In this document: positions 1 to 64,000 of the stretch, piece after piece
Layout of the letters: every line of letters begins with the position of its first letter
Numbering within the stretch: the stretch's first letter is position 1
NCBI GenBank assembly: GCA_024281135.1
Contig: JAMXLG010000047.1
Coordinates: 27,621-91,620 of the forward strand
Direction of reading: 5' to 3'
Length of the DNA: 64,000 bases
Source: Vulcanimicrobiia bacterium
GTDB taxonomy: Bacteria > Eremiobacterota > Eremiobacteria > Baltobacterales > Baltobacteraceae
Made by a program: the position numbers and the translations under genes
The notes under the pieces: model-generated
What the model saw: the letters and a program-made list of their open reading frames with translations, nothing else
Databases searched by the model: none
What the model was told of the DNA's origin: nothing

Positions 1-189
1 TGTGGAGTCGTCATTGCGGCAATCGGAGCCAATGCGATTTCCTCGCAGCTTCATGAAGTATCGCCATTCGATCCGTTGACGTTCGGCCTCGTCATTGTGT
101 TGCTCTTTGCATGCGCGTGTGCGGCATCGCTCCAGCCCGCGATTCGTGCGACGCGCGTGGAGCCGGCCGTCGCGCTGAGGTATGAATGA
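1..189 (+). CDS. MacB-type ABC transporter permease, C-terminal end (partial)
   Basis: The window opens inside this gene; 62 codons remain. They encode a last transmembrane helix (FGLVIVLLFACACAA) followed by a basic tail ending ATRVEPAVALRYE, the usual C-terminus of FtsX/MacB permeases. In this family the permease couples ATP hydrolysis to movement of a periplasmic substrate through a partner adaptor. The stop overlaps the start of the adaptor gene by four bases (ATGA), so the two are translationally coupled. The substrate cannot be told from this fragment. Confidence 0.85.
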   Translation, partial: CGVVIAAIGANAISSQLHEVSPFDPLTFGLVIVLLFACACAASLQPAIRATRVEPAVALRYE

Positions 190-1466
190 AACCCGTTGCC
201 GTTAACAGCATGGACGTCGTACGGCCGCGCCGCACGTCGGTTCCACGCGTCGGTATTGTGGTCGCAGCGGGCATCGTGTTTCTGATCGCAACGGCACTCG
301 CGCTGCTCTCGCTGACGCGCAGCTCAGAGAGTGGGCCCGCTGTCGATCGTTCGACGGTCGTTACCGATGTCGCGCGCCTCGGGACACTCCAGCGATCGAT
401 TTCCGCGTCGGGGACTCTTGCGGCGGAGAACATTCGCGTGGTTGCAGCCGCACAGGCCGGCGTCGTGGAGACCGTCTTCGTAAAGCCCGGCGCGCAAGTC
501 GAGACCGGCACTCCGATCGCGCAGCTCTCAAACCCCGATCTCGAAGCCGATGTGACCTCCGCGCGGTCGAACGTTGAGGTCGCCGGCGCGCAATTTGCAA
601 GCGTGGAACAACAAGCGAAAGCCTCCGCGCTCTCGACGCGGTCATCGTTCGTTTCGGCTCGTGCACAGGCACAAGAGGACGACACGAACCTTCGAAGCCT
701 GCAGTATCTGCATCAAAACGGTTTCATCGCCGATGCAACGGTGCGCATTGCGGACATCAAGGCGAGTCAATCTTCGTCGCAACTCGATGTTGCGCGTTCG
801 CAGATCGCCGTTGATGCCGCTGAACAAACAGCGAAGATTGCGCAAGCGCGTTCGCAACTCGATCAAGCCGAAGCGCAACTCAAGGCGAAGGAAGCTGAAG
901 TCGACGCCCTGCTCGTGCGTGCACGGACACCAGGGGTCGTGCAATCCGTCGCGGTGGATCCCGGAGCCCGGGTCGAGGCGGGCGCCGAACTCGCTCGTGT
1001 TGCCGATCAACGTGATCTCAAAGCGATATTGGAAGTCGCCGAAGGGCAAGTGCATAGCGTCAACATCGGGATGCCGGTTCGTGTCGATACCGGCAACGGA
1101 ACGGTGAACGGCCGCGTGGTGCGCATCGCTCCGGCTGCCCAGAACGGGAGTGTCGCAGTCGATGTCGTCTTCTCCGGAGCGCTGCCGCCCGGCGCGCGCC
1201 CGGATCTCAATGTCGACGGGACCATCGATCTCGAAACGCTTCGTAATGTGATATCGATTGCGCGTCCGGCGGGTGCATCCGACGACACCGCGGTCGGACT
1301 GTATCGCGTCGATCGCGGCTCGAACGCCGCGCATCTCGTCAACGTTCGTCTCGGCCACGGCTCGACCGACCGCGTTGAAGTGGTTTTCGGGCTGCAGGCC
1401 GGCGACACAGTTATTGTTTCTGACACCTCCGCGTTCGGCGGAGCGCCATCGCTTCGTCTCCACTAG
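186..1466 (+). CDS. Periplasmic adaptor (HlyD/MacA-like) of an ABC efflux system
   Basis: 426 residues. A short cytoplasmic N-terminus is followed by one membrane anchor (about residues 24-44). A first half-lipoyl segment (VKPGAQVETGTPIAQL) is followed by a long alpha-helical hairpin rich in Ala, Gln and Glu (about 120-240), the second lipoyl half (VQSVAVDPGARVEAGAEL) and a beta-barrel domain. This is the layout of MacA/RND-type membrane fusion proteins, which link an inner-membrane pump to an outer-membrane channel. It overlaps the upstream permease stop by four bases and precedes an ABC ATPase by 13 bases. No outer-membrane TolC partner is seen here. Confidence 0.9.
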   Translation: MKPVAVNSMDVVRPRRTSVPRVGIVVAAGIVFLIATALALLSLTRSSESGPAVDRSTVVTDVARLGTLQRSISASGTLAAENIRVVAAAQAGVVETVFVKPGAQVETGTPIAQLSNPDLEADVTSARSNVEVAGAQFASVEQQAKASALSTRSSFVSARAQAQEDDTNLRSLQYLHQNGFIADATVRIADIKASQSSSQLDVARSQIAVDAAEQTAKIAQARSQLDQAEAQLKAKEAEVDALLVRARTPGVVQSVAVDPGARVEAGAELARVADQRDLKAILEVAEGQVHSVNIGMPVRVDTGNGTVNGRVVRIAPAAQNGSVAVDVVFSGALPPGARPDLNVDGTIDLETLRNVISIARPAGASDDTAVGLYRVDRGSNAAHLVNVRLGHGSTDRVEVVFGLQAGDTVIVSDTSAFGGAPSLRLH

Positions 1467-1479
1467 GAAAGGGCGCGTA

Positions 1480-2172
1480 ATGCTACTTCAACTGACTGGA
1501 ATCTGTAAGAACTACGTCACCGATGAAGTCGAGACGCGGGCGCTGCGCGACGTCACGCTTTCCATTGAACGCGGCGAGTACGTGTCGATCGAAGGTCCCT
1601 CGGGTTGCGGAAAATCGACGCTGCTCTCGATCATCGGCTTACTCGATACGCCGTCAAGTGGAAGCTATGCGCTCAACGGGCATAATGTCGAGTCCTTATC
1701 GACCGGAGATCGCGCGGCCATTCGCAACCGGGAAATCGGCTTTATCTTCCAAAACTTCAATTTGATCGGTGACTTGACCGTTGAAGAGAACATCGAACTT
1801 CCGCTCGCATATCGCGGCGTGACAAAAACCGAACGCCGGCGTCGCATCAAGGACGTTATGGAACGCGTCGACATCGGGCATCGCGCGCGCCATTATCCTG
1901 CACAGCTTTCCGGAGGCCAGCAACAGCGCGTTGCCGTCGCGCGAGCGCTCGCGGGGAATCCCTCCGTCCTTCTGGCGGACGAGCCGACGGGGAACTTGGA
2001 TACTACGAACGGCGATGCCGTTATGGAATTGCTCGCCGAATTGCATGAAGGCGGTTCGACGATTATCATGGTTACACACGATCGCCGTTTCGCCAAATAT
2101 GCAAAACGCACCATCGGATTGCTGGACGGTCGCCTTGCGGAATCAGAGACGCTTGCTGAGGCGTATCTTTAG
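1480..2172 (+). CDS. MacB/LolD-type ABC transporter ATP-binding protein
   Basis: 230 residues. Walker A is GPSGCGKST (about residue 38), the Q-loop lies in FIFQNFNLIGDLTVEEN, the signature is LSGGQQQRVAVARAL and Walker B is VLLADEPTGNLD, followed by the H-loop histidine in MVTHDRRFA. The ADEPTGNLD form is typical of the LolD/MacB/FtsE branch that energises periplasmic work rather than solute import. I start at ATG 1480, preceded by an AAAGGG Shine-Dalgarno, because upstream in-frame codons lie within the adaptor gene. It completes a permease-adaptor-ATPase operon. Confidence 0.93.
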   Translation: MLLQLTGICKNYVTDEVETRALRDVTLSIERGEYVSIEGPSGCGKSTLLSIIGLLDTPSSGSYALNGHNVESLSTGDRAAIRNREIGFIFQNFNLIGDLTVEENIELPLAYRGVTKTERRRRIKDVMERVDIGHRARHYPAQLSGGQQQRVAVARALAGNPSVLLADEPTGNLDTTNGDAVMELLAELHEGGSTIIMVTHDRRFAKYAKRTIGLLDGRLAESETLAEAYL

Positions 2173-2267
2173 GTCAGTGCGCGATCAAACGCAAGAACCA
2201 ATCGTCGACGTCGTAGAGTCGTTGATCGATGCGTTGCTCGAAACGTGCGACGCGCTGGGCTGCGCGC

Positions 2268-3536
2268 TCATTCGTAAAGGTCGCGACGCGTCATCGGAAT
2301 ATCGACCCGGCCGTTGACGTCCGGTTTCGCGAGCAGTGATTGGAAGACGGCGATATTGCCGGCTTCGAAGTTCACGGCGCTCGCCGCCATGTACAGGCGC
2401 CACACGCGATAGGCCGCCGTGCCGGCGTTCGATTGCGCGACGTCACGATTACGTTCGATGTTTTCTGACCATGCGCGCAGCGTGCGGGCATAGTGCTCGC
2501 GAAGATTCTCAACGTCGCGGATTTCGAAGCCTTCGCGCTCCGCAATTCCTAAAATATCACTGATACACTCAAGATCGCCGTCGGGAAACACGTAGCGATC
2601 GATAAAACCGTTGCGTTGTGCCTTACGACCAGGACTCTGCTCGGTAATCCCGTGGTTGAGAAACAAACCGCCGGGTCGTAACGCGGCAAACGCGCATGTG
2701 AAATATTCCGGGAGCTGGGTTTGGCCGACATGTTCGACCATGCCGACGCTCGCAATACGATCGAATATCGCGTTGCCAAGTTCGCGGTAATCGAGCAATT
2801 CGACGCGCGCAAGATCCGCTAATCCGAGCGCCTCGATTCGGCGATTCGCGGTCTCGTACTGCACGTGGCTCAGCGTTATTCCGAGCGCTTGCGCGCCGTT
2901 TTGTGCCGCCCGAATGACGAGCGATCCCCAACCGCATCCGATGTCGAGAAATCGCATGCCGGGTTGCAACCGCAGTTTGCGCAGCACGTGATTTAGTTTC
3001 GCGGACTGCGCATCGTCGAGATTGTCGATACCATCGTCAAAGTACGCGCAAGAATACACCAGATCGTGATCTAGGAACGACGCGTAGAATTCTACCGGAT
3101 GATCGTAGTGATAAGAAATTGCGGCACGGTCGCGTTCGAGTGAATGCCGTTTACCGTTGAAGTGTGGATGCTGCGGCGCAGGGCGCGATTCACGCGGAAG
3201 TTGCGCGAGAAGAAGCGCGATACGCGCCGTCTGTAATGCGGACCGATCGGTATTCGCGGCGTTCATGAGCGCGATGGCCGCGCAGAGATCGCCATCGATG
3301 CCTAGCGACCCGTCGACGAACGCCGTGCCCGCGTTGAGATCGACCGGAGGTGCGAATGCGTTGCGAAGCGCGCCGGGAGAATTTAGGCAGAAGATAAAAT
3401 CGCGTCGCGCCGTCTTGCTGGGACGGACAGTGCCGTCCCACAAGCGCACGTCGAAATCACGGAGGTAGCGGTCGCCGAAAACGGCTTCGAGAACGGCGAG
3501 CGTACGGGAAGTAGCAGTAGTATCCTCGCGCACCAT
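2268..3536 (-). CDS. cfa: Cyclopropane-fatty-acyl-phospholipid synthase family methyltransferase
   Basis: 422 residues. The family adds a methylene group from S-adenosylmethionine to unsaturated acyl chains of membrane phospholipids. The SAM-binding motif LDIGCGWGSLVIRAA is near residue 197, preceded by the typical HYDHPVEFYASFLD segment and followed by GMVEHVG and a C-terminal RVWRLYMAASA stretch. The N-terminal 130 residues match the lipid-binding domain of Cfa enzymes, so the protein is full length. It is the last gene of a minus-strand run, starting nine bases after the stop of the deacetylase gene. Substrate (cyclopropanation versus another lipid methylation) is inferred only from family. 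Confidence 0.92.
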   Translation of the reverse strand: MVREDTTATSRTLAVLEAVFGDRYLRDFDVRLWDGTVRPSKTARRDFIFCLNSPGALRNAFAPPVDLNAGTAFVDGSLGIDGDLCAAIALMNAANTDRSALQTARIALLLAQLPRESRPAPQHPHFNGKRHSLERDRAAISYHYDHPVEFYASFLDHDLVYSCAYFDDGIDNLDDAQSAKLNHVLRKLRLQPGMRFLDIGCGWGSLVIRAAQNGAQALGITLSHVQYETANRRIEALGLADLARVELLDYRELGNAIFDRIASVGMVEHVGQTQLPEYFTCAFAALRPGGLFLNHGITEQSPGRKAQRNGFIDRYVFPDGDLECISDILGIAEREGFEIRDVENLREHYARTLRAWSENIERNRDVAQSNAGTAAYRVWRLYMAASAVNFEAGNIAVFQSLLAKPDVNGRVDIPMTRRDLYE

Positions 3537-3545
3537 ACCGTCGAG

Positions 3546-4697
3546 CTATGACGCGAGACTCTTAGTTCCCTCGTGTAATCCGTAGACCACGTCGCCGCCG
3601 ACCATGGTCCCCACGATGTTGTAATCTTCGTCCCAGAAGGAGAGATCGGCGCGCATGCCTGGCGCGATGCGGCCTATCTCCGCTTCAAGGCGGAGCAGTT
3701 TTGCGGGCGCATGCGTCGCGCCCATCACAGCTTGAGCGAACGAAATCTCGGCGTACGACATATAGTTACGTACGGCTTGGTCGATTCGCAACGCGCTGCC
3801 GGCAATCGTGCCGTTGGCGTCGCGCATGACACCGCCTTCGACGTGGTAACTCGGATCGGCGGGCGGCATATTGTCGGTAGCGAGCACGACGCGATCGCCG
3901 ACCGTGCGGTAAAGAATATCGACCATGACCGGCGAGACGTGATACCCGTCGCTGATCAATTGCACGAGCGTGCGCCGGTCCTGAATAAACGCTGCCAGAA
4001 TCGACGGATCGCGGTGGATGAGCGGCGGCATGCCGTTGAATGCATGCGTGAGCGAACGGAAACCGAGCCCGATCGCAAGCATGCCTTCGCGATATCGCGC
4101 AGCCGTGTGCCCGGCGGAGCAAACGACGCCGTGTTCGAGAAAAACGCGCATCGCGTCGGCTGCGCCCTCGATCTCGGGCGCCATCGTGACGATGAGACAG
4201 CCGCCTTTGCACGCGTCAATCATCTCTTTAGCGTGCGCGGCCGATGCTGGAAGCAGCCACTCCGGACGATGTACGCCGCGGAACTTTGGATTGAGAAATG
4301 GTCCTTCGAAATGGACGCCCAAACAACGCGCGCCGCGCGGACCATCTTCTTCGAGATCGTGCGCGGCATCGACGATCTCCGACGCTGCGTGCAACATCGA
4401 TTCGAACGGTGCCGTCATCACGCCGGCAACGAATGCAGTCGCACCTATGCGCGCGTATTCGGTCGCCGCAATTGGAACGGCGTTGCCTTGATCGCGGTTG
4501 AACAGCATATCGGCAGCGCCGTTAGTGTGAACGTCGATCAGTCCAGGCGCGATGCTCGTTCCCGATGGGAGAGGACGATCGCTCGGCCCATCGGCCGGAA
4601 GAACTGCGGTGATACGTCCGCTTTCAATTTGAACGCGTCCATACGTTGACGTTCCGTCACCGACCGCAAGTAGAGCTGGTCCAAGCGTGATGCTCAT
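3546..4697 (-). CDS. nagA: N-acetylglucosamine-6-phosphate deacetylase
   Basis: 383 residues. It removes acetate from GlcNAc-6-phosphate, feeding recycled cell-wall amino sugars to glycolysis or back to murein synthesis. Recognisable amidohydrolase landmarks are IDVHTNGAADMLFN (residues near 60), EGPFLN (about 130), GHTAARY, THAFNGMPPL, SDGYHV and the catalytic-aspartate region ATDNMPPAD (about 275). The usual ATDA reads ATDN here. I chose ATG 4697 (MSITLGPALL) because the longer reading frame enters the dynamin-like gene. It lies 31 bases after that gene in a four-gene minus-strand operon. No nagB or sugar transporter is adjacent, so wall recycling is more likely than import. Confidence 0.92.
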   Translation of the reverse strand: MSITLGPALLAVGDGTSTYGRVQIESGRITAVLPADGPSDRPLPSGTSIAPGLIDVHTNGAADMLFNRDQGNAVPIAATEYARIGATAFVAGVMTAPFESMLHAASEIVDAAHDLEEDGPRGARCLGVHFEGPFLNPKFRGVHRPEWLLPASAAHAKEMIDACKGGCLIVTMAPEIEGAADAMRVFLEHGVVCSAGHTAARYREGMLAIGLGFRSLTHAFNGMPPLIHRDPSILAAFIQDRRTLVQLISDGYHVSPVMVDILYRTVGDRVVLATDNMPPADPSYHVEGGVMRDANGTIAGSALRIDQAVRNYMSYAEISFAQAVMGATHAPAKLLRLEAEIGRIAPGMRADLSFWDEDYNIVGTMVGGDVVYGLHEGTKSLAS

Positions 4698-4728
4698 TGC
4701 CGGAAGGCCCCGTTCGACGCGCCGGTCC

Positions 4729-7455
4729 TCACCGCCCCTTGCCAAAGAGTCTCGCAAAAAATCCACCTTTATTTTCAGCAATGCCGGCAGGAACCGGCAT
4801 GGGCGACGCTTGCTCTTGTGCAGCGCGCGCGAGGCGCTCCAAGCGCGCCATATGTGCTTCGGCATGTGACTCGAGCGTCGAGCGCAGCGCTTCGAGCTCG
4901 TTCCAACCAGCCGGTGCGCGGTTGTCGCGCTTTGCTTCGTCATACTCGTGCGCTGAAACGACGAAGATGCGCTCCGCCGGAATGTTACGTTCGTGTAAAT
5001 ACTCCTGGGCGAGCTCGACGACATGACGACGTTCGCTCGGTGCTTCGTTATCGGCGATCGTGTGTGCGAAGAGCATCGGCTTGTTGAATTCGGAGACACG
5101 TTCGTAGAGCGTGAGTTCTCGATCGGAGAGCTGACGTGAGAAGAGGCAGAGCACTTCGCTTGCGTGCGATGCAACGACCACATTCACATCTTCGGCCGAG
5201 GGATCGCCGGAATCAAATGCAGGCGCATGCACGAGCACGAGTTCGCGTGGAAGCGACCACGGCACCAGTACGAGGACCGGCGACTGCGCGGCTTGTTCCG
5301 TTGCCGACTCGAACGGAATTTCGCACCATTGCGCGCTCTCATCGAGACAGTACGCCGTTTCACGTTCGCCGTAGCGTACGTGAATCGGAAAGCGAACGCT
5401 GCCCGCGACGTCGTCCGTCAGCACGGTTCGGCCCGCAAACGCATTGATCAGGCTCGTCTTTCCGCGCCGCAGTGCCCCGAGTACCGCAACGCGCCAGCGC
5501 GAAGGACGCAGTCCTTGGTCGTAGAGCGCGGCGTCGAAGGTTGCATCGTTGCCGGCATGGGCGAGACGAAGAACAGCAGACCCGGGATCGGCGGGCGCGA
5601 TCTCTTCTTCATATTCCATGAAGCTGTCGACGATCTCGCGCACGGACGCGCGTTCGCCTTCGAGCGCGTCACGCTGCTCGCGTAGCTTCGCTTGGATGAC
5701 GTCACGCTTGTTCAATTGATGCGCGCCGAGTGCCCGATCGATGCTTCCGACGTCCGAATCGCGCTTCGCGACGACCGCTTCCGCCAGTCGTTGCGCGAGC
5801 TCGTCGAAGATCTGGGCGAGCCGCGCTCCGGTTCGATCCGCAAAGGCGTGTACTTCGGTAGCGAAGCGCGGGAAGATCTCAGCGCGCAGATCGGCCACCA
5901 GCTCGCGCTTCATATAGCCGCCTTGCGGGCGGCTTGCAAAGCGCGTCGAGATGTCATGCACGAGACCGATCGCGGGTCCGCCGATTGCTTCGAGCACGAT
6001 CGTCGCCGCAATTGCAGCCGCGACGTCACCGCTCCAAAGGCTCGTTCCCGGTTCGGCACCGAATGCGCGAGCCGCGGTGTCGTTGCTAGAGAAACGAAAC
6101 GGTAGAATCTGTTCGGCACGCGCCAGCGCTTCATTCAAGCGCGTAACGAGACGGGAGGCGACGCGGCGAGCGAAGTCGTCGACGACCGTCGCGACGACGC
6201 GGTCGACGATGATGTGCAAGCGCGCGCGATCGCGAAGCCGCGCCACATCGGCTGTATCAAACGCTTGCGAGAGGGCGCGCTCGAGATCTTCGTCGAGTTC
6301 GTTACCCCGATCGTGCACGGCGGTACGCGTTGCGATTCCCGCTTGCAGTAACGCATCGCGTTCCGCGCGCGCACGCTCGTCGAGCGCTTGCAACGTGGGA
6401 ACGACTTGGGCACGACGCGCGGTGAGCGCTGCTTCATCAAGAGCAAGCATCGCGTCGTCGGCTGCAATCTGGGCGAGCGCGTCGTCTATCGCGGTGGAAA
6501 CGCGTTCGCTCGCGCGGCGCAAACGCGCGCGTCCGGTGCGCCGGATCAGCGACGCGTCGAGTGCGGCGAGAAATCGCGGGAAGCGGCTCTCGTCGATGGC
6601 CTGCTCGTCGTGCGCTAGCATTCCTTCGACGTATTGCCGCGCGGACAGCGCGTAGACGTATGTTCCGGGGGCGTGAATCGCGGCCATCGTCGAGATGCGC
6701 TCGTATGCGTGCTCCCAAGCGGGACGTCCGTCACTCTGCGGCTGCTCCCAGAGATCGATCTTCGTCTGTACGATGAAAATCGAGTCGATGTGCTGACGCA
6801 CGATCCCCAAAAACGACGCATCACCTTCCGTGAACGGCTGCTGCGTATCAATGAGATAGAGCACCGCATCGGCCGTCGGCAAGAACTGGAGCGTGGCGCG
6901 ACGGTGCGCCGGATTGATCGACGCGAGTCCCGGCGTATCGGCAACGACGAATCCGCGCTGGAGAAACGGCGAATCGGTTTTGACGACGACACGGGTTGGT
7001 GCGTCGCGCTCATCCTTGGTCGCATCGTGAATCGTGCCGGCGTCGCCGGTGCCGACCGCGATGAAACGGTTCAGACGGTCAAGTGGAATACGTTCGATCC
7101 GGCCGTCTTCAAAGACGGCGTTGGCTTCATCTTGATTGCCGTAGTCGAGTTCGGTGATGGTCGCGGTCGACGGATTGATATCGGTCGCAAGCAATCCTAC
7201 GAGCTGCTTGTTGCCGCCCGCGCTTTCTTCGTAGCGGAACTTGCCGAGCAGCGCGTTGAGCAGAAACGATTTACCGCTGGAGAACTCACCGACGACCGCG
7301 AGAACGAATTTGTCGCGTTCAAGACGCTGCCGCGTGCGCGTTACCGGCCCGCGCCGTTCGTCACCGATGAGGTTCTCGATGACGTGCAAACGCGCGACCA
7401 ATCGGTCGCGCGTCTCTTCGTAGCGACGCATCGCATCGGTGTCTACCCTGGACAC
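4729..7455 (-). CDS. Bacterial dynamin-like protein with two GTPase domains
   Basis: 908 residues. An N-terminal dynamin GTPase carries a P-loop GEFSSGKS (residues 56-63), switch/G3 motif ADTPGLASINP (about 172) and G4-like QTKIDLWEQ. A long helical region (about 300-640) contains a hydrophobic stretch around 475-500 that could contact membrane. A second G domain begins near residue 655 with P-loop GALRRGKTS. The family remodels or fuses membranes; some bacteria carry two linked or fused dynamin-like units. It sits three bases after a phosphohexomutase and before nagA and cfa, an envelope-centred context. The second domain lacks an obvious DxPG motif, so it may be a degenerate GTPase. Confidence 0.87.
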   Translation of the reverse strand: MSRVDTDAMRRYEETRDRLVARLHVIENLIGDERRGPVTRTRQRLERDKFVLAVVGEFSSGKSFLLNALLGKFRYEESAGGNKQLVGLLATDINPSTATITELDYGNQDEANAVFEDGRIERIPLDRLNRFIAVGTGDAGTIHDATKDERDAPTRVVVKTDSPFLQRGFVVADTPGLASINPAHRRATLQFLPTADAVLYLIDTQQPFTEGDASFLGIVRQHIDSIFIVQTKIDLWEQPQSDGRPAWEHAYERISTMAAIHAPGTYVYALSARQYVEGMLAHDEQAIDESRFPRFLAALDASLIRRTGRARLRRASERVSTAIDDALAQIAADDAMLALDEAALTARRAQVVPTLQALDERARAERDALLQAGIATRTAVHDRGNELDEDLERALSQAFDTADVARLRDRARLHIIVDRVVATVVDDFARRVASRLVTRLNEALARAEQILPFRFSSNDTAARAFGAEPGTSLWSGDVAAAIAATIVLEAIGGPAIGLVHDISTRFASRPQGGYMKRELVADLRAEIFPRFATEVHAFADRTGARLAQIFDELAQRLAEAVVAKRDSDVGSIDRALGAHQLNKRDVIQAKLREQRDALEGERASVREIVDSFMEYEEEIAPADPGSAVLRLAHAGNDATFDAALYDQGLRPSRWRVAVLGALRRGKTSLINAFAGRTVLTDDVAGSVRFPIHVRYGERETAYCLDESAQWCEIPFESATEQAAQSPVLVLVPWSLPRELVLVHAPAFDSGDPSAEDVNVVVASHASEVLCLFSRQLSDRELTLYERVSEFNKPMLFAHTIADNEAPSERRHVVELAQEYLHERNIPAERIFVVSAHEYDEAKRDNRAPAGWNELEALRSTLESHAEAHMARLERLARAAQEQASPMPVPAGIAENKGGFFARLFGKGR

Positions 7456-7458
7456 GTT

Positions 7459-8820
7459 TTAGGGAGTCCCTTCACCCCGAATGAGCTTGAGCGCTTCGTC
7501 GCGATGCTTCTCCATCAGCTCCTTCGTGTCGCCCTCGACGTTCAAGCGCAACAGGGGTTCGGTATTCGACGGACGGACGTTGAGCCACCAATCGGGATAC
7601 TCGATTGTAATGCCGTCGAGGTGATCGATCTTCGCGTCTTTATAATAATCTTGCAGGCGCTGCAGTGTGCCCGGAACGTCGGCGACGTGCGAATTGATCT
7701 CGCCGGAACGGAAGCGGGTATCGAGCGGCGCAATGATTTGACTGACCGTCTTGTCCGATTCGCTGAAGACTTCAAGGCACTGCATGAGCGCGATCATGCC
7801 GGAATCGGCATACCAGTTGTCCTTGAAATAGAAATGCCCCGAATGCTCGCCGCCGAAGACGATATCTTGTTCGCGCATCGTCTTCTTGATGATCGAGTGT
7901 CCGACTTGCGAGCGAATCGGAATGCCGCCCGCGGCCTTGACACGCTCGGGCACGCTGTGGCTAACGATCAAGTTGTAGAGAATCTTCGCGCCGGGATGGG
8001 TCTTGAGCGTATTGAGCGCAACGAGCAGCGTCACCGTGCTGCCGTCGATCAAGTCGCCCTTTTCGTCGACGATGAACATGCGGTCCGCATCGCCGTCGAA
8101 CGCGACGCCGATATCGCAGCCGTGTTTGCGCACCGCGGCCTGCAGATCGATCATGTTCTCCGGTTCGATCGGACTCGCCGGATGATTCGGGAACGTGCCG
8201 TCGAGTTCGAAGTAGAGCGGGACGACTTCGCACGGAAGCTGCTTGAACACGTGCGGAACCGTCTCACCGGCCATGCCGTTTCCGGCGTCGATCGCGATCT
8301 TGAACGGCTTGACTGCCTTGCGATTGATGAAGGAGAGGCAATGCTCGGCGAAGTCGTCGAGGATATTCTGCTCGGTAATCTTGCCGGGCTGAGCCGCTGG
8401 CGGCGGTAAGGCACCCGAGACGATCTGATCGCGAATGGTCGAAAGACCCGTGTCGAGGGAAATCGCTTCGGCGTTCGCCCGCGTGAACTTCATACCGTTA
8501 TATTGGGCGGGATTGTGAGACGCCGTGATCATCACGCCGCCGTCGAATCCGTATTTTCCTACCGCGAAATATAAGGCATCCGTCGATACCATGCCGATAT
8601 AAGTGACGTCGGCGCCTGATTCGGTGGCTCCGCGCGCGAAGGCTTCGTAGAGTCGCTCGCCGGAGGGGCGCATATCGCGACCGACGACGATGCGCTTTCC
8701 GTTGACGAGCGGGACGAAGTAGCGTCCGATGCGGTACGCGATGTCGTCATTGAGCTCTGACGGATAAATTCCGCGGACGTCGTAGGACTTGAACAGGCCC
8801 GGATTTATCTGCATCTGCAT
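7459..8820 (-). CDS. Phosphomannomutase/phosphoglucomutase
   Basis: 453 residues, usual for the AlgC/ManB branch of alpha-D-phosphohexomutases, which interconvert hexose 6- and 1-phosphates to supply GDP-mannose or UDP-glucose for polysaccharides. The catalytic phosphoserine loop is TASHNPAQYNG (about residue 100), the Mg2+ loop is DGDADRMF (about 242), the sugar-specificity loop GGEHSGH (about 325) and the phosphate-binding loop RPSNTEP (about 417). The GEHSGH form is shared by bifunctional PMM/PGM enzymes. It heads the operon with the dynamin-like gene. Sugar preference cannot be fixed from sequence alone. Confidence 0.93.
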   Translation of the reverse strand: MQMQINPGLFKSYDVRGIYPSELNDDIAYRIGRYFVPLVNGKRIVVGRDMRPSGERLYEAFARGATESGADVTYIGMVSTDALYFAVGKYGFDGGVMITASHNPAQYNGMKFTRANAEAISLDTGLSTIRDQIVSGALPPPAAQPGKITEQNILDDFAEHCLSFINRKAVKPFKIAIDAGNGMAGETVPHVFKQLPCEVVPLYFELDGTFPNHPASPIEPENMIDLQAAVRKHGCDIGVAFDGDADRMFIVDEKGDLIDGSTVTLLVALNTLKTHPGAKILYNLIVSHSVPERVKAAGGIPIRSQVGHSIIKKTMREQDIVFGGEHSGHFYFKDNWYADSGMIALMQCLEVFSESDKTVSQIIAPLDTRFRSGEINSHVADVPGTLQRLQDYYKDAKIDHLDGITIEYPDWWLNVRPSNTEPLLRLNVEGDTKELMEKHRDEALKLIRGEGTP

Positions 8821-8854
8821 GGCTCTAATCGCTTTCGAAAGGGTGAATGTCGTT

Positions 8855-8895
8855 ACCTACGCTCGTGGAAGCAGTGCTAACGCTGCGACGTAGGT
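8855..8895 (+). promoter_or_regulatory. Inverted repeat in the leader of the CHASE3-phosphatase gene
   Basis: A perfect seven-base arm pair (ACCTACG at 8855-8861, CGTAGGT at 8889-8895) encloses a second short pair (GCAG 8871, CTGC 8883). The right arm contains the only AGG-like ribosome-binding bases before the GTG start at 8903, so the hairpin could mask them. It may alternatively be an operator between the divergent phosphohexomutase and phosphatase genes. Confidence 0.4.
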
Positions 8896-8902
8896 CGGTT
8901 TG

Positions 8903-10285
8903 GTGAAGACGCGGAGGTCGCTCTTCCAGATTCCGGCCTCTTTTGTCATGACCGCGTTCCTCGCAATCGCGGTTGTGGTGGCCGTTCAGGGAGCATTCGC
9001 CACACGCGCCCAACTCGCACAGACGTTCGCGCGGCAGTCGGAGATCGTTCAAGCGCAGCTTGCCTTGGAAGAGATGCGCCGGTTGCAAATCGACGCGGAA
9101 AGTTCCGTGCGTGGATATTCACTTACCCGCGATCCGTTCTACAAGCAGCAATACGCGAATATCGAGACGGATTTCGACGCCAAAGCGGCTTCCGTTCGCG
9201 CGACGATGTCGGCCGCCGGCCTCACCGGCGCCGTACGCTCGCTGGACGATTACATTTCGTTGCAGCAAAATTGGCGCACGAAAATAGCCGAGCCGTTGCT
9301 TGCCCACCCGGGCCGTGACGTCACTGTCATCGATAAGCGCAACAAGGCGTTTACCGACTTCGAGAACCGAAGCGTTCAGCTCATCCGCGCGTCACTCGCC
9401 GATGCATACGACCGCTTGGCTAGAACGGCACAAGAGCAGGTCAACGTCAACGCGTACTCACGTGCGTTCTGGTTGATCGTCCTCGGCTTGTTGGCGATTC
9501 TGCTCAACGGTTTCCGTTCGCGATTGGTGAGCGAACTCGAAGAGGAACGGACAACGACCGAGACGCTGCAAAAAGCGTTTCGCTCCGAAGCAGCACCGCT
9601 TCCGAATTGCGAAGTCGGAAGCTCGTATCTTGCGGCAAGCAGCCATCTAGCGGTAGGCGGCGACGTCTTCGACGTCTATCGTCTTTCCGATACACTGGCC
9701 CTCGTCTTTATAGCGGACGTCAGCGGCAAGGGCGTCGACGCGGCGGTCCTCACCGCGTTTATCAAGTTCACCATTCGCGGCATCGCTCTCCGCCGCCGTG
9801 ATCCCGGTGCGATGCTCGCCGAATTCAACACGGCGTTTTCGCAGACGGTCGAGAATCCGTATCTCTTCGTGTCTATGTTCGTGGGCGTGCTTGACACGGA
9901 AACACTGCAGCTCCGCTATGCTAGCGCCGGGCACGATTCCGCATTTATTCGACGCGCGACGGGCCTGATGGCGCAGCTCGCTGTAACCGGCCCGGTCCTC
10001 GGCGTGATGGAAGAGCCGTTCGAAACAAAGACGCTGCATCTCGAGGACATGGACACTCTCGTGCTCGCAACCGACGGACTGACCGAAGCGCGAGACCGTA
10101 ATGGGAAGCAACTGCAAGAAGCGGGCGCCATGCGTCTCATCGCCGCGAGCAACGCACAGCCGCAATTGCTCGCCGACGAACTCGTCGCCAAAGTCCGCAC
10201 GATGGGCGGAAACGAGATCCGCGACGACCTGGCCGTTCTCGCGATTCGCGTGCACGAAGCGGAGGTCGTCAATGAAGACGACTAG
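8903..10285 (+). CDS. CHASE3-domain membrane PP2C/SpoIIE-type phosphatase
   Basis: 460 residues. A first transmembrane helix (about 10-33) leads into a periplasmic all-helical CHASE3 sensor (about 35-180, with the conserved ESSVRGYSLTRDPFY region). A second helix (about 187-203) and a short coiled linker follow, then a SpoIIE/RsbU PP2C domain (about 235-455) with GGDVFDVY, FIADVSGKGVDAA, LRYASAGHD, LATDGLTEA and the metal-binding IRDDLAVLAIR. Such enzymes dephosphorylate anti-anti-sigma proteins in partner-switching stress pathways. The start is GTG 8903; TTG 8900 is possible, and ATG 8948 would remove the first helix. No partner STAS or anti-sigma gene is adjacent. Confidence 0.9.
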   Translation: MKTRRSLFQIPASFVMTAFLAIAVVVAVQGAFATRAQLAQTFARQSEIVQAQLALEEMRRLQIDAESSVRGYSLTRDPFYKQQYANIETDFDAKAASVRATMSAAGLTGAVRSLDDYISLQQNWRTKIAEPLLAHPGRDVTVIDKRNKAFTDFENRSVQLIRASLADAYDRLARTAQEQVNVNAYSRAFWLIVLGLLAILLNGFRSRLVSELEEERTTTETLQKAFRSEAAPLPNCEVGSSYLAASSHLAVGGDVFDVYRLSDTLALVFIADVSGKGVDAAVLTAFIKFTIRGIALRRRDPGAMLAEFNTAFSQTVENPYLFVSMFVGVLDTETLQLRYASAGHDSAFIRRATGLMAQLAVTGPVLGVMEEPFETKTLHLEDMDTLVLATDGLTEARDRNGKQLQEAGAMRLIAASNAQPQLLADELVAKVRTMGGNEIRDDLAVLAIRVHEAEVVNEDD

Positions 10286-10676
10286 CGCCGTGCTCTTCGC
10301 CTTTGCGATGCTCCTCGTGTGCTTCGGCGTTGCGCAGTCGGACTGCCGTCTGCGGGCCGGGGATAAGGTCGTGCTTTACGGAACGACGGACGATCCCGAC
10401 GTCTTCATTTGGGATTCGCGTTTCCGCCTACGCGACTACGCCGGCGGATCGTTTGATGAAATGAATGCGTTGTTGCCGCACGCCGTACTCGCGCGTCCCG
10501 GAACGCGTGCCGTCGTCGAAAGCTGCGTGAGCAACTTCGTGCAATCGAAATACTTTACGAACCCTGATGACGCGATCGGCGTTCGAATCCTCGGTGGTCC
10601 GCTCAGCGGTCAGCGTGGTTGGGTCCTTGGCACAAGCGCGCGCGACTTAACGCATCCCGTCAGCGTGCACCATTAG
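10272..10676 (+). CDS. Small secreted protein of unknown function
   Basis: 134 residues with a clear signal peptide (MKTTSAVLFAFAMLLVCFG, cleavage near AQS). The mature part has AGDKVVLYG and a C-terminal GVRILGGPLSGQRGWVLG segment that looks like a small beta-barrel of the SH3 type; this is inference from pattern. Two cysteines (DCRL and ESCVSN) could form a disulfide. It overlaps the end of the phosphatase gene by 14 bases, so it is probably translated from the same message and may be connected with the periplasmic sensing side of that protein. I do not recognise a named family. Confidence 0.7.
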   Translation: MKTTSAVLFAFAMLLVCFGVAQSDCRLRAGDKVVLYGTTDDPDVFIWDSRFRLRDYAGGSFDEMNALLPHAVLARPGTRAVVESCVSNFVQSKYFTNPDDAIGVRILGGPLSGQRGWVLGTSARDLTHPVSVHH

Positions 10677-10678
10677 CG

Positions 10679-11425
10679 CTACGTGTATTTTACGTCACTA
10701 AAATCTATCGTTACCATGAGCATCTGCAGGATAGGACGCCGATCCGGTCCGCGGGTATAAGCTCGGCGCTTGGTAGGTAATGTTATCCCGTCTACGGTGA
10801 TGTAATCCGACGTCAGTTGTGCAGCAGGGAAACCGCCGGCGATGTTAACGCTATAGTCGTGCCGGCGAAGCATAAAGTCTTCGCCGAAGAAAAAGTCTTG
10901 AATAGCACTGTGCGTCTCGATTGAGCCGGGGAAGTATGCGCGTAACACGCGCCACGTTTCGCGGTCCTCTTGCCACGGCTCCGCCTCTTCAACCGAAACG
11001 CCGTTCATCGCCAGAAGAAACGGCGTCGTAAGATACGTCCACACCGCTTCGCCGTTGAAATACGCTCGGTGTAGCGGGTCCCCAGGCGTCTGCATCTGAT
11101 GGCCTGCGAATGAATCTTTCGGTGCTCGCCGCTCCGCTATTAGCGTTCCATCGAGCTTTTCGATCGCGGTACGGTCGGGAGTAAACGTCGCACGCTGATC
11201 GGGAGATCCGTATGGAGTGATCGACGTGCGTTCCTCGTGGAGCCACGCCGTCATGCGTCGTGGTGCCGGGTCCTGAATCGTGCCTTTGAACGCGAAGAAG
11301 CCGCCCCCGCTCACAATCGTTGCCTCGACTTTTTCCAATGCGTTCCAACGATCCAGCCCGCCGTGAGCATCTAACACGCCGGCGAGGAGCTTGTTGCGCG
11401 TTGCGTCCACTGGTGTCGTCAACAT
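10679..11425 (-). CDS. Hypothetical protein, outer-membrane-lipoprotein-carrier-like fold suspected
   Basis: 248 residues, without a signal peptide or membrane helix. Visible features are a helical N-terminus (LDAHGGLDRWNALEKVEATI) followed by alternating beta-type sequence with repeated substrate-like phrases such as FKGTIQDPAPRRMTAWL, FNGEAVWTYLTTPF and HDYSVNIAGGFPAAQLTSDYITVDGI. This N-terminal GG-LDRW plus antiparallel beta pattern is seen in LolA/LppX-like proteins, but the resemblance is general and no function is claimed. It converges on the secreted protein gene two bases away and is divergent from the sigma-factor cluster. Confidence 0.75.
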   Translation of the reverse strand: MLTTPVDATRNKLLAGVLDAHGGLDRWNALEKVEATIVSGGGFFAFKGTIQDPAPRRMTAWLHEERTSITPYGSPDQRATFTPDRTAIEKLDGTLIAERRAPKDSFAGHQMQTPGDPLHRAYFNGEAVWTYLTTPFLLAMNGVSVEEAEPWQEDRETWRVLRAYFPGSIETHSAIQDFFFGEDFMLRRHDYSVNIAGGFPAAQLTSDYITVDGITLPTKRRAYTRGPDRRPILQMLMVTIDFSDVKYT

Positions 11426-11480
11426 GGCCTTTCACCTCGCACGAATGGGATAGTCAGAAAAGACCGCCCTATGCCGGACT

Positions 11481-11499
11481 ATCGCACGATCCGTGCGAT
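11481..11499. promoter_or_regulatory. Perfect inverted repeat between divergent genes
   Basis: Eight-base arms ATCGCACG and CGTGCGAT separated by three bases, in the 188-base gap between the hypothetical gene (minus) and the small ORF/sigma-factor cluster (plus). No T-run follows, so it is better read as an operator or transcript hairpin than a terminator. Confidence 0.4.
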
Positions 11500-11554
11500 G
11501 GCGCCCTACCACGCTACTCCGCGATACTTGCTGCGTGGCCCGGAAGGTCAGGCT

Positions 11555-11575
11555 GTAACCGTAACTGTTCGTAAC
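11555..11575 (+). repeat. Three GTAAC repeats upstream of the sigma-factor cluster
   Basis: GTAAC occurs at 11555, 11561 and 11571 within 21 bases, about 40 bases before the small ORF at 11614. The block TGTAACC resembles the -35 element of some ECF promoters, so autoregulation by the downstream sigma factor is possible, but no convincing -10 could be fixed. Confidence 0.3.
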
Positions 11576-11613
11576 TGCCTCTTGAAGTTCTGGCCCATTA
11601 GAATGTGAGAGCG

Positions 11614-11763
11614 ATGGGTATTCAAATTTTCCCAAATGTAAAAGAAGCCATTAGCGCCGGCTTCACGATCGAATCGCCGATTCCTGATTCGGAGGGATTC
11701 CTCCACGCACGTATTCACACGGCAGCAGGATGGGCTTTAGCCCTCGTTCGTTCGACGAGCTAG
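11614..11763 (+). CDS. Small ORF (49 residues) directly before an ECF sigma factor
   Basis: ATG 11614 follows a GAGA stretch and reads 49 codons to TAG 11761, five bases before the GTG of the sigma-factor gene. The peptide begins MGIQIFPNVKEAISAGFTIE, continues PIPDSEGFLHARIH and ends TAAGWALALVRSTS. Codon use looks like its neighbours, and the tail is amphipathic and hydrophobic. Its position and length suggest a small conserved partner or a translational-coupling leader of the sigma operon. I recognise no family. Confidence 0.5.
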   Translation: MGIQIFPNVKEAISAGFTIESPIPDSEGFLHARIHTAAGWALALVRSTS

Positions 11764-11767
11764 TGTC

Positions 11768-12307
11768 GTGGTTGATTCGGTTCTTACCGACTTCGAGCAG
11801 ATCGTACGCCGCCACGAGCGTAAGTTAACGATGTTTGCGCTCGGCATAGTCCACAATTCCGAGGATGCGGAAGAGGTGGTTCAGGACGCGTTCGTACGCG
11901 CCTATCGTGCTCTGAAGTGCATGCCGGCGGAGAAACGAAACAGCCTTGCGCTGACGCCGTGGCTGTTCGTGATAACGCGGAACGTTGCACTCAATCGATT
12001 CCTTCGAAAACGCCCGCCGCTCGTTTCGCTTGATGCGATCATCGATCGGACTGACTCGCCGTATCGGACCGACCAGACACCGGAGTTCTATGTGGAGCAG
12101 CACGAAAATCGTGAGCTGGTTGAGGCGGCAATTAGCGAAGTGCCGGCGCATCTCCGACCTGCTGCTAGGATGCGGTTTCTACATGGATTGAAAATCATGG
12201 AGATCGCCCAACGCCTCAGGCAGCCCGTAGGCACCGTAAAGTCGCATGTCCATCGCGCCACGCTTATCATGCGCCGACGCTTACAACCGGACCTCAACGC
12301 CGCGTAA
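11768..12307 (+). CDS. ECF-type RNA polymerase sigma factor
   Basis: 179 residues from GTG 11768. Region 2 is seen in LTMFALGIVHNSEDAEEVVQDAFVRAYRAL (core binding and -10 recognition) with the LTPWLFVITRNVALNRFLRK helix. Region 4 is LRPAARMRFLHGLKIMEIAQ and LRQPVGTVKSHVHRATLIMRRRL, a helix-turn-helix for -35 recognition. There is no sigma region 1 or 3, as usual for extracytoplasmic-function factors. A recognisable zinc-type anti-sigma is absent; the next two small genes are candidates for that role by position only. Confidence 0.93.
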   Translation: MVDSVLTDFEQIVRRHERKLTMFALGIVHNSEDAEEVVQDAFVRAYRALKCMPAEKRNSLALTPWLFVITRNVALNRFLRKRPPLVSLDAIIDRTDSPYRTDQTPEFYVEQHENRELVEAAISEVPAHLRPAARMRFLHGLKIMEIAQRLRQPVGTVKSHVHRATLIMRRRLQPDLNAA

Positions 12308-12316
12308 GTCCGAAGG

Positions 12317-12646
12317 ATGATGCAAGAAAACATTGACGCGATTGAGCGCTTTGCGAACGATCTGTCTGCCGTGGGGGCCGCGAAGCCATGTATCATCGAC
12401 GCGGTACGTCTCTACGTCGCTGCGCTGTTTGAACCGTCGGACGAAACATGGGGTCGTCTCTACCGGTTTGTTTCCCAAACGCTTCAACAATGGCGGGGCG
12501 AGCCGATTGAACCTACCGCGGCGCAACGTCTCTTCGCGCTCATCGACGACGACTTCGGCCGGAAAGTCGTTGACCCGCTAGTTCGCGCACACTTGCGCGA
12601 GATGCTGCTGCATCACAGCTCGCTTCGTAAACAGCGCGTTCCGTGA
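12317..12646 (+). CDS. Hypothetical protein downstream of the ECF sigma factor
   Basis: 109 residues, mostly predicted helical, no membrane segment and no HxxxCxxC zinc anti-sigma motif. It begins MMQENIDAIERFANDL nine bases after the sigma-factor stop, and its last codons overlap the start of the next gene by four bases (GTGA). Operon position makes a regulator of the sigma factor plausible; the sequence itself does not show it. Confidence 0.65.
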   Translation: MMQENIDAIERFANDLSAVGAAKPCIIDAVRLYVAALFEPSDETWGRLYRFVSQTLQQWRGEPIEPTAAQRLFALIDDDFGRKVVDPLVRAHLREMLLHHSSLRKQRVP

Positions 12647-12870
12647 CCCAGCCGCAACTAAATGCGCGCTTCATCGCAATGGTGGCGGACGGAGACCTTC
12701 GATTGGTAGACGTTACTACAGAGGGCCCGCGCTTCGAATACACGCGGCAAGGCCGTAAACGATGGTGCCCCACCAAACGCCGCAAGAGCAATCTGCTAAT
12801 CATCACGGTATTACTGATCGTGGCGTGGTGGATCGCAACGTACGCTGTTCTAGTTTGGCGTGGACACTGA
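12643..12870 (+). CDS. Small single-helix membrane protein in the sigma-factor operon
   Basis: 75 residues from GTG 12643. The first 45 residues are soluble and charged; a basic cluster (QGRKRWCPTKRRKS) precedes one transmembrane helix (NLLIITVLLIVAWWIATYAV). By the positive-inside rule the soluble part faces the cytoplasm. Coupled to the previous gene by a four-base overlap. A cytoplasmic domain anchored by one helix next to an ECF factor is the layout of membrane anti-sigma factors, but it is unusually short. Its end overlaps the convergent btuD gene by 21 bases. Confidence 0.6.
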   Translation: MTQPQLNARFIAMVADGDLRLVDVTTEGPRFEYTRQGRKRWCPTKRRKSNLLIITVLLIVAWWIATYAVLVWRGH

Positions 12871-13626
12871 GGCAAAGACGCGCGGTCCTGCCGCCGTGTC
12901 GATTCGCTCCACAGCAATTCCGTATGCGGATTCAATCAGCGGCGGAAGCATGACCGCATCCGGCGCGTCAAAGGCGAGCATCCGTTCGGAGCCGAGCAAC
13001 ATCAGCCGGCCCGCATAGGCTGCTGCATCGTTAAGATCGTGCAGCACGCAGATGACCGCGCGTCCTTCGCCGGCGAGGCGTTTGAGCAAGGCGAGAATTT
13101 CGTGTGCGACGCGGACGTCGAGATGGCTCGTCGGTTCATCGAGAAGAAGAACGGGCGTTTGTTGCGCGAGACCCATCGCGATCCACACGCGTTGGCGTTC
13201 ACCGCTCGAGAGTGTCGTAAGGAGGCGGTCGGCGAACGGTGTCATTTGAACCGCATCGAGCGCCGCCGCGACGACGGCTTCGTCTTCCTCGGTCGTGCGC
13301 CATTGCCACCATGCATGATGCGAGAAACGCCCTATCGCGACGACGTCGCGCACGCGTAGCGCTTCGCTCATTACGTCGTCGCTCGTGACGAACGCGATGT
13401 GTTTGGCGCGGGTTGCGGGTGTCATCGCCCCAAGTGAAGCGCCGTCGATCGAGACACAACCTGATTCGGCGTGGGCCAGGCCTGAGAGCACACGGAGCAA
13501 CGTCGTTTTGCCGACGCCGTTTGCGCCGAGCACGGCAATAAATTCGCCGGGTTCGATACGTGCGTTGATATCGCGTACGAGCGTTTTTCCGCCTGCGGCA
13601 ATGGTGACATGTTGTAGATCGATCAC
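12850..13626 (-). CDS. btuD: Vitamin B12 ABC importer ATPase (BtuD-like)
   Basis: 258 residues from GTG 13626. Walker A GANGVGKTT, signature LSSGERQRVWIAMGLAQ, Walker B VLLLDEPTSHLD and an H-loop in CVLHDLNDAA mark an iron-siderophore/B12-class ABC ATPase. The start overlaps the stop of the FecCD permease by four bases. The cobalamin riboswitch upstream of the same operon makes corrinoid the likely substrate, by context rather than by sequence of the ATPase itself. The C-terminus (FDAPDAVMLPPLIESAYGI) is the usual extension of this subfamily. Confidence 0.88.
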   Translation of the reverse strand: MIDLQHVTIAAGGKTLVRDINARIEPGEFIAVLGANGVGKTTLLRVLSGLAHAESGCVSIDGASLGAMTPATRAKHIAFVTSDDVMSEALRVRDVVAIGRFSHHAWWQWRTTEEDEAVVAAALDAVQMTPFADRLLTTLSSGERQRVWIAMGLAQQTPVLLLDEPTSHLDVRVAHEILALLKRLAGEGRAVICVLHDLNDAAAYAGRLMLLGSERMLAFDAPDAVMLPPLIESAYGIAVERIDTAAGPRVFASVSTPN

Positions 13627-14606
13627 GCGCGCTGCTCCACGCTGCGCGTGTAGAGATACAGAAATGCGGGCACACCGATAAACGCCAGCAGGACGCCGAT
13701 CGGAAGTTCCGATGGTGCAATGACGCTGCGCGCGATGGCGTCGGCGACGCTGCAGAGCGCCGCACCGAGAAAAATACATGCGGGCAGTGTCGCCCGAGCG
13801 TCCGATCCGACGAACCGCCGCGCGATGTGCGGGACGATCAAACCGACGAAGCCGACCATGCCGGCCAGTGTCACGCTTGCCGCCGCGAGAAGCGTTGCGC
13901 TCGCGAGAATCGTCCACTGCGCGCGCTCGACATTGAGTCCCACGGTTCGCGCCCGAATATCTCCGATGCGCAAGGCGTTGAGCGCGGGTATTGACAGCGC
14001 AGCGAGCAGTAATCCCACGGCGAGGTACGGCAGTGCGAACCCAAGGTCGTTCCAACCGCGCCCGGCCATCGATCCGGCGAGCCATGCGAGGATCTGTTGC
14101 GCCGCATCGAGCGATGTCGATCGCGCGATCGCAAATGCGATCACAGCCGAGAAGAACGCCGAAATCGACACGCCGGCCAGAATCAGCCGGTACGCGTCGA
14201 GGCCGCTGCCGCGTCGTGCCAGCGCCGCAACGAGAATCGCTGTCGCGAGACCGGCGATGAATCCGATAGCGGGGAGCACCGGTGCGGCGATACCGGCCAA
14301 AATGGAGAGCGCAATCGCTGCTGCGGCGCCGGCGCTTACGCCGGTGAGATACGGATCGACGAGCGGATTGCGAAGCATGCCTTGCATGAGCGCACCGGCG
14401 ACGGATAACGCCGCGCCCACGGTTGCGGCAATTACCACTCGCGGCATGCGTAGCTGCCATACGATCGTTGCAACGTCGCTTGTCGCATGTGGATGTACGA
14501 GCGCGCGCAAAACGCTGGCGGGGTCCAGAAACGATCCGCCGGCGAGCAGGCTCGCAGCGCACGCGACCAGCGCGAGCACCGCGAGCGCCGCTACGCGCAA
14601 GGCCAT
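13623..14606 (-). CDS. btuC: Vitamin B12 ABC importer permease (BtuC/FecCD family)
   Basis: 327 residues with about ten hydrophobic helices. Family landmarks include WQLRMPRVVIAATVGAALSVAGALMQ (the R(M/L)PR motif), NPLVDPYLTGVSAGA and GFVGLIVPHIARRFVGSD, which forms the coupling helix contacting the ATPase. FecCD permeases import siderophores, haem or B12. It starts one base into the TonB-receptor stop (TGATG) and ends overlapping btuD, so all three minus-strand genes sit behind the cobalamin riboswitch. B12 is therefore the inferred substrate. Confidence 0.9.
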   Translation of the reverse strand: MALRVAALAVLALVACAASLLAGGSFLDPASVLRALVHPHATSDVATIVWQLRMPRVVIAATVGAALSVAGALMQGMLRNPLVDPYLTGVSAGAAAAIALSILAGIAAPVLPAIGFIAGLATAILVAALARRGSGLDAYRLILAGVSISAFFSAVIAFAIARSTSLDAAQQILAWLAGSMAGRGWNDLGFALPYLAVGLLLAALSIPALNALRIGDIRARTVGLNVERAQWTILASATLLAAASVTLAGMVGFVGLIVPHIARRFVGSDARATLPACIFLGAALCSVADAIARSVIAPSELPIGVLLAFIGVPAFLYLYTRSVEQRA

Positions 14607-16429
14607 CAGTGCGCGATCAACTGCACGGTGAACGTGCGTCCCGGCATCGGATATCCGCTCACCTCGGCGTACTGTGCGTTGCCGAAGTTATACGCGTGCA
14701 ATGCAAGCAACGTTCGCGGCATGACGCGCAGACGTACGAAGGCGTCGCTGGTTGTGTACTCCGCTGACTGGGCGAACGGCGGAAGCGTCGGATCGAACGG
14801 TTGACGTTGTCCCGCAACCCGTACCGAGATGCCGCCGTCGGAAAAGAGACCGCGGTTGGGCCCGGTGAACGTAAGAAGTCCGTTGACCGTCAGCACCGGA
14901 TCGTTCGGAAGGCGCGTGTTGAGATAAACGTCCTCGGCACGATACAGATCCGTGGCGTTGAATCCGAACGTGATGCCGTGTGTCGGCAGCGTCTGCGTCT
15001 CAAACGTAAAGCCCTGCATGCGTGCTTGTGCGACGTTCTCCGGTGCGAAGTTGTCGTTCGGGTTCGCGATAATAAGGTTGTGCGTGTAGTTAGTAAACCA
15101 TGTAAGCGTCGTCCCACCGAGTACATTGTCAAAGCGAACGCTCACGTCGCCGACGGTTGCGCGCTCAGCCGCGAGATTCGGGTTTCCGTAATTCGGGAAA
15201 TACAGTTCGCTCGCGTTCGGCGCGCGGAAGGCCGATGCCGCATTCAATTTCAACGATACGCCGTTTCCGAGTTCGGTGCGTAAACCCAGTGACGGCGAGA
15301 TTTCGCCGCCGAGCGATCCGTCACGTTCACCGCGCAGCCCGACGTAAAGATCGCCGGAATGCAAGGCCCAATTTTCTTGACCGTACACTGCGGTTTGCGC
15401 CATCGCGTTGTACGAAACGTCCGTCGGCGTGCCACCGCCGTCATCGCTACGCACGTTGCCGCGCGAGAGGTCGACGCCGTAAATCAGCCGCGATGAAGCT
15501 CCGGAGACCGTGTTGCGAAACGCGAGATCAGTCCGTGTTTCCGTACTAACCGCTTGCGTCGCGAAAAAGCAATTAGAGTCGATCGCAGCGTCGCATCCGA
15601 AGGCGATGCTCTGCCGTGATCCGCCCAGTTGGAGCGTCGGTAACGATTGCGCGCCACGCAGCGAAAACGTCAATGACCCGGTATTATTCGTGTCGCCTTC
15701 GCGGCTCGTCGGAGACTCAAAACCGTATGGTCCCGGCGCCCCGAGATTGTCGCTCTCCAGCGTGCCGCGAAACGCTACCCCGACTTTGCCGAGCGTGCGA
15801 TCGAATCCGAGCCGCGCGGTCGTTGCTTGATAGTCGCTGTTGACGCGGTAATCGTTGTTCGCTGTGATCCGTTCGAGCGAGAAGCCTTTACCCTGCGCTT
15901 GCAACTGCGTGTCATCGAACGTTCCGTACAGTACGCTCTCCGTCGGGCCGGCGTTTTGGGCATCGGTGATGATGTTGATGATGCCGCCGATGGCGCCCGT
16001 TCCGTAGAGCGTCGAGCCACCGCCTTCGACGACTTCGATGCGCCGGACGCCGCTCGTGGAGATCGTACCGAATTGCACGGAGTTCGAGAACTCACCCGGC
16101 GCCGGAAGTCCATCCATCAACACGAGCACCTGCGCGGAACTGCTTCCACGAATGCCGTACGAAACGTTGCTACCGATTCCACCGTATCGATTGATCTCGA
16201 CGCCGGGAATATCGGCGAGCGCGTCGCCCACGGTGCGGTATCCGCGCCGCGCAATGTCGGCAGCGGTTACGACGTACGTCGTGCGAGTCGTTGAACGCAG
16301 CGTTTCATCGGCGCGGTCGCTCGTGACGACGTGCGTGATCTCGGGCGGAGCCGACGGCGATGCAGATGGAGATGGGGAAACAACGGTAACGGCTGCGGCC
16401 ATGACGCGCAGCGCATCAAAAATGAACAT
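14606..16429 (-). CDS. btuB: TonB-dependent outer-membrane corrinoid receptor (BtuB-like)
   Basis: 607 residues. A signal peptide (MFIFDALRVMAAAVTVV) and a short Ser/Pro stretch lead to a TonB-box-like ITHVVTSDR. The plug domain includes RGYRTVGDALADIPGVEI, RGSSSAQVLVLMDG and GSTLYGTGAIGGIINIIT, and a 22-strand type barrel ends in GYPMPGRTFTVQLIAH, the classical aromatic C-terminal strand. Start ATG 16429 has an AGGAAG ribosome-binding site at 16438-16443. A cobalamin riboswitch directly upstream identifies B12 or a related corrinoid as ligand. It is followed by btuC and btuD. Confidence 0.92.
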   Translation of the reverse strand: MFIFDALRVMAAAVTVVSPSPSASPSAPPEITHVVTSDRADETLRSTTRTTYVVTAADIARRGYRTVGDALADIPGVEINRYGGIGSNVSYGIRGSSSAQVLVLMDGLPAPGEFSNSVQFGTISTSGVRRIEVVEGGGSTLYGTGAIGGIINIITDAQNAGPTESVLYGTFDDTQLQAQGKGFSLERITANNDYRVNSDYQATTARLGFDRTLGKVGVAFRGTLESDNLGAPGPYGFESPTSREGDTNNTGSLTFSLRGAQSLPTLQLGGSRQSIAFGCDAAIDSNCFFATQAVSTETRTDLAFRNTVSGASSRLIYGVDLSRGNVRSDDGGGTPTDVSYNAMAQTAVYGQENWALHSGDLYVGLRGERDGSLGGEISPSLGLRTELGNGVSLKLNAASAFRAPNASELYFPNYGNPNLAAERATVGDVSVRFDNVLGGTTLTWFTNYTHNLIIANPNDNFAPENVAQARMQGFTFETQTLPTHGITFGFNATDLYRAEDVYLNTRLPNDPVLTVNGLLTFTGPNRGLFSDGGISVRVAGQRQPFDPTLPPFAQSAEYTTSDAFVRLRVMPRTLLALHAYNFGNAQYAEVSGYPMPGRTFTVQLIAH

Positions 16430-16437
16430 GATCCGGT

Positions 16438-16455
16438 CTTCCTTTTCGCGAGGAA
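16438..16455 (-). promoter_or_regulatory. Ribosome-binding-site hairpin of btuB
   Basis: On the minus strand TTCCT (16451-16455) pairs with AGGAA (16439-16443), which is the btuB Shine-Dalgarno eight bases before ATG 16429. The hairpin lies just 3' of the cobalamin aptamer and would let ligand binding block translation. No T-run terminator is present, so control is probably translational. Confidence 0.55.
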
Positions 16456-16466
16456 CGTGATGCTGC

Positions 16467-16611
16467 GGTCTGTGCTGGTATCCTGACTTGCGGATCGTTA
16501 CCGTCGTGCTCCAAGTCTTCCGACTCCCTAGGGAGTTGTGACGAAGGAGCGGCTCCCCGCATACAGTGGCGCGACCGTGCCGGCATTTCACCGGCTTCCC
16601 GCGCACAAACC
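16467..16611 (-). ncRNA. Cobalamin riboswitch
   Basis: Read on the minus strand, the closing stem P1 is GGTTTGTGC (16603-16611) with GCACAGACC (16467-16475). Inside it are the conserved GGGAAGCCGGTGAAATGCCGG block, the CGCCACTGTA segment, and near the 3' end AAGTCAGGATACC, a form of the B12 box. These landmarks occur in order with the expected spacing for the AdoCbl-class aptamer. It controls btuB-btuC-btuD. The divergent btuF promoter must lie in the same region. Confidence 0.92.
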
Positions 16612-16666
16612 TGACCGCGCCACTTTGGCACAGGCGCCCGCGCGGACCTGCTGGAAACAGCGGCGC

Positions 16667-17515
16667 ATGTTTCGGACCGTCGTTGCCGCGCTCGCCATCC
16701 TGTGCTGTTTCGGAGCTGCGCCCACCCAACCGCGTATTGTCGCGATCGTTCCGTCGCTCGCCGAAGACGCGTTTGCGGTCGGCGCGCATGTCGTTGCGGT
16801 TTCGAAATTCACCGGCGACTCGCCGCAGGCGCGTGGACTGCCCGTCGTCGCCGATTTCCAAAGCGTCGACGTCGAAACGATCCTGCGTCTCCATCCCGAT
16901 GCCGTCATCGGAATTCCGTCGCAAGCGCGGCTGACCGAACCATTGCGCCGCGCGGGCGTGCGCGTTGTCTTGATTCCCGACGACACCTATGACGATATCT
17001 TCCGCGACTTGCAAACCGTCGGAAAGCTTGCGGACCGAACGCCGCAAGCAACGCATCTCATCGCGCAATTACAACGTCAAACCGCGCAACTCCATGCCAA
17101 GGCACAGCGCGCGTATCGCCCGAGCGTCTTCTTTGCGCTCGGCACCGGACCAATTTGGACCGTCGGCCCGCACTCGTACCTCGCGACGCTCATCGAACTC
17201 GCGGGCGGCCGCAATGCCGCGGATGATCTTTCGATGCCATGGGGTGAATATAGTGAAGAGGCGTTGCTCCGCGCGCAACCCGATGCAATCGTCGCGGGTC
17301 ACGAAACGAATCTGCAAGACGTCGTCAATCGCGAACCGTGGCGGAGCTTGCGAGCGGTGCGCGAAGGACACGTTTTCATCGTCTCGGATGAACGCATCGC
17401 GAATGCGCTCTACCGTCCGGGACCACGTTATAACGAGGGACTCCGCTGGCTGATCGAACAATTGTCGTCGCTGTCGACACCGAAGACCCGAAGCGGCCGC
17501 TCGAACCGGAACTAA
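16667..17515 (+). CDS. btuF: Periplasmic corrinoid-binding protein (BtuF-like)
   Basis: 282 residues. A signal peptide (MFRTVVAALAILCCFGAAP) is followed by a class III solute-binding fold. Features are RIVAIVPSLAEDAFAVGA, LPVVADFQSVDVETILRLHPD, VVLIPDDTYDDIF, WTVGPHSYLATLIELAGGRNAA and a C-terminal PWRSLRAVREGHVFIV. This is the BtuF/FecB layout, delivering cobalamin to BtuCD. Start ATG 16667; the longer frame runs into the riboswitch. It is transcribed away from btuB, and its last 70 bases overlap the probable beginning of hflX. Confidence 0.9.
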   Translation: MFRTVVAALAILCCFGAAPTQPRIVAIVPSLAEDAFAVGAHVVAVSKFTGDSPQARGLPVVADFQSVDVETILRLHPDAVIGIPSQARLTEPLRRAGVRVVLIPDDTYDDIFRDLQTVGKLADRTPQATHLIAQLQRQTAQLHAKAQRAYRPSVFFALGTGPIWTVGPHSYLATLIELAGGRNAADDLSMPWGEYSEEALLRAQPDAIVAGHETNLQDVVNREPWRSLRAVREGHVFIVSDERIANALYRPGPRYNEGLRWLIEQLSSLSTPKTRSGRSNRN

Positions 17516-18504
17516 TCGAGCTCGAAGCGCTCGCCGAAGCGGCCGGCGCGGAGCTGGTCGATCGCGTCGTGCAGAAACGGGCGCACGTCGACCCGGCGAC
17601 GCTCGTGGGTTCGGGCAAGGCGCACGAAATCGCCGATCTCGTGCGCGAGCGCAACGCCGGTCTTGTGCTGGTGCTCAACGATCTGCGCCCGCGTCAACGA
17701 AAGAATCTCGAGAAAATCATCAGCGTGCCGATCGTCGACCGCACGATGTTGATTCTCGATGTCTTCGCCCGGCACGCGCGCAGTCGTGAAGGCAAGCTGC
17801 AAGTCGAACTCGCGCAACTGCGCTACCGCCAATCAAATCTCATCGGCGTCGGCGCGGATCTGTCGCGACTCGGCGGCGGTATCGGGACGCGCGGTCCCGG
17901 TGAAACGAAGCTGGAAATCGACCGCCGCCGGATTCAAACGCGAATTAGCGTTTTGCGTCGTCAGCTCGAAACGGTGGAACGGCAACGCGGCACCCGCCGA
18001 GCGGCTCCGCATAAGGAGCCACTGGTCGCATTGGTTGGCTATACAAACGTGGGCAAGTCATCGCTGCTGAACGCTTTGGCACGCAGCGACGCGTACGTCG
18101 CGAACCAGCCGTTCGCAACGCTCGATCCGACGATCCGGCGCGTCTTTCTCGACGAAGGCCGGTACGTGCGCTTGGCCGACACGGTCGGGTTCATTACGGA
18201 CTTGCCGCGCGATCTCGTCAACGCGTTCCGCGCCACACTCGAAGAACTGCGCGAGGCCGACTTGCTCGTTCACGTCCTCGACGCGTCGAACCCCGATTGG
18301 CCTCGTCAGCGAGAAGCAGTCGATTCGATTTTGCATGAGCTGCAACTCGAGAGCGCACCGCGCATCCTCGTCTTCAATAAGGTCGACGCCGTGGCACACC
18401 ATTGCGCACCCGAAGGTGCTGCACTCGCCGTGAGCGCCTATACCGGACAAGGGCTCGACGCGTTGCGGTCCGCGATGGCCGAGCGGACCGCCGCCCCTGC
18501 ATAG
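17446..18504 (+). CDS. hflX: Ribosome-associated GTPase HflX
   Basis: 352 residues if started at CTG 17446. HflX splits stalled ribosomes. The HflX N-domain is visible (AVDTEDPKRPLEPELIELEA, then RAHVDPATLVGSGKAHEI), then the glycine-rich linker GGGIGTRGPGETKLE, and the G domain with P-loop GYTNVGKSS, G3 DTVGF and G4 NKVD. Homologous sequence extends upstream of the first conventional start (GTG 17569) to an in-frame stop at 17431. In that span there is no ATG, GTG or TTG, but CTG 17446 follows GAGGGA with five-base spacing. If GTG 17569 is used the protein lacks about 40 conserved residues. It overlaps btuF by 70 bases in another frame. Confidence 0.88.
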   Translation: MADRTIVVAVDTEDPKRPLEPELIELEALAEAAGAELVDRVVQKRAHVDPATLVGSGKAHEIADLVRERNAGLVLVLNDLRPRQRKNLEKIISVPIVDRTMLILDVFARHARSREGKLQVELAQLRYRQSNLIGVGADLSRLGGGIGTRGPGETKLEIDRRRIQTRISVLRRQLETVERQRGTRRAAPHKEPLVALVGYTNVGKSSLLNALARSDAYVANQPFATLDPTIRRVFLDEGRYVRLADTVGFITDLPRDLVNAFRATLEELREADLLVHVLDASNPDWPRQREAVDSILHELQLESAPRILVFNKVDAVAHHCAPEGAALAVSAYTGQGLDALRSAMAERTAAPA

Positions 18505-18524
18505 CGAATTCGCGACGTGCTCCC

Positions 18525-19232
18525 ATGCCGCCACTCAAAATCGCGCTCGTATGCGCGCTTCTGTTCTTCACGTCGGCCTGCGCTGCAGCTGGACGATATC
18601 CCGATGACCGATTTGTGGATGCGTCAAATGCCGTGCGACCCTCAGTCGTGTTACTTACGATGAAAGTGCCGCCGGAGAAGAAAGAAGATAAATACGACGA
18701 CGAGTACGCAACGGGCATCGTCGTTGCGAGCGGCACTTGGGGCACCGATATCCTCAGCGTTTCGCACGCGGTCGAAGGCGCATGGGACATCGTCGCAACG
18801 GTCGGTAATACAAAGCACATCCCTGTAACGGTCATTGCGCGAGACAAAGATCTCGACGTCGCCCTCCTGCGCACGAAACGGGGCGGCCTGCGCGTGCTTC
18901 CTCTCGGGTCGTCGTCCGATTTGAACATGCAACTCGGCCGCGATGTGGGCCTCGTCGGTTATCCTATTCCGGACGAATTCGAAGACGAAGATCTCGGGCT
19001 AGCTGCTTCATTCAACAGCGGTCACCTCTCGTCGTTGCGCAAGCACGCACTCGAAGTTTCTTTACCGATCGTTCCCGGCGAAAGCGGAGCGCCGATTTTC
19101 CTGATCGACACCGGTGCCGTCATCGGCATCGCTGAATCCCGTTTCGACGACGAGCATTCGATTGGGTTTGCGCTACCGATCGACGACGCGAAAACGTTCC
19201 TCCACAAACACGATGCCGAACACGGTTTCTAG
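18525..19232 (+). CDS. Trypsin-like serine protease lipoprotein
   Basis: 235 residues. The signal sequence ends in a lipobox-like TSAC, so the protein is probably lipid-anchored. The catalytic triad of a chymotrypsin-fold peptidase is visible: His in LSVSHAVEG, Asp in DKDLDVALL and Ser in PGESGAPIF. It has no PDZ domain, so it is shorter than DegP. It may handle damaged envelope proteins or act in a signalling cascade. It follows hflX by 20 bases. An acidic patch (PDEFEDEDLG) sits before the catalytic serine. Confidence 0.85.
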   Translation: MPPLKIALVCALLFFTSACAAAGRYPDDRFVDASNAVRPSVVLLTMKVPPEKKEDKYDDEYATGIVVASGTWGTDILSVSHAVEGAWDIVATVGNTKHIPVTVIARDKDLDVALLRTKRGGLRVLPLGSSSDLNMQLGRDVGLVGYPIPDEFEDEDLGLAASFNSGHLSSLRKHALEVSLPIVPGESGAPIFLIDTGAVIGIAESRFDDEHSIGFALPIDDAKTFLHKHDAEHGF

Positions 19233-19240
19233 CTCCGGCT

Positions 19241-20314
19241 TTAATGCTCGCGGCCCGCGATCGACGAGCGATCGCCAATCCATCGTAAGGGTGGAATTGA
19301 GAAGTAGTGGGCAAGTGCGTTGACGCGACCCGCGTAAGCCGCGCGTAGCCGCGCGAAGCGTTCCCACGCCATGTCGCGGTCGTGGAGCGTGTAGCCAGCA
19401 TGTTCTAAGCGATCGCACGCCTCATGGAACTCCTCGACGCGTAGACCCGGGTCTTTGTCGTCGAACGATTGGTGGAAGTATTTGGTGAGGTCGCTCGACG
19501 CGTGGCGCGCGAGATTGTATAAAATGCGCGCTTCACCAGAGTTCGTTTGGACGGTGGTCAACATCAATGTCGCTGCATCGAGAAGCGTACCGAGTGTCCC
19601 GACCCAGGATTCGTAATCGTGACTCGAACGGAAGTACGCGAGCACGGGATATGCGAGATGCGTCTCCATCAAAAGAGCGCACCATGATTGTGCGCTTCGC
19701 ATAAGTGTCGGTAGTGCGTCGACGGTTCCGGATTCAGCCGCGATGACGAGTAACTCGACGCCGCTTGGCGGCAGGCCGGCGCGAGCGCCCACGACGACGA
19801 CGAATTGTTCGCGCGTTTGAAAATTACCGAAGATCGCGAACAGAAACGCCGTCGCCGTACCGACGACGCTGAAGCCCGCTGCGCCCGCGGCGAGCGACCA
19901 CATACGCGTCCATCCCGAATGTCCGGCGAAGTCACCGAAACCGATCGTGAAGTATGACGTGCCTGCAAAATACAAGGCTTCGAAAAATGAATGCAAATGC
20001 GGCGTGATGTGTTCGCGCGATCCCCAGAAGATGAGTCCGAACCCGCAAAGAAGCATCAAGGTCCACGCTATCAACAGAAGTACCAAGGTGAGTGGCGCAA
20101 AGAGCGCGAGAAAATTTTCACGCGCATCCTCGTCCCCGCTGTAGAGGCGGAAAGAAAGCGCGGGCCACATTCGCCAGGTCCAACGCAACCAAACGTGGCT
20201 GACCCGGAAGACACGTCCTACCGCGCGTGGAACGATCACCGACTGGAACACGTCGCTCAGCGCAGAGAACACGAACAGCATACCGAGGACCGTCAATACG
20301 ACGCGGACGAGCAT
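19241..20314 (-). CDS. Two-pore-helix potassium channel family protein
   Basis: 357 residues. N-terminal helices (about 1-25 and 75-100) precede a pore loop with the selectivity filter TIGFGD and a following helix (SLAAGAAGFSVVGTATAFLFAIF), the layout of an Ion_trans_2 channel. The C-terminal 190 residues are soluble and helical, with no RCK/TrkA Rossmann motif that I can see, so the gating domain is unassigned. Convergent with the protease gene. Confidence 0.85.
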   Translation of the reverse strand: MLVRVVLTVLGMLFVFSALSDVFQSVIVPRAVGRVFRVSHVWLRWTWRMWPALSFRLYSGDEDARENFLALFAPLTLVLLLIAWTLMLLCGFGLIFWGSREHITPHLHSFFEALYFAGTSYFTIGFGDFAGHSGWTRMWSLAAGAAGFSVVGTATAFLFAIFGNFQTREQFVVVVGARAGLPPSGVELLVIAAESGTVDALPTLMRSAQSWCALLMETHLAYPVLAYFRSSHDYESWVGTLGTLLDAATLMLTTVQTNSGEARILYNLARHASSDLTKYFHQSFDDKDPGLRVEEFHEACDRLEHAGYTLHDRDMAWERFARLRAAYAGRVNALAHYFSIPPLRWIGDRSSIAGREH

Positions 20315-20355
20315 GCGCGGAGTGGTTCAACACCGGCTCGGCGAACGCTTGCGCT

Positions 20356-20934
20356 ATGCCGGTGACGCTCGTGACCGGGCCCGTTCGGTCCGGAAAAAGC
20401 CGTTACGTTCTGCAAATAGCCGCGCAGGCGCAAGGGCGCGTACGCTACGTCGCGACAGCAATTCGAGACGACGCCGACGATGAATGGGTGGCGCGCTTGC
20501 GGCGCCACATGCAAGACCGCCCGGCGAACTGGGAGAGTATCGAAGCGGCCGAGATCAGCCACAGCGAGTTGCTCGAGATCTTCAGCGAAGCACGAGACGG
20601 TGAATGCGTCGTCGTCGACGCGTTAGGGACGTGGATTGCCGCGCGCATTGCCACCCACCTCGATGCATTCGAGCGTGATTTTGCGGCATTTGAGAACCAG
20701 ATTGATAGCGAGGCCGCTGAAATTGCCGACGCCATGCTGGCGTCGCACGCGCACGTCATTGTCGTAACAGAAGAAGTCGGCTGGGACATCGTGCCGGCGG
20801 CAGCATCAGCGCGGCTCTTCAGAGACGTCCTGGGACGAATGAAACAGCGGTTGGCGGCAAAAGCGCGTCACGCATACCTCGTCGTATGCGGATACGCTCT
20901 CGATCTACGTGCACTCGGTGTGAACATCGGATGA
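20356..20934 (+). CDS. cobU: Adenosylcobinamide kinase/guanylyltransferase (CobU)
   Basis: 192 residues. It phosphorylates adenosylcobinamide and attaches GMP, activating a corrinoid for lower-ligand assembly. The P-loop is GPVRSGKSRY (about 8-17). The guanylylated histidine is likely in RLRRHMQDRPANW. Other landmarks are VVDALGTWIA and EEVGWDIVP, then SARLFRDVLGRMKQRLA, all characteristic of CobU/CobP. ATG 20356 is preferred over earlier in-frame codons that lie in the channel gene. No other cob genes are adjacent, so this fits salvage together with the nearby btu genes. Confidence 0.9.
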   Translation: MPVTLVTGPVRSGKSRYVLQIAAQAQGRVRYVATAIRDDADDEWVARLRRHMQDRPANWESIEAAEISHSELLEIFSEARDGECVVVDALGTWIAARIATHLDAFERDFAAFENQIDSEAAEIADAMLASHAHVIVVTEEVGWDIVPAAASARLFRDVLGRMKQRLAAKARHAYLVVCGYALDLRALGVNIG

Positions 20935-22523
20935 GCGCAGCGCTGCTGCTCGTGGTGCTCCTCTGCGCCACCGTCGCGGCAGCGATTCTTGCAAAGCGCG
21001 TCAACGTGCCTTATCCGATTGCGTTTGTACTCGGCGGCCTTTTGCTCGCGTTCGTCCCGAACATGCCCGAACCGCGCATCGATCCGCAGTTGATTTTTCT
21101 CCTCGTCCTTCCGCCGTTATTGCATGCCGGCGGATGGGCGACCGATCTCTTTGAATTCAGGCGTAACGTTCGGCCGATTACGCTGCTTGCGATTGGACTC
21201 GTCGTTTTCAGCACGGTCGTAACCGCCGTGATCGCCCACGCGTTGATTCACCTTGACTGGGCGATGGCGTTCGTTCTCGGTGCCGTCGTTTCCCCGCCCG
21301 ACGCGGTCGCAGCCGAAGCCGTATTCGAACGTATGTCGGTGCCGCGGCGCATCGTCGCAGTGCTCACCGGAGAGGGACTCCTCAACGACGCGACGGCGCT
21401 CGTGCTCTATCGATTTGCGCTCGTTGCTGCGGTGACGGGAACGTTTTCGGTCGTCAAGGCGTTGTTGTCGTTTCCCATCGTTGTTATCGGCGGCATCGTC
21501 ATCGGGTTGCTAGCGGGAGTCTTCATAGAGTTCGTGCTGCGAATACTCATGAGTCAACAGCTCGAAGATGCAACGATCTCCAACGTCATCGTTCTCATCG
21601 CACCCTACGCATCATATCTGCCGGCCGATGCGATTGGCGTCTCCGGCGTCCTTGCGACCGTGACGACAGGGATTTACTTGAACCGGCGGGCGGCGCAAAT
21701 ATCCTCATCCGAAGGACGCGTCGTCGGGAGCGCCGTGTGGAATATGATGATCTTTCTGCTCAATGCACTCGTCTTTTTGCTCATTGGACTCGAGCTTCCG
21801 CGCATCACGAGTTCGCTCGGTAATTCGTTTACGCGATTCGCACTCGATGGTCTGCTCATCAGCATTGCAGTCATCCTGATTCGCATCATTTGGGTTTATC
21901 CCGCGGTATGGCTTCCGCGCGCGCTCTTCAAGCGCATTCGTATCAATGATCCCTTGCCGCCGTGGCGATGGGTTGCCGTGATCTCGTGGGCAGGCATGCG
22001 CGGTATCGTATCACTCGCCGCGGCGCTTGCTATTCCGTTTACCGACTCATCCGGCAATCCGCTGAGCGGCCGCGCCGAGATTATTTTCATCACGTTGTGC
22101 GTCATCGTCGTGACGCTAATCTTCCAAGGATTGACGCTTAGCCCGATCATCGCGTGGCTCGGCGTCAGCGAGACGGCAAATTTGCAGAAGCGAGAATCGA
22201 AGCTGCGCATTCGGGCACTCGAGGCCGGGGTGCGGCAATTGCACGACCTCGAGCCGACGTTTCATAGCTCGTCAGAATGGGAGGCCGCGGGACGTCTACT
22301 CAACGAGTATGAGACGCGCATCGAGCACCTTCGCGGGCACCTGAGAGAGGATATCGCGGAAGAAGAAAAACTTGCGAACGAGACCGATCATCGCTTGCAA
22401 CAAGCGCTTCTCGAAGCGGAGCGCAACGAGATTGCGCGGCTGCGAATGAGCGGAGACATACCGGACGATATCTTCCGCTCGATCGCCTACGACTTGGATC
22501 TAGCGCAGCTACGGCTGCGGTGA
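20931..22523 (+). CDS. CPA1-type Na+/H+ antiporter
   Basis: 530 residues, about 12 membrane helices. The ion-binding region SPPDAVAAEAVFERM and the following LTGEGLLNDATALVLYRFAL are diagnostic of bacterial NhaP/YjcE-type CPA1 exchangers; WAGMRGIVSLAAALAIPF is the conserved arginine helix. A 120-residue cytoplasmic tail (after about residue 410) is helical and strongly charged. ATG 20931 overlaps the cobU stop by four bases. Sodium versus potassium preference is not visible. Confidence 0.92.
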   Translation: MSAALLLVVLLCATVAAAILAKRVNVPYPIAFVLGGLLLAFVPNMPEPRIDPQLIFLLVLPPLLHAGGWATDLFEFRRNVRPITLLAIGLVVFSTVVTAVIAHALIHLDWAMAFVLGAVVSPPDAVAAEAVFERMSVPRRIVAVLTGEGLLNDATALVLYRFALVAAVTGTFSVVKALLSFPIVVIGGIVIGLLAGVFIEFVLRILMSQQLEDATISNVIVLIAPYASYLPADAIGVSGVLATVTTGIYLNRRAAQISSSEGRVVGSAVWNMMIFLLNALVFLLIGLELPRITSSLGNSFTRFALDGLLISIAVILIRIIWVYPAVWLPRALFKRIRINDPLPPWRWVAVISWAGMRGIVSLAAALAIPFTDSSGNPLSGRAEIIFITLCVIVVTLIFQGLTLSPIIAWLGVSETANLQKRESKLRIRALEAGVRQLHDLEPTFHSSSEWEAAGRLLNEYETRIEHLRGHLREDIAEEEKLANETDHRLQQALLEAERNEIARLRMSGDIPDDIFRSIAYDLDLAQLRLR

Positions 22524-23006
22524 CGTAGCCGGCGCCGGCGTAACGGCGGCTGATGGCGCTGGCGCCGCACCCGGGCTCGCGCTTGCCTGCGGTGCTTCGG
22601 GATTATACGTCGGTTCTTCGCTCACTTGCGGCGTCGGTGTGGGCGGCGGAGGGAGCGTCGGGACGGAAGCCGGCTTCGTGATCGGGACCAAGCGAAGATA
22701 GCCCGCTTGCGCGATCTCGTTTTTGCGGACGCGAATCGGCGCGGAAACCGTCGAGAATCCAGGCATGCGCGCGGTGATCGTCTGCTGCCCGATTGGGATG
22801 CGGGGCAGGGTGAACGCGCCGTTCCCGTCAGCGGTTGCCGTGAAGAGCGAACCTACCGAGATAATGGCGTTCGCGATGGGACGGTTCGTCATCGCGTCGA
22901 GCACTCGTCCCGAGACCTGACCGAAGTCTTGCACGCCGACGACGCCGTTGTTGCAGCTATCGGCAACAGTTAAAAGAAAGACGAAGCCAAGAAGCAATCT
23001 GCGCAT
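22509..23006 (-). CDS. Secreted protein with a carboxypeptidase-regulatory-like (CnaB-type) domain
   Basis: 165 residues. A signal peptide ends with ADSC, possibly a lipobox. Residues about 30-110 form one prealbumin/CnaB-like repeat (GQVSGRVLDAMTNRPIANAI, ATADGNGAFTLPRIPIG, ITARMPGFST). The last 55 residues are a Pro/Ala/Ser-rich low-complexity tail that may span the wall or anchor flexibly. It overlaps the antiporter end by 15 bases, convergently. Function unknown. Confidence 0.8.
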   Translation of the reverse strand: MRRLLLGFVFLLTVADSCNNGVVGVQDFGQVSGRVLDAMTNRPIANAIISVGSLFTATADGNGAFTLPRIPIGQQTITARMPGFSTVSAPIRVRKNEIAQAGYLRLVPITKPASVPTLPPPPTPTPQVSEEPTYNPEAPQASASPGAAPAPSAAVTPAPATSPQP

Positions 23007-23096
23007 ATGATAACGATACCAGACTCATCCAATGGCTCGCTAGCACCCGTCCAAACCCGAGATTTGGCTGGGCAATTACCCAGGTAAACGCACTCG

Positions 23097-23116
23097 CTTG
23101 TGAAAAATTTCACAAG
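23097..23116 (+). promoter_or_regulatory. Rex-type operator before nuoA
   Basis: A perfect palindrome, nine-base arms around a two-base centre, containing TTGTGAA-N4-TTCACAA. That is the established binding consensus of the NADH-sensing repressor Rex, which releases DNA when NADH is high. It ends two bases before the nuoA ATG and occupies the place of a Shine-Dalgarno, so bound Rex would block both transcription and any short leader. No rex gene is in the window. Confidence 0.85.
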
Positions 23117-23118
23117 CC

Positions 23119-23472
23119 ATGAACCCGTATGGACCGGTAGGAATTTACCTCGTCGTCGCGCTCGCGGCGGCACTGTTGTTCACCTTCTTGCCCGGATTGC
23201 TCGGGCGCGCGAAGCCCAATCCGCAGAAACAGGACGCGTACGAATGCGGCGTCGAGCCGACATCGGCCGTCGCCGGACGGTTTCCCGTCCGCTTCTATCT
23301 GATTGCGATGCTCTTTGTGATCTTCGATGTTGAAGCCGCGTCGTTCTATCCGTGGGCCGTCCAAATGCACGCGCTGCGCGTGTTCGGCCTCATCGAGATT
23401 CTCATCTTCGTGATCGTGCTCGCAATTGGATACGCGTACGTGTGGAAGAAGGGTGGCTTTCAGTGGAGATAG
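23119..23472 (+). CDS. nuoA: NADH-quinone oxidoreductase subunit A
   Basis: 117 residues, three membrane helices. YECGVEP and [23 protein letters not shown] are the conserved NuoA loop and helix, with the acidic residues near the quinone channel. First gene of a complete complex I operon. There is no Shine-Dalgarno because the Rex-type palindrome lies directly upstream; a very short or leaderless message is possible. The end overlaps nuoB by ten bases. Confidence 0.96.
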
Positions 23473-23942
23473 GTCCGGGGCAATTCCTCCTCGCGCGACT
23501 CGATGATGTCGCGCGATGGGCGCAGAGCTCATCGGTGTGGCCGCTCACCATGGGCCTAGCGTGCTGCGCAATCGAGATGATGTCCGTGACGTCGGCCGAG
23601 TACGACATCGCGCGTTTGGGCTCGGAAGTCTTCCGTAGTTCGCCACGTCAAGCCGACCTCATGATCGTCTCCGGCCGCGTTGCGCAAAAGATGGCGCCGG
23701 TCGTGAAACGCCTTTACGATCAGATGGCCGACCCGAAGTGGGTGATCTCGATGGGCGCTTGCGCGAGTTCGGGCGGCGTCTTCGATAATTACGCCGTCGT
23801 TCAAGGTATCGACACGATCATTCCCGTCGACGTCTACGTTCCGGGTTGCCCGCCCACGCCCGACGGCTTGTTGTACGCCGTCAATTTGATTCAACAGCAG
23901 ATCCGTGAAGGTGGCCGCGGCGGCATTTTAGCCCGGTCGTAA
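23463..23942 (+). CDS. nuoB: NADH-quinone oxidoreductase subunit B
   Basis: 159 residues from GTG 23463, preceded by AAGAAGGG. The ligands of iron-sulphur cluster N2, the last before quinone, are seen as the tandem cysteines in LACCAIEMM, the cysteine in [10 protein letters not shown] and that in [10 protein letters not shown]. Full length for the family. The longer reading frame upstream lies in nuoA and is ignored. Confidence 0.96.
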
Positions 23943-23952
23943 GGAAAACACG

Positions 23953-24555
23953 ATGCCCAGTACACAACAGCCGCCGATCGCGGGTGCCGCGATCGATCCC
24001 CCGAGCGTGCGCCCGGCGATCGATGATGCCCTCATCGAACGTGTCGAGCCGCAAGCATTGCACGCGCGTTTGGAAGCACTTAAAGCGGAAGGCTACACGA
24101 TGCTGCTCGATCTCGGCGCGGTGGATTATTTGCCGCGCGAGCCGCGCTTCGACGTCGTCTTTCATCTATTGAAGATGCCGGTGAAATCGGCAACCGTACA
24201 GCAACTCGGCGCGCCGCAACGCCTGCGCGTGCTCTGCGGCCTTCGCGACGGCGAGCATTTGCCGACGGTGATGGATCTGTGGCGCAACGCGGACTGGGCC
24301 GAGCGCGAAATCTTCGATCTTTTCGGCATCGTCTTCGACGGTCACGTCGATCTGCGCCGCATTCAGATGCCATACGACTGGGAAGGCCATCCGCTGCGAA
24401 AAGATTATCCGCTGCGCGGACCGGCGCGCGAACGCTCGCCGCGCCCGTCATTTGCACTCAAGAGCAACGTGCAAGCCGGCACACCGCCGACGGGCCGCAC
24501 GCTCGAAGCGTTGCAAGAACAGGTTAAGCGCGCGCGCGAGGAGGACGGCAAGTGA
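23953..24555 (+). CDS. nuoC: NADH-quinone oxidoreductase subunit C
   Basis: 200 residues; the 30-kDa peripheral-arm subunit. The family signature ERDIFDLFG appears as [15 protein letters not shown], followed by [21 protein letters not shown]. Start ATG 23953 has an AAGGAAAA ribosome-binding site. Separate from nuoD (not fused as in E. coli) and overlapping it by four bases. Confidence 0.95.
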
Positions 24556-25772
24556 GTATGTCGACCACTCCGCTGACGCCGGAGATCGTTTCACAAGAAG
24601 GCAACGCGATGGTCCTCTCGATGGGACCACAGCATCCCTCGACGCACGGCGTGCTGCAGATCATGCTCGAGATCGAAGGCGAATCAGTCGTCAAAGCCGA
24701 GCCCGAAATCGGGTACCTGCACACCGGCATCGAAAAAAACATGGAGAATCTGTTTTGGTCGCACGGGCAGACCAATGCAGAACGCATGGATTATCTCGCG
24801 CCCTCTTCGAACGCACTCTGTTACGCGCTCGCGGTTGAAAGACTGCTCGGTATTACCGACCGCATTCCCGAGCGCGCGCAGCACGTTCGCGTGCTCTCAG
24901 CTGAATTGACCCGCATTGCATCGCACTGCGTGTGGCTTGGAACGCACGGCATCGACCTCGGGGCGATCTCCGTGTTTTTCTACTGTTTCGATCTGCGCGA
25001 GAACATTCTCGATCTGCAAGAGGCAGCGGGCGGTGCGCGCATGCACCCGAATTACATTCGGGTCGGCGGACTCAACGGTGATTTGCCCGACGGCTATCTC
25101 GACAGACTCGATGCGGTGATCGCGAAGTTCCCCGGGCGCATGAGAGAATTGCGCGGTCTGCTGCAAGCGAACCCGATCTTTCAAGACCGCACGATCGACG
25201 TGGGTTTCATAAGCGCGGAAGATGCAGTGCAATGGGGCGTGACCGGTCCGCCGCTGCGCGGCAGCGGTATCGCCTACGATGTCCGCAAAGCGTATCCGTA
25301 CTCGGGTTACGATCAGTTCCAATTCGACATCCCGACGCGCACGGAAGGCGACGCGTATGCGCGTTTCCTCGTGCGTCTCGATGAAATGGAAGAGTCGATG
25401 CGTATCATCGAACAGGTACGCAAGAAGCTCGACGCGCCGGGTCCGATTGCCATCGACGATCCGAAGATCTTCGCGCCGCCCAAAGAGACGATCGCGCTCT
25501 CGATGGAAGCGCTGATCCATCACTTCAAGATCGTCAGCGAAGGCTTCCGCGTGCCGCCGGGCGACGTGTATCAGTCGATCGAGGGTCCGCGCGGCGAACT
25601 CGGTTATTATATCGTGAGCAACGGTGAGAACCGGCCGTACCGCGTACGCACGCGTCCGCCGAGTCTCTATAATTTGCAGTGCCTCAAGGGCATGGCGCCG
25701 GGCAATCTGATCGCCGATTTGGTCGTTATGATCGGTTCGCTCGACCCGGTCTTCGGTGAGGTCGATCGCTAA
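24552..25772 (+). CDS. nuoD: NADH-quinone oxidoreductase subunit D
   Basis: 406 residues, the 49-kDa subunit that forms the quinone pocket with Nuo[21 protein letters not shown] carries the quinone-facing His; [33 protein letters not shown] and the C-terminal [12 protein letters not shown] are family landmarks. GTG 24552 (overlapping nuoC) or ATG 24558 could start it. The stop overlaps the nuoE ATG. Confidence 0.95.
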
Positions 25773-26551
25773 TGGATCAACTCGATTTCACGCAATTGTA
25801 CGAACAGCTACGTCCACAATGTGGTGCGCTGATCGCGCAATACGAAGAGAAGCGCTCGGCGCTCTTGCCCTTGATACATCTCTTTCAAGAGCATGAGGGC
25901 TACGTCTCGGACAGCGCCGTGCGGGCAACAGCCGAGATGCTCGACGTCACGCCGGCAGTCGTTGAATCGACGGTGTCGTTCTATACGCTGTTTTTCCGGA
26001 AGCCGGTCGGCAAATACATGCTGCAAGTTTGCCGCGGTTTGATGTGCGAAGTTCGCGGGGCGGAAGACATCATGGCGTACTTCCGCGAGAAGCTCGGCAT
26101 CGGCCATCTCGAAACGACAGACGACGGATTGTTCTCGTACGAAGAAGTCGAGTGTCTTGCGGCCTGCGATCGCGCTACGTGCATGCAAGTCAATCTCGAA
26201 TTCGTGTACGATTTGACACCCGAGATGATCGACCAAATGCTCGACGCGATGCGCGCCGGCGCCTATAAGACGAAGCCCATGGTGCAAACCGCGATACCGG
26301 AACGCACTTGGAAAGTCAAGCAGGACACGCAAGTCGGTACCGGACGCAAATCACCGGGCACGCTGAATTCGAGCGAACCGAACAACGCAGGCGGCGTCGG
26401 CGATCCGAGCGGCATTATCATGCTGGATCGTTTCGTCACGCGCGACGTGTCGTTCACCGGGCGCACGAAGGAGCGCACCGTGCGTGAATCTCGCGGCGTC
26501 TACGAAGTCACCGAGGAAGAAGAAGGGACGAACGGCCATGCCGGTCACTAA
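25772..26551 (+). CDS. nuoE: NADH-quinone oxidoreductase subunit E with C-terminal extension
   Basis: 259 residues. The first 165 match NuoE: a thioredoxin-like domain with [2Fe-2S] N1a ligands in VCRGLMCEVRG and the later VECLAACDRATCMQ. The last 90 residues, polar and low in predicted structure (RKSPGTLNSSEPNNAGGVGD, then DVSFTGRTKERTVRESRGVY), have no equivalent in the usual 160-180-residue protein. The tail overlaps nuoF by 14 bases. Function of the tail is unknown. Confidence 0.92.
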   Translation: MDQLDFTQLYEQLRPQCGALIAQYEEKRSALLPLIHLFQEHEGYVSDSAVRATAEMLDVTPAVVESTVSFYTLFFRKPVGKYMLQVCRGLMCEVRGAEDIMAYFREKLGIGHLETTDDGLFSYEEVECLAACDRATCMQVNLEFVYDLTPEMIDQMLDAMRAGAYKTKPMVQTAIPERTWKVKQDTQVGTGRKSPGTLNSSEPNNAGGVGDPSGIIMLDRFVTRDVSFTGRTKERTVRESRGVYEVTEEEEGTNGHAGH

Positions 26552-27803
26552 GGTCCTTACCGCCGGAATCGGCGAGGCGAACCTGCGCGATATCAACGTG
26601 TATCGGGAGCGCGGCGGTTACCAGCAGTGGGAACGCGCCGTTCGCGAACTCACGCCTGCGGCCGTCATGGAGATGTGCGACAAGTCCGGGTTGCGCGGAC
26701 GCGGCGGCGCCGGTTTCCCGACCGGACGCAAATGGCAGTTCTTGCCGAACAACGGCAAGCCGCGCTACATGGTGTGTAACTGCGACGAAGCCGAACCCGG
26801 CACGTTCAAAGACCACATGTTGCTGGAAGAGACGCCGCATCTGGTGCTCGAGGGCATCTTGATCGGCGCCTACGGCATCGGCTGCAATCACGCGTTCATC
26901 TACATCCGCGGCGAGTTCAAAGAAGGCTACGAAATCTTCATGCGAGCCGTCGCGGAAGCGCGCGCTGCAGGATTGATCGGCAAGAATCTCTTCGGTACGG
27001 ACTATAGCGTCGAGATTACGGTGCATCGCGGTGCCGGCGCATACATATGCGGTGAAGAGACGGGCTTGCTCAATTCGCTCGAAGGTAAACGCGGCGAACC
27101 TCGCTTGAAACCGCCATTCCCCGCAGTCGCGGGTTTGTACGGCATGCCGACGGTCGTGAACAACGTCGAGACGCTCGCGTATCTCGTGCCGATTCTCAAG
27201 AACGGCCCGGAGTGGTTCGCAGCTGTCGGAACCGAGCGCAGCAAAGGCTACAAGATCGTTTCGGTTTCCGGTCACGTGCAGAAGCCGGGCAACTACGAAG
27301 TTCCGGTCGGCACACCGGTACGCGAAATCATCGAGATTGCGGGCGGATTACGTCCCGGGCGCAAGTTCATGGCGGTGCAGCCCGGCGGACAATCCTCCGC
27401 GTGTATTTTCGAAGAGCACCTCGACTATCCGTACGACTATGAGTCGATGGCGAAGGCCGGATCGATGATGGGTTCAGGTGCGTTTACGGTGTTCGACGAC
27501 ACGACGGATTGGGTCAAAGCCGCGCGCAACTCGATTCGCTTCTACGCGCATGAATCGTGCGGACAGTGCACGCCGTGCCGCGAGGGCGGCCACTGGCTCG
27601 AACGCGTGCTCGACCGCTTCGTCGAAGGGCGCGGTTTACGCGGCGACCTCGACATGATCGAGCGCGTCAGCACGACGATCACCGGTTTGAACCTCTGCGC
27701 GCTCGGCGATTCGATCGAGCCGTTCCTGATGTCCGTCTTCAAACGATTTCCGGAACAATTCGATGCGCGTCTTCTTCCAGAAGAGAAATTGGTAACGGCA
27801 TAA
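26538..27803 (+). CDS. nuoF: NADH-quinone oxidoreductase subunit F (NADH-binding)
   Basis: 421 residues. It binds NADH, FMN and cluster N3. GRGGAGFPTGRKWQFLP is the nucleotide-binding glycine loop; CNCDEAEPGTFKDH and GAGAYICGEETGLLNSLEG contribute to FMN and NADH sites. The [4Fe-4S] ligands are ESCGQCTPCREGG and a downstream NLCALGDS. ATG 26538 is chosen because residues before it belong to the nuoE tail frame. It abuts nuoG directly. Confidence 0.96.
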   Translation: MPVTKVLTAGIGEANLRDINVYRERGGYQQWERAVRELTPAAVMEMCDKSGLRGRGGAGFPTGRKWQFLPNNGKPRYMVCNCDEAEPGTFKDHMLLEETPHLVLEGILIGAYGIGCNHAFIYIRGEFKEGYEIFMRAVAEARAAGLIGKNLFGTDYSVEITVHRGAGAYICGEETGLLNSLEGKRGEPRLKPPFPAVAGLYGMPTVVNNVETLAYLVPILKNGPEWFAAVGTERSKGYKIVSVSGHVQKPGNYEVPVGTPVREIIEIAGGLRPGRKFMAVQPGGQSSACIFEEHLDYPYDYESMAKAGSMMGSGAFTVFDDTTDWVKAARNSIRFYAHESCGQCTPCREGGHWLERVLDRFVEGRGLRGDLDMIERVSTTITGLNLCALGDSIEPFLMSVFKRFPEQFDARLLPEEKLVTA

Positions 27804-29789
27804 ATGGCTGACGAACTACTCGTATCGCTGACGATCGACGGGGTGCCCTTGCAAGTTCCCAAGGGAACGTTGCTCGTCGAAGCGGCGAAGACGGTTAAGC
27901 AAGAAATTCCGGTCTATTGCTATCACACGAAGCTCGGTCCCGCCGGGCTTTGCCGCGTGTGTCTGGTTGAAATCGAAGGCATGCCGAAGTTGCAGATCGC
28001 GTGCAATACGCCGGTCGCCGACGGCATGATCGTGCACACGCAAAATGACAAGGTCAATGCCGGGCGTGGCATGATCCTCGAGCTTTTGCTCGTGAATCAC
28101 CCGCTGGATTGTCCGATCTGCGATAAGGGCGGCGAGTGCGATCTTCAAGATTACGCGATGGCGTACGGCCGCGGCGCATCCGACGTCGCGGATCCAAAAT
28201 ACTCGAAGCCGAAAGGCGTCGATCTCGGGCCGACGATCGTGCTCGATGAAGAACGCTGCGTCGTCTGCCAGCGTTGCGTGCGCTACGACGACATCATCGC
28301 GGCGGAGCAGCAACTCGTCGTAAAAGATCGCGGGCGTCACGATATCATCGCGACGGCGACCGGCGATCCGTATCAACACAACTTCACGGGTAACGTCACG
28401 GAACTGTGCCCCGTCGGCGCTCTGACGTCAAAGACGTATCGTTTCAAGTCGCGCCCGTGGGACCTCAATCGCGTGCAGACCAGTTGCCAGCAATGCGCGG
28501 TCGGCTGCCAGCAGTACGTGGACTCGCGCTCCGGCACGATCCTGCGCACGATGATGGTCGAGAGCGACGACAAGATCTCCGACGGCTGGCTCTGCGATCG
28601 TGGCCGCTATAACATCGGCTTCTACACGTCGCCGGAGCGGATTCTCCAGCCACTCTACCGTCACAACGGCGAGTTCGTGCAAATCACCTGGGACGACGCG
28701 TTTACGCTCTGGGGCAAAGCGATTCGCGATGCGCGTACGTCAGGCAAGGGCGTCGGCGCGATCGGCGGCGGCCGTCTCTTAAATGAAGAAGCGTATCTGC
28801 TCCAACACGTCTTCCGTTCGTTGGACGTCCAGAACCTCGACTGGCGCGCCGGACGTCAGCGTGTCGCAACCCCGGTGCGCAGCGGTTCGTACGAAGATAT
28901 CGAGAAGGCGGCAGCGATCGTCGTTATCGGCGAGACACCGGAAGAACGCGCACCCGTGATGTGGCTACGCGTCGTAAAAGCCGTGACGCGCAACAATGCG
29001 AAGCTTATTCGCGTCGCGTCGCTCGACCGCGCGCCGAACATTCCGTTCGTCGACGTGGCGTCGGCTGATGAAGCCGTGCGCACACTGCCCGAAAACGGGA
29101 ACGTCGTCGTCATCTGGGACGGTGTCGACACGCAACTTGGCGGTACGCTTCGCGACTTGCTCGCGTCGCGCAACGGCACCGCGTATATCGCAAGCGAACA
29201 GCCGAACGCGCGCGGTGCAGAAGCGATGGGCATGCTCCCGACCAACGGTATGGATTCACTCGCGATGTTCGACGCAGCAAAGCGTGGCGAAATGGCGGTG
29301 CTCTCGCTCTTTGGCGTCAATCCGGTGCGTAACGGCATCGATCCCGACGCAGTACGTGAAGCGCTCAAGTCGACCCCGTTCGTTGTGGTGAGCGAACTCT
29401 TCATGACGGAGACGGCGGAACTTGCAACACTCGTGCTCCCCGCGCGTGGTGCATACGAAAAGAGCGGCACGACGATCAACATCGCGGGCGATCTCGTCCC
29501 AGTCAATCCGTCGCTGAAGGGACCCGACACGGTGCTCAGTGACTTGGAGATGCTGATCGGGCTCGCGCAGCAATTCGACTTGCTGCTTCCGACTATCGAA
29601 GAACTGGAGCAAAAGGTGCTGTCGCTCACCGCGCAGCACGCCGGTGCGCCGAGCACGGAAACGATTCACGTCGAGGGGCGTCCGGCACGTAGCATTTGGG
29701 ACGGCGGCGGCACGAGCGCGCACGATGAACGCATCGCGCAACTCCGCGCAGATCATATTGTTACCACGGAAGAGCTGGTGGAAGCATAA
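27804..29789 (+). CDS. nuoG: NADH-quinone oxidoreductase subunit G
   Basis: 661 residues. The N-terminus carries the [2Fe-2S] ferredoxin motif (CYHTKLGPAGLCRVC), the His-ligated cluster (HPLDCPICDKGGECDLQ) and a further set in ERCVVCQRCVRYDD. A CxxCxxxC segment (SCQQCAVGCQQY) with a later Cys (WLCDRGRY) matches the extra N7 cluster found in some bacteria. The C-terminal half is a molybdopterin-oxidoreductase-like fold without cofactor function in complex I. The stop overlaps nuoH by one base. Confidence 0.95.
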   Translation: MADELLVSLTIDGVPLQVPKGTLLVEAAKTVKQEIPVYCYHTKLGPAGLCRVCLVEIEGMPKLQIACNTPVADGMIVHTQNDKVNAGRGMILELLLVNHPLDCPICDKGGECDLQDYAMAYGRGASDVADPKYSKPKGVDLGPTIVLDEERCVVCQRCVRYDDIIAAEQQLVVKDRGRHDIIATATGDPYQHNFTGNVTELCPVGALTSKTYRFKSRPWDLNRVQTSCQQCAVGCQQYVDSRSGTILRTMMVESDDKISDGWLCDRGRYNIGFYTSPERILQPLYRHNGEFVQITWDDAFTLWGKAIRDARTSGKGVGAIGGGRLLNEEAYLLQHVFRSLDVQNLDWRAGRQRVATPVRSGSYEDIEKAAAIVVIGETPEERAPVMWLRVVKAVTRNNAKLIRVASLDRAPNIPFVDVASADEAVRTLPENGNVVVIWDGVDTQLGGTLRDLLASRNGTAYIASEQPNARGAEAMGMLPTNGMDSLAMFDAAKRGEMAVLSLFGVNPVRNGIDPDAVREALKSTPFVVVSELFMTETAELATLVLPARGAYEKSGTTINIAGDLVPVNPSLKGPDTVLSDLEMLIGLAQQFDLLLPTIEELEQKVLSLTAQHAGAPSTETIHVEGRPARSIWDGGGTSAHDERIAQLRADHIVTTEELVEA

Positions 29790-30775
29790 TGCCGGATTGG
29801 GTCATCATCCTCATCAAATCCGCGATACTGCTGTTGGTCGTCGTCACAACGTTCGCGTATTCGATGCTTGCGGAGCGCAAGGTCTTGGGCTGGATGCAGT
29901 TGCGTCCCGGTCCAAACCGCGTGGGTCCGTGGGGTCTGATGCAGCCGGCGGCCGACGCCGCGAAGTTGATCTTGAAAGAAGATCTGACGCCGCGCACGGC
30001 CGATCCGCTGATCTATCGCCTAGCACCGTTCATTTCGCTGCTTACCGCCTTTTCGGTGTACGCGGTGATTCCGTTCGGCGCGAGCAGCGCCGGCACGTGG
30101 GCCATCGGTAACGTTAACGCCGGCATCTTGTTCCTGCTGGCGATCACGTCGATCGGCGTCTACGGGATTACGCTCGGCGGCTGGGCATCTGGTTCAAAAT
30201 ATCCGCTGCTCGGCAGCGTGCGCGCGACCGCGCAGATGATCAGCTACGAACTCGGCATGTCGCTCTCGTTCATCGGCGTGCTGATTCTCGCCGGCACGAC
30301 CTCGCTCGACGGGATCGTGAATGCGCAAGAGCGGTGGTGGTTCATCCTCCCGCAGTTCGTCGGATTCATCGTCTACATCATCACGGCCGTCGCTGAAACG
30401 AACCGCGTACCGTTCGACCTTGTCGAAGCCGAAACCGAACTCGTTGCCGGATTCCACACAGAATACTCGGGCCTGCGTTTCGGGTTGTTCTTCATCGCCG
30501 AGTACGTGAACATGCTCACGGTCTCGTGTATCGCCTCATTGCTTTTCCTCGGCGGATGGAACGCACCGTTCGGACTCGAGAATCTTCACATCCCGGGCGT
30601 GATCTGGTTCATCATCAAGGTCGGGTTCTTCATGTTCTTCTATATGTGGCTGCGCGCAACGCTGCCGCGCTTCCGGTACGACCGCCTGATGGCGTTCGGC
30701 TGGAAGTTTCTGCTGCCGCTCGCCACGCTGAACCTCGTCGTTACGGCGGTTATCGTCGCTTTCATGGGACACTGA
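29789..30775 (+). CDS. nuoH: NADH-quinone oxidoreductase subunit H
   Basis: 328 residues, eight membrane helices. ERKVLGWMQLRPGPNRVGPWG is the first conserved loop, followed by AETNRVPFDLVEAETELVAGF at the quinone tunnel entrance and EYVNMLTVS. It links the hydrophilic arm to the proton-pumping arm. One base separates it from nuoI. Confidence 0.96.
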   Translation: MPDWVIILIKSAILLLVVVTTFAYSMLAERKVLGWMQLRPGPNRVGPWGLMQPAADAAKLILKEDLTPRTADPLIYRLAPFISLLTAFSVYAVIPFGASSAGTWAIGNVNAGILFLLAITSIGVYGITLGGWASGSKYPLLGSVRATAQMISYELGMSLSFIGVLILAGTTSLDGIVNAQERWWFILPQFVGFIVYIITAVAETNRVPFDLVEAETELVAGFHTEYSGLRFGLFFIAEYVNMLTVSCIASLLFLGGWNAPFGLENLHIPGVIWFIIKVGFFMFFYMWLRATLPRFRYDRLMAFGWKFLLPLATLNLVVTAVIVAFMGH

Positions 30776-30776
30776 T

Positions 30777-31388
30777 ATGCGCAAGCAACTCTACAACGTC
30801 GGCGCGATCTTGAAGGGGCTTTCGATCACCTTCAAGTTCATGTTCGCGAAACGGCCGACGATCGAATATCCGTCGGTCAAGAAACAGCACGCGCCGCGCT
30901 TCCACGGCTTGCACGAACTGCGCCGGTATGCCGACGGCAAAGAGCGTTGCATCGGCTGCGAACTGTGCTCGAGCGCGTGTCCCGCGAACGCAATCACGGT
31001 TATCGGTGCGGAGAACACGCCGGAGAATCGCAAGTCTCCGGGCGAGCGTCACGCCGCGCGCTACGAGATTGACGAACTTCGTTGCATTTTCTGCGGCATG
31101 TGCGAAGAAGCGTGTCCGACCGACGCGATCGTGTTGACGCCGCGCTTCGAAATGTCGGACTACCGCCGCGGCGCATTGATCTACTCGAAAGACCGTCTGC
31201 TCGTCCCGCCCGAAGCCGGCGTCGGCAGCGCGCCGGACGAACGCCCGAACGGCATTCCAGCCGACCTCGGCCGCGTAACCGAGATCAAATCGACGGTAGA
31301 CGTCGATGAGGGTTACAACGCGACGAACCGCGGTCAGGTGCTCAAAGTGCAACGCAAGGGTCTTGCGATGCTGAAGAGGGACGACTAA
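30777..31388 (+). CDS. nuoI: NADH-quinone oxidoreductase subunit I
   Basis: 203 residues. Two classic [4Fe-4S] motifs hold clusters N6a and N6b: CIGCELCSSACPANAI and CIFCGMCEEACPTDAI. N-terminal amphipathic helix (ILKGLSITFKFMFAK) lies on the membrane face. The final 50 residues are a charged tail. The stop overlaps the nuoJ start by one base. Confidence 0.96.
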   Translation: MRKQLYNVGAILKGLSITFKFMFAKRPTIEYPSVKKQHAPRFHGLHELRRYADGKERCIGCELCSSACPANAITVIGAENTPENRKSPGERHAARYEIDELRCIFCGMCEEACPTDAIVLTPRFEMSDYRRGALIYSKDRLLVPPEAGVGSAPDERPNGIPADLGRVTEIKSTVDVDEGYNATNRGQVLKVQRKGLAMLKRDD

Positions 31389-31990
31389 TGGTTGCGTTCT
31401 GGATTCTCGGCATTATCATGGTCGGTTCTTCGATCTGGTGTATCACCAGTTCGAAGCCCGTCTATAGCGTCGTTGCGCTGCTGTTGAACTTCGCGGCGCT
31501 TGCGGCAATGTACCTCACACTCAACGCGGAGTTTCTTGCGGTCATTCAACTGATCGTGTACTCAGGCGCGATCCTGATGCTGTTCCTCTTCGTAATCGCG
31601 CTGCTCTCGAGCGGCGTCACGCCGTTCTCGGTCGGGCCGAACAGACTCCCGCGAATCGGGATTCCCGCTGTCGCCGTGTTGCTGATCGCGCTCGGCTCTC
31701 TCTCCTACGCCGTCAATCGCGTAGCGGCCGGCACTTTTGCAAACGCGACGCCGAGTTCGCCGCTCGGAGCAGTCGGACACGCCGACGTATTCGGATCGGT
31801 CGGCGATTTCGGCAAGGCGCTCTTCACAACGTACTTGCTGCCGTTTGAGATCACCGCGCTCGTGCTGATGGTCGCCGTTATCGGCGTCATTCTGCTCGCC
31901 GGCGATCAGGCGCCGTACGTCGCAACCCAAAAACAGGCGGAAGAGGTCCGGCGCGAGATGCGTGAAGCCATCTTGCGGAGTGGTGAATGA
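31388..31990 (+). CDS. nuoJ: NADH-quinone oxidoreductase subunit J
   Basis: 200 residues, five membrane helices. The conserved EFLAVIQLIVYSGAILMLFLF helix with its pi-bulge is present; this subunit controls the junction between quinone site and pumps. A charged C-terminal tail (KQAEEVRREMREAIL) is cytoplasmic. The stop overlaps nuoK. Confidence 0.94.
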   Translation: MVAFWILGIIMVGSSIWCITSSKPVYSVVALLLNFAALAAMYLTLNAEFLAVIQLIVYSGAILMLFLFVIALLSSGVTPFSVGPNRLPRIGIPAVAVLLIALGSLSYAVNRVAAGTFANATPSSPLGAVGHADVFGSVGDFGKALFTTYLLPFEITALVLMVAVIGVILLAGDQAPYVATQKQAEEVRREMREAILRSGE

Positions 31991-32304
31991 TGAACCCCAT
32001 GGCCGTTCCCATCGCCAACTACGTTGGACTCTCCGCCGTCATCTTCTTTATCGGAGTGGCGGGCGTACTCGTGCGCCGCAACCCGCTGATTATGCTGATG
32101 TCGATCGAGCTGATGTTCAACTCGGCGAATTTGCTCTTCGTCGCATTCTCGCGTGCGTGGCTCCATAATGCCGGGCACATCTTCGCGTTCTTGGTCATAA
32201 CGGTCGCCGCCGCTGAAGCGGCGATTGGTCTTGCGATCGTCGTGACCGTCTTCCGCACCTCGCGCCATGTCGACGTCGACGACATCGCGCTCATGAAAGG
32301 GTAG
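31987..32304 (+). CDS. nuoK: NADH-quinone oxidoreductase subunit K
   Basis: 105 residues, three helices. GVLVRRNPLIMLMSIELMFNSANL includes the conserved glutamate in the second helix, and the third helix holds AAAEAAIGLAIVVTVF with the second conserved glutamate. ATG 31987 overlaps the nuoJ stop; ATG 31990 is equally possible. Confidence 0.95.
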   Translation: MMNPMAVPIANYVGLSAVIFFIGVAGVLVRRNPLIMLMSIELMFNSANLLFVAFSRAWLHNAGHIFAFLVITVAAAEAAIGLAIVVTVFRTSRHVDVDDIALMKG

Positions 32305-32313
32305 GTCGAGTCC

Positions 32314-34305
32314 GTGCCGGTGCATCACGTAATGGGCAACGAGGGGAATTACCCCTATCTCATTGCCCTTTGGCTTTTGCCGCTTGCGGGCGCGATTATC
32401 AACTGGGCGTTCGGGCCGCAACTCAAACGCGCGGCGGGTCCGCTTGGCTCGGCGACGATCGGCGTTGCGTTTATCGCGACGCTCTTGATGTGGGGCGCGG
32501 CGACGCAGAGCGTGCCGTCTGGAGGCGTGAACCTCGTCGGCGCGCATCAATCGCTCTTCAGCTGGATGCCGGGGTGGAACTTCGGTTTGCTGATGGATCC
32601 GCTCGCACTGCTGTGGGCGCTTATCATTACCGGCGTCGGCTTCCTGATCCACGTGTACTCGATCGGATACATGGACGGCGATAACGCCTTCGCGCGATTC
32701 TTCGCTTACATGAATTTCTTTGTGTTTGCGATGCTCACGCTGGTGGTCTCCGACAACTTCGTCGGGATGCTCGTTGGCTGGGGTCTCGTCGGTCTCGCAT
32801 CGTACTTCCTCATCGGCTTCTGGTTCTTCAAGCCCAGCGCCGTAGCTGCCGCGCGTAAAGCGTTCGTTATCAACGTTGTGGGCGATGTCGGCATCATGTT
32901 CGCGATCTTTGTTATCTTCGCGTCGGTGCACTCGATCGCGTTCGGCGATGCATTCGCGTTCGCAGGATCGTACAACACGGGTTGGCTCTTCGTGATCTGC
33001 CTCGCGCTCTTCATCGGCGCGGCCGCGAAATCGGCGCAGATTCCGCTGCACACCTGGCTTCCCGACGCTATGGAAGGCCCGACACCCGTCTCCGCGTTGA
33101 TCCACGCTGCCACGATGGTCACCGCCGGCGTCTATCTCGTTGCACGATGCGCGCCGCTGTGGAGCCAGAACCAAGACGCGCAAATGCTGGTCGGCATAAT
33201 CGGCGCGCTTACGGCGCTCATCGGCGCGATCCTGGGTTGCGCGCAGTGGGACATCAAACGCATTCTCGCCTATTCGACGATGTCGCAAATCGGCTATATG
33301 ATCATGGGCGTCGGTGTCGGCGCGTATGAAGGCGGCGTCGCGCACTTCTTCACGCACGCGTTCTTCAAAGCTCAGCTCTTTCTCGCTTCCGGCATCATCA
33401 TTCACGCGCTCCATGACGAGCAAGACGTGCGCCGCATGGGCGGATTGATCAGAACGATGCCCTTTGCGTTCTGGGCAATGCTCACCGGCGTGATCGCGAT
33501 CACCGGTATTCCGTTCCTTGGCTCAGGCTTCTTTAGTAAGGATCTTGTGATCCAAGGTGCCCTCGAACACGGACATCCGGTCATGTACGCGGTCGCCATC
33601 ATCACTGCTGGAATCACTGCCTACTATATGTGCCGCATGCTCTTCGTAACGTTTCTCGGTCAATATCGGGGGAACGTCGATCCGTCGGATCTCGGCATCC
33701 GCCATCCTGAGCTTGCCGGAACCACACAGGCCGAGCCGCATAAGGAGCATCATGCTCCGGCAGCGGTGATGAATGTTCCGGTGGCGATCTTGATCGTGCC
33801 AACCGTGCTGATCGGCTGGCTGATGTTCGGCGGCGAGAACTCGCCGTGGTCGCGCTTTTTCGCGCAGCAGTTCCCGCATCCGACGCTTGCCGCAGCACCG
33901 ATTAGCGAGACGCTCACCGCGGTCATCGCCTTCATCGTTGTGTTGATCGGCATCGGGATTGCATGGATGCGTTACGGCGTTGCGCCCGCGCAGCAGAACG
34001 CCGTGGCGCGTTTGCGTCAGGAATCGGTACGCATGCCGGCCGTCTTGACGAACGCGTTCTACTTCGACTACGCGCTCGATCTGCTCTTCGTGCGTCCGTC
34101 GCAGTTGCTCGGCACGGTCTTCGGGCGCTTCTTCGATCCGCAAGTCATCGACGGTGCGGTGCGGGAAACGGCGTTCTCCGCGCAGTGGCTCGGTACGCTC
34201 GTGCGTTCGTTCCAAACGGGCTTGTTGCGCACGTACGCGTTCTTGCTCGTCATCGGTGCGACGTGCTTTATGATCTATTACGCGGTCGCGGTCGGAGGCC
34301 ACTAA
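32314..34305 (+). CDS. nuoL: NADH-quinone oxidoreductase subunit L
   Basis: 663 residues, the largest antiporter-like subunit. The conserved pump residues lie in the GPTPVSALIHAATMVTAGVYL helix region and in AKSAQIPLHTWLPDAMEG; the lateral helix forms the C-terminal part. GTG 32314 is used because no nearer ATG has a ribosome-binding site; ATG 32332 is an alternative. Overlaps nuoM by one base. Confidence 0.95.
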   Translation: MPVHHVMGNEGNYPYLIALWLLPLAGAIINWAFGPQLKRAAGPLGSATIGVAFIATLLMWGAATQSVPSGGVNLVGAHQSLFSWMPGWNFGLLMDPLALLWALIITGVGFLIHVYSIGYMDGDNAFARFFAYMNFFVFAMLTLVVSDNFVGMLVGWGLVGLASYFLIGFWFFKPSAVAAARKAFVINVVGDVGIMFAIFVIFASVHSIAFGDAFAFAGSYNTGWLFVICLALFIGAAAKSAQIPLHTWLPDAMEGPTPVSALIHAATMVTAGVYLVARCAPLWSQNQDAQMLVGIIGALTALIGAILGCAQWDIKRILAYSTMSQIGYMIMGVGVGAYEGGVAHFFTHAFFKAQLFLASGIIIHALHDEQDVRRMGGLIRTMPFAFWAMLTGVIAITGIPFLGSGFFSKDLVIQGALEHGHPVMYAVAIITAGITAYYMCRMLFVTFLGQYRGNVDPSDLGIRHPELAGTTQAEPHKEHHAPAAVMNVPVAILIVPTVLIGWLMFGGENSPWSRFFAQQFPHPTLAAAPISETLTAVIAFIVVLIGIGIAWMRYGVAPAQQNAVARLRQESVRMPAVLTNAFYFDYALDLLFVRPSQLLGTVFGRFFDPQVIDGAVRETAFSAQWLGTLVRSFQTGLLRTYAFLLVIGATCFMIYYAVAVGGH

Positions 34306-35735
34306 TGATCGTTCTTGCTCTAGTCCTCTTGCCGATCGTCGTCGGCATCATCATGTTCTTAGTGCCCTCGCGCGAAGAGAATCCGGTGCTCGCTAAGAGC
34401 ATCGGTACGATCGTTGCAGCGATCGAATTCGTGCTCGCGCTCGGCGCGCGCAATTCGGAGTTTACGTTGCGGCCGTGGCTCTCGCGTCCGTTCGAGTCTG
34501 CGTTCCACTTCGGAACGAACGGGATCTCGTTCTGGATCGCGCTTCTGCTGGCCGTCTGCACGTTCTCCGCGATCTTGGCGATGAGCATGCCGCGGCAGCG
34601 ACAGTTCGTCGCGCACATGCTGATTCTCGAAGGAACGATGATGGGTGTCTTTCTCGCGAAAGACTTGCTCGTATTCGCGCTCTTTTGGGATTTGATGCTG
34701 CTGCCCGTGTTCTTCACGCTACTCGGCTGGGGCCAGCATCCGGCGACCGCATGGCGCTACTTCATCTATAACTTTGCCGGCGGCTTGGCGCTGCTACTGG
34801 CAACGGCCGCATTCGGCGTGCTCTTCGGATCGACCGACGTGATCGGCCGCAGCGACGTGCACGTTGTCGGCTCATGGGTGCCGTGGATTTTCATCGGCTT
34901 CGCTTTCGCCTTCTTGGTGAAGACGCCGGTGTGGCCGCTGCACACATGGATGCCGCTGACCTATAGCGATACGCCGCCGCCGATGGTTGCCGTGGTCAGC
35001 GCGGTACAGTCTAAAGCGGGCCTCTACGGCTTGATCGTCATCGCGATGGCGTTCATGCCGGATTACCTGAAGGCGTATGCCGGGGCGTTCATCGTGCTCG
35101 GCGTGATCTCGCTGCTCTACGGCGCGGTCGTCGCGCTCGTGCAGAACGACACGAAGCGCATCGTAGCCTACTCGTCGCTCTCGCACTTGGGATTGATCGT
35201 TATCGCGATTGCATCGTTCAATCCGATTGCGCTCCAGGGTGCCGTCATTTACATGGTCGCGCACGGACTCTTCTCCGCCGCGCTATTCATCACACTGGGT
35301 TACGTCGAAGCGCGCGAAGACACACGTTCGCTCGTGCGGCTCGGCGGGCTCGGTGCGGCGAATCCAAAACTTGCCGGTGCGTTGTGCATCGCCTCACTTG
35401 CAGCGCTTGGGCTTCCGGGACTCGCGGGATTCGTCGGCGAGATCGTCATCCTCACGGGCGTCTTCCAAAGCGGCGGCCTCATCTGGGTGTCAATCGTCGC
35501 GCTCATTCCGATCGTCATCGCGTCCGCCTACATGCTGCGCTTGTTCCAAGGCATCATGTGGGGTCCTGAAGTCGAAGATCTGCCGGTACGGCGTGACTTG
35601 AGTTGGGTCGAGGGCATTGCGCTTGCACCGCTCGTGCTTGCACTGTTGGTGCTCGGCGTCAATCCGCATGCGCTCACGACGTTCGATCCATCTCAATACA
35701 ACGCAACGCGCGTGGCTCAAGGAGTAACCCGATGA
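34305..35735 (+). CDS. nuoM: NADH-quinone oxidoreductase subunit M
   Basis: 476 residues, about 14 helices, an antiporter-like proton channel. Landmarks are DLMLLPVFFTLLGW with the conserved acidic helix, KTPVWPLHTWMPLTYSDTPP and KRIVAYSSLSHLGLIVIAI. ATG 34305 is chosen over upstream in-frame starts that lie in nuoL. The stop overlaps nuoN by four bases. Confidence 0.95.
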   Translation: MIVLALVLLPIVVGIIMFLVPSREENPVLAKSIGTIVAAIEFVLALGARNSEFTLRPWLSRPFESAFHFGTNGISFWIALLLAVCTFSAILAMSMPRQRQFVAHMLILEGTMMGVFLAKDLLVFALFWDLMLLPVFFTLLGWGQHPATAWRYFIYNFAGGLALLLATAAFGVLFGSTDVIGRSDVHVVGSWVPWIFIGFAFAFLVKTPVWPLHTWMPLTYSDTPPPMVAVVSAVQSKAGLYGLIVIAMAFMPDYLKAYAGAFIVLGVISLLYGAVVALVQNDTKRIVAYSSLSHLGLIVIAIASFNPIALQGAVIYMVAHGLFSAALFITLGYVEAREDTRSLVRLGGLGAANPKLAGALCIASLAALGLPGLAGFVGEIVILTGVFQSGGLIWVSIVALIPIVIASAYMLRLFQGIMWGPEVEDLPVRRDLSWVEGIALAPLVLALLVLGVNPHALTTFDPSQYNATRVAQGVTR

Positions 35736-37168
35736 TCGTCAACGTTACCCCCGCTGATTGGAATGCGATTGCGCCGCTCTCGATCGTCGCCGTCACTGCG
35801 CTCGTCGTGTTGCTCGTCGACTTGCTTTCGCCCAAACACATCAACCGGTACGCCGGCATCGTTATTGCGGCAATCGGCATCATCGTCGCAGGAGCGATAG
35901 CGTACGCGCAATTCCGGAGCGGGACGAATTACAGTGCGTTCGGCGGCGCGTTTATTCTCGGCGGCTTTAGCACGGTCTTCCAAGAGATTATCTTGATCGC
36001 CGCTCTCGGCTCGATCGTGTTGTACGGTGCGATCGGACGAGAGGAGCGTATTGCCGGGGCGATCGCGCTGATGTTGTGGTCAACCAGTGGTGGCATGCTG
36101 ATGGCGGGCGCCGGCAACTTGATGGTGATCTTCCTCGGCCTCGAACTGCTTTCGCTTGCGCTCTACTGCTTGTGCGGTCTTGCCGACCGGCCGACGTCAC
36201 GCGAGTCGGCGCTGAAGTACTTGATTCTGAGCTCGATGGCTTCGGGATTCCTGGTCTACGGTATGGCGCTGCTCTTTGGTGCAAGCGGCAGTGTCGCGCT
36301 CGCCGATCTCACGCAACCGGCGCTTGCAACGAGCCCGCTGTTTTGGATGGGCGCGGGTATGTTCTTTGTCGGCATTGCGTTCAAGTTGAGCCTCGTGCCG
36401 TTCCATGCGTGGTCCCCTGACGTCTATGAAGGCGCTCCGCTTCCGGTCACCGCGTTCATGAGCGTCGCAACCAAAGCCGCAACGCTTGCCGTCTTCGCGC
36501 GGTTCATTTACGCCGCGCTACCCTCGGGAGTCGCCGACAAGCTGCTGCTTCCCATCTGGATCATTGCGGCGATTTCGATGATCGCGGGGAACGTCGGCAT
36601 GCTCGCGCAGCACGACCTCAAGCGCCTGATCGCGTATTCCGGTATCGCACAAGTCGGTTACATTCTCACGGCGTTCGCCGGCGGAACGCCGCTCGGACTG
36701 CGCTACGCGATTTACTATCTCGCGGCATACACATTCATGAATTTGGGCGCGTTCGCAGTCGCAGCGCTCATTTCGAGCGATAAAGAAGAAGGTTCGAAGC
36801 TTGCGAATTATCGCGGGCTCGGCCGGCGCCATCCGGTTGCAGCGGGGCTGATGACGTTCTTCTTGCTCGCAATGGCGGGTCTGCCGCCGACAGCCGGCTT
36901 CCTCGGAAAGATTCTGATTCTTTCGACGAGCGTGAGTGCCGGCTACGCGTGGCTCGGTGCCGTCCTCATCGTCGGCACGGCGATTTCGCTCTACGCATAT
37001 GCGAAAGTCATTCGCGCGATGTATCAGCGCGATGAACACGCGCACGTCCACGAGGCGCATCCGAACGTTCCTCTGGCCTGGACGAGTGCGGCGGTGTGCT
37101 TTGTCCTCATCATCGCGATGACGTTCTATCCGCTTCTGCCGAGCAACGTGCTGCCGCTGGTGAAATGA
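35732..37168 (+). CDS. nuoN: NADH-quinone oxidoreductase subunit N
   Basis: 478 residues, third antiporter-like subunit. FLGLELLSLALYCLCGL, FKLSLVPFHAWSPDVYEGAPLPV and LKRLIAYSGIAQVGYILTA are family signatures. A histidine-rich loop (RDEHAHVHEAHPN) occurs near the C-terminus. It completes the A-to-N set. The stop overlaps the start of a MarR-type regulator (ATGA). Confidence 0.95.
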   Translation: MIVNVTPADWNAIAPLSIVAVTALVVLLVDLLSPKHINRYAGIVIAAIGIIVAGAIAYAQFRSGTNYSAFGGAFILGGFSTVFQEIILIAALGSIVLYGAIGREERIAGAIALMLWSTSGGMLMAGAGNLMVIFLGLELLSLALYCLCGLADRPTSRESALKYLILSSMASGFLVYGMALLFGASGSVALADLTQPALATSPLFWMGAGMFFVGIAFKLSLVPFHAWSPDVYEGAPLPVTAFMSVATKAATLAVFARFIYAALPSGVADKLLLPIWIIAAISMIAGNVGMLAQHDLKRLIAYSGIAQVGYILTAFAGGTPLGLRYAIYYLAAYTFMNLGAFAVAALISSDKEEGSKLANYRGLGRRHPVAAGLMTFFLLAMAGLPPTAGFLGKILILSTSVSAGYAWLGAVLIVGTAISLYAYAKVIRAMYQRDEHAHVHEAHPNVPLAWTSAAVCFVLIIAMTFYPLLPSNVLPLVK

Positions 37169-37608
37169 AAGAGCACCCCGACGTCTTTGCGACGATCGGT
37201 GCCACCGTTCGCGCCGTGCGCGCGCGGCTGGACCGTTCGCTGCAAGACGCGGGATTGCGCCTCGGCCAATACCAGTTGTTGCGTCTGCTCTGGGAGCAGG
37301 ACGGAATGACGCCCCGCGAACTCGCCGAGCGCCTCGACGTAGAGATGCCGACCGTCACGCGAACGGTGCAGCGCTTGCTGCGCGACGGGTTCGTGCGACG
37401 TGAAGCGCATCCGGATGACGCGCGTTCGGTTCGGATTTACCTCACCCCGCACGGCCTGGAACAGCGCGAGAATACCTCGCGGATCCTCGCTAGAGAGACC
37501 GAGCACGCACTGAACGGTTTTACGCAGTCCGAGCGCGACCATCTCGTGGCCCTGATGGAGCGCATCACGGAGAACGTGCGTCACGACGACGGCACTCCGC
37601 GCGCTTGA
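37165..37608 (+). CDS. MarR-family transcriptional regulator
   Basis: 147 residues. The winged helix-turn-helix is MTPRELAERLDVEMPTVTRTVQRLLRDGFVRR, followed by the wing DDARSVRIYLTPHG, flanked by dimerisation helices. The start overlaps the nuoN stop by four bases, so it is read as a fifteenth gene of the complex I operon. It has a cysteine-free sequence, so thiol redox sensing of the OhrR kind is unlikely. Target and ligand are unknown. Confidence 0.9.
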   Translation: MKEHPDVFATIGATVRAVRARLDRSLQDAGLRLGQYQLLRLLWEQDGMTPRELAERLDVEMPTVTRTVQRLLRDGFVRREAHPDDARSVRIYLTPHGLEQRENTSRILARETEHALNGFTQSERDHLVALMERITENVRHDDGTPRA

Positions 37609-37649
37609 AATAGGAGTACAATACTGGGGTAAGCACGGAGGTCGCGCCA

Positions 37650-38870
37650 ATGGTTCGCGGTTTTATTGTTGCATGCGCTGCGTTCACCACGCTTGTGGGG
37701 GCGGCGCTATGGGCTGTTCCGGCCCGCGCAATGGACCCCGTTCCGATGGTGACGTCCGATCCCGAACACCTGAATCCGGGCTTTGCATCCGATCCGATAG
37801 GTGCAATCACGAGCACGCGCGAGCTGATCGCCCAAGGCAAGATGACCGAGGCGATCAAGCACCTCGAAACCTACGTCGCCGCGCATCCGATGGAACCGGG
37901 TCCGCACCGTTTCCTGGGTGACTTATATTTCCGCACCGGCCAACTCGAGCGCGCGAAATTTGCTTACGAAGAGTTGCTTCGTCAGAATCCGGGCGATAAG
38001 GAAACGCATAATCGTCTCGGCACGGTCCTCGCCGTCCAGAACCAAGTCGATGCGGCGATCGCGCAATTCAATGCGGCGCTGCCGGGGACCGATTCCGTCG
38101 ACGATCTCGTCGCGTTGCACACGCGCAAAGGCGATCTTGCGAGATACCGCGCGGAAATCGATCGTCTCGCGGTTCAATATCCCACCGATCCCGCGATTCA
38201 AGGCGAAGTGGGGCAAGTCTTTAACGCAATTCACCAACCGTATGAAGCGAGTGTCCATTTCCGTAAAGCGCTCGATGCGGACCCGAAGAACCTCACGGCA
38301 ATCAACGGTCTCGGATTGTCACTGCTGAGCATGCACGATTACGGCAATGCCGAGCAGCAATTCCGCACGTGTCTCGGAATCGACGCCTACACCTATCAGT
38401 GCCAGAACAACCTTGGCGCCACGGAGCTCGAAGCACATCAGCTCGGCGACGCGAAGACATCGCTCGATAAAGCGTTCCACCTCGCGCCCGAACGCGCCGA
38501 AACGTTTGTGAATTATGGATTCCTGGCCGACATGCAAGGCGACTGGCAGCAGGCGGTCAAGGACTACGCGCAATCGATCCAGATGTTCCCGTATCTGCGC
38601 GAATCGTACATCGATTTGGCGCTCGCGTACGAAGAACACAAGATGTATCCGCTCGCGCAAGCCGCGTTGATCAAAGGCCTTGCAGCCGTAACCGACGACG
38701 GCCGCATGCACTTCCTCTTAGGAAAAGCCTATGAAGCGCAAGGCGATCGCAACGACGCCATCGCGCAATTCAAGCTCGCTGCAGCCGGCACCGACCCCGA
38801 CGCCGCCCGCATCGCCAAACTCCAAGTCAGCGACATCAACGGTAACGGCTCCAAACCCCAAGAGCGATAA
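37650..38870 (+). CDS. Secreted tetratricopeptide-repeat protein
   Basis: 406 residues. A signal peptide (MVRGFIVACAAFTTLVGAALW, cleavage near ARA) is followed by a run of TPR units from about residue 60 to 390, for example HRFLGDLYFRTGQLERAKFA and HNRLGTVLAVQNQVDAAIAQF. TPR arrays hold protein partners; here in the periplasm. A GGAGGT ribosome-binding site precedes ATG 37650. No enzymatic domain is visible. Confidence 0.88.
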   Translation: MVRGFIVACAAFTTLVGAALWAVPARAMDPVPMVTSDPEHLNPGFASDPIGAITSTRELIAQGKMTEAIKHLETYVAAHPMEPGPHRFLGDLYFRTGQLERAKFAYEELLRQNPGDKETHNRLGTVLAVQNQVDAAIAQFNAALPGTDSVDDLVALHTRKGDLARYRAEIDRLAVQYPTDPAIQGEVGQVFNAIHQPYEASVHFRKALDADPKNLTAINGLGLSLLSMHDYGNAEQQFRTCLGIDAYTYQCQNNLGATELEAHQLGDAKTSLDKAFHLAPERAETFVNYGFLADMQGDWQQAVKDYAQSIQMFPYLRESYIDLALAYEEHKMYPLAQAALIKGLAAVTDDGRMHFLLGKAYEAQGDRNDAIAQFKLAAAGTDPDAARIAKLQVSDINGNGSKPQER

Positions 38871-38879
38871 CGGCGCGGT

Positions 38880-38979
38880 GTCATCCTGAGCTTGTCGAAG
38901 GATCGCCTCAATTCAAAAGCCCGACGGAATCTCGTCGGGCTTTTTGTTCGAAACGATCCTTCGACAAGAACAGGATGAC
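38880..38979. repeat. Imperfect 26-base inverted repeat flanking a terminator (REP-like)
   Basis: Arms at 38880-38905 (beginning GTCATCCTGAGCTTGTCG) and 38954-38979 are reverse complements with two mismatches. Between them is a terminator hairpin. The GTCATCCTGAGC-TTGTCGAAGGATC sequence is a known dispersed palindromic unit type in many bacterial genomes, so this is likely one copy of a family; I see only this copy in the window. Confidence 0.75.
38915..38945. terminator. Bidirectional intrinsic terminator
   Basis: Stem AGCCCGACG / CGTCGGGCT with a five-base loop, flanked by AAAA on the left and TTTTT on the right, in the gap between the convergent TPR and RidA genes. Works on both strands. 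Confidence 0.88.
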
Positions 38980-38985
38980 ACAAGG

Positions 38986-39366
38986 TCACTTGCGGGCGAT
39001 GCAGTCGATTTCCACGCGAACTCCGCGTGGGAGTCCTGCAACCGCAACTGTTGAACGAGCGGGTTTCGCGTTGCCGAAGTACTTGTCGTAGACTTCGTTG
39101 ACGGCTTGGAAGTCGTTCATATCGATGAGGAAGATCGTCGTTTTGACGACGTCGTCGTAGCTGTAGCCGCCGGCTTCGAGTACCGCCCCGAGGTTGCGGC
39201 AGACTTGCTGCGTTTGTGCGGCAACATCGCCCTCGACGACGTTCATCGTGTTGGGATCGAGTGCAATTTGCCCCGAGCAGTACAATTCGCCGGCGATTTG
39301 AACGGCCTGACTGTATGGACCGATCGGTGCCGGCGCGTCCTCCGTACCAACAATAACGCGGCTCAC
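38986..39366 (-). CDS. RidA/YjgF-family enamine-imine deaminase
   Basis: 126 residues from GTG 39366. RidA hydrolyses reactive 2-aminoacrylate and related imines made by PLP enzymes. Family landmarks are APAPIGPYSQAVQIAGELYCSGQIA, VKTTIFLIDMNDF, and PARSTVAVAGLPRGVRVEIDCIA, whose Arg is the substrate-binding one. It overlaps the aldo/keto reductase stop by four bases (GTGA), and a PLP decarboxylase lies just beyond. Confidence 0.92.
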   Translation of the reverse strand: MSRVIVGTEDAPAPIGPYSQAVQIAGELYCSGQIALDPNTMNVVEGDVAAQTQQVCRNLGAVLEAGGYSYDDVVKTTIFLIDMNDFQAVNEVYDKYFGNAKPARSTVAVAGLPRGVRVEIDCIARK

Positions 39367-40397
39367 GCGTTCACCGCATCGCGCGTCATGACGCCCTTGA
39401 ACGCCATCGGCGGCTCGTCGGTGATTCCGAAGTTCTTCGCGTAAAGTTCGTCGATCTTGCGCATCTCGTCGTCGGTGAGCATCGGCGTTTCCGGCGCGTT
39501 CGCGAACTCCACGAGCTGAGCACGATCGTAGATGTTCGGCAGAATCGTCATCACGCGTGGTTCGCGCAACAGCCACTGAATTGCGGCTTGACCGAGCGTG
39601 CGATTCGGCAATTCCAAGAAGCGCAGTTGCTCGACTTTCTTGACGCCGTTGGTCAGCCAGTGGCGCGGGCGATGGCGGCGATGGTCGTTTTCCGCGAAGA
39701 CCGTGTCTTCCGTGTAGTGACCCTCGAGCATGCCGCTCGCATGCGGAACGCGGATCATGTAGCCGGTGTCTGCTTTTACGTCGTATGCAGCTTTGATCTG
39801 TTCGTTACCCGGATACTGCTCGAGAATGCTCCAGATGATCTGCAGCGACGAAACGTTGTGCTGCTTCACCGAGTCGACGCCTTCGTACAAGAAACCGATC
39901 GCAGGTCCAAGCGCGATACCGTACATCCGGATCTTTCCTTCGCGCTTGAGCTCTTCGAGCGTCGCCCACATCTGCTGGTCGTGCACGTGCTCCATCTTTG
40001 CGTTGTGCATTTGATAGATGTCGACGTAGTCGGTGCCAAGGCGTCGAAGCGATTCATCAAGCGCTTTGCGAATATACGCGGGCGATACGTCTTGCGGCAG
40101 TTCATTCTGGCCTTTGCGCTCGCCGGGATTCGAATAAATATCGTATCCGAACTTCGTAGCATAGACGACATCGCCGCGGCGAGATCCGAAAGCTTTGCGG
40201 AGTTGCTCTTCGCTGCGTCCGTTGCCGTACGTGTCGGCGGCGTCGTAGAACGTGATGCCGAGATCGAGTGCTTCGTGGAGCATGTTCAAAGCGTCATCAT
40301 CGGTCATCTCACCCCACCATCCTGTTGAGGTGGTCCACATCCCGAAGCCTACTTCGCTGACGGTTACGTCGGAATTCGGATACGTGCGGTATTTCAT
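39363..40397 (-). CDS. Aldo/keto reductase
   Basis: 344 residues, NADPH-dependent. DAADTYGNGRSEEQLRKAFG contains the catalytic Asp and Tyr; TKFGYDI the Lys, and VDIYQMHNA the His. The LPNIYDRAQLVEFA segment is the cofactor-binding end. ATG 40397 is chosen; the longer frame runs into the divergent decarboxylase. Substrate unknown. Confidence 0.92.
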   Translation of the reverse strand: MKYRTYPNSDVTVSEVGFGMWTTSTGWWGEMTDDDALNMLHEALDLGITFYDAADTYGNGRSEEQLRKAFGSRRGDVVYATKFGYDIYSNPGERKGQNELPQDVSPAYIRKALDESLRRLGTDYVDIYQMHNAKMEHVHDQQMWATLEELKREGKIRMYGIALGPAIGFLYEGVDSVKQHNVSSLQIIWSILEQYPGNEQIKAAYDVKADTGYMIRVPHASGMLEGHYTEDTVFAENDHRRHRPRHWLTNGVKKVEQLRFLELPNRTLGQAAIQWLLREPRVMTILPNIYDRAQLVEFANAPETPMLTDDEMRKIDELYAKNFGITDEPPMAFKGVMTRDAVNA

Positions 40398-40457
40398 GTG
40401 CTTCTTTTGCTCCTCGCCGGGCGGGCTTCTCAACGGGCCGCCGCCAACCCTCATATT

Positions 40458-41882
40458 GTGGAACAGTCCGGCACCTTTGAAGAAGACTTTGCGCGGGTAA
40501 CCCGCTGGATCGACGAGTACTTCGAGCACCCGGGGCGCTACGCCGTCCTGCCGAACGTCCGGCCGGGAGAGATTGCGGAGCAGCTGCCTAGCCATGCTCC
40601 CGAAACGGGCGAGCCGTTCGAGACGATCATGAACGATTTCGAGCGCGTCATCATCCCGGGCATCACTCATTGGAACCATCCACGCTTCTTCGCATATTTT
40701 GCGACGAGCGCGGCGCCGGTTGCGATTTTGGCCGAAGCGCTCGCCGCAACGCTCGACGTGAAGGTAATGCTCTGGCGCACTTCGCCTGCGGCCGCCGAGC
40801 TGGAATCGGTCGTCATGCGCTGGCTAGGGCGTCTGCTCGGCGTCCCCGAGGGCTGGACCGGGATCATTTATGACACCGCCTCGATCGCCGGATTCACGGC
40901 GCTTGCGGCGGCGCGCGAATCGCTCGGCCTTGCGATTCGCGAGAAAGGCATGAGCGGACGCGATCTACCGGCATTGCGCGTGTATGCGACGGAACATACA
41001 CATTCGCATATCGAAAAGGCGGCGATTGCGCTCGGCATCGGACAGGCGAACGTCGTCAAAGTCGACTGCGACGGGCAATTTCGCATGAGCCCCGCGGCAC
41101 TGGAAGCTGCGATTCAACGCGATCTCCGAGCAGGCTATCGTCCGACCGCGGTCGTCGCAACCGTCGGCACAACGTCGACGACGTCGATCGATCCCGTCGC
41201 GAAGATTGCCGATATCACCGAAAGGTTCGGCATTTGGCTTCACGTCGATGCGGCATATGCCGGCGTTGCGGCGATTCTTCCGGAGCACCGCGATCTCATG
41301 GACGGTGTTGCGCGCGCGGATTCGCTTGTCGTCAATCCGCACAAATGGTTGTTCATTCCAATGGATCTCTCCGTGCTCTTTCTCAAAGATGAAGCGACCG
41401 TCCGGCGTGCATTTAGTTTGGTGCCGGAGTACTTGACGACGACCGACATCGACGTGCGCAACTACATGGATTATGGCTTGCAGCTTGGACGCCGCTTTCG
41501 CGCGCTCAAACTTTGGTTCGTTTTGCGCCATATGGGCGCGCAAGGAATGCGCGAACGCCTTCGAGCGCACATCGCGCTCGCGCAGCGCTTCGCGTCGTGG
41601 GTGGCAGCAGAACGCGAGTGGGAAGTTCTTGCGCCGCATCCGCTCTCGGTTGTGTGCTTCCGTTTCCATCCCGCCGGAATTGATGATGAAGCGGAACTCG
41701 AGCGGATCAATGCTTCGCTGCTCGATGCGGTAAATGCAACCGGCGAAATGTTCATCTCACATACGAAGATCGATGGACGTTATGCATTGCGTCTCGCCAT
41801 CGGGAATTTGAGAACGGCCGAGAGCGACGTGGCGGAAGCCTGGTCGATACTCGCGCGGGAAAGTGCTAAGGTGCCGGCATGA
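40458..41882 (+). CDS. Group II PLP-dependent amino-acid decarboxylase
   Basis: 474 residues from GTG 40458. The family decarboxylates aromatic amino acids or related substrates. FFAYFATSAAPVAILAEAL, HTHSHIEKAAIALGI, HVDAAYAGVAAI and the PLP lysine in VNPHKWLFIPMDLSVLF are clear. GTG 40398 or TTG 40407 would also be in frame but start within one base of the divergent aldo/keto reductase and add a non-homologous leader. The stop overlaps the kinase gene (ATGA). Confidence 0.9.
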   Translation: MEQSGTFEEDFARVTRWIDEYFEHPGRYAVLPNVRPGEIAEQLPSHAPETGEPFETIMNDFERVIIPGITHWNHPRFFAYFATSAAPVAILAEALAATLDVKVMLWRTSPAAAELESVVMRWLGRLLGVPEGWTGIIYDTASIAGFTALAAARESLGLAIREKGMSGRDLPALRVYATEHTHSHIEKAAIALGIGQANVVKVDCDGQFRMSPAALEAAIQRDLRAGYRPTAVVATVGTTSTTSIDPVAKIADITERFGIWLHVDAAYAGVAAILPEHRDLMDGVARADSLVVNPHKWLFIPMDLSVLFLKDEATVRRAFSLVPEYLTTTDIDVRNYMDYGLQLGRRFRALKLWFVLRHMGAQGMRERLRAHIALAQRFASWVAAEREWEVLAPHPLSVVCFRFHPAGIDDEAELERINASLLDAVNATGEMFISHTKIDGRYALRLAIGNLRTAESDVAEAWSILARESAKVPA

Positions 41883-43147
41883 GCGCTCGCTTGCACGCCC
41901 TGATCATTGATGGCGACGGCGAAGGTAGCACAAAACGGACCGCAGAGTTGCAACGTGCCGGTTTCGAGGTAACGCTTGCCGGCAGTGTGACTGACGCGAT
42001 CCGCTTGGCAGAGCAGCAAGAAGGCTTGGATGTGGCCTTACTTGATATCGGGCTATTCACTAAACTCAGTTCTCGGCTTGCTGCTGCAATCGAAGAACTC
42101 CAGCGCCAACGGACATCGGTACTTCAATTGAATCAACTGAAGAACGATCTTATCGCCGTGCTCGCGCATGATATCAAAGGGCCGCTGACGTCGATCGTCG
42201 GCTTCGCAGAGTTGCTTGAAGAAGGCTATCTCGAAGGTGATGCAGCGACGGATGCCGCGCGAACGATTCGTTCGAACGCTCAGCGTCTTGCGACCCTGGC
42301 CAATGACGTGCTCGCGCTTTCGCGCGTCGAGCACGGAGAACTAGACATCGCGGACGAGCGGGTTGAACTCGTACAATTGATACAAGAAGCGATCGACCTC
42401 CACACAAAGGAGCGCGCGATCGCGTTCCGCTATGACGTCGCGACTGCATTCGTTCGTGGCGATGCGGAACGTCTACGCCAAGTCTTTGACAATCTGCTTC
42501 GCAATGCAATCAAGTACTCTCCTAACGGCGAAGGCGTCAGCGTTGACCTGCGTCGCGAAAACGAGGTCTACGTCGTTTCGGTGACGGATCAGGGCATCGG
42601 CATCCCGCTAGACGAGCGGGAGCGTCTTTTCGATCGCTTCTCGCGCGGCTCGAACGCGCGTCGCGCGAAAATTGCAGGAACCGGCATCGGGTTGTTCATC
42701 GTCAAGATGATCGTCGAACGCCATGGTGGCGAGGTCGGCCTTGAGAGCACGGTCGGAGAGGGAAGCCGGTTCGACGTGCTGCTACCGGGCATCGATGCAG
42801 CACAATCGCTGCGTCCAATGCGCGTGACGCTTCTGAGCCCCGATGCGACGCTCTCACGCTTTACCGCATACGAACTTCGCACGCGCGGTTACCGCGTTCG
42901 CGAAACGTCGTCGCTCGCGGAAGCCGCAAATGGGGACTTGCGCAAGGGCGACGTGTTGATCGTCGACGATGGCGTCGCGTCAATTGCGGAAGTACGCTCA
43001 TCGGTGACAGACGACGGCACCCTCCGAATCGTCGGACTCGGCGAACCGAACGAGGACGGCTGGGACGCTACGCTGCCCAAACCATTCCTGGCCGTTGACC
43101 TCTTGCGCGCGATCGATTCGCCCGCCAACCGTCTCGTGCGTCAGTAA
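41879..43147 (+). CDS. Soluble histidine kinase with truncated receiver domains at both ends
   Basis: 422 residues, no membrane helix. Residues 1-60 look like the first half of a receiver domain ending in LLDIG, without the later strands. A coiled segment leads to a HisKA domain with H-box VLAHDIKGPLTSIVGF (His near 96). The ATPase shows N box DNLLRNAIKYSP, G1 DQGIGIP and G2 GTGIGLFIVKMIVERHGG. Residues about 315-420 form a second receiver-like fold with LIVDDG and LPKPF but with a reduced acidic pocket. Coupled to the decarboxylase by a four-base overlap. The input signal is unknown. Confidence 0.87.
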   Translation: MSARLHALIIDGDGEGSTKRTAELQRAGFEVTLAGSVTDAIRLAEQQEGLDVALLDIGLFTKLSSRLAAAIEELQRQRTSVLQLNQLKNDLIAVLAHDIKGPLTSIVGFAELLEEGYLEGDAATDAARTIRSNAQRLATLANDVLALSRVEHGELDIADERVELVQLIQEAIDLHTKERAIAFRYDVATAFVRGDAERLRQVFDNLLRNAIKYSPNGEGVSVDLRRENEVYVVSVTDQGIGIPLDERERLFDRFSRGSNARRAKIAGTGIGLFIVKMIVERHGGEVGLESTVGEGSRFDVLLPGIDAAQSLRPMRVTLLSPDATLSRFTAYELRTRGYRVRETSSLAEAANGDLRKGDVLIVDDGVASIAEVRSSVTDDGTLRIVGLGEPNEDGWDATLPKPFLAVDLLRAIDSPANRLVRQ

Positions 43148-44424
43148 AGACGCAAGTACGCGCGGTGCTCCCACGGGTGCACGGCGCGGCGGTACTGCTC
43201 GTACTCAGCGAGCTTGGCGTCGCGGAACGCGTGATACAAATGATCGCCAAGTGCTGCGCGCACGACGGCGTCGTTATCTAATTCTGTAATGGCCTGACGA
43301 AGCGATTTCGGCAGCGTTCCAATTCCGCGTTCCCGGCGTTCACGATCGTTCAAATCGTAGGTGGAGCCGGGAAGCGATCCCCCGGGAAGCAGTGAGCGCT
43401 CGACGCCGTCCGCTGCAGCGCCGAGCAGGACGGCGAGCGCGAGATACGGATTACAGGCGGGATCGGGGCTGCGCATTTCGATGTGGCGCGGACGCTCGGC
43501 CGGCGGTACGCGCACGAGCGCGTTCGCGCTGCGCTCGGACCATACGGTGTAAATCGGCGCGTCCCAAGCTGCGACGAGGCGTTTGTATGAGTTGACCGTC
43601 GGATTGCAGATAGCGGTAGTCGCTGCGGCGTGATCGAGCAGCCCTCCGACCACGTAGAGCATCGTTTCCTCGTCCGCATCGGGTCCGAGCAGGAGTTCGA
43701 CGTGCAAGCCGCTCCCGGCGCGATCTTCGAGCGGCTTCGGCATGAAGGTCGCATCGAGTCCGAAGCCCGCCGCAACGTGCTTCGCAACCGTACGAAGCGT
43801 AAGCATGTTATCCGCGGCCGCAAGTGGATCATCGTAGGCGAAGTCGATTTCGTGTTGGCCGGCGCCGTGCTCGTGATGCGCCGATGCAATCCGAATGCCC
43901 ATACTCTGTAGCGCCGCGACGATTGCATTGCGCGCATCTTCGCCGCGATCGTTTGCGGAAAAATCGAAATAGGAACCGACGTCGGGCGTCGCCGTGCCGC
44001 CTTCGAAGAGATAGAACTCTGCTTCGAGTGCAATTTGCAGCGATGGAAGCACGTCGCTTGCCCGCTCCACCGCGCGCTTGAGCGTCGTGCGTGGACAGCC
44101 TTCGAAGGGCGCTCCGTCCGGCATCTCGATATCGCAGAGCAACCGCGCTTCCGCACCGTCACCGCTCGACCACGGATAAAGCGCAAAGCTCGCCGGATCG
44201 GGGCGAAGGACCATGTCGAGTTCCTCGCCTCGCACGAACCCATCGATCGATCCGCCGTCGAACGTCACGCGTCCAGCCAGTGCGGCTTCAAGTTCCGAGA
44301 CGGGAATCGAAACGTTTTTACTGACGCCGAAAATATCCGCAAAGACCAAACGCACGAAGCGCACGTTGTGGTCTTTTGCCAGTTTGATGACGTCGCGTTT
44401 ATGTGTGGAGTGCATCAATCGCAA
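43141..44424 (-). CDS. Glutamine synthetase family protein
   Basis: 427 residues. It joins ammonia to glutamate, or a related gamma-glutamylation. Landmarks are VRFVRLVFADIFGVSKNVSI, FEGCPRTTLKR, the metal/substrate glutamates in LEAEFYLFEGG, HHEHGAGQHEIDF, FMPKPLEDRAGSGLHVELLL and NPTVNSYKRLVAAWDAPIY. It is somewhat shorter than the 440-470 of most type I enzymes and lacks a visible adenylylation loop Tyr. It is downstream of, and overlaps, a PucR regulator, which suggests a gamma-glutamyl ligase for polyamine or purine nitrogen use as an alternative role. Confidence 0.9.
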   Translation of the reverse strand: MRLMHSTHKRDVIKLAKDHNVRFVRLVFADIFGVSKNVSIPVSELEAALAGRVTFDGGSIDGFVRGEELDMVLRPDPASFALYPWSSGDGAEARLLCDIEMPDGAPFEGCPRTTLKRAVERASDVLPSLQIALEAEFYLFEGGTATPDVGSYFDFSANDRGEDARNAIVAALQSMGIRIASAHHEHGAGQHEIDFAYDDPLAAADNMLTLRTVAKHVAAGFGLDATFMPKPLEDRAGSGLHVELLLGPDADEETMLYVVGGLLDHAAATTAICNPTVNSYKRLVAAWDAPIYTVWSERSANALVRVPPAERPRHIEMRSPDPACNPYLALAVLLGAAADGVERSLLPGGSLPGSTYDLNDRERRERGIGTLPKSLRQAITELDNDAVVRAALGDHLYHAFRDAKLAEYEQYRRAVHPWEHRAYLRLY

Positions 44425-45529
44425 TCGCTAGACGAAGAGTGAGTTGATCGTGCGGGCTCTCGAGCGTCCGGCCCGAGATCTCGCTGATTTGACGGAGACG
44501 GTAGAAGACGGTATGACGGTGTACGTTCAATTCCGCGGCCGCCGTTTTGACGTTTTGCCCGGTTGAAAAATAGAGACGCAGCGTACGTTCGAGTTCCGTT
44601 TGATGCTTTTCATCGTACGCGCGCAGCGGCGCAAGCGTCGTCTCGGCGAAGGTGCGCAGCGCTTCCGAGTCGGCGCCGCCGAAGAGCAGTGGATACGCGC
44701 CGAGTTCTTCGTATGACGCGACCCTGCCGCCACCGTAAATCCGTCGCGCGATGGCAAGCGACGCTTCAGCTGCGACAACCCCGCGCGCAACGTCGAGCAA
44801 ACTGACAACGCCGCTGATGCCGCCGCAGAGGCGCAACTTGAGGTGCCGCTTCGCCGCCGTCTTCGGAAGAAGATGCGCCGCCGTCTTTGCGTTTTCGGCG
44901 TCGACTTCACGAACCGCAGGCACGACCGCAACGATCGCCGCTCCGCGTTCGACCAACCCGAGCTCGCCTTCTGAAACACGAAAAGCTTCGGTTGCAAGCG
45001 TTCGCAGCGCGTCGCCGCTATTCGGAAGCTCTTCATCGGGTTCGGCTTCCAGCGCGACACAGACGTAGTGATTGACGATAGCGACGCCGCGAGCGCCGGC
45101 ATCTTCACGCGCCGCGCTTGCGTCGACATAACTCCGCTCGACGAGCCGCTCCCAAAAGGCGCGCTTTCGCCCGCGTCCACCCACGATGTCGCGCGCAAGT
45201 TCGACGGCAATCGCGCTTGCGGCAAGCCGGATCACGGGCAGCAGCGCTTCGTAGTCGGTGTTGCGCTCGCCGACCACCGAAAGCCAGCCGAAAGTCGCGT
45301 CGCCTACCGCGATGGGAACCGTGCGCGCGCGTTCGCCGTTGAGTCCACGTGCGCTCGCCGGAAGAGACCCTTTCCCGGCGGTCGCGACGGGACGCCAGTC
45401 TACGTCTTCGACCAGCACGCCGGCACCGGCGCGCTCCGCCAGAAGCGTCGCGAGCGCTTTCGCGCCGCCGCCGGAGGCTGAAACGCGCGCGAGCGCCTCA
45501 GCGAACTCGACGATCTGGTCGGGAGTCAT
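44399..45529 (-). CDS. PucR/CdaR-family transcriptional regulator
   Basis: 376 residues. Residues 1-130 are a GAF-like sensor region, the middle is a GGDEF-like degenerate fold common in this family, and the C-terminus is the PucR-type HTH (TGQNVKTAAAELNVHRHTVF, then YRLRQISEISGRTLES). Such proteins often activate neighbouring catabolic genes for purines, polyamines or sugars. It overlaps the glutamine synthetase gene by 26 bases, so the two form one operon. Confidence 0.9.
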   Translation of the reverse strand: MTPDQIVEFAEALARVSASGGGAKALATLLAERAGAGVLVEDVDWRPVATAGKGSLPASARGLNGERARTVPIAVGDATFGWLSVVGERNTDYEALLPVIRLAASAIAVELARDIVGGRGRKRAFWERLVERSYVDASAAREDAGARGVAIVNHYVCVALEAEPDEELPNSGDALRTLATEAFRVSEGELGLVERGAAIVAVVPAVREVDAENAKTAAHLLPKTAAKRHLKLRLCGGISGVVSLLDVARGVVAAEASLAIARRIYGGGRVASYEELGAYPLLFGGADSEALRTFAETTLAPLRAYDEKHQTELERTLRLYFSTGQNVKTAAAELNVHRHTVFYRLRQISEISGRTLESPHDQLTLRLAIAIDALHT

Positions 45530-45568
45530 GCCGCCGCCTTTCGGCGAAACGGAGCAAGGTTCTTGGAA

Positions 45569-47371
45569 ATGGACGCAGCGGTTCTTCGTGAGGCAGTGAC
45601 CTCACTATACGCCTATACTCCCGACGCGGTCGTGCTTTATGACTGCGACGGGTTAACCGTTGCTGCAAACGAGGCTGCGCAACTCCTCACCGGCTTCTCG
45701 CCGTCGGAATTCATCGGAACGTCGTACGAAACGCACTGCGCTCCGCGCGATATCGACCGCGTCCAGCTCGCGTTCCGAACGGCACTTGCGGGTAGCACGG
45801 ATCACTTCGATACGAGCGCAAAACACAAGGACGGGACGGTCGTACCGGTTGAGTGCTACGTCTTCCCCGCGCGTTTCAACGATGAAATCGTCGGTATCTT
45901 TGCGCAGGCGCGCGACATCGTCGCGCTTCGTTCAGCCGAAGCGTCGCTGACGATCAATCAAGAAAAGTTCCGTTCGCTCTTCGAGTACCATCCCGACGGC
46001 ATCATAGAGATCAAAGGCACGGGAACGATCTCACGTGTAAATGTTGCGCTCGAAAGCGAGACTGGATTTTACGGCGAGCAACTCGTCGGCAAGCGATGGA
46101 CCGAGCTCGTTGCACCGGAGTTACGCGACGGCGCCGAGGAACTTCTGCGCTCGGCGATGCGCGGCGAAGCGATGGAGAACGATTCGCTGCTGCTCGACCG
46201 TTTGGGCAATCGCCTCGACGTGCAGCTCAAACTCGTCCCGCTTCACGTTGGGGACGAGATTCACGGCGCGTATGCAATCTTCAAGAACGTCACCGCGCAG
46301 AAGGATGCGGAGCGCGCGATTGCCGCGCACGGTGAACAGCTTCGCCGTCTGTATATGGTCGTCGCCGCAAAAGGCGAGTCGCTTGACAAACAGATCGACG
46401 GTGCGTTGCAGCTCGGAATCGAGCTCTTCGGCTGGGATCAAGCCTACGTCACGCATGTCGAAGGCGACCGCGCACGCGTGCTCAACGTCTATGGAGAACC
46501 GTCGCTAACGAAAGGCTCCGCGTATCCGCTCGCAACTGCTGTGACGAGCCACCTGCTCCACGGCCGCAATCCGCTCTTTATCGACGATACGGAGTCCGAA
46601 GAGTGGCGCAACGACCCCACACGCGGTATGGCGCCTTGGCGTTCGTATCTCGCCGTGGGTTTGACGGTGTTCGATCAGTTTTACGGCGGGCTCGTCTTTG
46701 CTGGTCACGTGCCGCGAACCGAAGGGCTGTTGCCGAACGAACGCGACATGGCGCAGCTGATGGGCTTGTTCATCTCGGCTGCGCTCGAACGCGCCGAGCA
46801 AAACGAACGCATTGAACAGCTCGCCTTCAACGACTCGCTTACCGGGCTTCCGAATCGCGTCCTCTTCAACGACCGCCTCGAACAAACGATCGCAACCGCG
46901 CGGCGCTACGATCGAGGGTTTGCGGTGATGTACATCGACGTCGATAAGTTCAAGCTCGTCAACGACAGCTACGGTCACGGCATCGGCGACGAAGTCTTGC
47001 AAGAGGTTGCCAAGCGATTACGTGAGGCAACGCGCGAGAGCGACACCGTTTCACGATTCGGCGGCGATGAGTTCGTTATACTGCAACCAATCGTCGACGG
47101 ACCGAGCGACGCTGCCGATCTTGCGCGCAAACTCAATGTGTCGATGCAAGAACCGGTCGTGATCGAAGGCGTGAAGCACAGCGTGCACGTCAGCATGGGG
47201 ATTGCGCTTTACCCCGGCGATGCGCAGACGATCGACGGGCTTATGGAAGCCGCCGATCGCGCACTTTATCGCGCCAAGAAGCAGGGCCGAAATCGGTGGT
47301 GCTTCGCGAACGATGACGTGGCGCGGCGCGAGTTAAAGGGCCCGCTTAACCGCCGCCAAGCTGCGGAATAA
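45569..47371 (+). CDS. PAS-PAS-GAF-GGDEF diguanylate cyclase
   Basis: 600 residues from ATG 45569 (TTG 45563 also possible). Two PAS domains (about 1-125 and 130-250), a GAF domain (about 265-420) and a GGDEF domain (425-590). The active-site loop FGGDEFVIL is intact, and RESD five residues upstream is a canonical RxxD inhibitory site, so product inhibition by c-di-GMP is expected. There is no EAL domain or membrane helix. The end converges on the Nramp-like gene with a 26-base overlap. Confidence 0.93.
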   Translation: MDAAVLREAVTSLYAYTPDAVVLYDCDGLTVAANEAAQLLTGFSPSEFIGTSYETHCAPRDIDRVQLAFRTALAGSTDHFDTSAKHKDGTVVPVECYVFPARFNDEIVGIFAQARDIVALRSAEASLTINQEKFRSLFEYHPDGIIEIKGTGTISRVNVALESETGFYGEQLVGKRWTELVAPELRDGAEELLRSAMRGEAMENDSLLLDRLGNRLDVQLKLVPLHVGDEIHGAYAIFKNVTAQKDAERAIAAHGEQLRRLYMVVAAKGESLDKQIDGALQLGIELFGWDQAYVTHVEGDRARVLNVYGEPSLTKGSAYPLATAVTSHLLHGRNPLFIDDTESEEWRNDPTRGMAPWRSYLAVGLTVFDQFYGGLVFAGHVPRTEGLLPNERDMAQLMGLFISAALERAEQNERIEQLAFNDSLTGLPNRVLFNDRLEQTIATARRYDRGFAVMYIDVDKFKLVNDSYGHGIGDEVLQEVAKRLREATRESDTVSRFGGDEFVILQPIVDGPSDAADLARKLNVSMQEPVVIEGVKHSVHVSMGIALYPGDAQTIDGLMEAADRALYRAKKQGRNRWCFANDDVARRELKGPLNRRQAAE

Positions 47372-48647
47372 ACGGCGCAACGACCGACAGAATCGAGAGA
47401 AGGCCGACCACGACCGCCGTGGTCCATCCGACGGCGTTCCCGATGACGCCGTTCGTATAGTCGCCCATCACCGATTTGCGGTTGATGATGATCAGCATCA
47501 GGACGAGTTCGAATGGCAGCAGTGCGCCCTGCAAGGCTTGCGCGAAGAGGATCATCTTCAGCAACGGCAGACCGGGAAGTAAAACGAATCCCGCGCCGAT
47601 GATGAGGCCGGCGGCAAAGAGCGTGAAGAACAGAGGCGCTTCCGAAAACTTGCGGTCGACCGCCGCTTCAAAGCCGAGGGCTTCGCAGACGATATAACTC
47701 GTCGAAAGCGGAAGCACCGTCGCCGTGAAGAGTCCCGCGTTGAGGATGCCGAGCGCGAAGATCGTCGACGCGGCCGCTCCGGCGAGCGGTTTTAAGGCGA
47801 CGGCAAAATCCATCGCGTCTTGCGGATTGAGCTTCGCCCCATGTTCGTTCGCCAAGAAAATGGTCGCGGCGTTCGCAACGATCATGAAGCCGGCAAGCGC
47901 GATCGCCAGAATCGATCCGTTGATAACATCGGCTCGCGCCAGCGGCAGGTCTTCCGGCTTCGAACCTTTCTCGACGACTTGAGACTGCAGAAAGAACTGC
48001 ATGTACGGCGAGATCGTCGTGCCGATGACCGTAATGACCATAGCGATCCACCCCGGCGTCTGCCACTGAAAGTGCGGAACCAACGTGCCGGCCGCGACCG
48101 CATGCCAATCCGGGTGCGCGAGCACCGCGGATATGATGTACGTGAGGTAGATCAGCGAAAGGACGACGAACGTTCGCTCGACGACTTTATCGTTAAACTT
48201 CAGAACGAAGAAGAAGACGCATATGAGGGAAACGGGCACTGCGATGTAGCGTGAGATGCCCCAGTTTTCCGCAGCCGCTGCGATGCCGGCGAACTCCGTC
48301 GACGTGATCAGCGTGTTGATCAAGAAAAGCACGAGCATCGCCAAGACCGAGATCTTTACGCCGAAGTTCTCGCGGATGAGCGCCGCAAGTCCCTTGCCGG
48401 TGACGCATCCCATTCGAGTCGACATCTCTTGCACGACGATGAGTGCCACCGCAAGCGGCACCATCACCCACAGAATGTCGTATCCGAATTGAGCGCCCGC
48501 AGACGAATACGTGGCAATACCGCCGACGTCGTTGCCGGCGGAGGCCGTGACGAATCCCGGGCCGAGAACTGCCGCAATAAGCAGCAGCGATCGCCGGAGC
48601 GATCGCCGCCGCTGCGGTTGTGCGGCGACGTAGTCAGCCGCCGACAC
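47346..48647 (-). CDS. Nramp-fold divalent-cation transporter without DPGN/MPH motifs
   Basis: 433 residues, about 11 helices. The first helix reads GPGFVTASAGNDVGGIATYS, where canonical Nramp Mn2+/Fe2+ carriers have DPGN. Helix 6 reads ISPYMQFFLQSQVVEKGS in place of the MPH motif whose methionine selects transition metals. This matches a divergent Nramp branch. The gene overlaps the end of a soluble MgtE-N/CBS protein by 14 bases and lies behind an M-box Mg2+ riboswitch, so Mg2+ is the likely substrate by context. Start GTG 48647 has a GCAGG site; longer frames enter the upstream gene. Confidence 0.88.
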   Translation of the reverse strand: MSAADYVAAQPQRRRSLRRSLLLIAAVLGPGFVTASAGNDVGGIATYSSAGAQFGYDILWVMVPLAVALIVVQEMSTRMGCVTGKGLAALIRENFGVKISVLAMLVLFLINTLITSTEFAGIAAAAENWGISRYIAVPVSLICVFFFVLKFNDKVVERTFVVLSLIYLTYIISAVLAHPDWHAVAAGTLVPHFQWQTPGWIAMVITVIGTTISPYMQFFLQSQVVEKGSKPEDLPLARADVINGSILAIALAGFMIVANAATIFLANEHGAKLNPQDAMDFAVALKPLAGAAASTIFALGILNAGLFTATVLPLSTSYIVCEALGFEAAVDRKFSEAPLFFTLFAAGLIIGAGFVLLPGLPLLKMILFAQALQGALLPFELVLMLIIINRKSVMGDYTNGVIGNAVGWTTAVVVGLLSILSVVAPFIPQLGGG

Positions 48648-49950
48648 TTGCCTGCTGCGGGCGGCGCGTTGCGGTGCGGTGTGTTGTGAACTTGGGTAGA
48701 CGGCGGGCCATGTCCTCAGGCATGATTGCATCGATCGCGTCGTCGACAGTCACGATGCCGAGCATCTTTCCCGACTCGTCGACGATCGGTACCGCGAGTA
48801 AGTCATAACGCGCTATCGTCGCGGCGACTTCTTCCGCCTCAGTGTCCGGGCGAAGCGTGACGAGATCCGAATCCATGATCGCTTCGATCGACTCTTCGGG
48901 ATCGGCGAGCAGCAGCGTTCGCAACGAAAGCGCACCTAGCAGCGTGTCTTCTTTGTCGACGACGTAGAGGTAATAGATGAACTCGGACGTCGGTGCGATC
49001 TCGCGAATCTTCCTGATCGTCGCTTCCGCGGTGCGATGCGGATAAATCCATGTGTAGTCGGTGGTCATCAATCCGCCGGCCGTATCTTCCGCGTATTTGA
49101 CGAGCTGACGTAGCTCGCTCGCCGTGTACTCGTTCATTTCGGCGAGCAGCTCTTGCTGCTGCTCCTCGTCGAGTTCGGAGAGCAAATCGGCCGCGTCGTC
49201 GGAGTCCATCTCTTCTATGATGTCGGCGGCGCGTTCGGTGCCGATATCTTCGATCAGCGAGCGCTGCGTTTCGGGTTCGAGATGCTCGAACGCATCGGCT
49301 GCCGTTTCATCGTCGAGTTGACGAACAACCGCTGCGGCTTCGCGCGCCGAAAGATCTTCGATGATGTCCGCAAGCTCGGAGGGGTGAAGCCGCGAGAGCT
49401 TGCTTTCGGTGACGGAAAGGCTGACTTGCGACGGATTGGTGTCGCGGATCGGGGACACCGAGTCCCACGCAATCATCGAACGGGGAATAGACCGGTAGAT
49501 CGCCGGCGTGAACCGCTTGCCGAACGATTTAAGACCGAGACGGCGGAGCAATCCGCCGATGCCGACGTCCGCCGCAACGACGCGCATAGAATCGCCCGCC
49601 TTTGCGATCTCGATGTCGTTGATGCGCACGACTTTGCGTCCGTCGACGTCGACGATCTGCTTGTCGAGAAGATCTGCGATGAGGTACAGCGCGTCGGCCT
49701 CCGGCGGTGCCGGTTCTTTCGGTGTATAGTTCAGCGCAATGGAACCGTCTGCGTCGATATCGGCGACGGTATCGATCGGCGCGTAGCGGGGACCTTTCGT
49801 CGTCTTGATGACGAGCCCGTCGATCTTCGGAAAAACGTCGTCCGGTTTATTGACGAGAAAATCGCTGACTTTCCCAATCGGAATCTGGTTGACGGTCGCC
49901 TTGCGACCAACTAATTCCGAAACGAATCCCTCGGTAAATCCCACGCTCAT
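48634..49950 (-). CDS. Soluble PRC-barrel / MgtE-N / CBS protein (magnesium sensor-like)
   Basis: 438 residues without membrane helices. An N-terminal PRC-barrel pair (VNQIPIGKVSDFLVNKP about 20; LLDKQIVDVDGRKVVRINDI about 95) is followed by the MgtE intracellular N domain (ELADIIEDLSAREAAAVVRQ, then DIIEEMDSDDAADLLSELDE, about 190-280). Two CBS domains follow (AEDTAGGLMTTDYTWI and DLVTLRPDTEAEEVAATIAR, about 285-410). In MgtE these domains sense Mg2+ and gate the attached channel; here the channel part is missing. ATG 49950 has an AGAGGGGG site. Directly behind an M-box riboswitch and overlapping the Nramp-like gene. Confidence 0.9.
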   Translation of the reverse strand: MSVGFTEGFVSELVGRKATVNQIPIGKVSDFLVNKPDDVFPKIDGLVIKTTKGPRYAPIDTVADIDADGSIALNYTPKEPAPPEADALYLIADLLDKQIVDVDGRKVVRINDIEIAKAGDSMRVVAADVGIGGLLRRLGLKSFGKRFTPAIYRSIPRSMIAWDSVSPIRDTNPSQVSLSVTESKLSRLHPSELADIIEDLSAREAAAVVRQLDDETAADAFEHLEPETQRSLIEDIGTERAADIIEEMDSDDAADLLSELDEEQQQELLAEMNEYTASELRQLVKYAEDTAGGLMTTDYTWIYPHRTAEATIRKIREIAPTSEFIYYLYVVDKEDTLLGALSLRTLLLADPEESIEAIMDSDLVTLRPDTEAEEVAATIARYDLLAVPIVDESGKMLGIVTVDDAIDAIMPEDMARRLPKFTTHRTATRRPQQASVGG

Positions 49951-49967
49951 CACCCCCTCTCGCCATC

Positions 49968-49999
49968 AAAAAAGCCGTCCGCCTCGCTGGCGGCCGGCT
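49968..49999 (-). terminator. Intrinsic terminator of the M-box expression platform
   Basis: On the minus strand GCCGGCCGCC pairs with GGCGGACGGC (one mismatch) over a five-base loop and is followed by six T residues, ending about 18 bases before ATG 49950. Placed between the aptamer and the gene, it is the switchable terminator that Mg2+ binding would favour. Confidence 0.85.
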
Positions 50000-50039
50000 C
50001 GAATGGGCGCAGGGATCGTATCCGACGCTACCTCATTCG

Positions 50040-50203
50040 CTTCCGAGCTTTGGCACCACGCATCGTACCCCAGTAACGGGGAGCCGCGTTAGACATCGCC
50101 TTGTATCGGCGTAGTCTGGTCTACCTCACTTGGCGTCTCTCGACGTTTCGGGGCAGCGGCATGTGTATCGCGTGGACGCCTCACCTAGCGAGGTATCCTC
50201 CTT
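50040..50203 (-). ncRNA. M-box (ykoK) magnesium riboswitch
   Basis: Minus-strand landmarks appear in family order: GGAGGATACC, AGGTGAGGCGTCC, GATACACATGCCGCTGCCC, GTCGAGAGACGCCAA, GATACAAGGCGATGTCTAA, GCGGCTCCCC and finally GTGCCAAAGCTC. These are the conserved blocks of the ykoK/M-box aptamer, in which Mg2+ compacts the three parallel helices. It lies between the flagellin stop and the MgtE-N/CBS gene and is followed by a terminator. Exact ends are approximate. Confidence 0.92.
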
Positions 50204-50232
50204 TAAGTATAGGGTCCGGGGTCAACCCCGGG

Positions 50233-51495
50233 TTACGCGACTAAGGCGTTGATCAGGAGTGACGCGAGTTGCCGGGTGCTCAGCTCCGACTGCTGAAGCA
50301 CAGACGTGCCGACCTGCGTGAGGATTTGCTCTTTTACGAGTTCCGTCGTCGCGGCGCCGACGTCGAGATCGCGAATCGAACTCTCGGCCGCCGTTTGATT
50401 GATGTATTGAATCGAAGCGTCGTTCGCAGCTTCAGATAGCGAGACGATTTGCGCACCGATCTCCGCGCGCTGTCCAACGATCTTGTCGAGCCCGTAGTCG
50501 ATTTTTGCTTCCGCGGCTTGATTTGCGAGGACGTCGCCGACAACGATTTGATTGACGCCGAGTTCTTGAGCGCTCACCGATCCGATTGAGACGGAAAGCG
50601 TTGTGCCTTCATTCGTTCCGGTGTTGACCTCGAGGGCATGCCCCGTACTCGCTTGTTGCGCGGGAACCGAAACGACGATGGCTTCTTGTCCGACATCGTT
50701 GACGCTCAGTCCATTGAACGCGATTTGGAACACCGGATTGCCGGCTTGATCCGTAAAGGTATACGGCGCTGAGCCGGGGCCATACTCGTTGAAGAAGTTT
50801 TGTCCCTGAGGTACAGCTCCAGGCGTTACGTGAAGTACGTCGACTTCGTTAGGTCCGTTCGGATCGGGGCTTTCGACTTTAACGGTGACTTGCAACAGAT
50901 TCGTCGACGCATCGTACGAATCGACGGAGAACGAAAATTCGGTTTGTTCGTTGGCTGATATCTGCGTGCCGCCGGGGTTCGGCGTGAGATTGTCGATCAA
51001 CGGACTTCCAGCGCCTGGGCCAACCTGCGGATTTTGAACGTAGAGGAACTGCGCCGGCTGATACTGGGTCGACGATAAACTGCCGTCGAGTAGTTTCAGA
51101 CCGTTGAAATTGGTATTCGAGGAAATGCGGTTGATCTCGAGTGTGAGCTGATCGATTTCGGTTTGGATTGCGGCCAGATTTTCGGGTGAGTTCAAGTCCG
51201 AGTTCGCCTCCACTACGAGACTTCTCATCCGTTGGAGTGCCTGCGTTACGGAAGACATCGCGCCCTCCGCTACCGTGAGCGCATTGCTCGCAGTCTGCAC
51301 GTTAGTAATGCCTTGCTGGAGACCGCTACTAACAGTGTGCAGAGATTCGGCAATGGCGAGACCGCTAGGATCATCGGCGGCGGACGTGATGCGCAGTCCG
51401 GTGGACAGTTTGGTAGTGAGGCTTTCCAATGCGGACTGGTTCCTGTCCATGTTGTACAGGATTGAGTCGAAGCTATCGGAGAGCCCGAGGCGCAT
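50233..51495 (-). CDS. Flagellin
   Basis: 420 residues. Conserved D0/D1 sequence at the N-terminus (ALESLTTKLSTGLRITSAAD, then DPSGLAIAESLHTVSSGLQQ) and at the C-terminus (VLQQSELSTRQLASLLINAL). The variable centre (about 160-310) is Gly/Asn/Pro-rich and would face the filament surface. Ribosome-binding site GGAGGT ten bases before ATG 51495. No other flagellar gene is in the window. A sigma-28-like promoter lies about 195 bases upstream. Confidence 0.95.
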   Translation of the reverse strand: MRLGLSDSFDSILYNMDRNQSALESLTTKLSTGLRITSAADDPSGLAIAESLHTVSSGLQQGITNVQTASNALTVAEGAMSSVTQALQRMRSLVVEANSDLNSPENLAAIQTEIDQLTLEINRISSNTNFNGLKLLDGSLSSTQYQPAQFLYVQNPQVGPGAGSPLIDNLTPNPGGTQISANEQTEFSFSVDSYDASTNLLQVTVKVESPDPNGPNEVDVLHVTPGAVPQGQNFFNEYGPGSAPYTFTDQAGNPVFQIAFNGLSVNDVGQEAIVVSVPAQQASTGHALEVNTGTNEGTTLSVSIGSVSAQELGVNQIVVGDVLANQAAEAKIDYGLDKIVGQRAEIGAQIVSLSEAANDASIQYINQTAAESSIRDLDVGAATTELVKEQILTQVGTSVLQQSELSTRQLASLLINALVA

Positions 51496-51689
51496 CTAGC
51501 GTTGCACCTCCGCATCGATCAGACGTGGCAAAACAGAGACGATCCTCAACGATCTTCCCTGCTCTGTCGTCCTTCGATGCACTGTCGCCAGCACTGGCAG
51601 CACATCCATGTTCGTCCTGTATTCTCCCATCCTTGGTGTGAACACAGTCCCCGCTGCCACCCGTCGGCAACGGTTCCTATATAGATTGT

Positions 51690-51716
51690 CTATCGGCCCG
51701 CTAACGCAAATCTTGA
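51690..51716 (-). promoter_or_regulatory. Sigma-28 (FliA)-type promoter of the flagellin gene
   Basis: Minus strand reads TCAAGATT, then 11 bases, then GCCGATAG. Against the E. coli FliA consensus TAAAGTTT-N11-GCCGATAA this is 13 of 16 matches with exact spacing. It implies a leader of about 190 nt before the flagellin ATG. Confidence 0.7.
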
Positions 51717-51739
51717 CGCCTTTAACAGGCTTGCGTCTG

Positions 51740-51765
51740 TAAATGTTGGTCTTACCCGCCGAATC
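51740..51765 (+). promoter_or_regulatory. Weaker sigma-28-like element before the usher-like gene
   Basis: Plus strand TAAATGTT, 10 bases, GCCGAATC. The -35 part is good, but the -10 part matches only five of eight and spacing is one short. It ends 11 bases before ATG 51777, so the message would be nearly leaderless. It could tie the fibre locus to flagellar control. Confidence 0.3.
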
Positions 51766-51776
51766 CTTGAAAAGCG

Positions 51777-54700
51777 ATGGGTAGGCCATTGCAGGTCCTT
51801 GGCCTGCTTCTCATGCTCTCGTCTCTTTGCGGCTTGTTGCTCCTCGGTGAGGGCGCGGGCCTCATCGCATTTGCTGACCCGTGCGTTCCGGATGGCGTGA
51901 GCCCGGCTCCGGCAGGTCCGTCCACCGTCCAAATGACACGCGCTACGCCTCAGCCGGAAAAAGCGCCCGCAAAAGAGTTAGATAGCTACCCGGTGTTCGC
52001 GCCGACGGAGACGCTCGCGACGCCGGCGCCGTCTCCGACACCCGAGGCAACTGCAACTCCGGCGCCCGCTGGAAGCGCATCTCCCTCGCGTGGTCCGGCT
52101 CTCGCACCATGTCCGACGCACCGCCATCATCTCTTCGGTGAAGGTCCGATCGAGGTGTCGGGTAACGGTGGTGTCGATCTCGGAACGCATCGAGCGAGTG
52201 CCGACAGTTACAGCCAACAAGATAATGAAGCGAATCTTTCGATGGCGCTGCATGTCGGCCGCCGGACGGAGCGCTCGTCCATCAGTCTCGATCAAAGCTT
52301 TGGCGCAAATAACGGCGCCTACAATTTATCGCAGCTCAATCTCGTCTATAGTACGCCGCAGTATTATCTGGGTTACGGGATCGTCTCCGACTCGAGCGAT
52401 TCACAGCTCGCAGCTACCACGTTCAATCGCGGCATTACGCTCGGCGTCCCCAAGGGACGCGATGAGGTCGACCTCATTCTCGGGCGTTCGCAAGGTCTCA
52501 ACGGCGAAAGTTACGGCGTCGTCGGACTTCGCCACAACGCGGCGTATCCGCGAGGATTGCTTTTTTCGCAGACGCTCTACGTCGCGCGCGGCGACCAGTC
52601 GCATGCGCGCAATACGACGCTTGATTTTTCCGTAGGTCAGTATAAAGCGGGCGCAACGTATCGCGCTGAAGCCGCTCTGAGCAATACATCTGGTGTGTCG
52701 GGACTCTCCAACGGCACGCGACTTGCATATGAGCTGCACGCAGACTATCTCGGCTCGAACACATCGACGAGCATCGGCTACTTCACGATTCCCGTGGGAT
52801 ATCTCACCCTAGGTTCAGCGTATACGAGCGAAAAGAATTTTTCGTTTACGAACCGCCGGCCGCTCTTTGAGCGTGGCTTACTCACGCTCGATTACGGCGA
52901 TCTCTTCACGACGATCAGCGACACGCAAAGCAAAACACAGCATGAAACCGTGAACCTTACCATGCCATTCGGAAGCATCGTTACGTCGCAAGCGCTGCTC
53001 AACTTCGCGCAGGGAACTTCCGACGGCGTCGATACGAACGAGCGCGATGCGGGGTTGACGCTGAACGAACAGCTGAAGTCGCTCGGGTTGACGCAAACGA
53101 TTCAAGGCAGTCAGCAAATGACGAACGGCGGCGGAACGATTGGCCAAACGCAATATGCCTTTGGAGTAACGCAGCCGGTGTGGCGCGGTTTTCTCATGCT
53201 GGAAACGACACGGACACGAGTTTTTGGCGACGGAACGCTGTCGGCCCAAAATGAGAATGCGATCAACCTTATGGAACCGATCGGACTGAAGACGCAAGTG
53301 TCGTATGGGATCGATTCCTTGCGCATCAATACCGACAGCGGGCTCTCGGGATCACTTACCAATCAATTGACGCAAACGTACTCGGTGACGCGGCGCTTCT
53401 CGCCGCTCGTCGGCGCACGCTTAACGTATACCGTGACGCGTCAGAGCGGGACGCTCGGTGGTGTCGCGCATTCGTTTAACGTCGATATTACCGGACCGCT
53501 CGCGTTTGGCGCAGCGTCGCGCTACTCCGGACGTGTCAATCCGAACCTTCCGGCCACCGTCGAGGGCCACGTTTACTTACAAAACGAGGCCTCGGCCTAC
53601 GGTCTCGTCGGTAACCGCGGCATTTCCAATGTGCTGGTTACGCTCGACGGCGGCGTCACGCAGCGCACGGATGCGACGGGCAACTTCGAATTCCGATTCG
53701 TTCGCCCGGGAGCGCATACGCTAACGATTGCGACCGGGACGCTGCCTCCGGGCGTGATCCCCGATACGGCGACGCAAAGCTTTAGCGTCCAGGGCGGACA
53801 GATCTTCAACGTCGACTTCTCGGCGGGCATGTTTGCCGGCGTGCAAGGGCGCGTTACCGAGAAGCGCGGTGACACAACCGTTCCGGTTGGCGGCATCCAA
53901 TTAACGGTCGACGACCATCAACGTGGCTTCACGGCTTCGGACGGCAGCTATCAGATCGGTCATCTTTCGCCAGGAAAGCACGTCATCGCGATCGTTGCGG
54001 AATCGCTGCCGTCCAATCTCACGGTTCCGGGAACCGGAAAACAAGACATCAACGTCGCCACCGGCAACCTGACGACTCTAGACTGGACGCTCGCGGGCCT
54101 CGGCTCAATCGAAGGCGTTGTGCTCTATACGGCCGACTCGGGCTTCGGCGACCTTTCCGGTGCTAGGAACGTCTATGTCGTTGCTGATCCGGGCGAGCAC
54201 GCGGCGATCACCGATGACGACGGCCATTTCGTAATCGACAATTTGCCCGTCGGGCAGTACACGTTGAGCGACGATCAGGACTCGCTCCCCGACGGACAAG
54301 CCGTCATTCAGGGACCGGACGGGCAGGTCTCGATTCAGGGGAGCGAAGCCGTGCGCGGCGTTACATTTAAAGTAGGGCCGCAGGCCAAGCAAGTTGTCTT
54401 TACGTTCTCCGGTGGCAGCAGTGCCGCGGTACAGGCCAACTTCATTCCCGATCAGGCGCCGCCAGCCGGCGTGACCGAACTGGTTGTCTCCACAAACGCT
54501 AAGGGAATCCGTTCCGTGAGTGCCGCCGGCGACATCGGAACGTTCCCGCTACGTTATGTTGCTTCTCGAAAGGCCTGGATCGCGCGCATCCGTGTGCCAC
54601 AACTTTCGAATGGAGACTATCCCGTACACGTGACCGTCGACGGGGATACAAGCGGTGGTGCCGACGCGTCGCTCACGATCAGTAACGCAATCGCACCGGT

Positions 54701-54941
54701 TATTGCTCATGGCGTGCCGTCCCACCCAAATTCGGGTGAGCCCGTTCGAGTCGTTGCGAAAATCGTCGCCGACGTGGAAGACGGTGACCTCGTCGCATTC
54801 GAGAGTGGCGAGCAGATAAAATTGCCGAAGCCTCGCGGCAATGTCTATGCGTTCACTGTTCGCGTGACGCACGCGCTTCCGTTCCGCGGAATCATCTTCA
54901 CGAAACGAGGGGAACGCATACCCTTCGTCATCCAGCCGTAG
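51777..54941 (+). CDS. Usher-like outer-membrane barrel protein with CnaB-type repeats
   Basis: 1054 residues. Signal peptide (about 1-33), Pro/Thr/Ala-rich spacer (40-110) and a His-rich THRHHLFGEG. A long beta-strand region follows (about 125-590) with alternating aromatic strands such as QYYLGYGIV and LTYTVTRQSG, typical of an outer-membrane barrel. Then come three prealbumin/CnaB-like domains, each with a tdxxGxF and LPxG theme: TDATGNFEFRFVRPGAHTLT, TASDGSYQIGHLSPGKH and TDDDGHFVIDNLPVGQYTL. A final Ig-like region (about 890-1054) closes the protein. Ushers of alternative chaperone-usher systems have this order. It precedes subunit and chaperone genes. Usher identity is inferred. Confidence 0.78.
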   Translation: MGRPLQVLGLLLMLSSLCGLLLLGEGAGLIAFADPCVPDGVSPAPAGPSTVQMTRATPQPEKAPAKELDSYPVFAPTETLATPAPSPTPEATATPAPAGSASPSRGPALAPCPTHRHHLFGEGPIEVSGNGGVDLGTHRASADSYSQQDNEANLSMALHVGRRTERSSISLDQSFGANNGAYNLSQLNLVYSTPQYYLGYGIVSDSSDSQLAATTFNRGITLGVPKGRDEVDLILGRSQGLNGESYGVVGLRHNAAYPRGLLFSQTLYVARGDQSHARNTTLDFSVGQYKAGATYRAEAALSNTSGVSGLSNGTRLAYELHADYLGSNTSTSIGYFTIPVGYLTLGSAYTSEKNFSFTNRRPLFERGLLTLDYGDLFTTISDTQSKTQHETVNLTMPFGSIVTSQALLNFAQGTSDGVDTNERDAGLTLNEQLKSLGLTQTIQGSQQMTNGGGTIGQTQYAFGVTQPVWRGFLMLETTRTRVFGDGTLSAQNENAINLMEPIGLKTQVSYGIDSLRINTDSGLSGSLTNQLTQTYSVTRRFSPLVGARLTYTVTRQSGTLGGVAHSFNVDITGPLAFGAASRYSGRVNPNLPATVEGHVYLQNEASAYGLVGNRGISNVLVTLDGGVTQRTDATGNFEFRFVRPGAHTLTIATGTLPPGVIPDTATQSFSVQGGQIFNVDFSAGMFAGVQGRVTEKRGDTTVPVGGIQLTVDDHQRGFTASDGSYQIGHLSPGKHVIAIVAESLPSNLTVPGTGKQDINVATGNLTTLDWTLAGLGSIEGVVLYTADSGFGDLSGARNVYVVADPGEHAAITDDDGHFVIDNLPVGQYTLSDDQDSLPDGQAVIQGPDGQVSIQGSEAVRGVTFKVGPQAKQVVFTFSGGSSAAVQANFIPDQAPPAGVTELVVSTNAKGIRSVSAAGDIGTFPLRYVASRKAWIARIRVPQLSNGDYPVHVTVDGDTSGGADASLTISNAIAPVIAHGVPSHPNSGEPVRVVAKIVADVEDGDLVAFESGEQIKLPKPRGNVYAFTVRVTHALPFRGIIFTKRGERIPFVIQP

Positions 54942-55013
54942 CGGTTTGCGACTCGCGCTGACTTTTGTCGCCAGACAAGCAGGCGGTGCTTGCTCGTTTG
55001 TCATCGAGCCGTA

Positions 55014-55035
55014 AACTGCCGGTTAGTAGGCAGTT
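55014..55035 (+). terminator. Possible terminator hairpin after the usher-like gene
   Basis: AACTGCC (55014-55020) pairs perfectly with GGCAGTT (55029-55035) over eight bases and is followed by AAGTTT. The T-run is short, so termination would be partial. A TACAAT -10-like hexamer follows at about 55046, which may start a transcript for the subunit genes. Confidence 0.45.
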
Positions 55036-55044
55036 AAGTTTCCG

Positions 55045-55187
55045 GTTACAATGCTGGGTCGTCTCAAGCCCCCGCTTGCTATCTCCGAAGAACGTTATGT
55101 GGGAGCCAGGTCAATGATTGGCCCGCTTCCATCGGACGGCTCGGGTAGCCCGGTCCGTATGCGATTGCAAGAGAAAGGACTCTACAA
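55045..55187 (+). promoter_or_regulatory. Structured leader of the fibre subunit operon
   Basis: After a TACAAT element, a 140-base leader contains a near-palindrome GGTCAAT-g-ATTGGCC (about 55109-55123). It also contains a hairpin from CGGAC (55133) and GGCT to AGCC and GTCCG (55157), ahead of an AGAAAGG ribosome-binding site. It may be a regulatory or mRNA-stabilising leader. I compared it by eye with c-di-GMP and other common riboswitch cores and saw no match. Confidence 0.35.
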
Positions 55188-55958
55188 GTGAAGCGAGCTC
55201 TAGCCTTAGTGGCAATGCTTGCAAGCGCGGCGGCCATGAGCAGCCCGGCGCTGGCAGTTGGCACGCCGCAATACGGTTCAGTCAAACTGGAATGGAACGT
55301 AGCGACCGCAATGACCGCGGTGATCCACAGCAGCTACACGGCAGCGTTTGCATACGCAGCGCCGGCCGCCAATCTCGCGAACCCCACGGGCACGTGCCCG
55401 GCTGCCGGCGGTGCCGGTAACGCGGATCTCACCCTCGATTATGGCACCCTGACGCCGTCGCTTTCGGCCAGCGTGGGTTGCACGTACCTCAACGCCGTCG
55501 GCGCGTCGGTTATCGACAACGATTCGAGCGGCGTGAAAGTGTACGAAGCGCTCGATGCCGCGCTCCCGGCCGGCACCAGCCTCTGCGCCTTCCCGAACCA
55601 AGGTGCAGCGTTTCCGGAAACCCTCGGCGCTTCGATCACGCAATCGACGCGTACGGGCACCGGACCAGCGCCGAGCACGACGTGCGGCACCGCTCCCGGC
55701 GCGACCGTTCCGGTAGCTGCCGGTGGTGCGACGACTGGTACGGCAGGCACCTCCAGCATAGTGGGCGGCACCGGTGAAACTTACCAAAACGCCACGTCGC
55801 CGTACTCGATCGGTGGTCTGCCCTGGATCTCGACCGCGGCCGCGAACGCGACGGTCGGCTACGCCGGTGAAGATCTCCAGCTCGTCCTGAGCAACACGGT
55901 TTCGTCAACGACCACGCAGCAGAGCGCGATCATGACGATCCAGTTCATCCCGAACTAA
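55188..55958 (+). CDS. Secreted fibre subunit 1 (spore-coat-U/pilin-like)
   Basis: 256 residues. A signal peptide ends near ALAVG; the mature start TPQYGSVKLEWNV shares the YGS-K-L-W-x-V motif with the other small subunits. LTLDYGTLTPSLSASVGC resembles the xDFG strand plus Cys of spore-coat-U domains. Several Cys (TGTCPAAG, SVGCTY, TSLCAF, TTCGTA) may pair, and the last strand is SAIMTIQFIPN. Gly/Ala/Thr-rich low-charge composition fits an exported structural polymer. It is the first gene of the subunit operon and has a leader of its own. The role is inferred. Confidence 0.75.
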   Translation: MKRALALVAMLASAAAMSSPALAVGTPQYGSVKLEWNVATAMTAVIHSSYTAAFAYAAPAANLANPTGTCPAAGGAGNADLTLDYGTLTPSLSASVGCTYLNAVGASVIDNDSSGVKVYEALDAALPAGTSLCAFPNQGAAFPETLGASITQSTRTGTGPAPSTTCGTAPGATVPVAAGGATTGTAGTSSIVGGTGETYQNATSPYSIGGLPWISTAAANATVGYAGEDLQLVLSNTVSSTTTQQSAIMTIQFIPN

Positions 55959-55997
55959 GAACCAAGCGTCTAATCTACGAGTCTAGCCGAGCCGAAT

Positions 55998-56795
55998 ATG
56001 TCGGGTGGTATGAAACGTTCCTTGCACGCCGTAGCAGCGGCAATCTTGATGGCTCTCTGCGCGACATATCCGGCCTCAGCTGACCTCTCGCTCGACGTCG
56101 CTCCCGCGAAGCTCGAGTTACAGATCGCCCCGAACACGACGCAAACGTTTCCGATCACGGTACGGAACAGCGGCACAGCGCCGCTCCACATTCAGGTCTC
56201 GTTATCGGACTTCGCACTAACCCCAGGCGGCGATTACATCTTCAGCAAGGCGGGATCCAACCGGTATAGTCTCGCGACATGGATTGGTATCAATCCTCGC
56301 GAGTTTGATATACCAGCAAACACCGTGCAACAGGTGCGTGTAACGCTCAACGTTCCACAAGCCGTAAGCGGTGAGTACTCAGGAATCGTTTTTTTCACGA
56401 CGCGCCCCGAGCGTCACGCCACGCACGGCATCACGTTCGCCGAGCGCGTCGCAGCGAAAATCTATGCCTACACGCCAAGTGCGCTTCGTATCGATGGTGC
56501 CGTCGACGGAATCGCCGTCAAGGAAACAGGGATCGGCGAACGCTTCTTGGTCGGATTCAAAAATCGCGGGAACGCACACCTCTACGTCAACGGAAGAATT
56601 GAGGTGCGCAAAGGTGACCAGGTAGTCGCACGCGTGCCGTTCGCACCTCAACTCCTCGTTGGACGCGGTGAGCGCCGTGTGATCGAAGCCTACGTTACCG
56701 ATAAGCTTCCGCCGGGATCGTATACAGCGCTTGCGCTGCTCGACTTCGGTGGACCGAATCTTGCGGGTGGACAAACAACTTTCACCGTGAAGTAG
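55998..56795 (+). CDS. Periplasmic PapD/DUF916-like chaperone
   Basis: 265 residues. A signal peptide (from ATG 55998 or ATG 56010) ends near PASA. The first Ig domain reads LSLDVAPAKLELQIAPNTTQ, TFPITVRNSGTAPLHIQVSL and WIGINPREFDIPANTVQQVR; the last phrase is the PapD-type strand that precedes donor-strand exchange. The second domain has KNRGNAHLYVNGRIEVRKG. Two-Ig chaperones bind exported subunits until an usher takes them. Its position between subunit 1 and the large adhesin supports this role. Confidence 0.8.
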   Translation: MSGGMKRSLHAVAAAILMALCATYPASADLSLDVAPAKLELQIAPNTTQTFPITVRNSGTAPLHIQVSLSDFALTPGGDYIFSKAGSNRYSLATWIGINPREFDIPANTVQQVRVTLNVPQAVSGEYSGIVFFTTRPERHATHGITFAERVAAKIYAYTPSALRIDGAVDGIAVKETGIGERFLVGFKNRGNAHLYVNGRIEVRKGDQVVARVPFAPQLLVGRGERRVIEAYVTDKLPPGSYTALALLDFGGPNLAGGQTTFTVK

Positions 56796-56833
56796 CGGTG
56801 CTGTAGCGCTAAGGAAGGCGTTGAAAATACAGG

Positions 56834-59800
56834 ATGTTACGTAAGCTTCAGTTGGCTCTCGTACTCCTCGCGATCGTCGGAATGATCGCGGGTGTGTTCG
56901 CTAGCCCCCGCATCGCGGGAGCCGCGACACCACCCGCGCATCCAATCGATGATCCGGTGCCGACGCATCCGAACCCGATCGAGCTCCGTACGCCGCCGCC
57001 GCTTCCCTTTGGTGCATCCCCGACTCCGAGTGCGAGCCCAGTGCCTGGCGCAGGTCCGAATGGTACGTCCGGCAACGGCGCACCGTCAGATATTCCGGCC
57101 GGCATAACGGAAGTGCGCACGTGGTCCGTCAACAAGAGTCTTCCGCGCCCTCAACACATCCCCAAACTCTCGCAGTTTCTCGTGAAGTCGGGCAAGTCGC
57201 GGTACTCCGTACGTCAGGTGATGTCGGGTTCCGCCGCGCGCACCGCCATGAGGGCGATGAGCGCGCACACGGTGCGGCCGATGTCGGCCGATGGAAGCAC
57301 GATTCTGCTAACCGGCGATCAATCGAACTTCTTCGAGAACGACATCACGCTCTCGTACGGACAACAGATTTATGTGCTGTGCGAGAACATGGCGACGACG
57401 GACAGCATCAAGTATTATGTCTATCCTCCCGACGGCAGCGGACCGTATGTAAGCGGTACCGTGGCCGTGAGTGGGACGAGCGGCAACAATACCTGTAACA
57501 ATTATGGGTATTTCAATCTGTCGACGCCGTTTGGCGGCTTCAACAGCGGCACGGTCAACGGAACGGCCTATCCGGGTGTTTGGGTCGTGGCGACGTACGA
57601 TACCACGACTGGTACGCTCACGAGCGAGACGAACATCATCGCGAGTTCAGCGTTCAACTTCACGACGTATGCCGACGTCGCGGAATCGACGCCGTCGCTC
57701 GAGTTCTCGCAAGGCAGCACGATCGCTGTCGGCGCTACCGGTTTGAATCCGAACCACTACTATGCCGTGGGTTGGGTTTATACGTCGGGTGCCGGTCAGC
57801 CGTGTGTCTATTCCGTTCCAACAGTAGGCGCCGGAAAAACGGGCGTATGCTTTACCGGGGCCGCGACCGGCGTTCAGGCGTTCAGCGGGGATTTCGAACA
57901 GTGGTGGAACAGTTCGAGTTCGCCATCGACGAGCGCCGCATCGAGCGGCACGTACGACGTCGAGTTGTATGACACGACGACGTCGGAGATGATCGGGCAT
58001 CAACAAATCTCCATGGAATCGTCGACGGCATCGTGGACGTTGACACCCTATAGCTCCACCGGTGCGACGCCGCCGCCTGGAATGGCGTACAACAATATCT
58101 TTGCAACGGACGGGTTGACGGACAACTCGACGACGGGCTTGACGTATGCGGCAAGCGGTCTCGCCGCATCATCAAACGGTCACCCGGTCTACGTCTCCAT
58201 CGCAAATCCGAACGGCGTGGTTCTGACGAGCCCGAACAACACGGCGGGATATCCGACGCAAAACGCGTTGAGCGTCGCCAATTCAACGTCGCAAGCTGGT
58301 GGCGCAATCTCGAAGCAGATTGCGTTTCCGCTCGATTTCAACGAGCAGATGGCGTACGGCCCAACGCAAAACCCTTTCGCGCCGAACGTCTATAGCGCGC
58401 AGCTCTACGACACCAGCTCGAAGACCGTCATCGGTGCGCAGTCGTTTCAGGTTCTCGCTTACGCGGCCGGCTTCTCATGGGCGGGTGGAACCGTCGTCAA
58501 TGCTGCGCCGGGCACTGGTGTGACCGAAAACGTCACGGTCACGAATACCGGTAATCAGAACTACGGTACATGGAACGGCGATGGCGTCAACGGCGTCGAG
58601 ATTGCGCCGAACGCAAGTTATAACGAGCAGCTCAATCTCGTCAGCACGACGGCTACCGACTCTGCCGGAAACGTCTGGAACGTCTTCAGCGTCGGCAGCG
58701 GTAAGAACGAAATCATCTACGCTGAGCCGGTGAACCTTTCGTCGGGTGCCTCACTGCCTGTCGGCGGAACGCTCTCATTTAATATCAGCATTCAGGTAGC
58801 CAACGGGCAATGTACCTCCTCACCGTGCTATTTCGACACAGCCATTCGTCCTCGCCACGGCGTGGCTTACAGCGGTGTCGACAGCGTTTCGAATGCACTC
58901 GGCATTCTTGCAAACGGCGTTCCGCCGTCTTCGGTTGTCGCGACTGCAACGTGGGCCGTGCAAAGCGAGTCGGCGACCGCGAACATGGCGGCGCGCGTCG
59001 CGGACTTCAACCATCTCGCCTACATTCTCGGAACCGCAAATGCGCCGTCCAGTGATACTTACAAGATCAATCTAACGATCAATAACGCCTCATCGCCCGG
59101 CGGCCACAAGATGATGGATTTGAAGATCGTGATGCCCTCGGTGCTCGACATGAATGCGAGTCCGCCAACGATTGCGTCGTCGCCCGCCGGCACCGGTACC
59201 TGGAAGGTCGTGACAAACTCGGCGAACGCTGCGCTCGGCGGAGCGAACGTCTTTGAGTTAACGTGTAATCCGACCTCACGCGACAGCTGCGGCATCAGTT
59301 CCGGCAGCACCGGCACGTTTACGCTGAGCTTCCCGCTCTTCAGCGGATCGTTCGTCGAACAAGACACCGCGATGACGGCGAACTTCGACGGCGGAGGCAG
59401 CTGCGGCCAGTGTAACGTAACGTCGTACGTTCTCAACGCAACGAACACAACTGTGAACGGCATCGCGGGTCTGACGAATATCGACTCGATGATGCTCGGC
59501 GGATTCTCGCTCAACCCGACGTTGATGTACTCGTCCTTCTCGCCGAACACGGTAGGCACCGGCGTGGCAACGTCGGCAACGCTCGTCTATAACAACACTT
59601 CAACGTCGCAGGATCCGAATCCGGATTACGTGGACCAGGTGAACCTCGTCTTCCCCGCGGCCATCAATCCCGCTAGCATCACCGTGCCGAGCGGCTGGGT
59701 TGCGACGCAGACGAGCACCGACAACTGGCAGATCGCGCTTTGCGCCGCGCCGACGAATGCGACCCCGTGTTCGACGAACGAGACGACTGCGATCGCGCCG

Positions 59801-60946
59801 GGCGGGTCGCTGTCCATGACGATGAACTACAACGCCCCGGGTCCGGCGGCCGGCACGTACAACGTAACGTGGTACGCGACCGGAGCAAACGGTGGTGAGA
59901 ACACGAGCGCGATTACGACTACCGCGAGCATCACGTTCAGTGCGACGTCGGCTTCCGTCGCCTTCACGAAGGTGAACGGTGTTGCGGTTACGAGTGGCGA
60001 GCCTCAAACGGGCACCGACGTCACGACCAACGGCACAACGTTCGTCTACACGATCACGAACAACGGTGCGTCGGCAATTAACTCGGCGTCGATCGTGATT
60101 CCGAACACGACTCGTGGCGGAACAAGCGGTGCGGACGCGACGGGTAGGTATTGGACGATCACGAGTGCACCAACCGTTACAGTTAGTGGCGGTTCTACCG
60201 GAACAGCCGGAACGTGTAGCGGCACCTTGAACGCGGCGCAGTACTCGAGCGCAACCGCTTCGGGCAGCGGCGCGATCAACCTGAGCGGCTGTAACATCGC
60301 AACAAACGGGACGATCACGGTGACCTTCACCGCGCAAACGCCGTACTTGATCGGTAGCGACTTCCTGTTCTCCGCGACCGTGAAGAGCGGCGCGACGCAG
60401 GTCAATGCTCAACCGTCGTACAGCTCGTCGAACGCGATGCTGATCGTGATCAATGGAACGCTGACGATTCTTACGCCGGGCAACGGCTCGGTCAATGCGG
60501 GCAACATGCTCTCGTCAGCGACGGGAAGCGGCGCTAGTCCGTCGACCTCATGTATCGGCTGCGGTGTGACGATCGGAAGCCCGTCGCTGATCGACTTTGG
60601 TGTCTTCTCCGGGACGTTTACCGCTACCGACATCGTCGATGCGAGCGTCATGTCGGACGCAAACTCTCCGAACTCGTGGACGCTGTATATCTCCGCCGGC
60701 ACGAATCCGTCGAATATGCTCTACACGCAGGTTCACAGCGCGAGTTCATCGAGCGCCACGAATCTAACGTACAGCGCCACATCGATGACGCTCGTTCCGA
60801 TAACGAGTCCAGGATTACAACTGACCACGTACACCGGAACAGGGCGACACGCGCCGTCTGACACGGTGCAGAACTTCCAGGTGCAGACCGGCGGCAACAC
60901 GTCGCCACAAAACGTCACGATTACCTACACGTTGGTGTTCAACTAA
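56834..60946 (+). CDS. Large secreted adhesin-like fibre protein
   Basis: 1370 residues. Signal peptide, Pro-rich segment (about 35-75), then a long series of beta domains rich in Thr, Ser, Asn and Gly (for example VTNTGNQNYGTWNGDG and TYVLNATNTTVNGIAG), similar to DUF11/Ig-like repeats. CxxC pairs recur (SCGQCN, CIGCG). The C-terminal 180 residues look like a subunit: SLIDFGVFSGTFTATDIV with the xIDFG strand, and the final strand QNVTITYTLVFN. I read it as a tip or backbone adhesin ending in a polymerising domain. ATG 56834 has an AGG just before it. Confidence 0.78.
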   Translation: MLRKLQLALVLLAIVGMIAGVFASPRIAGAATPPAHPIDDPVPTHPNPIELRTPPPLPFGASPTPSASPVPGAGPNGTSGNGAPSDIPAGITEVRTWSVNKSLPRPQHIPKLSQFLVKSGKSRYSVRQVMSGSAARTAMRAMSAHTVRPMSADGSTILLTGDQSNFFENDITLSYGQQIYVLCENMATTDSIKYYVYPPDGSGPYVSGTVAVSGTSGNNTCNNYGYFNLSTPFGGFNSGTVNGTAYPGVWVVATYDTTTGTLTSETNIIASSAFNFTTYADVAESTPSLEFSQGSTIAVGATGLNPNHYYAVGWVYTSGAGQPCVYSVPTVGAGKTGVCFTGAATGVQAFSGDFEQWWNSSSSPSTSAASSGTYDVELYDTTTSEMIGHQQISMESSTASWTLTPYSSTGATPPPGMAYNNIFATDGLTDNSTTGLTYAASGLAASSNGHPVYVSIANPNGVVLTSPNNTAGYPTQNALSVANSTSQAGGAISKQIAFPLDFNEQMAYGPTQNPFAPNVYSAQLYDTSSKTVIGAQSFQVLAYAAGFSWAGGTVVNAAPGTGVTENVTVTNTGNQNYGTWNGDGVNGVEIAPNASYNEQLNLVSTTATDSAGNVWNVFSVGSGKNEIIYAEPVNLSSGASLPVGGTLSFNISIQVANGQCTSSPCYFDTAIRPRHGVAYSGVDSVSNALGILANGVPPSSVVATATWAVQSESATANMAARVADFNHLAYILGTANAPSSDTYKINLTINNASSPGGHKMMDLKIVMPSVLDMNASPPTIASSPAGTGTWKVVTNSANAALGGANVFELTCNPTSRDSCGISSGSTGTFTLSFPLFSGSFVEQDTAMTANFDGGGSCGQCNVTSYVLNATNTTVNGIAGLTNIDSMMLGGFSLNPTLMYSSFSPNTVGTGVATSATLVYNNTSTSQDPNPDYVDQVNLVFPAAINPASITVPSGWVATQTSTDNWQIALCAAPTNATPCSTNETTAIAPGGSLSMTMNYNAPGPAAGTYNVTWYATGANGGENTSAITTTASITFSATSASVAFTKVNGVAVTSGEPQTGTDVTTNGTTFVYTITNNGASAINSASIVIPNTTRGGTSGADATGRYWTITSAPTVTVSGGSTGTAGTCSGTLNAAQYSSATASGSGAINLSGCNIATNGTITVTFTAQTPYLIGSDFLFSATVKSGATQVNAQPSYSSSNAMLIVINGTLTILTPGNGSVNAGNMLSSATGSGASPSTSCIGCGVTIGSPSLIDFGVFSGTFTATDIVDASVMSDANSPNSWTLYISAGTNPSNMLYTQVHSASSSSATNLTYSATSMTLVPITSPGLQLTTYTGTGRHAPSDTVQNFQVQTGGNTSPQNVTITYTLVFN

Positions 60947-61629
60947 TGCGTGGCCTAAGACGGCTCCCGACCATCGCCTTCCTCGTTGCCGCAACGTACG
61001 TCGCGTTTGCGGGACAGAGCGCCCGCGCTCAGGTCAACTACGGGTCCGCGAAACTCGCATGGACCGTTACGCCGATTATTACGTTGAGCTTGACACCGAA
61101 CTATCAAGCGGGATTTGGCCCGTCCGGCGGTTCAGGTTCAGGTTCGACGCCGGCACCCGGGTCAGGGGCAGTCTTAAACGGCGGTGTCATCGACTTCGGC
61201 AACCAAGTCGTTCAAGGTTATCAGTACATCTACAAGTACGCCGTGCAGGCGGGAGTGCTGACGAACGACGGCGGCGGCTTCACGCTTTACGCGGAAGGTA
61301 CCGACATCAACGACACCACGAACGCAACGACCGTTCCGATCAACCAGATCTTGTATTGGCTCGTTTCAAACCCGGGGAACAGCGAGTACTCCGCGGCAAC
61401 GGCCTTTACGAAGACCTCGTATCCCACGAGCGCGGGTTGCGGTGGCCAGTGTATCAACTACACCGGAAAACCGCCGGCGACTGCAGTCGTGTGGAACTAC
61501 CCGACGTCGACGATGCCGCTGACAAACCATACGGCGACGCAAGGCTACGATTATCAGCTTCGCCTCGGGACCGTCAATAATCCCGATAACTTCAGCGTAT
61601 ACATTACCTACACGGCGGTGGGAAATTGA
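60946..61629 (+). CDS. Secreted fibre subunit 2
   Basis: 227 residues. The signal peptide ends near ARAQ; the mature start VNYGSAKLAWTVTPI repeats the shared motif. GVIDFGNQVVQGY matches the xIDFG strand of the large protein, GCGGQCINYTG is a CxxxC loop, and the last strand is NFSVYITYTAVGN. The ATG shares a base with the stop of the adhesin gene (TAATG). It is likely a minor or adaptor subunit. Confidence 0.76.
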   Translation: MRGLRRLPTIAFLVAATYVAFAGQSARAQVNYGSAKLAWTVTPIITLSLTPNYQAGFGPSGGSGSGSTPAPGSGAVLNGGVIDFGNQVVQGYQYIYKYAVQAGVLTNDGGGFTLYAEGTDINDTTNATTVPINQILYWLVSNPGNSEYSAATAFTKTSYPTSAGCGGQCINYTGKPPATAVVWNYPTSTMPLTNHTATQGYDYQLRLGTVNNPDNFSVYITYTAVGN

Positions 61630-62336
61630 AGAAGCTCGCATTTTTCGTTCTCGTCGTCGTCGCGGTGCTCGTTACCGGGCGCCAAGCCGTTGCGATTCAA
61701 GCGACGCTTGCAACCAAGAACATTAGTGTCACGATCATCGTGACGCCGTCACCGACGCCGATGGCGTACGCACCCGTGAACGGCGCGGGGACGGCGATTG
61801 CTCGCCAATCGATGCCCGTGATGCCGAATGTTGCTTCGATGCTCGCCTACGATCCATTCTCGCTCGGCGACATGGTTGCTCAAACCACGCCGCCACAAGG
61901 CAGCGTCAAAGTACAGTTCACCGTGAAGCCCGACCCCTCGTACCAATATTTTCACCTGACGCCGGTCAATACGACGATGAACGCCGGGTACGGAAGCAAC
62001 ACGTTCACCTGTGTATACATGGTCTTCGGGAAATACGCTACCGCGTGGCAGATCAACGATTGGGCGTACGGTTCGAACACTTCGGGTGGTACCGCCGGAT
62101 TCAACCAGTTTCCGATGTACAACACACCGACCTCGAGCGATCTCAGTTGGCTCGCCGAAGGTGTGACTTCAACGTTTGCGATCTTTTCTAATGCCGGTGC
62201 GCCCGGACAGCTGACGTTCAGTGGAACCGCAGGTCAGACGCGCAACGTCTGCATCGATCTTTCGGTCACCGTGCCGAGCAACGTCGCGGCCGGAACGTAC
62301 AATGCGACGATTAGCTATCGTATGATCCACAGCTAA
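61626..62336 (+). CDS. Secreted fibre subunit 3
   Basis: 236 residues from TTG 61626, overlapping the previous stop (TTGA). A signal peptide (KKLAFFVLVVVAVLVTGRQAVA) precedes a spacer, then TTPPQGSVKVQFTVKPDPSY, which retains a looser form of the shared motif. The end, SNVAAGTYNATISYRMIHS, has the AGTY-x-A-x-I-x-Y pattern of spore-coat-U C-terminal strands. Probably a fibre subunit. The end overlaps the convergent DUF4149 gene by 26 bases. Confidence 0.74.
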   Translation: MKKLAFFVLVVVAVLVTGRQAVAIQATLATKNISVTIIVTPSPTPMAYAPVNGAGTAIARQSMPVMPNVASMLAYDPFSLGDMVAQTTPPQGSVKVQFTVKPDPSYQYFHLTPVNTTMNAGYGSNTFTCVYMVFGKYATAWQINDWAYGSNTSGGTAGFNQFPMYNTPTSSDLSWLAEGVTSTFAIFSNAGAPGQLTFSGTAGQTRNVCIDLSVTVPSNVAAGTYNATISYRMIHS

Positions 62337-62748
62337 GCACAAGCGCGAAGAGCCCAAAGAGAAGCACAATCGAGTAGACGCCGCTGCTTTGACGGTGAAG
62401 CGCATCGTATGCCGCCGTCATCAGCGGCGTCGCTTCCATCCGCGGAACGATTGCTTGCGTTTCAAGGATACCAAAGGCAATCGCAATCGCGATGCAGAGC
62501 ACAATGCTGATCTTACGGCGTGCCGTTTCGCCTTGAATGCCGAGCGTGATCAAGGCTGCTAGAATGCCGATCACGGTGCCGAACGCAGTGACCGCACGCA
62601 CCGACGCCGCGATTGTTGCAGCAAATGCGTGGGTTGGACCGACGTTTGCGAAGGCAATCGGCGCGAAGAGGAACGCGAACCCCGCCATCGCACCTACCCA
62701 CAGTCCGAGCAGCACGATTCGAACGACGTACAAGACCTTGGCAATCAT
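62311..62748 (-). CDS. DUF4149-type small membrane protein
   Basis: 145 residues, four membrane helices (about 5-30, 45-70, 80-100, 120-142). LGLWVGAMAGFAFLFAPIAF resembles the first helix of DUF4149/TMEM205-like proteins. Role unknown. Its ATG is three bases from the divergent GTG of the inositol-phosphatase gene, so the two promoters must lie inside each other's coding regions or the messages are leaderless. Confidence 0.75.
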   Translation of the reverse strand: MIAKVLYVVRIVLLGLWVGAMAGFAFLFAPIAFANVGPTHAFAATIAASVRAVTAFGTVIGILAALITLGIQGETARRKISIVLCIAIAIAFGILETQAIVPRMEATPLMTAAYDALHRQSSGVYSIVLLFGLFALVLSCGSYDS

Positions 62749-62751
62749 AGC

Positions 62752-63543
62752 GTGAGCGATTCCACCATCTACCCTCCCGACCCGTTAACCGTTGCGCTCG
62801 AGGCAGCGCGCGAGGGCGCCGCTGTGCTACTCGATTACGCGCACCGGCCGCTCGAAATCGTCGAGAAGGGACGACGCGCCGACATCGTTACCGCTGCGGA
62901 TCGCGCGAGCGAAGCGGTGATTCTCGGCAAGCTCCGAAGCGCGTTTCCGAAGGCGAGCGTTCTCGCGGAAGAGAGTGGCCGTTACGCAGGCAGTTCTGAC
63001 GAGCGGTGGATCGTCGATCCACTCGACGGCACGACGAACTACGCCCACGGCTACCCGTTGTATTGCATCTCGATTGCCTTCGAACGCGCCGGTGAACTCA
63101 TTGCCGGTGTAGTGTATGCGCCGGCGCTCGATGAGTGTTTTGCTGCCGAACATGGCGCGGGTGCACGTCGCAACGATGCGCCGATGAAGGTCTCGGAGAT
63201 CGATACTCTCGCGCATGCAATGGTGTGTACCGGGTTCCATCCGGCTGATTTTCCTCGCAATGGAAAATACTTCGAGCGCATGTCGGGCTTCGCGCAGGCT
63301 GTTCGACGCGACGGCTCAGCGGCGCTCGATCTCGCAAACACTGCTTGCGGCCGGTTCGACGGATTCTGGGAATGGGACCTCAACCCGTGGGATGTCGCGG
63401 CGGGAACGCTACTGGTGACCGAAGCGGGTGGGCGCGTTACGCGGATAGATGGGACGTCGCCGGCTCTAGACGCGCGCTCGATTCTTGCAACGAACGTAAG
63501 GATTCACGACGAGATGCAGGGCGTTCTCGCGGACGTACCGTAG
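62752..63543 (+). CDS. Inositol-monophosphatase-family phosphatase
   Basis: 263 residues from GTG 62752. Metal-binding glutamates in LAEESGRY, the DPLDGTTNYAHGYP core and the late WDLNPWDVAAGTLLVTEAGG are the three motifs of the Mg2+-dependent, Li+-sensitive phosphatase fold. Substrate may be inositol phosphate, 3'-phosphoadenosine phosphate or a sugar phosphate; the NYAHGYP form favours the inositol phosphatase/SuhB branch. No nearer ATG keeps the N-terminal helix. Confidence 0.9.
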   Translation: MSDSTIYPPDPLTVALEAAREGAAVLLDYAHRPLEIVEKGRRADIVTAADRASEAVILGKLRSAFPKASVLAEESGRYAGSSDERWIVDPLDGTTNYAHGYPLYCISIAFERAGELIAGVVYAPALDECFAAEHGAGARRNDAPMKVSEIDTLAHAMVCTGFHPADFPRNGKYFERMSGFAQAVRRDGSAALDLANTACGRFDGFWEWDLNPWDVAAGTLLVTEAGGRVTRIDGTSPALDARSILATNVRIHDEMQGVLADVP

Positions 63544-63551
63544 GGCTTACC

Positions 63552-63983
63552 ATGAACGCACCCACGCTTGCGCGTATTCTGGGGTCGCTGTTATTCATTG
63601 CGGGCATTGCGGGATTGCTCCCATGGACCGCGCCTGCCGCTCCGCTCGACGCTCCGGTGATTACGCTCGACGCATTCTACCGCTTCATCGCCGGCGTCTT
63701 TCCGGTGAATGCCGCAGTGGATGTGCTCTACCTAATCTTCGGCCTGTGGGGATTTATCGCCGCGATGGGTTTTAGATCCGCGGTCGTCTATTGTCGCGCC
63801 GTGACGTGGGTTTATCTCATTCTCGTTGTGCTAGGCGCTCTGCCGGTCTTTGCGTTTTTCACGCTCTTCGGTGCGGCACCCATCTACGGCTGGGATGTGC
63901 CGCTGCACACTGCGATCGTGCTTCTCGCCGCGTACGGCGGTTACGGTCGCGGCTCGTTCGAGCCCGAACCTAAGCCGCAATAG
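63552..63983 (+). CDS. DUF4383-type four-helix membrane protein
   Basis: 143 residues with four membrane helices. ARILGSLLFIAGIAGL, NAAVDVLYLIFGLWGFIAA and WVYLILVVLGALPV match the pattern of DUF4383 proteins, whose function is not known. ATG 63552 is eight bases after the phosphatase stop; an overlapping longer frame is rejected. Confidence 0.8.
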   Translation: MNAPTLARILGSLLFIAGIAGLLPWTAPAAPLDAPVITLDAFYRFIAGVFPVNAAVDVLYLIFGLWGFIAAMGFRSAVVYCRAVTWVYLILVVLGALPVFAFFTLFGAAPIYGWDVPLHTAIVLLAAYGGYGRGSFEPEPKPQ

Positions 63984-64000
63984 GTTCGCGCTGCGACCAA

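Follow-up and report, generated by a model that had tools for sequence, protein, structure and literature searches.

The window, that is, the whole 64,000-nucleotide stretch of DNA that was analysed, holds a locus of six ORFs, all confirmed by ORF check on the + strand at the coordinates first reported, together with a divergent flagellin gene:

50233..51495, - strand: flagellin paralogue, divergent from USH (Flagellin_N, E 1e-35), a possible seventh component
51777..54941, + strand: USH, usher-like outer-membrane protein, 1054 aa (ORF; AlphaFold2 model; Foldseek)
52149..53507, + strand: USH residues 125-577, predicted barrel (25 strands of at least 7 residues plus two shorter strands; AlphaFold2 model without an insert of plug size)
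53553..54380, + strand: USH residues 593-868, three CnaB/CarboxypepD_reg-like domains (Pfam PF13620, three stretches)
54429..54938, + strand: USH residues 885-1054, C-terminal beta domains (AlphaFold2, pLDDT 77-93 by 10-residue block)
55188..55958, + strand: SUA, secreted subunit, 256 aa, GTG start (ORF; homology to SUB)
55998..56795, + strand: CHA, two-Ig periplasmic chaperone, WxLIP/PapD-like, 265 aa (ORF)
56834..60946, + strand: GIA, secreted protein, 1370 aa, possible tip adhesin with a subunit-like C-terminal domain (ORF)
60374..60943, + strand: C-terminal 190 aa of GIA (alignment A12), holding the subunit-like domain, a W-x-L at 60677-60685 and a terminal YTL
60946..61629, + strand: SUB, secreted subunit, 227 aa (ORF; N-terminal tail conserved, with W or Y as its last residue)
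61626..62336, + strand: SUC, secreted subunit, 236 aa, TTG start (ORF; homologues at the corresponding place)

The GIA and SUB ORFs share 1 base and the SUB and SUC ORFs share 4, and it is at these two junctions that the overlapping stops and starts described in the earlier note for six co-directional genes are found. Promoter and terminator scans did not rise above shuffled sequence (3 found vs. 3.4 expected, and 7 found vs. 11.2 expected).

Three stretches of USH match CarboxypepD_reg (Pfam PF13620; E 2.6e-14; 53.8 bits vs. a cut-off of 32.3); the CnaB-like domains proposed earlier for the barrel protein are thus real, and they are the repeats said to exceed the classical FimD plan. The AlphaFold2 model, built from a 27-row alignment (A7; pLDDT 73.8), has the general form of an usher (~24 strands and C-terminal domains), with a barrel of ~25 strands followed by C-terminal domains, at a pTM of 0.46. 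When the barrel and the domains following it were searched against the PDB with Foldseek, FimD/PapC ushers took ranks 1-11 (E 3.6e-17 to 6e-13), supporting the usher topology suggested earlier, although the barrel on its own also scores like large porins and does not discriminate an usher. Residues 13-121 are modelled at pLDDT <50, and the CnaB domains may stand in for the usher N-terminal domain and plug. A canonical usher by profile was rejected, as PF00577 (Usher) had no Pfam match at E<=1 on the window's USH and matched at 0/44 USH places in 149 genomes of the phylum. One database names USH only as a carboxypeptidase-like regulatory-domain protein.

CHA is a two-Ig protein, going by a model of its L025 orthologue, and has the PapD-like form of chaperone that the chaperone-usher pathway employs. 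Its best match among solved structures is Enterococcus WxLIP, with fimbrial chaperones next, and the two kinds (the latter including CsuC, FimC and CfaA) fill VIA-align ranks 1-39. The model bears out the PapD-like chaperone recognized earlier and adds that its closest relatives are WxLIP/DUF916 proteins, which the first reading had not seen. At the sequence level, the window's CHA scores 24.1 bits against WxLIP_PGBD (PF06030), below the cut-off of 27.3; this family matches 34/34 CHA members at E<=1 and passes the cut-off in three genomes (G092, G089 and G008). WxLIP_HBD (DUF3324) gave no match on the window's CHA at E<=1 and was not among the best 25 of the 27 families listed for the 34 members. 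The CHA alignment contains no hydrophobic C-terminal helix: CHA ends after the second Ig domain and so has no counterpart of the transmembrane helix found at the C-terminus of WxLIP. A Lys invariant in 34/34 alignment rows presumably occupies the place of PapD Arg8. Database sources already label CHA as PapD-like or as a "fimbrial biogenesis chaperone".

Sequence comparison identifies SUA and SUB as homologous, predicted secreted subunits (hhalign probability 98.4 over 189 columns) and SUC as a third, and GIA as ending in a subunit-like domain, its last ~140 residues aligning with SUB (probability 81, E 1.2e-5). SUB has 347 database relatives at E<=0.001. As read from the alignments, an N-terminal W/Y tail aligns in 23/23 SUB and 22/22 SUA rows, and W-x-L is present in 17 of the 19 rows of the GIA C-terminus. 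In a fused CHA-SUB model from L025 (mean pLDDT 81.6) both domains are well folded and the SUB tail falls within residues 306-323 of the fusion, at pLDDT <50; its pTM is 0.48, with no confident docking and only 6 of 60 alignment rows paired, and its VIA-align list is filled by chaperone matches and silent on the SUB fold. Profile searches found no fimbrial or spore-coat-U match on SUA, SUB or SUC and no adhesin family match on GIA; none of the standard families of ushers, chaperones or pilins was matched, in agreement with the earlier statement that the locus fits no standard pilus set. A direct WxL assignment of the subunits was likewise rejected: i) PF13731 (WxL) matched 0/19 GIA C-termini at E<=10, 0/23 SUB, 0/22 SUA and 0/22 SUC; ii) PDB profiles gave no WxL match for the GIA C-terminus or the subunits; iii) hhalign of the window's subunits against 11 WxL-type subunits gave probabilities of 1.6, 6.1, 31 and 5.3; iv) none of the PF13731 matches listed over the 149 genomes falls on this locus. 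Near hits in the PDB profiles, to antibody domains for SUA (E 0.04) and to ribosomal protein fragments for the GIA C-terminus (E 0.9), were taken as chance.

The six-gene set is conserved in Candidatus Eremiobacterota beyond chance. A chaperone-profile scan of species genomes of this phylum yielded 25 related loci, 16 of which hold all six genes (in L001 and L017 the contig stops within the outermost one). One locus (L013) has five, its first subunit not being detected and an 823-base space standing at its place, and eight (L003, L006, L008, L010, L016, L021, L022 and L024) are truncated, their contigs ending within the cluster; in L016 and L022 no GIA match was found in the 0.8-1.2 kb that remains beyond the last subunit. 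SUA was found in 21/25 loci, GIA in 22/25, and USH in every locus whose contig extends past CHA (22/25). The conserved gene order anticipated earlier exists in two forms: GIA directly follows CHA in 12 loci and the window, and in the other 13 a subunit directly follows CHA, with GIA last where seen. Among the 149 phylum genomes, strong matches were obtained for CHA in 36, USH in 41, the 227-aa subunit (SUB) in 37 and all three in 35; every genome with a strong CHA match has USH (36/36), and in 33 of them the CHA match lies 0.81-1.14 kb after the USH match. A few close relatives carry the database labels Dormibacteraeota, Sulfotelmatobacter or Acidoferrales, which do not fit.

The flagellin paralogue, missed in the first reading, belongs to the conserved neighbourhood. 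It lies upstream of and divergent from USH in 21/21 loci that reach that far and adjoins 41 of 44 USH places (40/41 genomes), and the USH-linked flagellins form their own group in a tree (support 93/86). Other neighbours, of magnesium-transporter, NRAMP and phosphatase-like type, are frequently retained as well. Synteny of the whole neighbourhood was weighed as sole cause of the flagellin link, and these other neighbours are kept less regularly than the flagellin. The paralogue is possibly a seventh component of the locus.

Taken together, the locus probably encodes assembly machinery of the chaperone-usher type and represents a distinct lineage, with a predicted outer-membrane barrel bearing C-terminal CnaB domains and a predicted soluble two-Ig chaperone. 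As to the alternative fibre system of the earlier note, the chaperone-usher-like gene set, the predicted usher-like and chaperone folds and the conserved order all stand, while the fibre is something we infer. Assembly may proceed as follows: i) Sec would export all six proteins, judging from signal peptides read by eye; ii) in the periplasm, CHA would hold each subunit by lending it a strand, in the manner of PapD with pilins and, as predicted, of WxLIP with WxL; iii) the CnaB/C-terminal domains of USH would receive the CHA-subunit complexes and the subunits would pass through the barrel; iv) the conserved unstructured N-terminal tail of SUA and SUB would serve as donor strand for the neighbouring subunit; v) GIA, with its subunit-like domain at the C-terminus and no tail of the SUA/SUB type, would be the adhesin at the tip. 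Such assembly would yield a surface fibre or a short polymer that bears a tip. An outer membrane is part of the Gram-negative wall of V. alpinus, a cultured member of the phylum (PMC9758169). Points against this reading are that the subunits match neither pilin nor WxL profiles and that the barrel taken alone is porin-like.

We consider it unlikely that the locus is instead a counterpart, in a diderm, of the WxL/WxLIP surface complex of Gram-positive bacteria, in which CHA would stay bound to the subunits and GIA as a non-polymeric complex at the cell surface and the barrel would only export or anchor it, with no fibre formed. The closeness of CHA to WxLIP in sequence and fold speaks for such a counterpart; the absence of its transmembrane helix and of WxLIP_HBD speaks against it. 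One large and several small subunit-type proteins mirror the long/short WxL protein plan of WxL clusters (PMC10599100), but the constant company of USH and the conserved unstructured tail on SUA and SUB tell against the counterpart view. The counterpart view also draws on three loci of the phylum (L041, L042 and L045), in which a WxLIP-like chaperone stands together with secreted WxL-like subunits and a large protein carrying CnaB domains; WxL passes the Pfam cut-off only in L041, in 2 of the 3 subunits scanned, and no giant protein was found in the examined stretches of the three. The WxLIP-like chaperone of these loci aligns with CHA (hhalign probability 97.1), and the CnaB triple of USH aligns with the L041/L042 large protein (906 and 890 aa; 98.7 over 250 columns), by itself weak evidence of kinship because CnaB domains are widespread; the barrel part of the large protein did not align. 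Genome G134 likewise has WxL matches that pass the cut-off.

A classical or archaic chaperone-usher pilus, missed by the profiles only through sequence divergence, is improbable: it would explain the fold matches to FimD/PapC and CsuC/FimC/CfaA, but PF00577 ushers do exist in 23 of the 149 genomes, nine of which also hold USH, always elsewhere, and neither the domain plan (three CnaB domains added, no N-terminal domain or plug seen) nor subunits lacking fimbrial or spore-coat-U matches agree with it. It is highly improbable that USH merely serves as a large CnaB-decorated porin or exporter next to secreted proteins that make up an unrelated surface layer, given the ushers at ranks 1-11 for barrel plus following domains, the close succession of USH and CHA in 33/36 genomes and the donor-strand chaperones nearest to CHA in fold.

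Going beyond the chaperone-usher-type reading, we tentatively raise the possibility, itself doubtful, of a separate donor-strand assembly lineage that is source or sibling of both the Gram-positive WxL/WxLIP complexes and the classical chaperone-usher pili and that, in Eremiobacterota, acts with a dedicated flagellin paralogue to give a hybrid surface structure. If the chaperone-usher-type reading is true, the pathway is wider than its search profiles and the usher of a whole phylum goes unrecognized in annotation. A shared origin of the Firmicutes WxLIP-WxL and the PapD-pilin pairs would be suggested as well, and this is directly testable because a WxLIP-WxL structure now exists (9i25). The near-invariable flagellin neighbour further raises the question of which kind of surface structure these bacteria make.

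Literature searches, with most subscription papers and preprints outside their reach, found nothing tying Eremiobacterota to pilus and chaperone or to usher, and nothing since 2020 joining WxL with donor-strand. With chaperone-usher pili (type 1 FimC/FimD, PapD/PapC, archaic CsuC, class 5 CfaA) the locus shares an usher-size predicted barrel and a two-Ig chaperone, both with matching folds by Foldseek and VIA-align, small secreted subunits, a large protein with a C-terminal subunit-like domain and a single direction of transcription. On the other hand, its proteins lack Pfam Usher, PapD and pilin matches, USH shows three CnaB domains after the barrel and no visible N-terminal domain or plug, and GIA, at 1370 aa, is unlike a FimH-sized adhesin. 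With Firmicutes WxL/WxLIP clusters (DUF916-DUF3324, WxL) it shares a chaperone nearest to WxLIP, a large protein ending in a subunit-like domain beside small subunits, and W-x-L in 17/19 GIA C-termini; it differs in the predicted outer-membrane barrel, the CHA without transmembrane helix and the subunits without PF13731 match. The L041, L042 and L045 loci resemble it in chaperone and CnaB triple, but the L041 subunits are WxL by Pfam and those of the window are not. The L041 cluster, of a kind unseen in the first reading, unites true WxL domains with a chaperone of WxLIP type and a large CnaB protein, and it hints that WxL and chaperone-usher systems may be bridged. In a second chaperone subfamily (L047, L049, L052, L053 and L055), whose genomes are absent from the PF00577 matches, the chaperone is homologous to CHA over its full length (probability 99.8) and lies adjacent to small secreted proteins and to a large protein of 696-773 aa, as against the 1054 aa of USH, with which it aligns over 127 columns only.

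The six-gene locus (window 51777-62336, forward strand) is conserved in Candidatus Eremiobacterota. An ORF listing agreed exactly with the coordinates that the earlier note had given for the six reading frames, and the gene order it had proposed to look for in related genomes was kept, in two forms, across the window and 25 loci found with the chaperone profile. ORF searches revealed the same genes on a single strand in these loci: all six were visible in 16 and five in L013, and a contig end fell within the cluster in eight (L003, L006, L008, L010, L016, L021, L022 and L024). In the first order (12 loci and the window) the chaperone is followed by the giant, a 1370-residue possible tip adhesin; in the second (13 loci) it is followed by a subunit, with the giant at the end wherever visible.

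Named database relatives of the usher-like protein (USH) and the chaperone placed the window in Candidatus Eremiobacterota, including Aquilonibacter, Elarobacter and Vulcanimicrobiaceae, with a few deviating labels (Dormibacteraeota and Sulfotelmatobacter for these two proteins, Acidoferrales for the subunit SUB). Record titles of the 25 loci read Eremiobacterota, WPS-2 or plain "bacterium". Among 149 phylum genomes, strong matches, hand-picked from match lists and with E values no higher than about 1e-33, were found for the chaperone in 36, the usher in 41, SUB in 37 and all three together in 35; at E<=0.001 the chaperone profile matched in 45. The chaperone match lay 0.81-1.14 kb downstream of the usher match in 33 of 36 genomes and 5.5 kb from it in G044; in G066 and G128 the two were on separate contigs. 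The species-genome scan rests on short conserved peptides and overlooked some phylum loci, hence it is no proof of absence beyond the phylum. Seven genomes (G004, G005, G008, G067, G092, G122 and G127) also carry, on the usher contig and at a distance of ~18-25 kb from that gene, 711-836-residue ORFs that share only the first CnaB stretch with the usher profile (e.g., G005:C4:1367311).

The locus is closely linked to a flagellin gene:

50233-51495, minus strand: flagellin gene, divergent from USH

A flagellin homologue lay immediately upstream of the usher, divergently, in all 21 loci with upstream sequence. Moreover, by a count hand-picked from the usher and Flagellin_N match lists, a Flagellin_N match on the opposite strand, 169-568 bases away, accompanied at least 41 of 44 usher places and at least 40 of 41 genomes. 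Usher places without flagellin among the matches listed were G044 and a second, rearranged copy in G127 (L054, G127:C11:306000-325000; two chaperone matches, giant and usher, in that order), which may not be true absences; in G078 the 5' usher fragment adjoins a flagellin and the 3' fragment does not. Among the matches listed, linked flagellins began at model positions 6-17 and most others at 1-3. In a tree of 17 linked sequences (of 22 available, window counted) and 15 chosen others, two of which we take to be FlgL-like, linked and other flagellins formed two groups (support 93/86), a split present in 94% of bootstrap trees, just below the tool's 95 mark. Usher-linked flagellins thus probably form a group distinct from the ordinary flagellins of the same genomes. 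Flagellin and USH share one 281-bp divergent region, and the link may reflect co-regulation from it or a shared structure.

Neighbours at window 47346-49953 and 62311-63543, including a DUF4149 gene, were syntenic in many loci; therefore the chromosomal site itself is old. Apart from DUF4149, we take them to be NRAMP-like and MgtE/CBS-like transporters and phosphatase-like.

Profile comparison indicated homology of the subunits SUA and SUB (probability 98.4) and a resemblance of SUB to the C-terminal ~140 residues of the giant (81); the likeness of SUC to SUB was confined to 29 residues near the end (27). Behind the signal peptide SUA and SUB share a conserved tail in which a single alignment column is occupied by W or Y in every row (SUB 23/23, SUA 22/22). 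As a bare pattern in the first 75 residues, the tail was found in SUB 23/23, SUA 22/22, SUC 7/22 and giants 0/19, a script search that landed on an adjacent stretch in several rows and whose pattern is common elsewhere too (24/46 windows in SUB). Such a distribution would suit an assembly in which the tail of SUA and SUB serves as donor strand and the giant, which lacks it, forms the tip. In the chaperone-subunit fusion model of the orthologous locus L025, the SUB tail had pLDDT <50 and the whole a pTM of 0.48, without confident docking.

Comparable groupings occur elsewhere in the phylum:

4809-11908 of L041 (genome G136): WxL-domain proteins, WxLIP-like chaperone and 906-residue CnaB-bearing protein
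L047, L049, L052, L053 and L055: second WxLIP/PapD-like chaperone subfamily, adjoining 696-773-residue proteins and small secreted proteins

G136 yielded three PF13731 (WxL) matches above cut-off in the phylum search; of six L041 subunits, three were scanned singly and two exceeded the WxL cut-off (28.8 and 31.9 bits). These subunits surround the 906-residue protein, which ends in CnaB-like domains, and the chaperone, whose WxLIP_PGBD score of 27.3 bits equals the printed cut-off. In L042 (G137) a WxLIP-like chaperone scoring 22.0 bits stands with a CnaB-bearing protein of 890 residues and two subunits, of which the one scanned had no family match; L045 (G020) has subunits, a large protein split over two reading frames, and a chaperone with PGBD and HBD (DUF3324) signals, both under cut-offs. 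The 696-773-residue proteins had no Usher match. Thermotoga maritima, whose cells have an outer sheath, also exceeded the WxLIP_PGBD cut-off when PF06030 was searched as a control.

In profile comparison (unrelated control pair, 1.5) the window chaperone matched the L041/L042/L045-type chaperones at 97.1 and the second subfamily at 99.8. The CnaB region of the L041/L042-type large proteins matched that of USH (residues 593-868) at 98.7 over 250 columns, a match whose weight is limited by how widespread CnaB domains are. Subunits of the WxL-type clusters gave no convincing alignment with window subunits (1.6-31). From L041, L042, L045 and the second-subfamily loci, a WxLIP-like chaperone with a large, often CnaB-bearing protein and secreted subunits is therefore a recurrent grouping in the phylum, and at least one such cluster contains true WxL domains.

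By profile, the window proteins are neither PF00577 usher, full WxLIP nor WxL; therefore we place the locus with the chaperone-usher kind, as a variant with WxLIP affinity. In its working it would resemble a chaperone-usher machine. A published model has the WxLIP hairpin complete the WxL sandwich (PMC10599100), which makes donor-strand completion a natural suggestion from the WxL and chaperone-usher sides alike.
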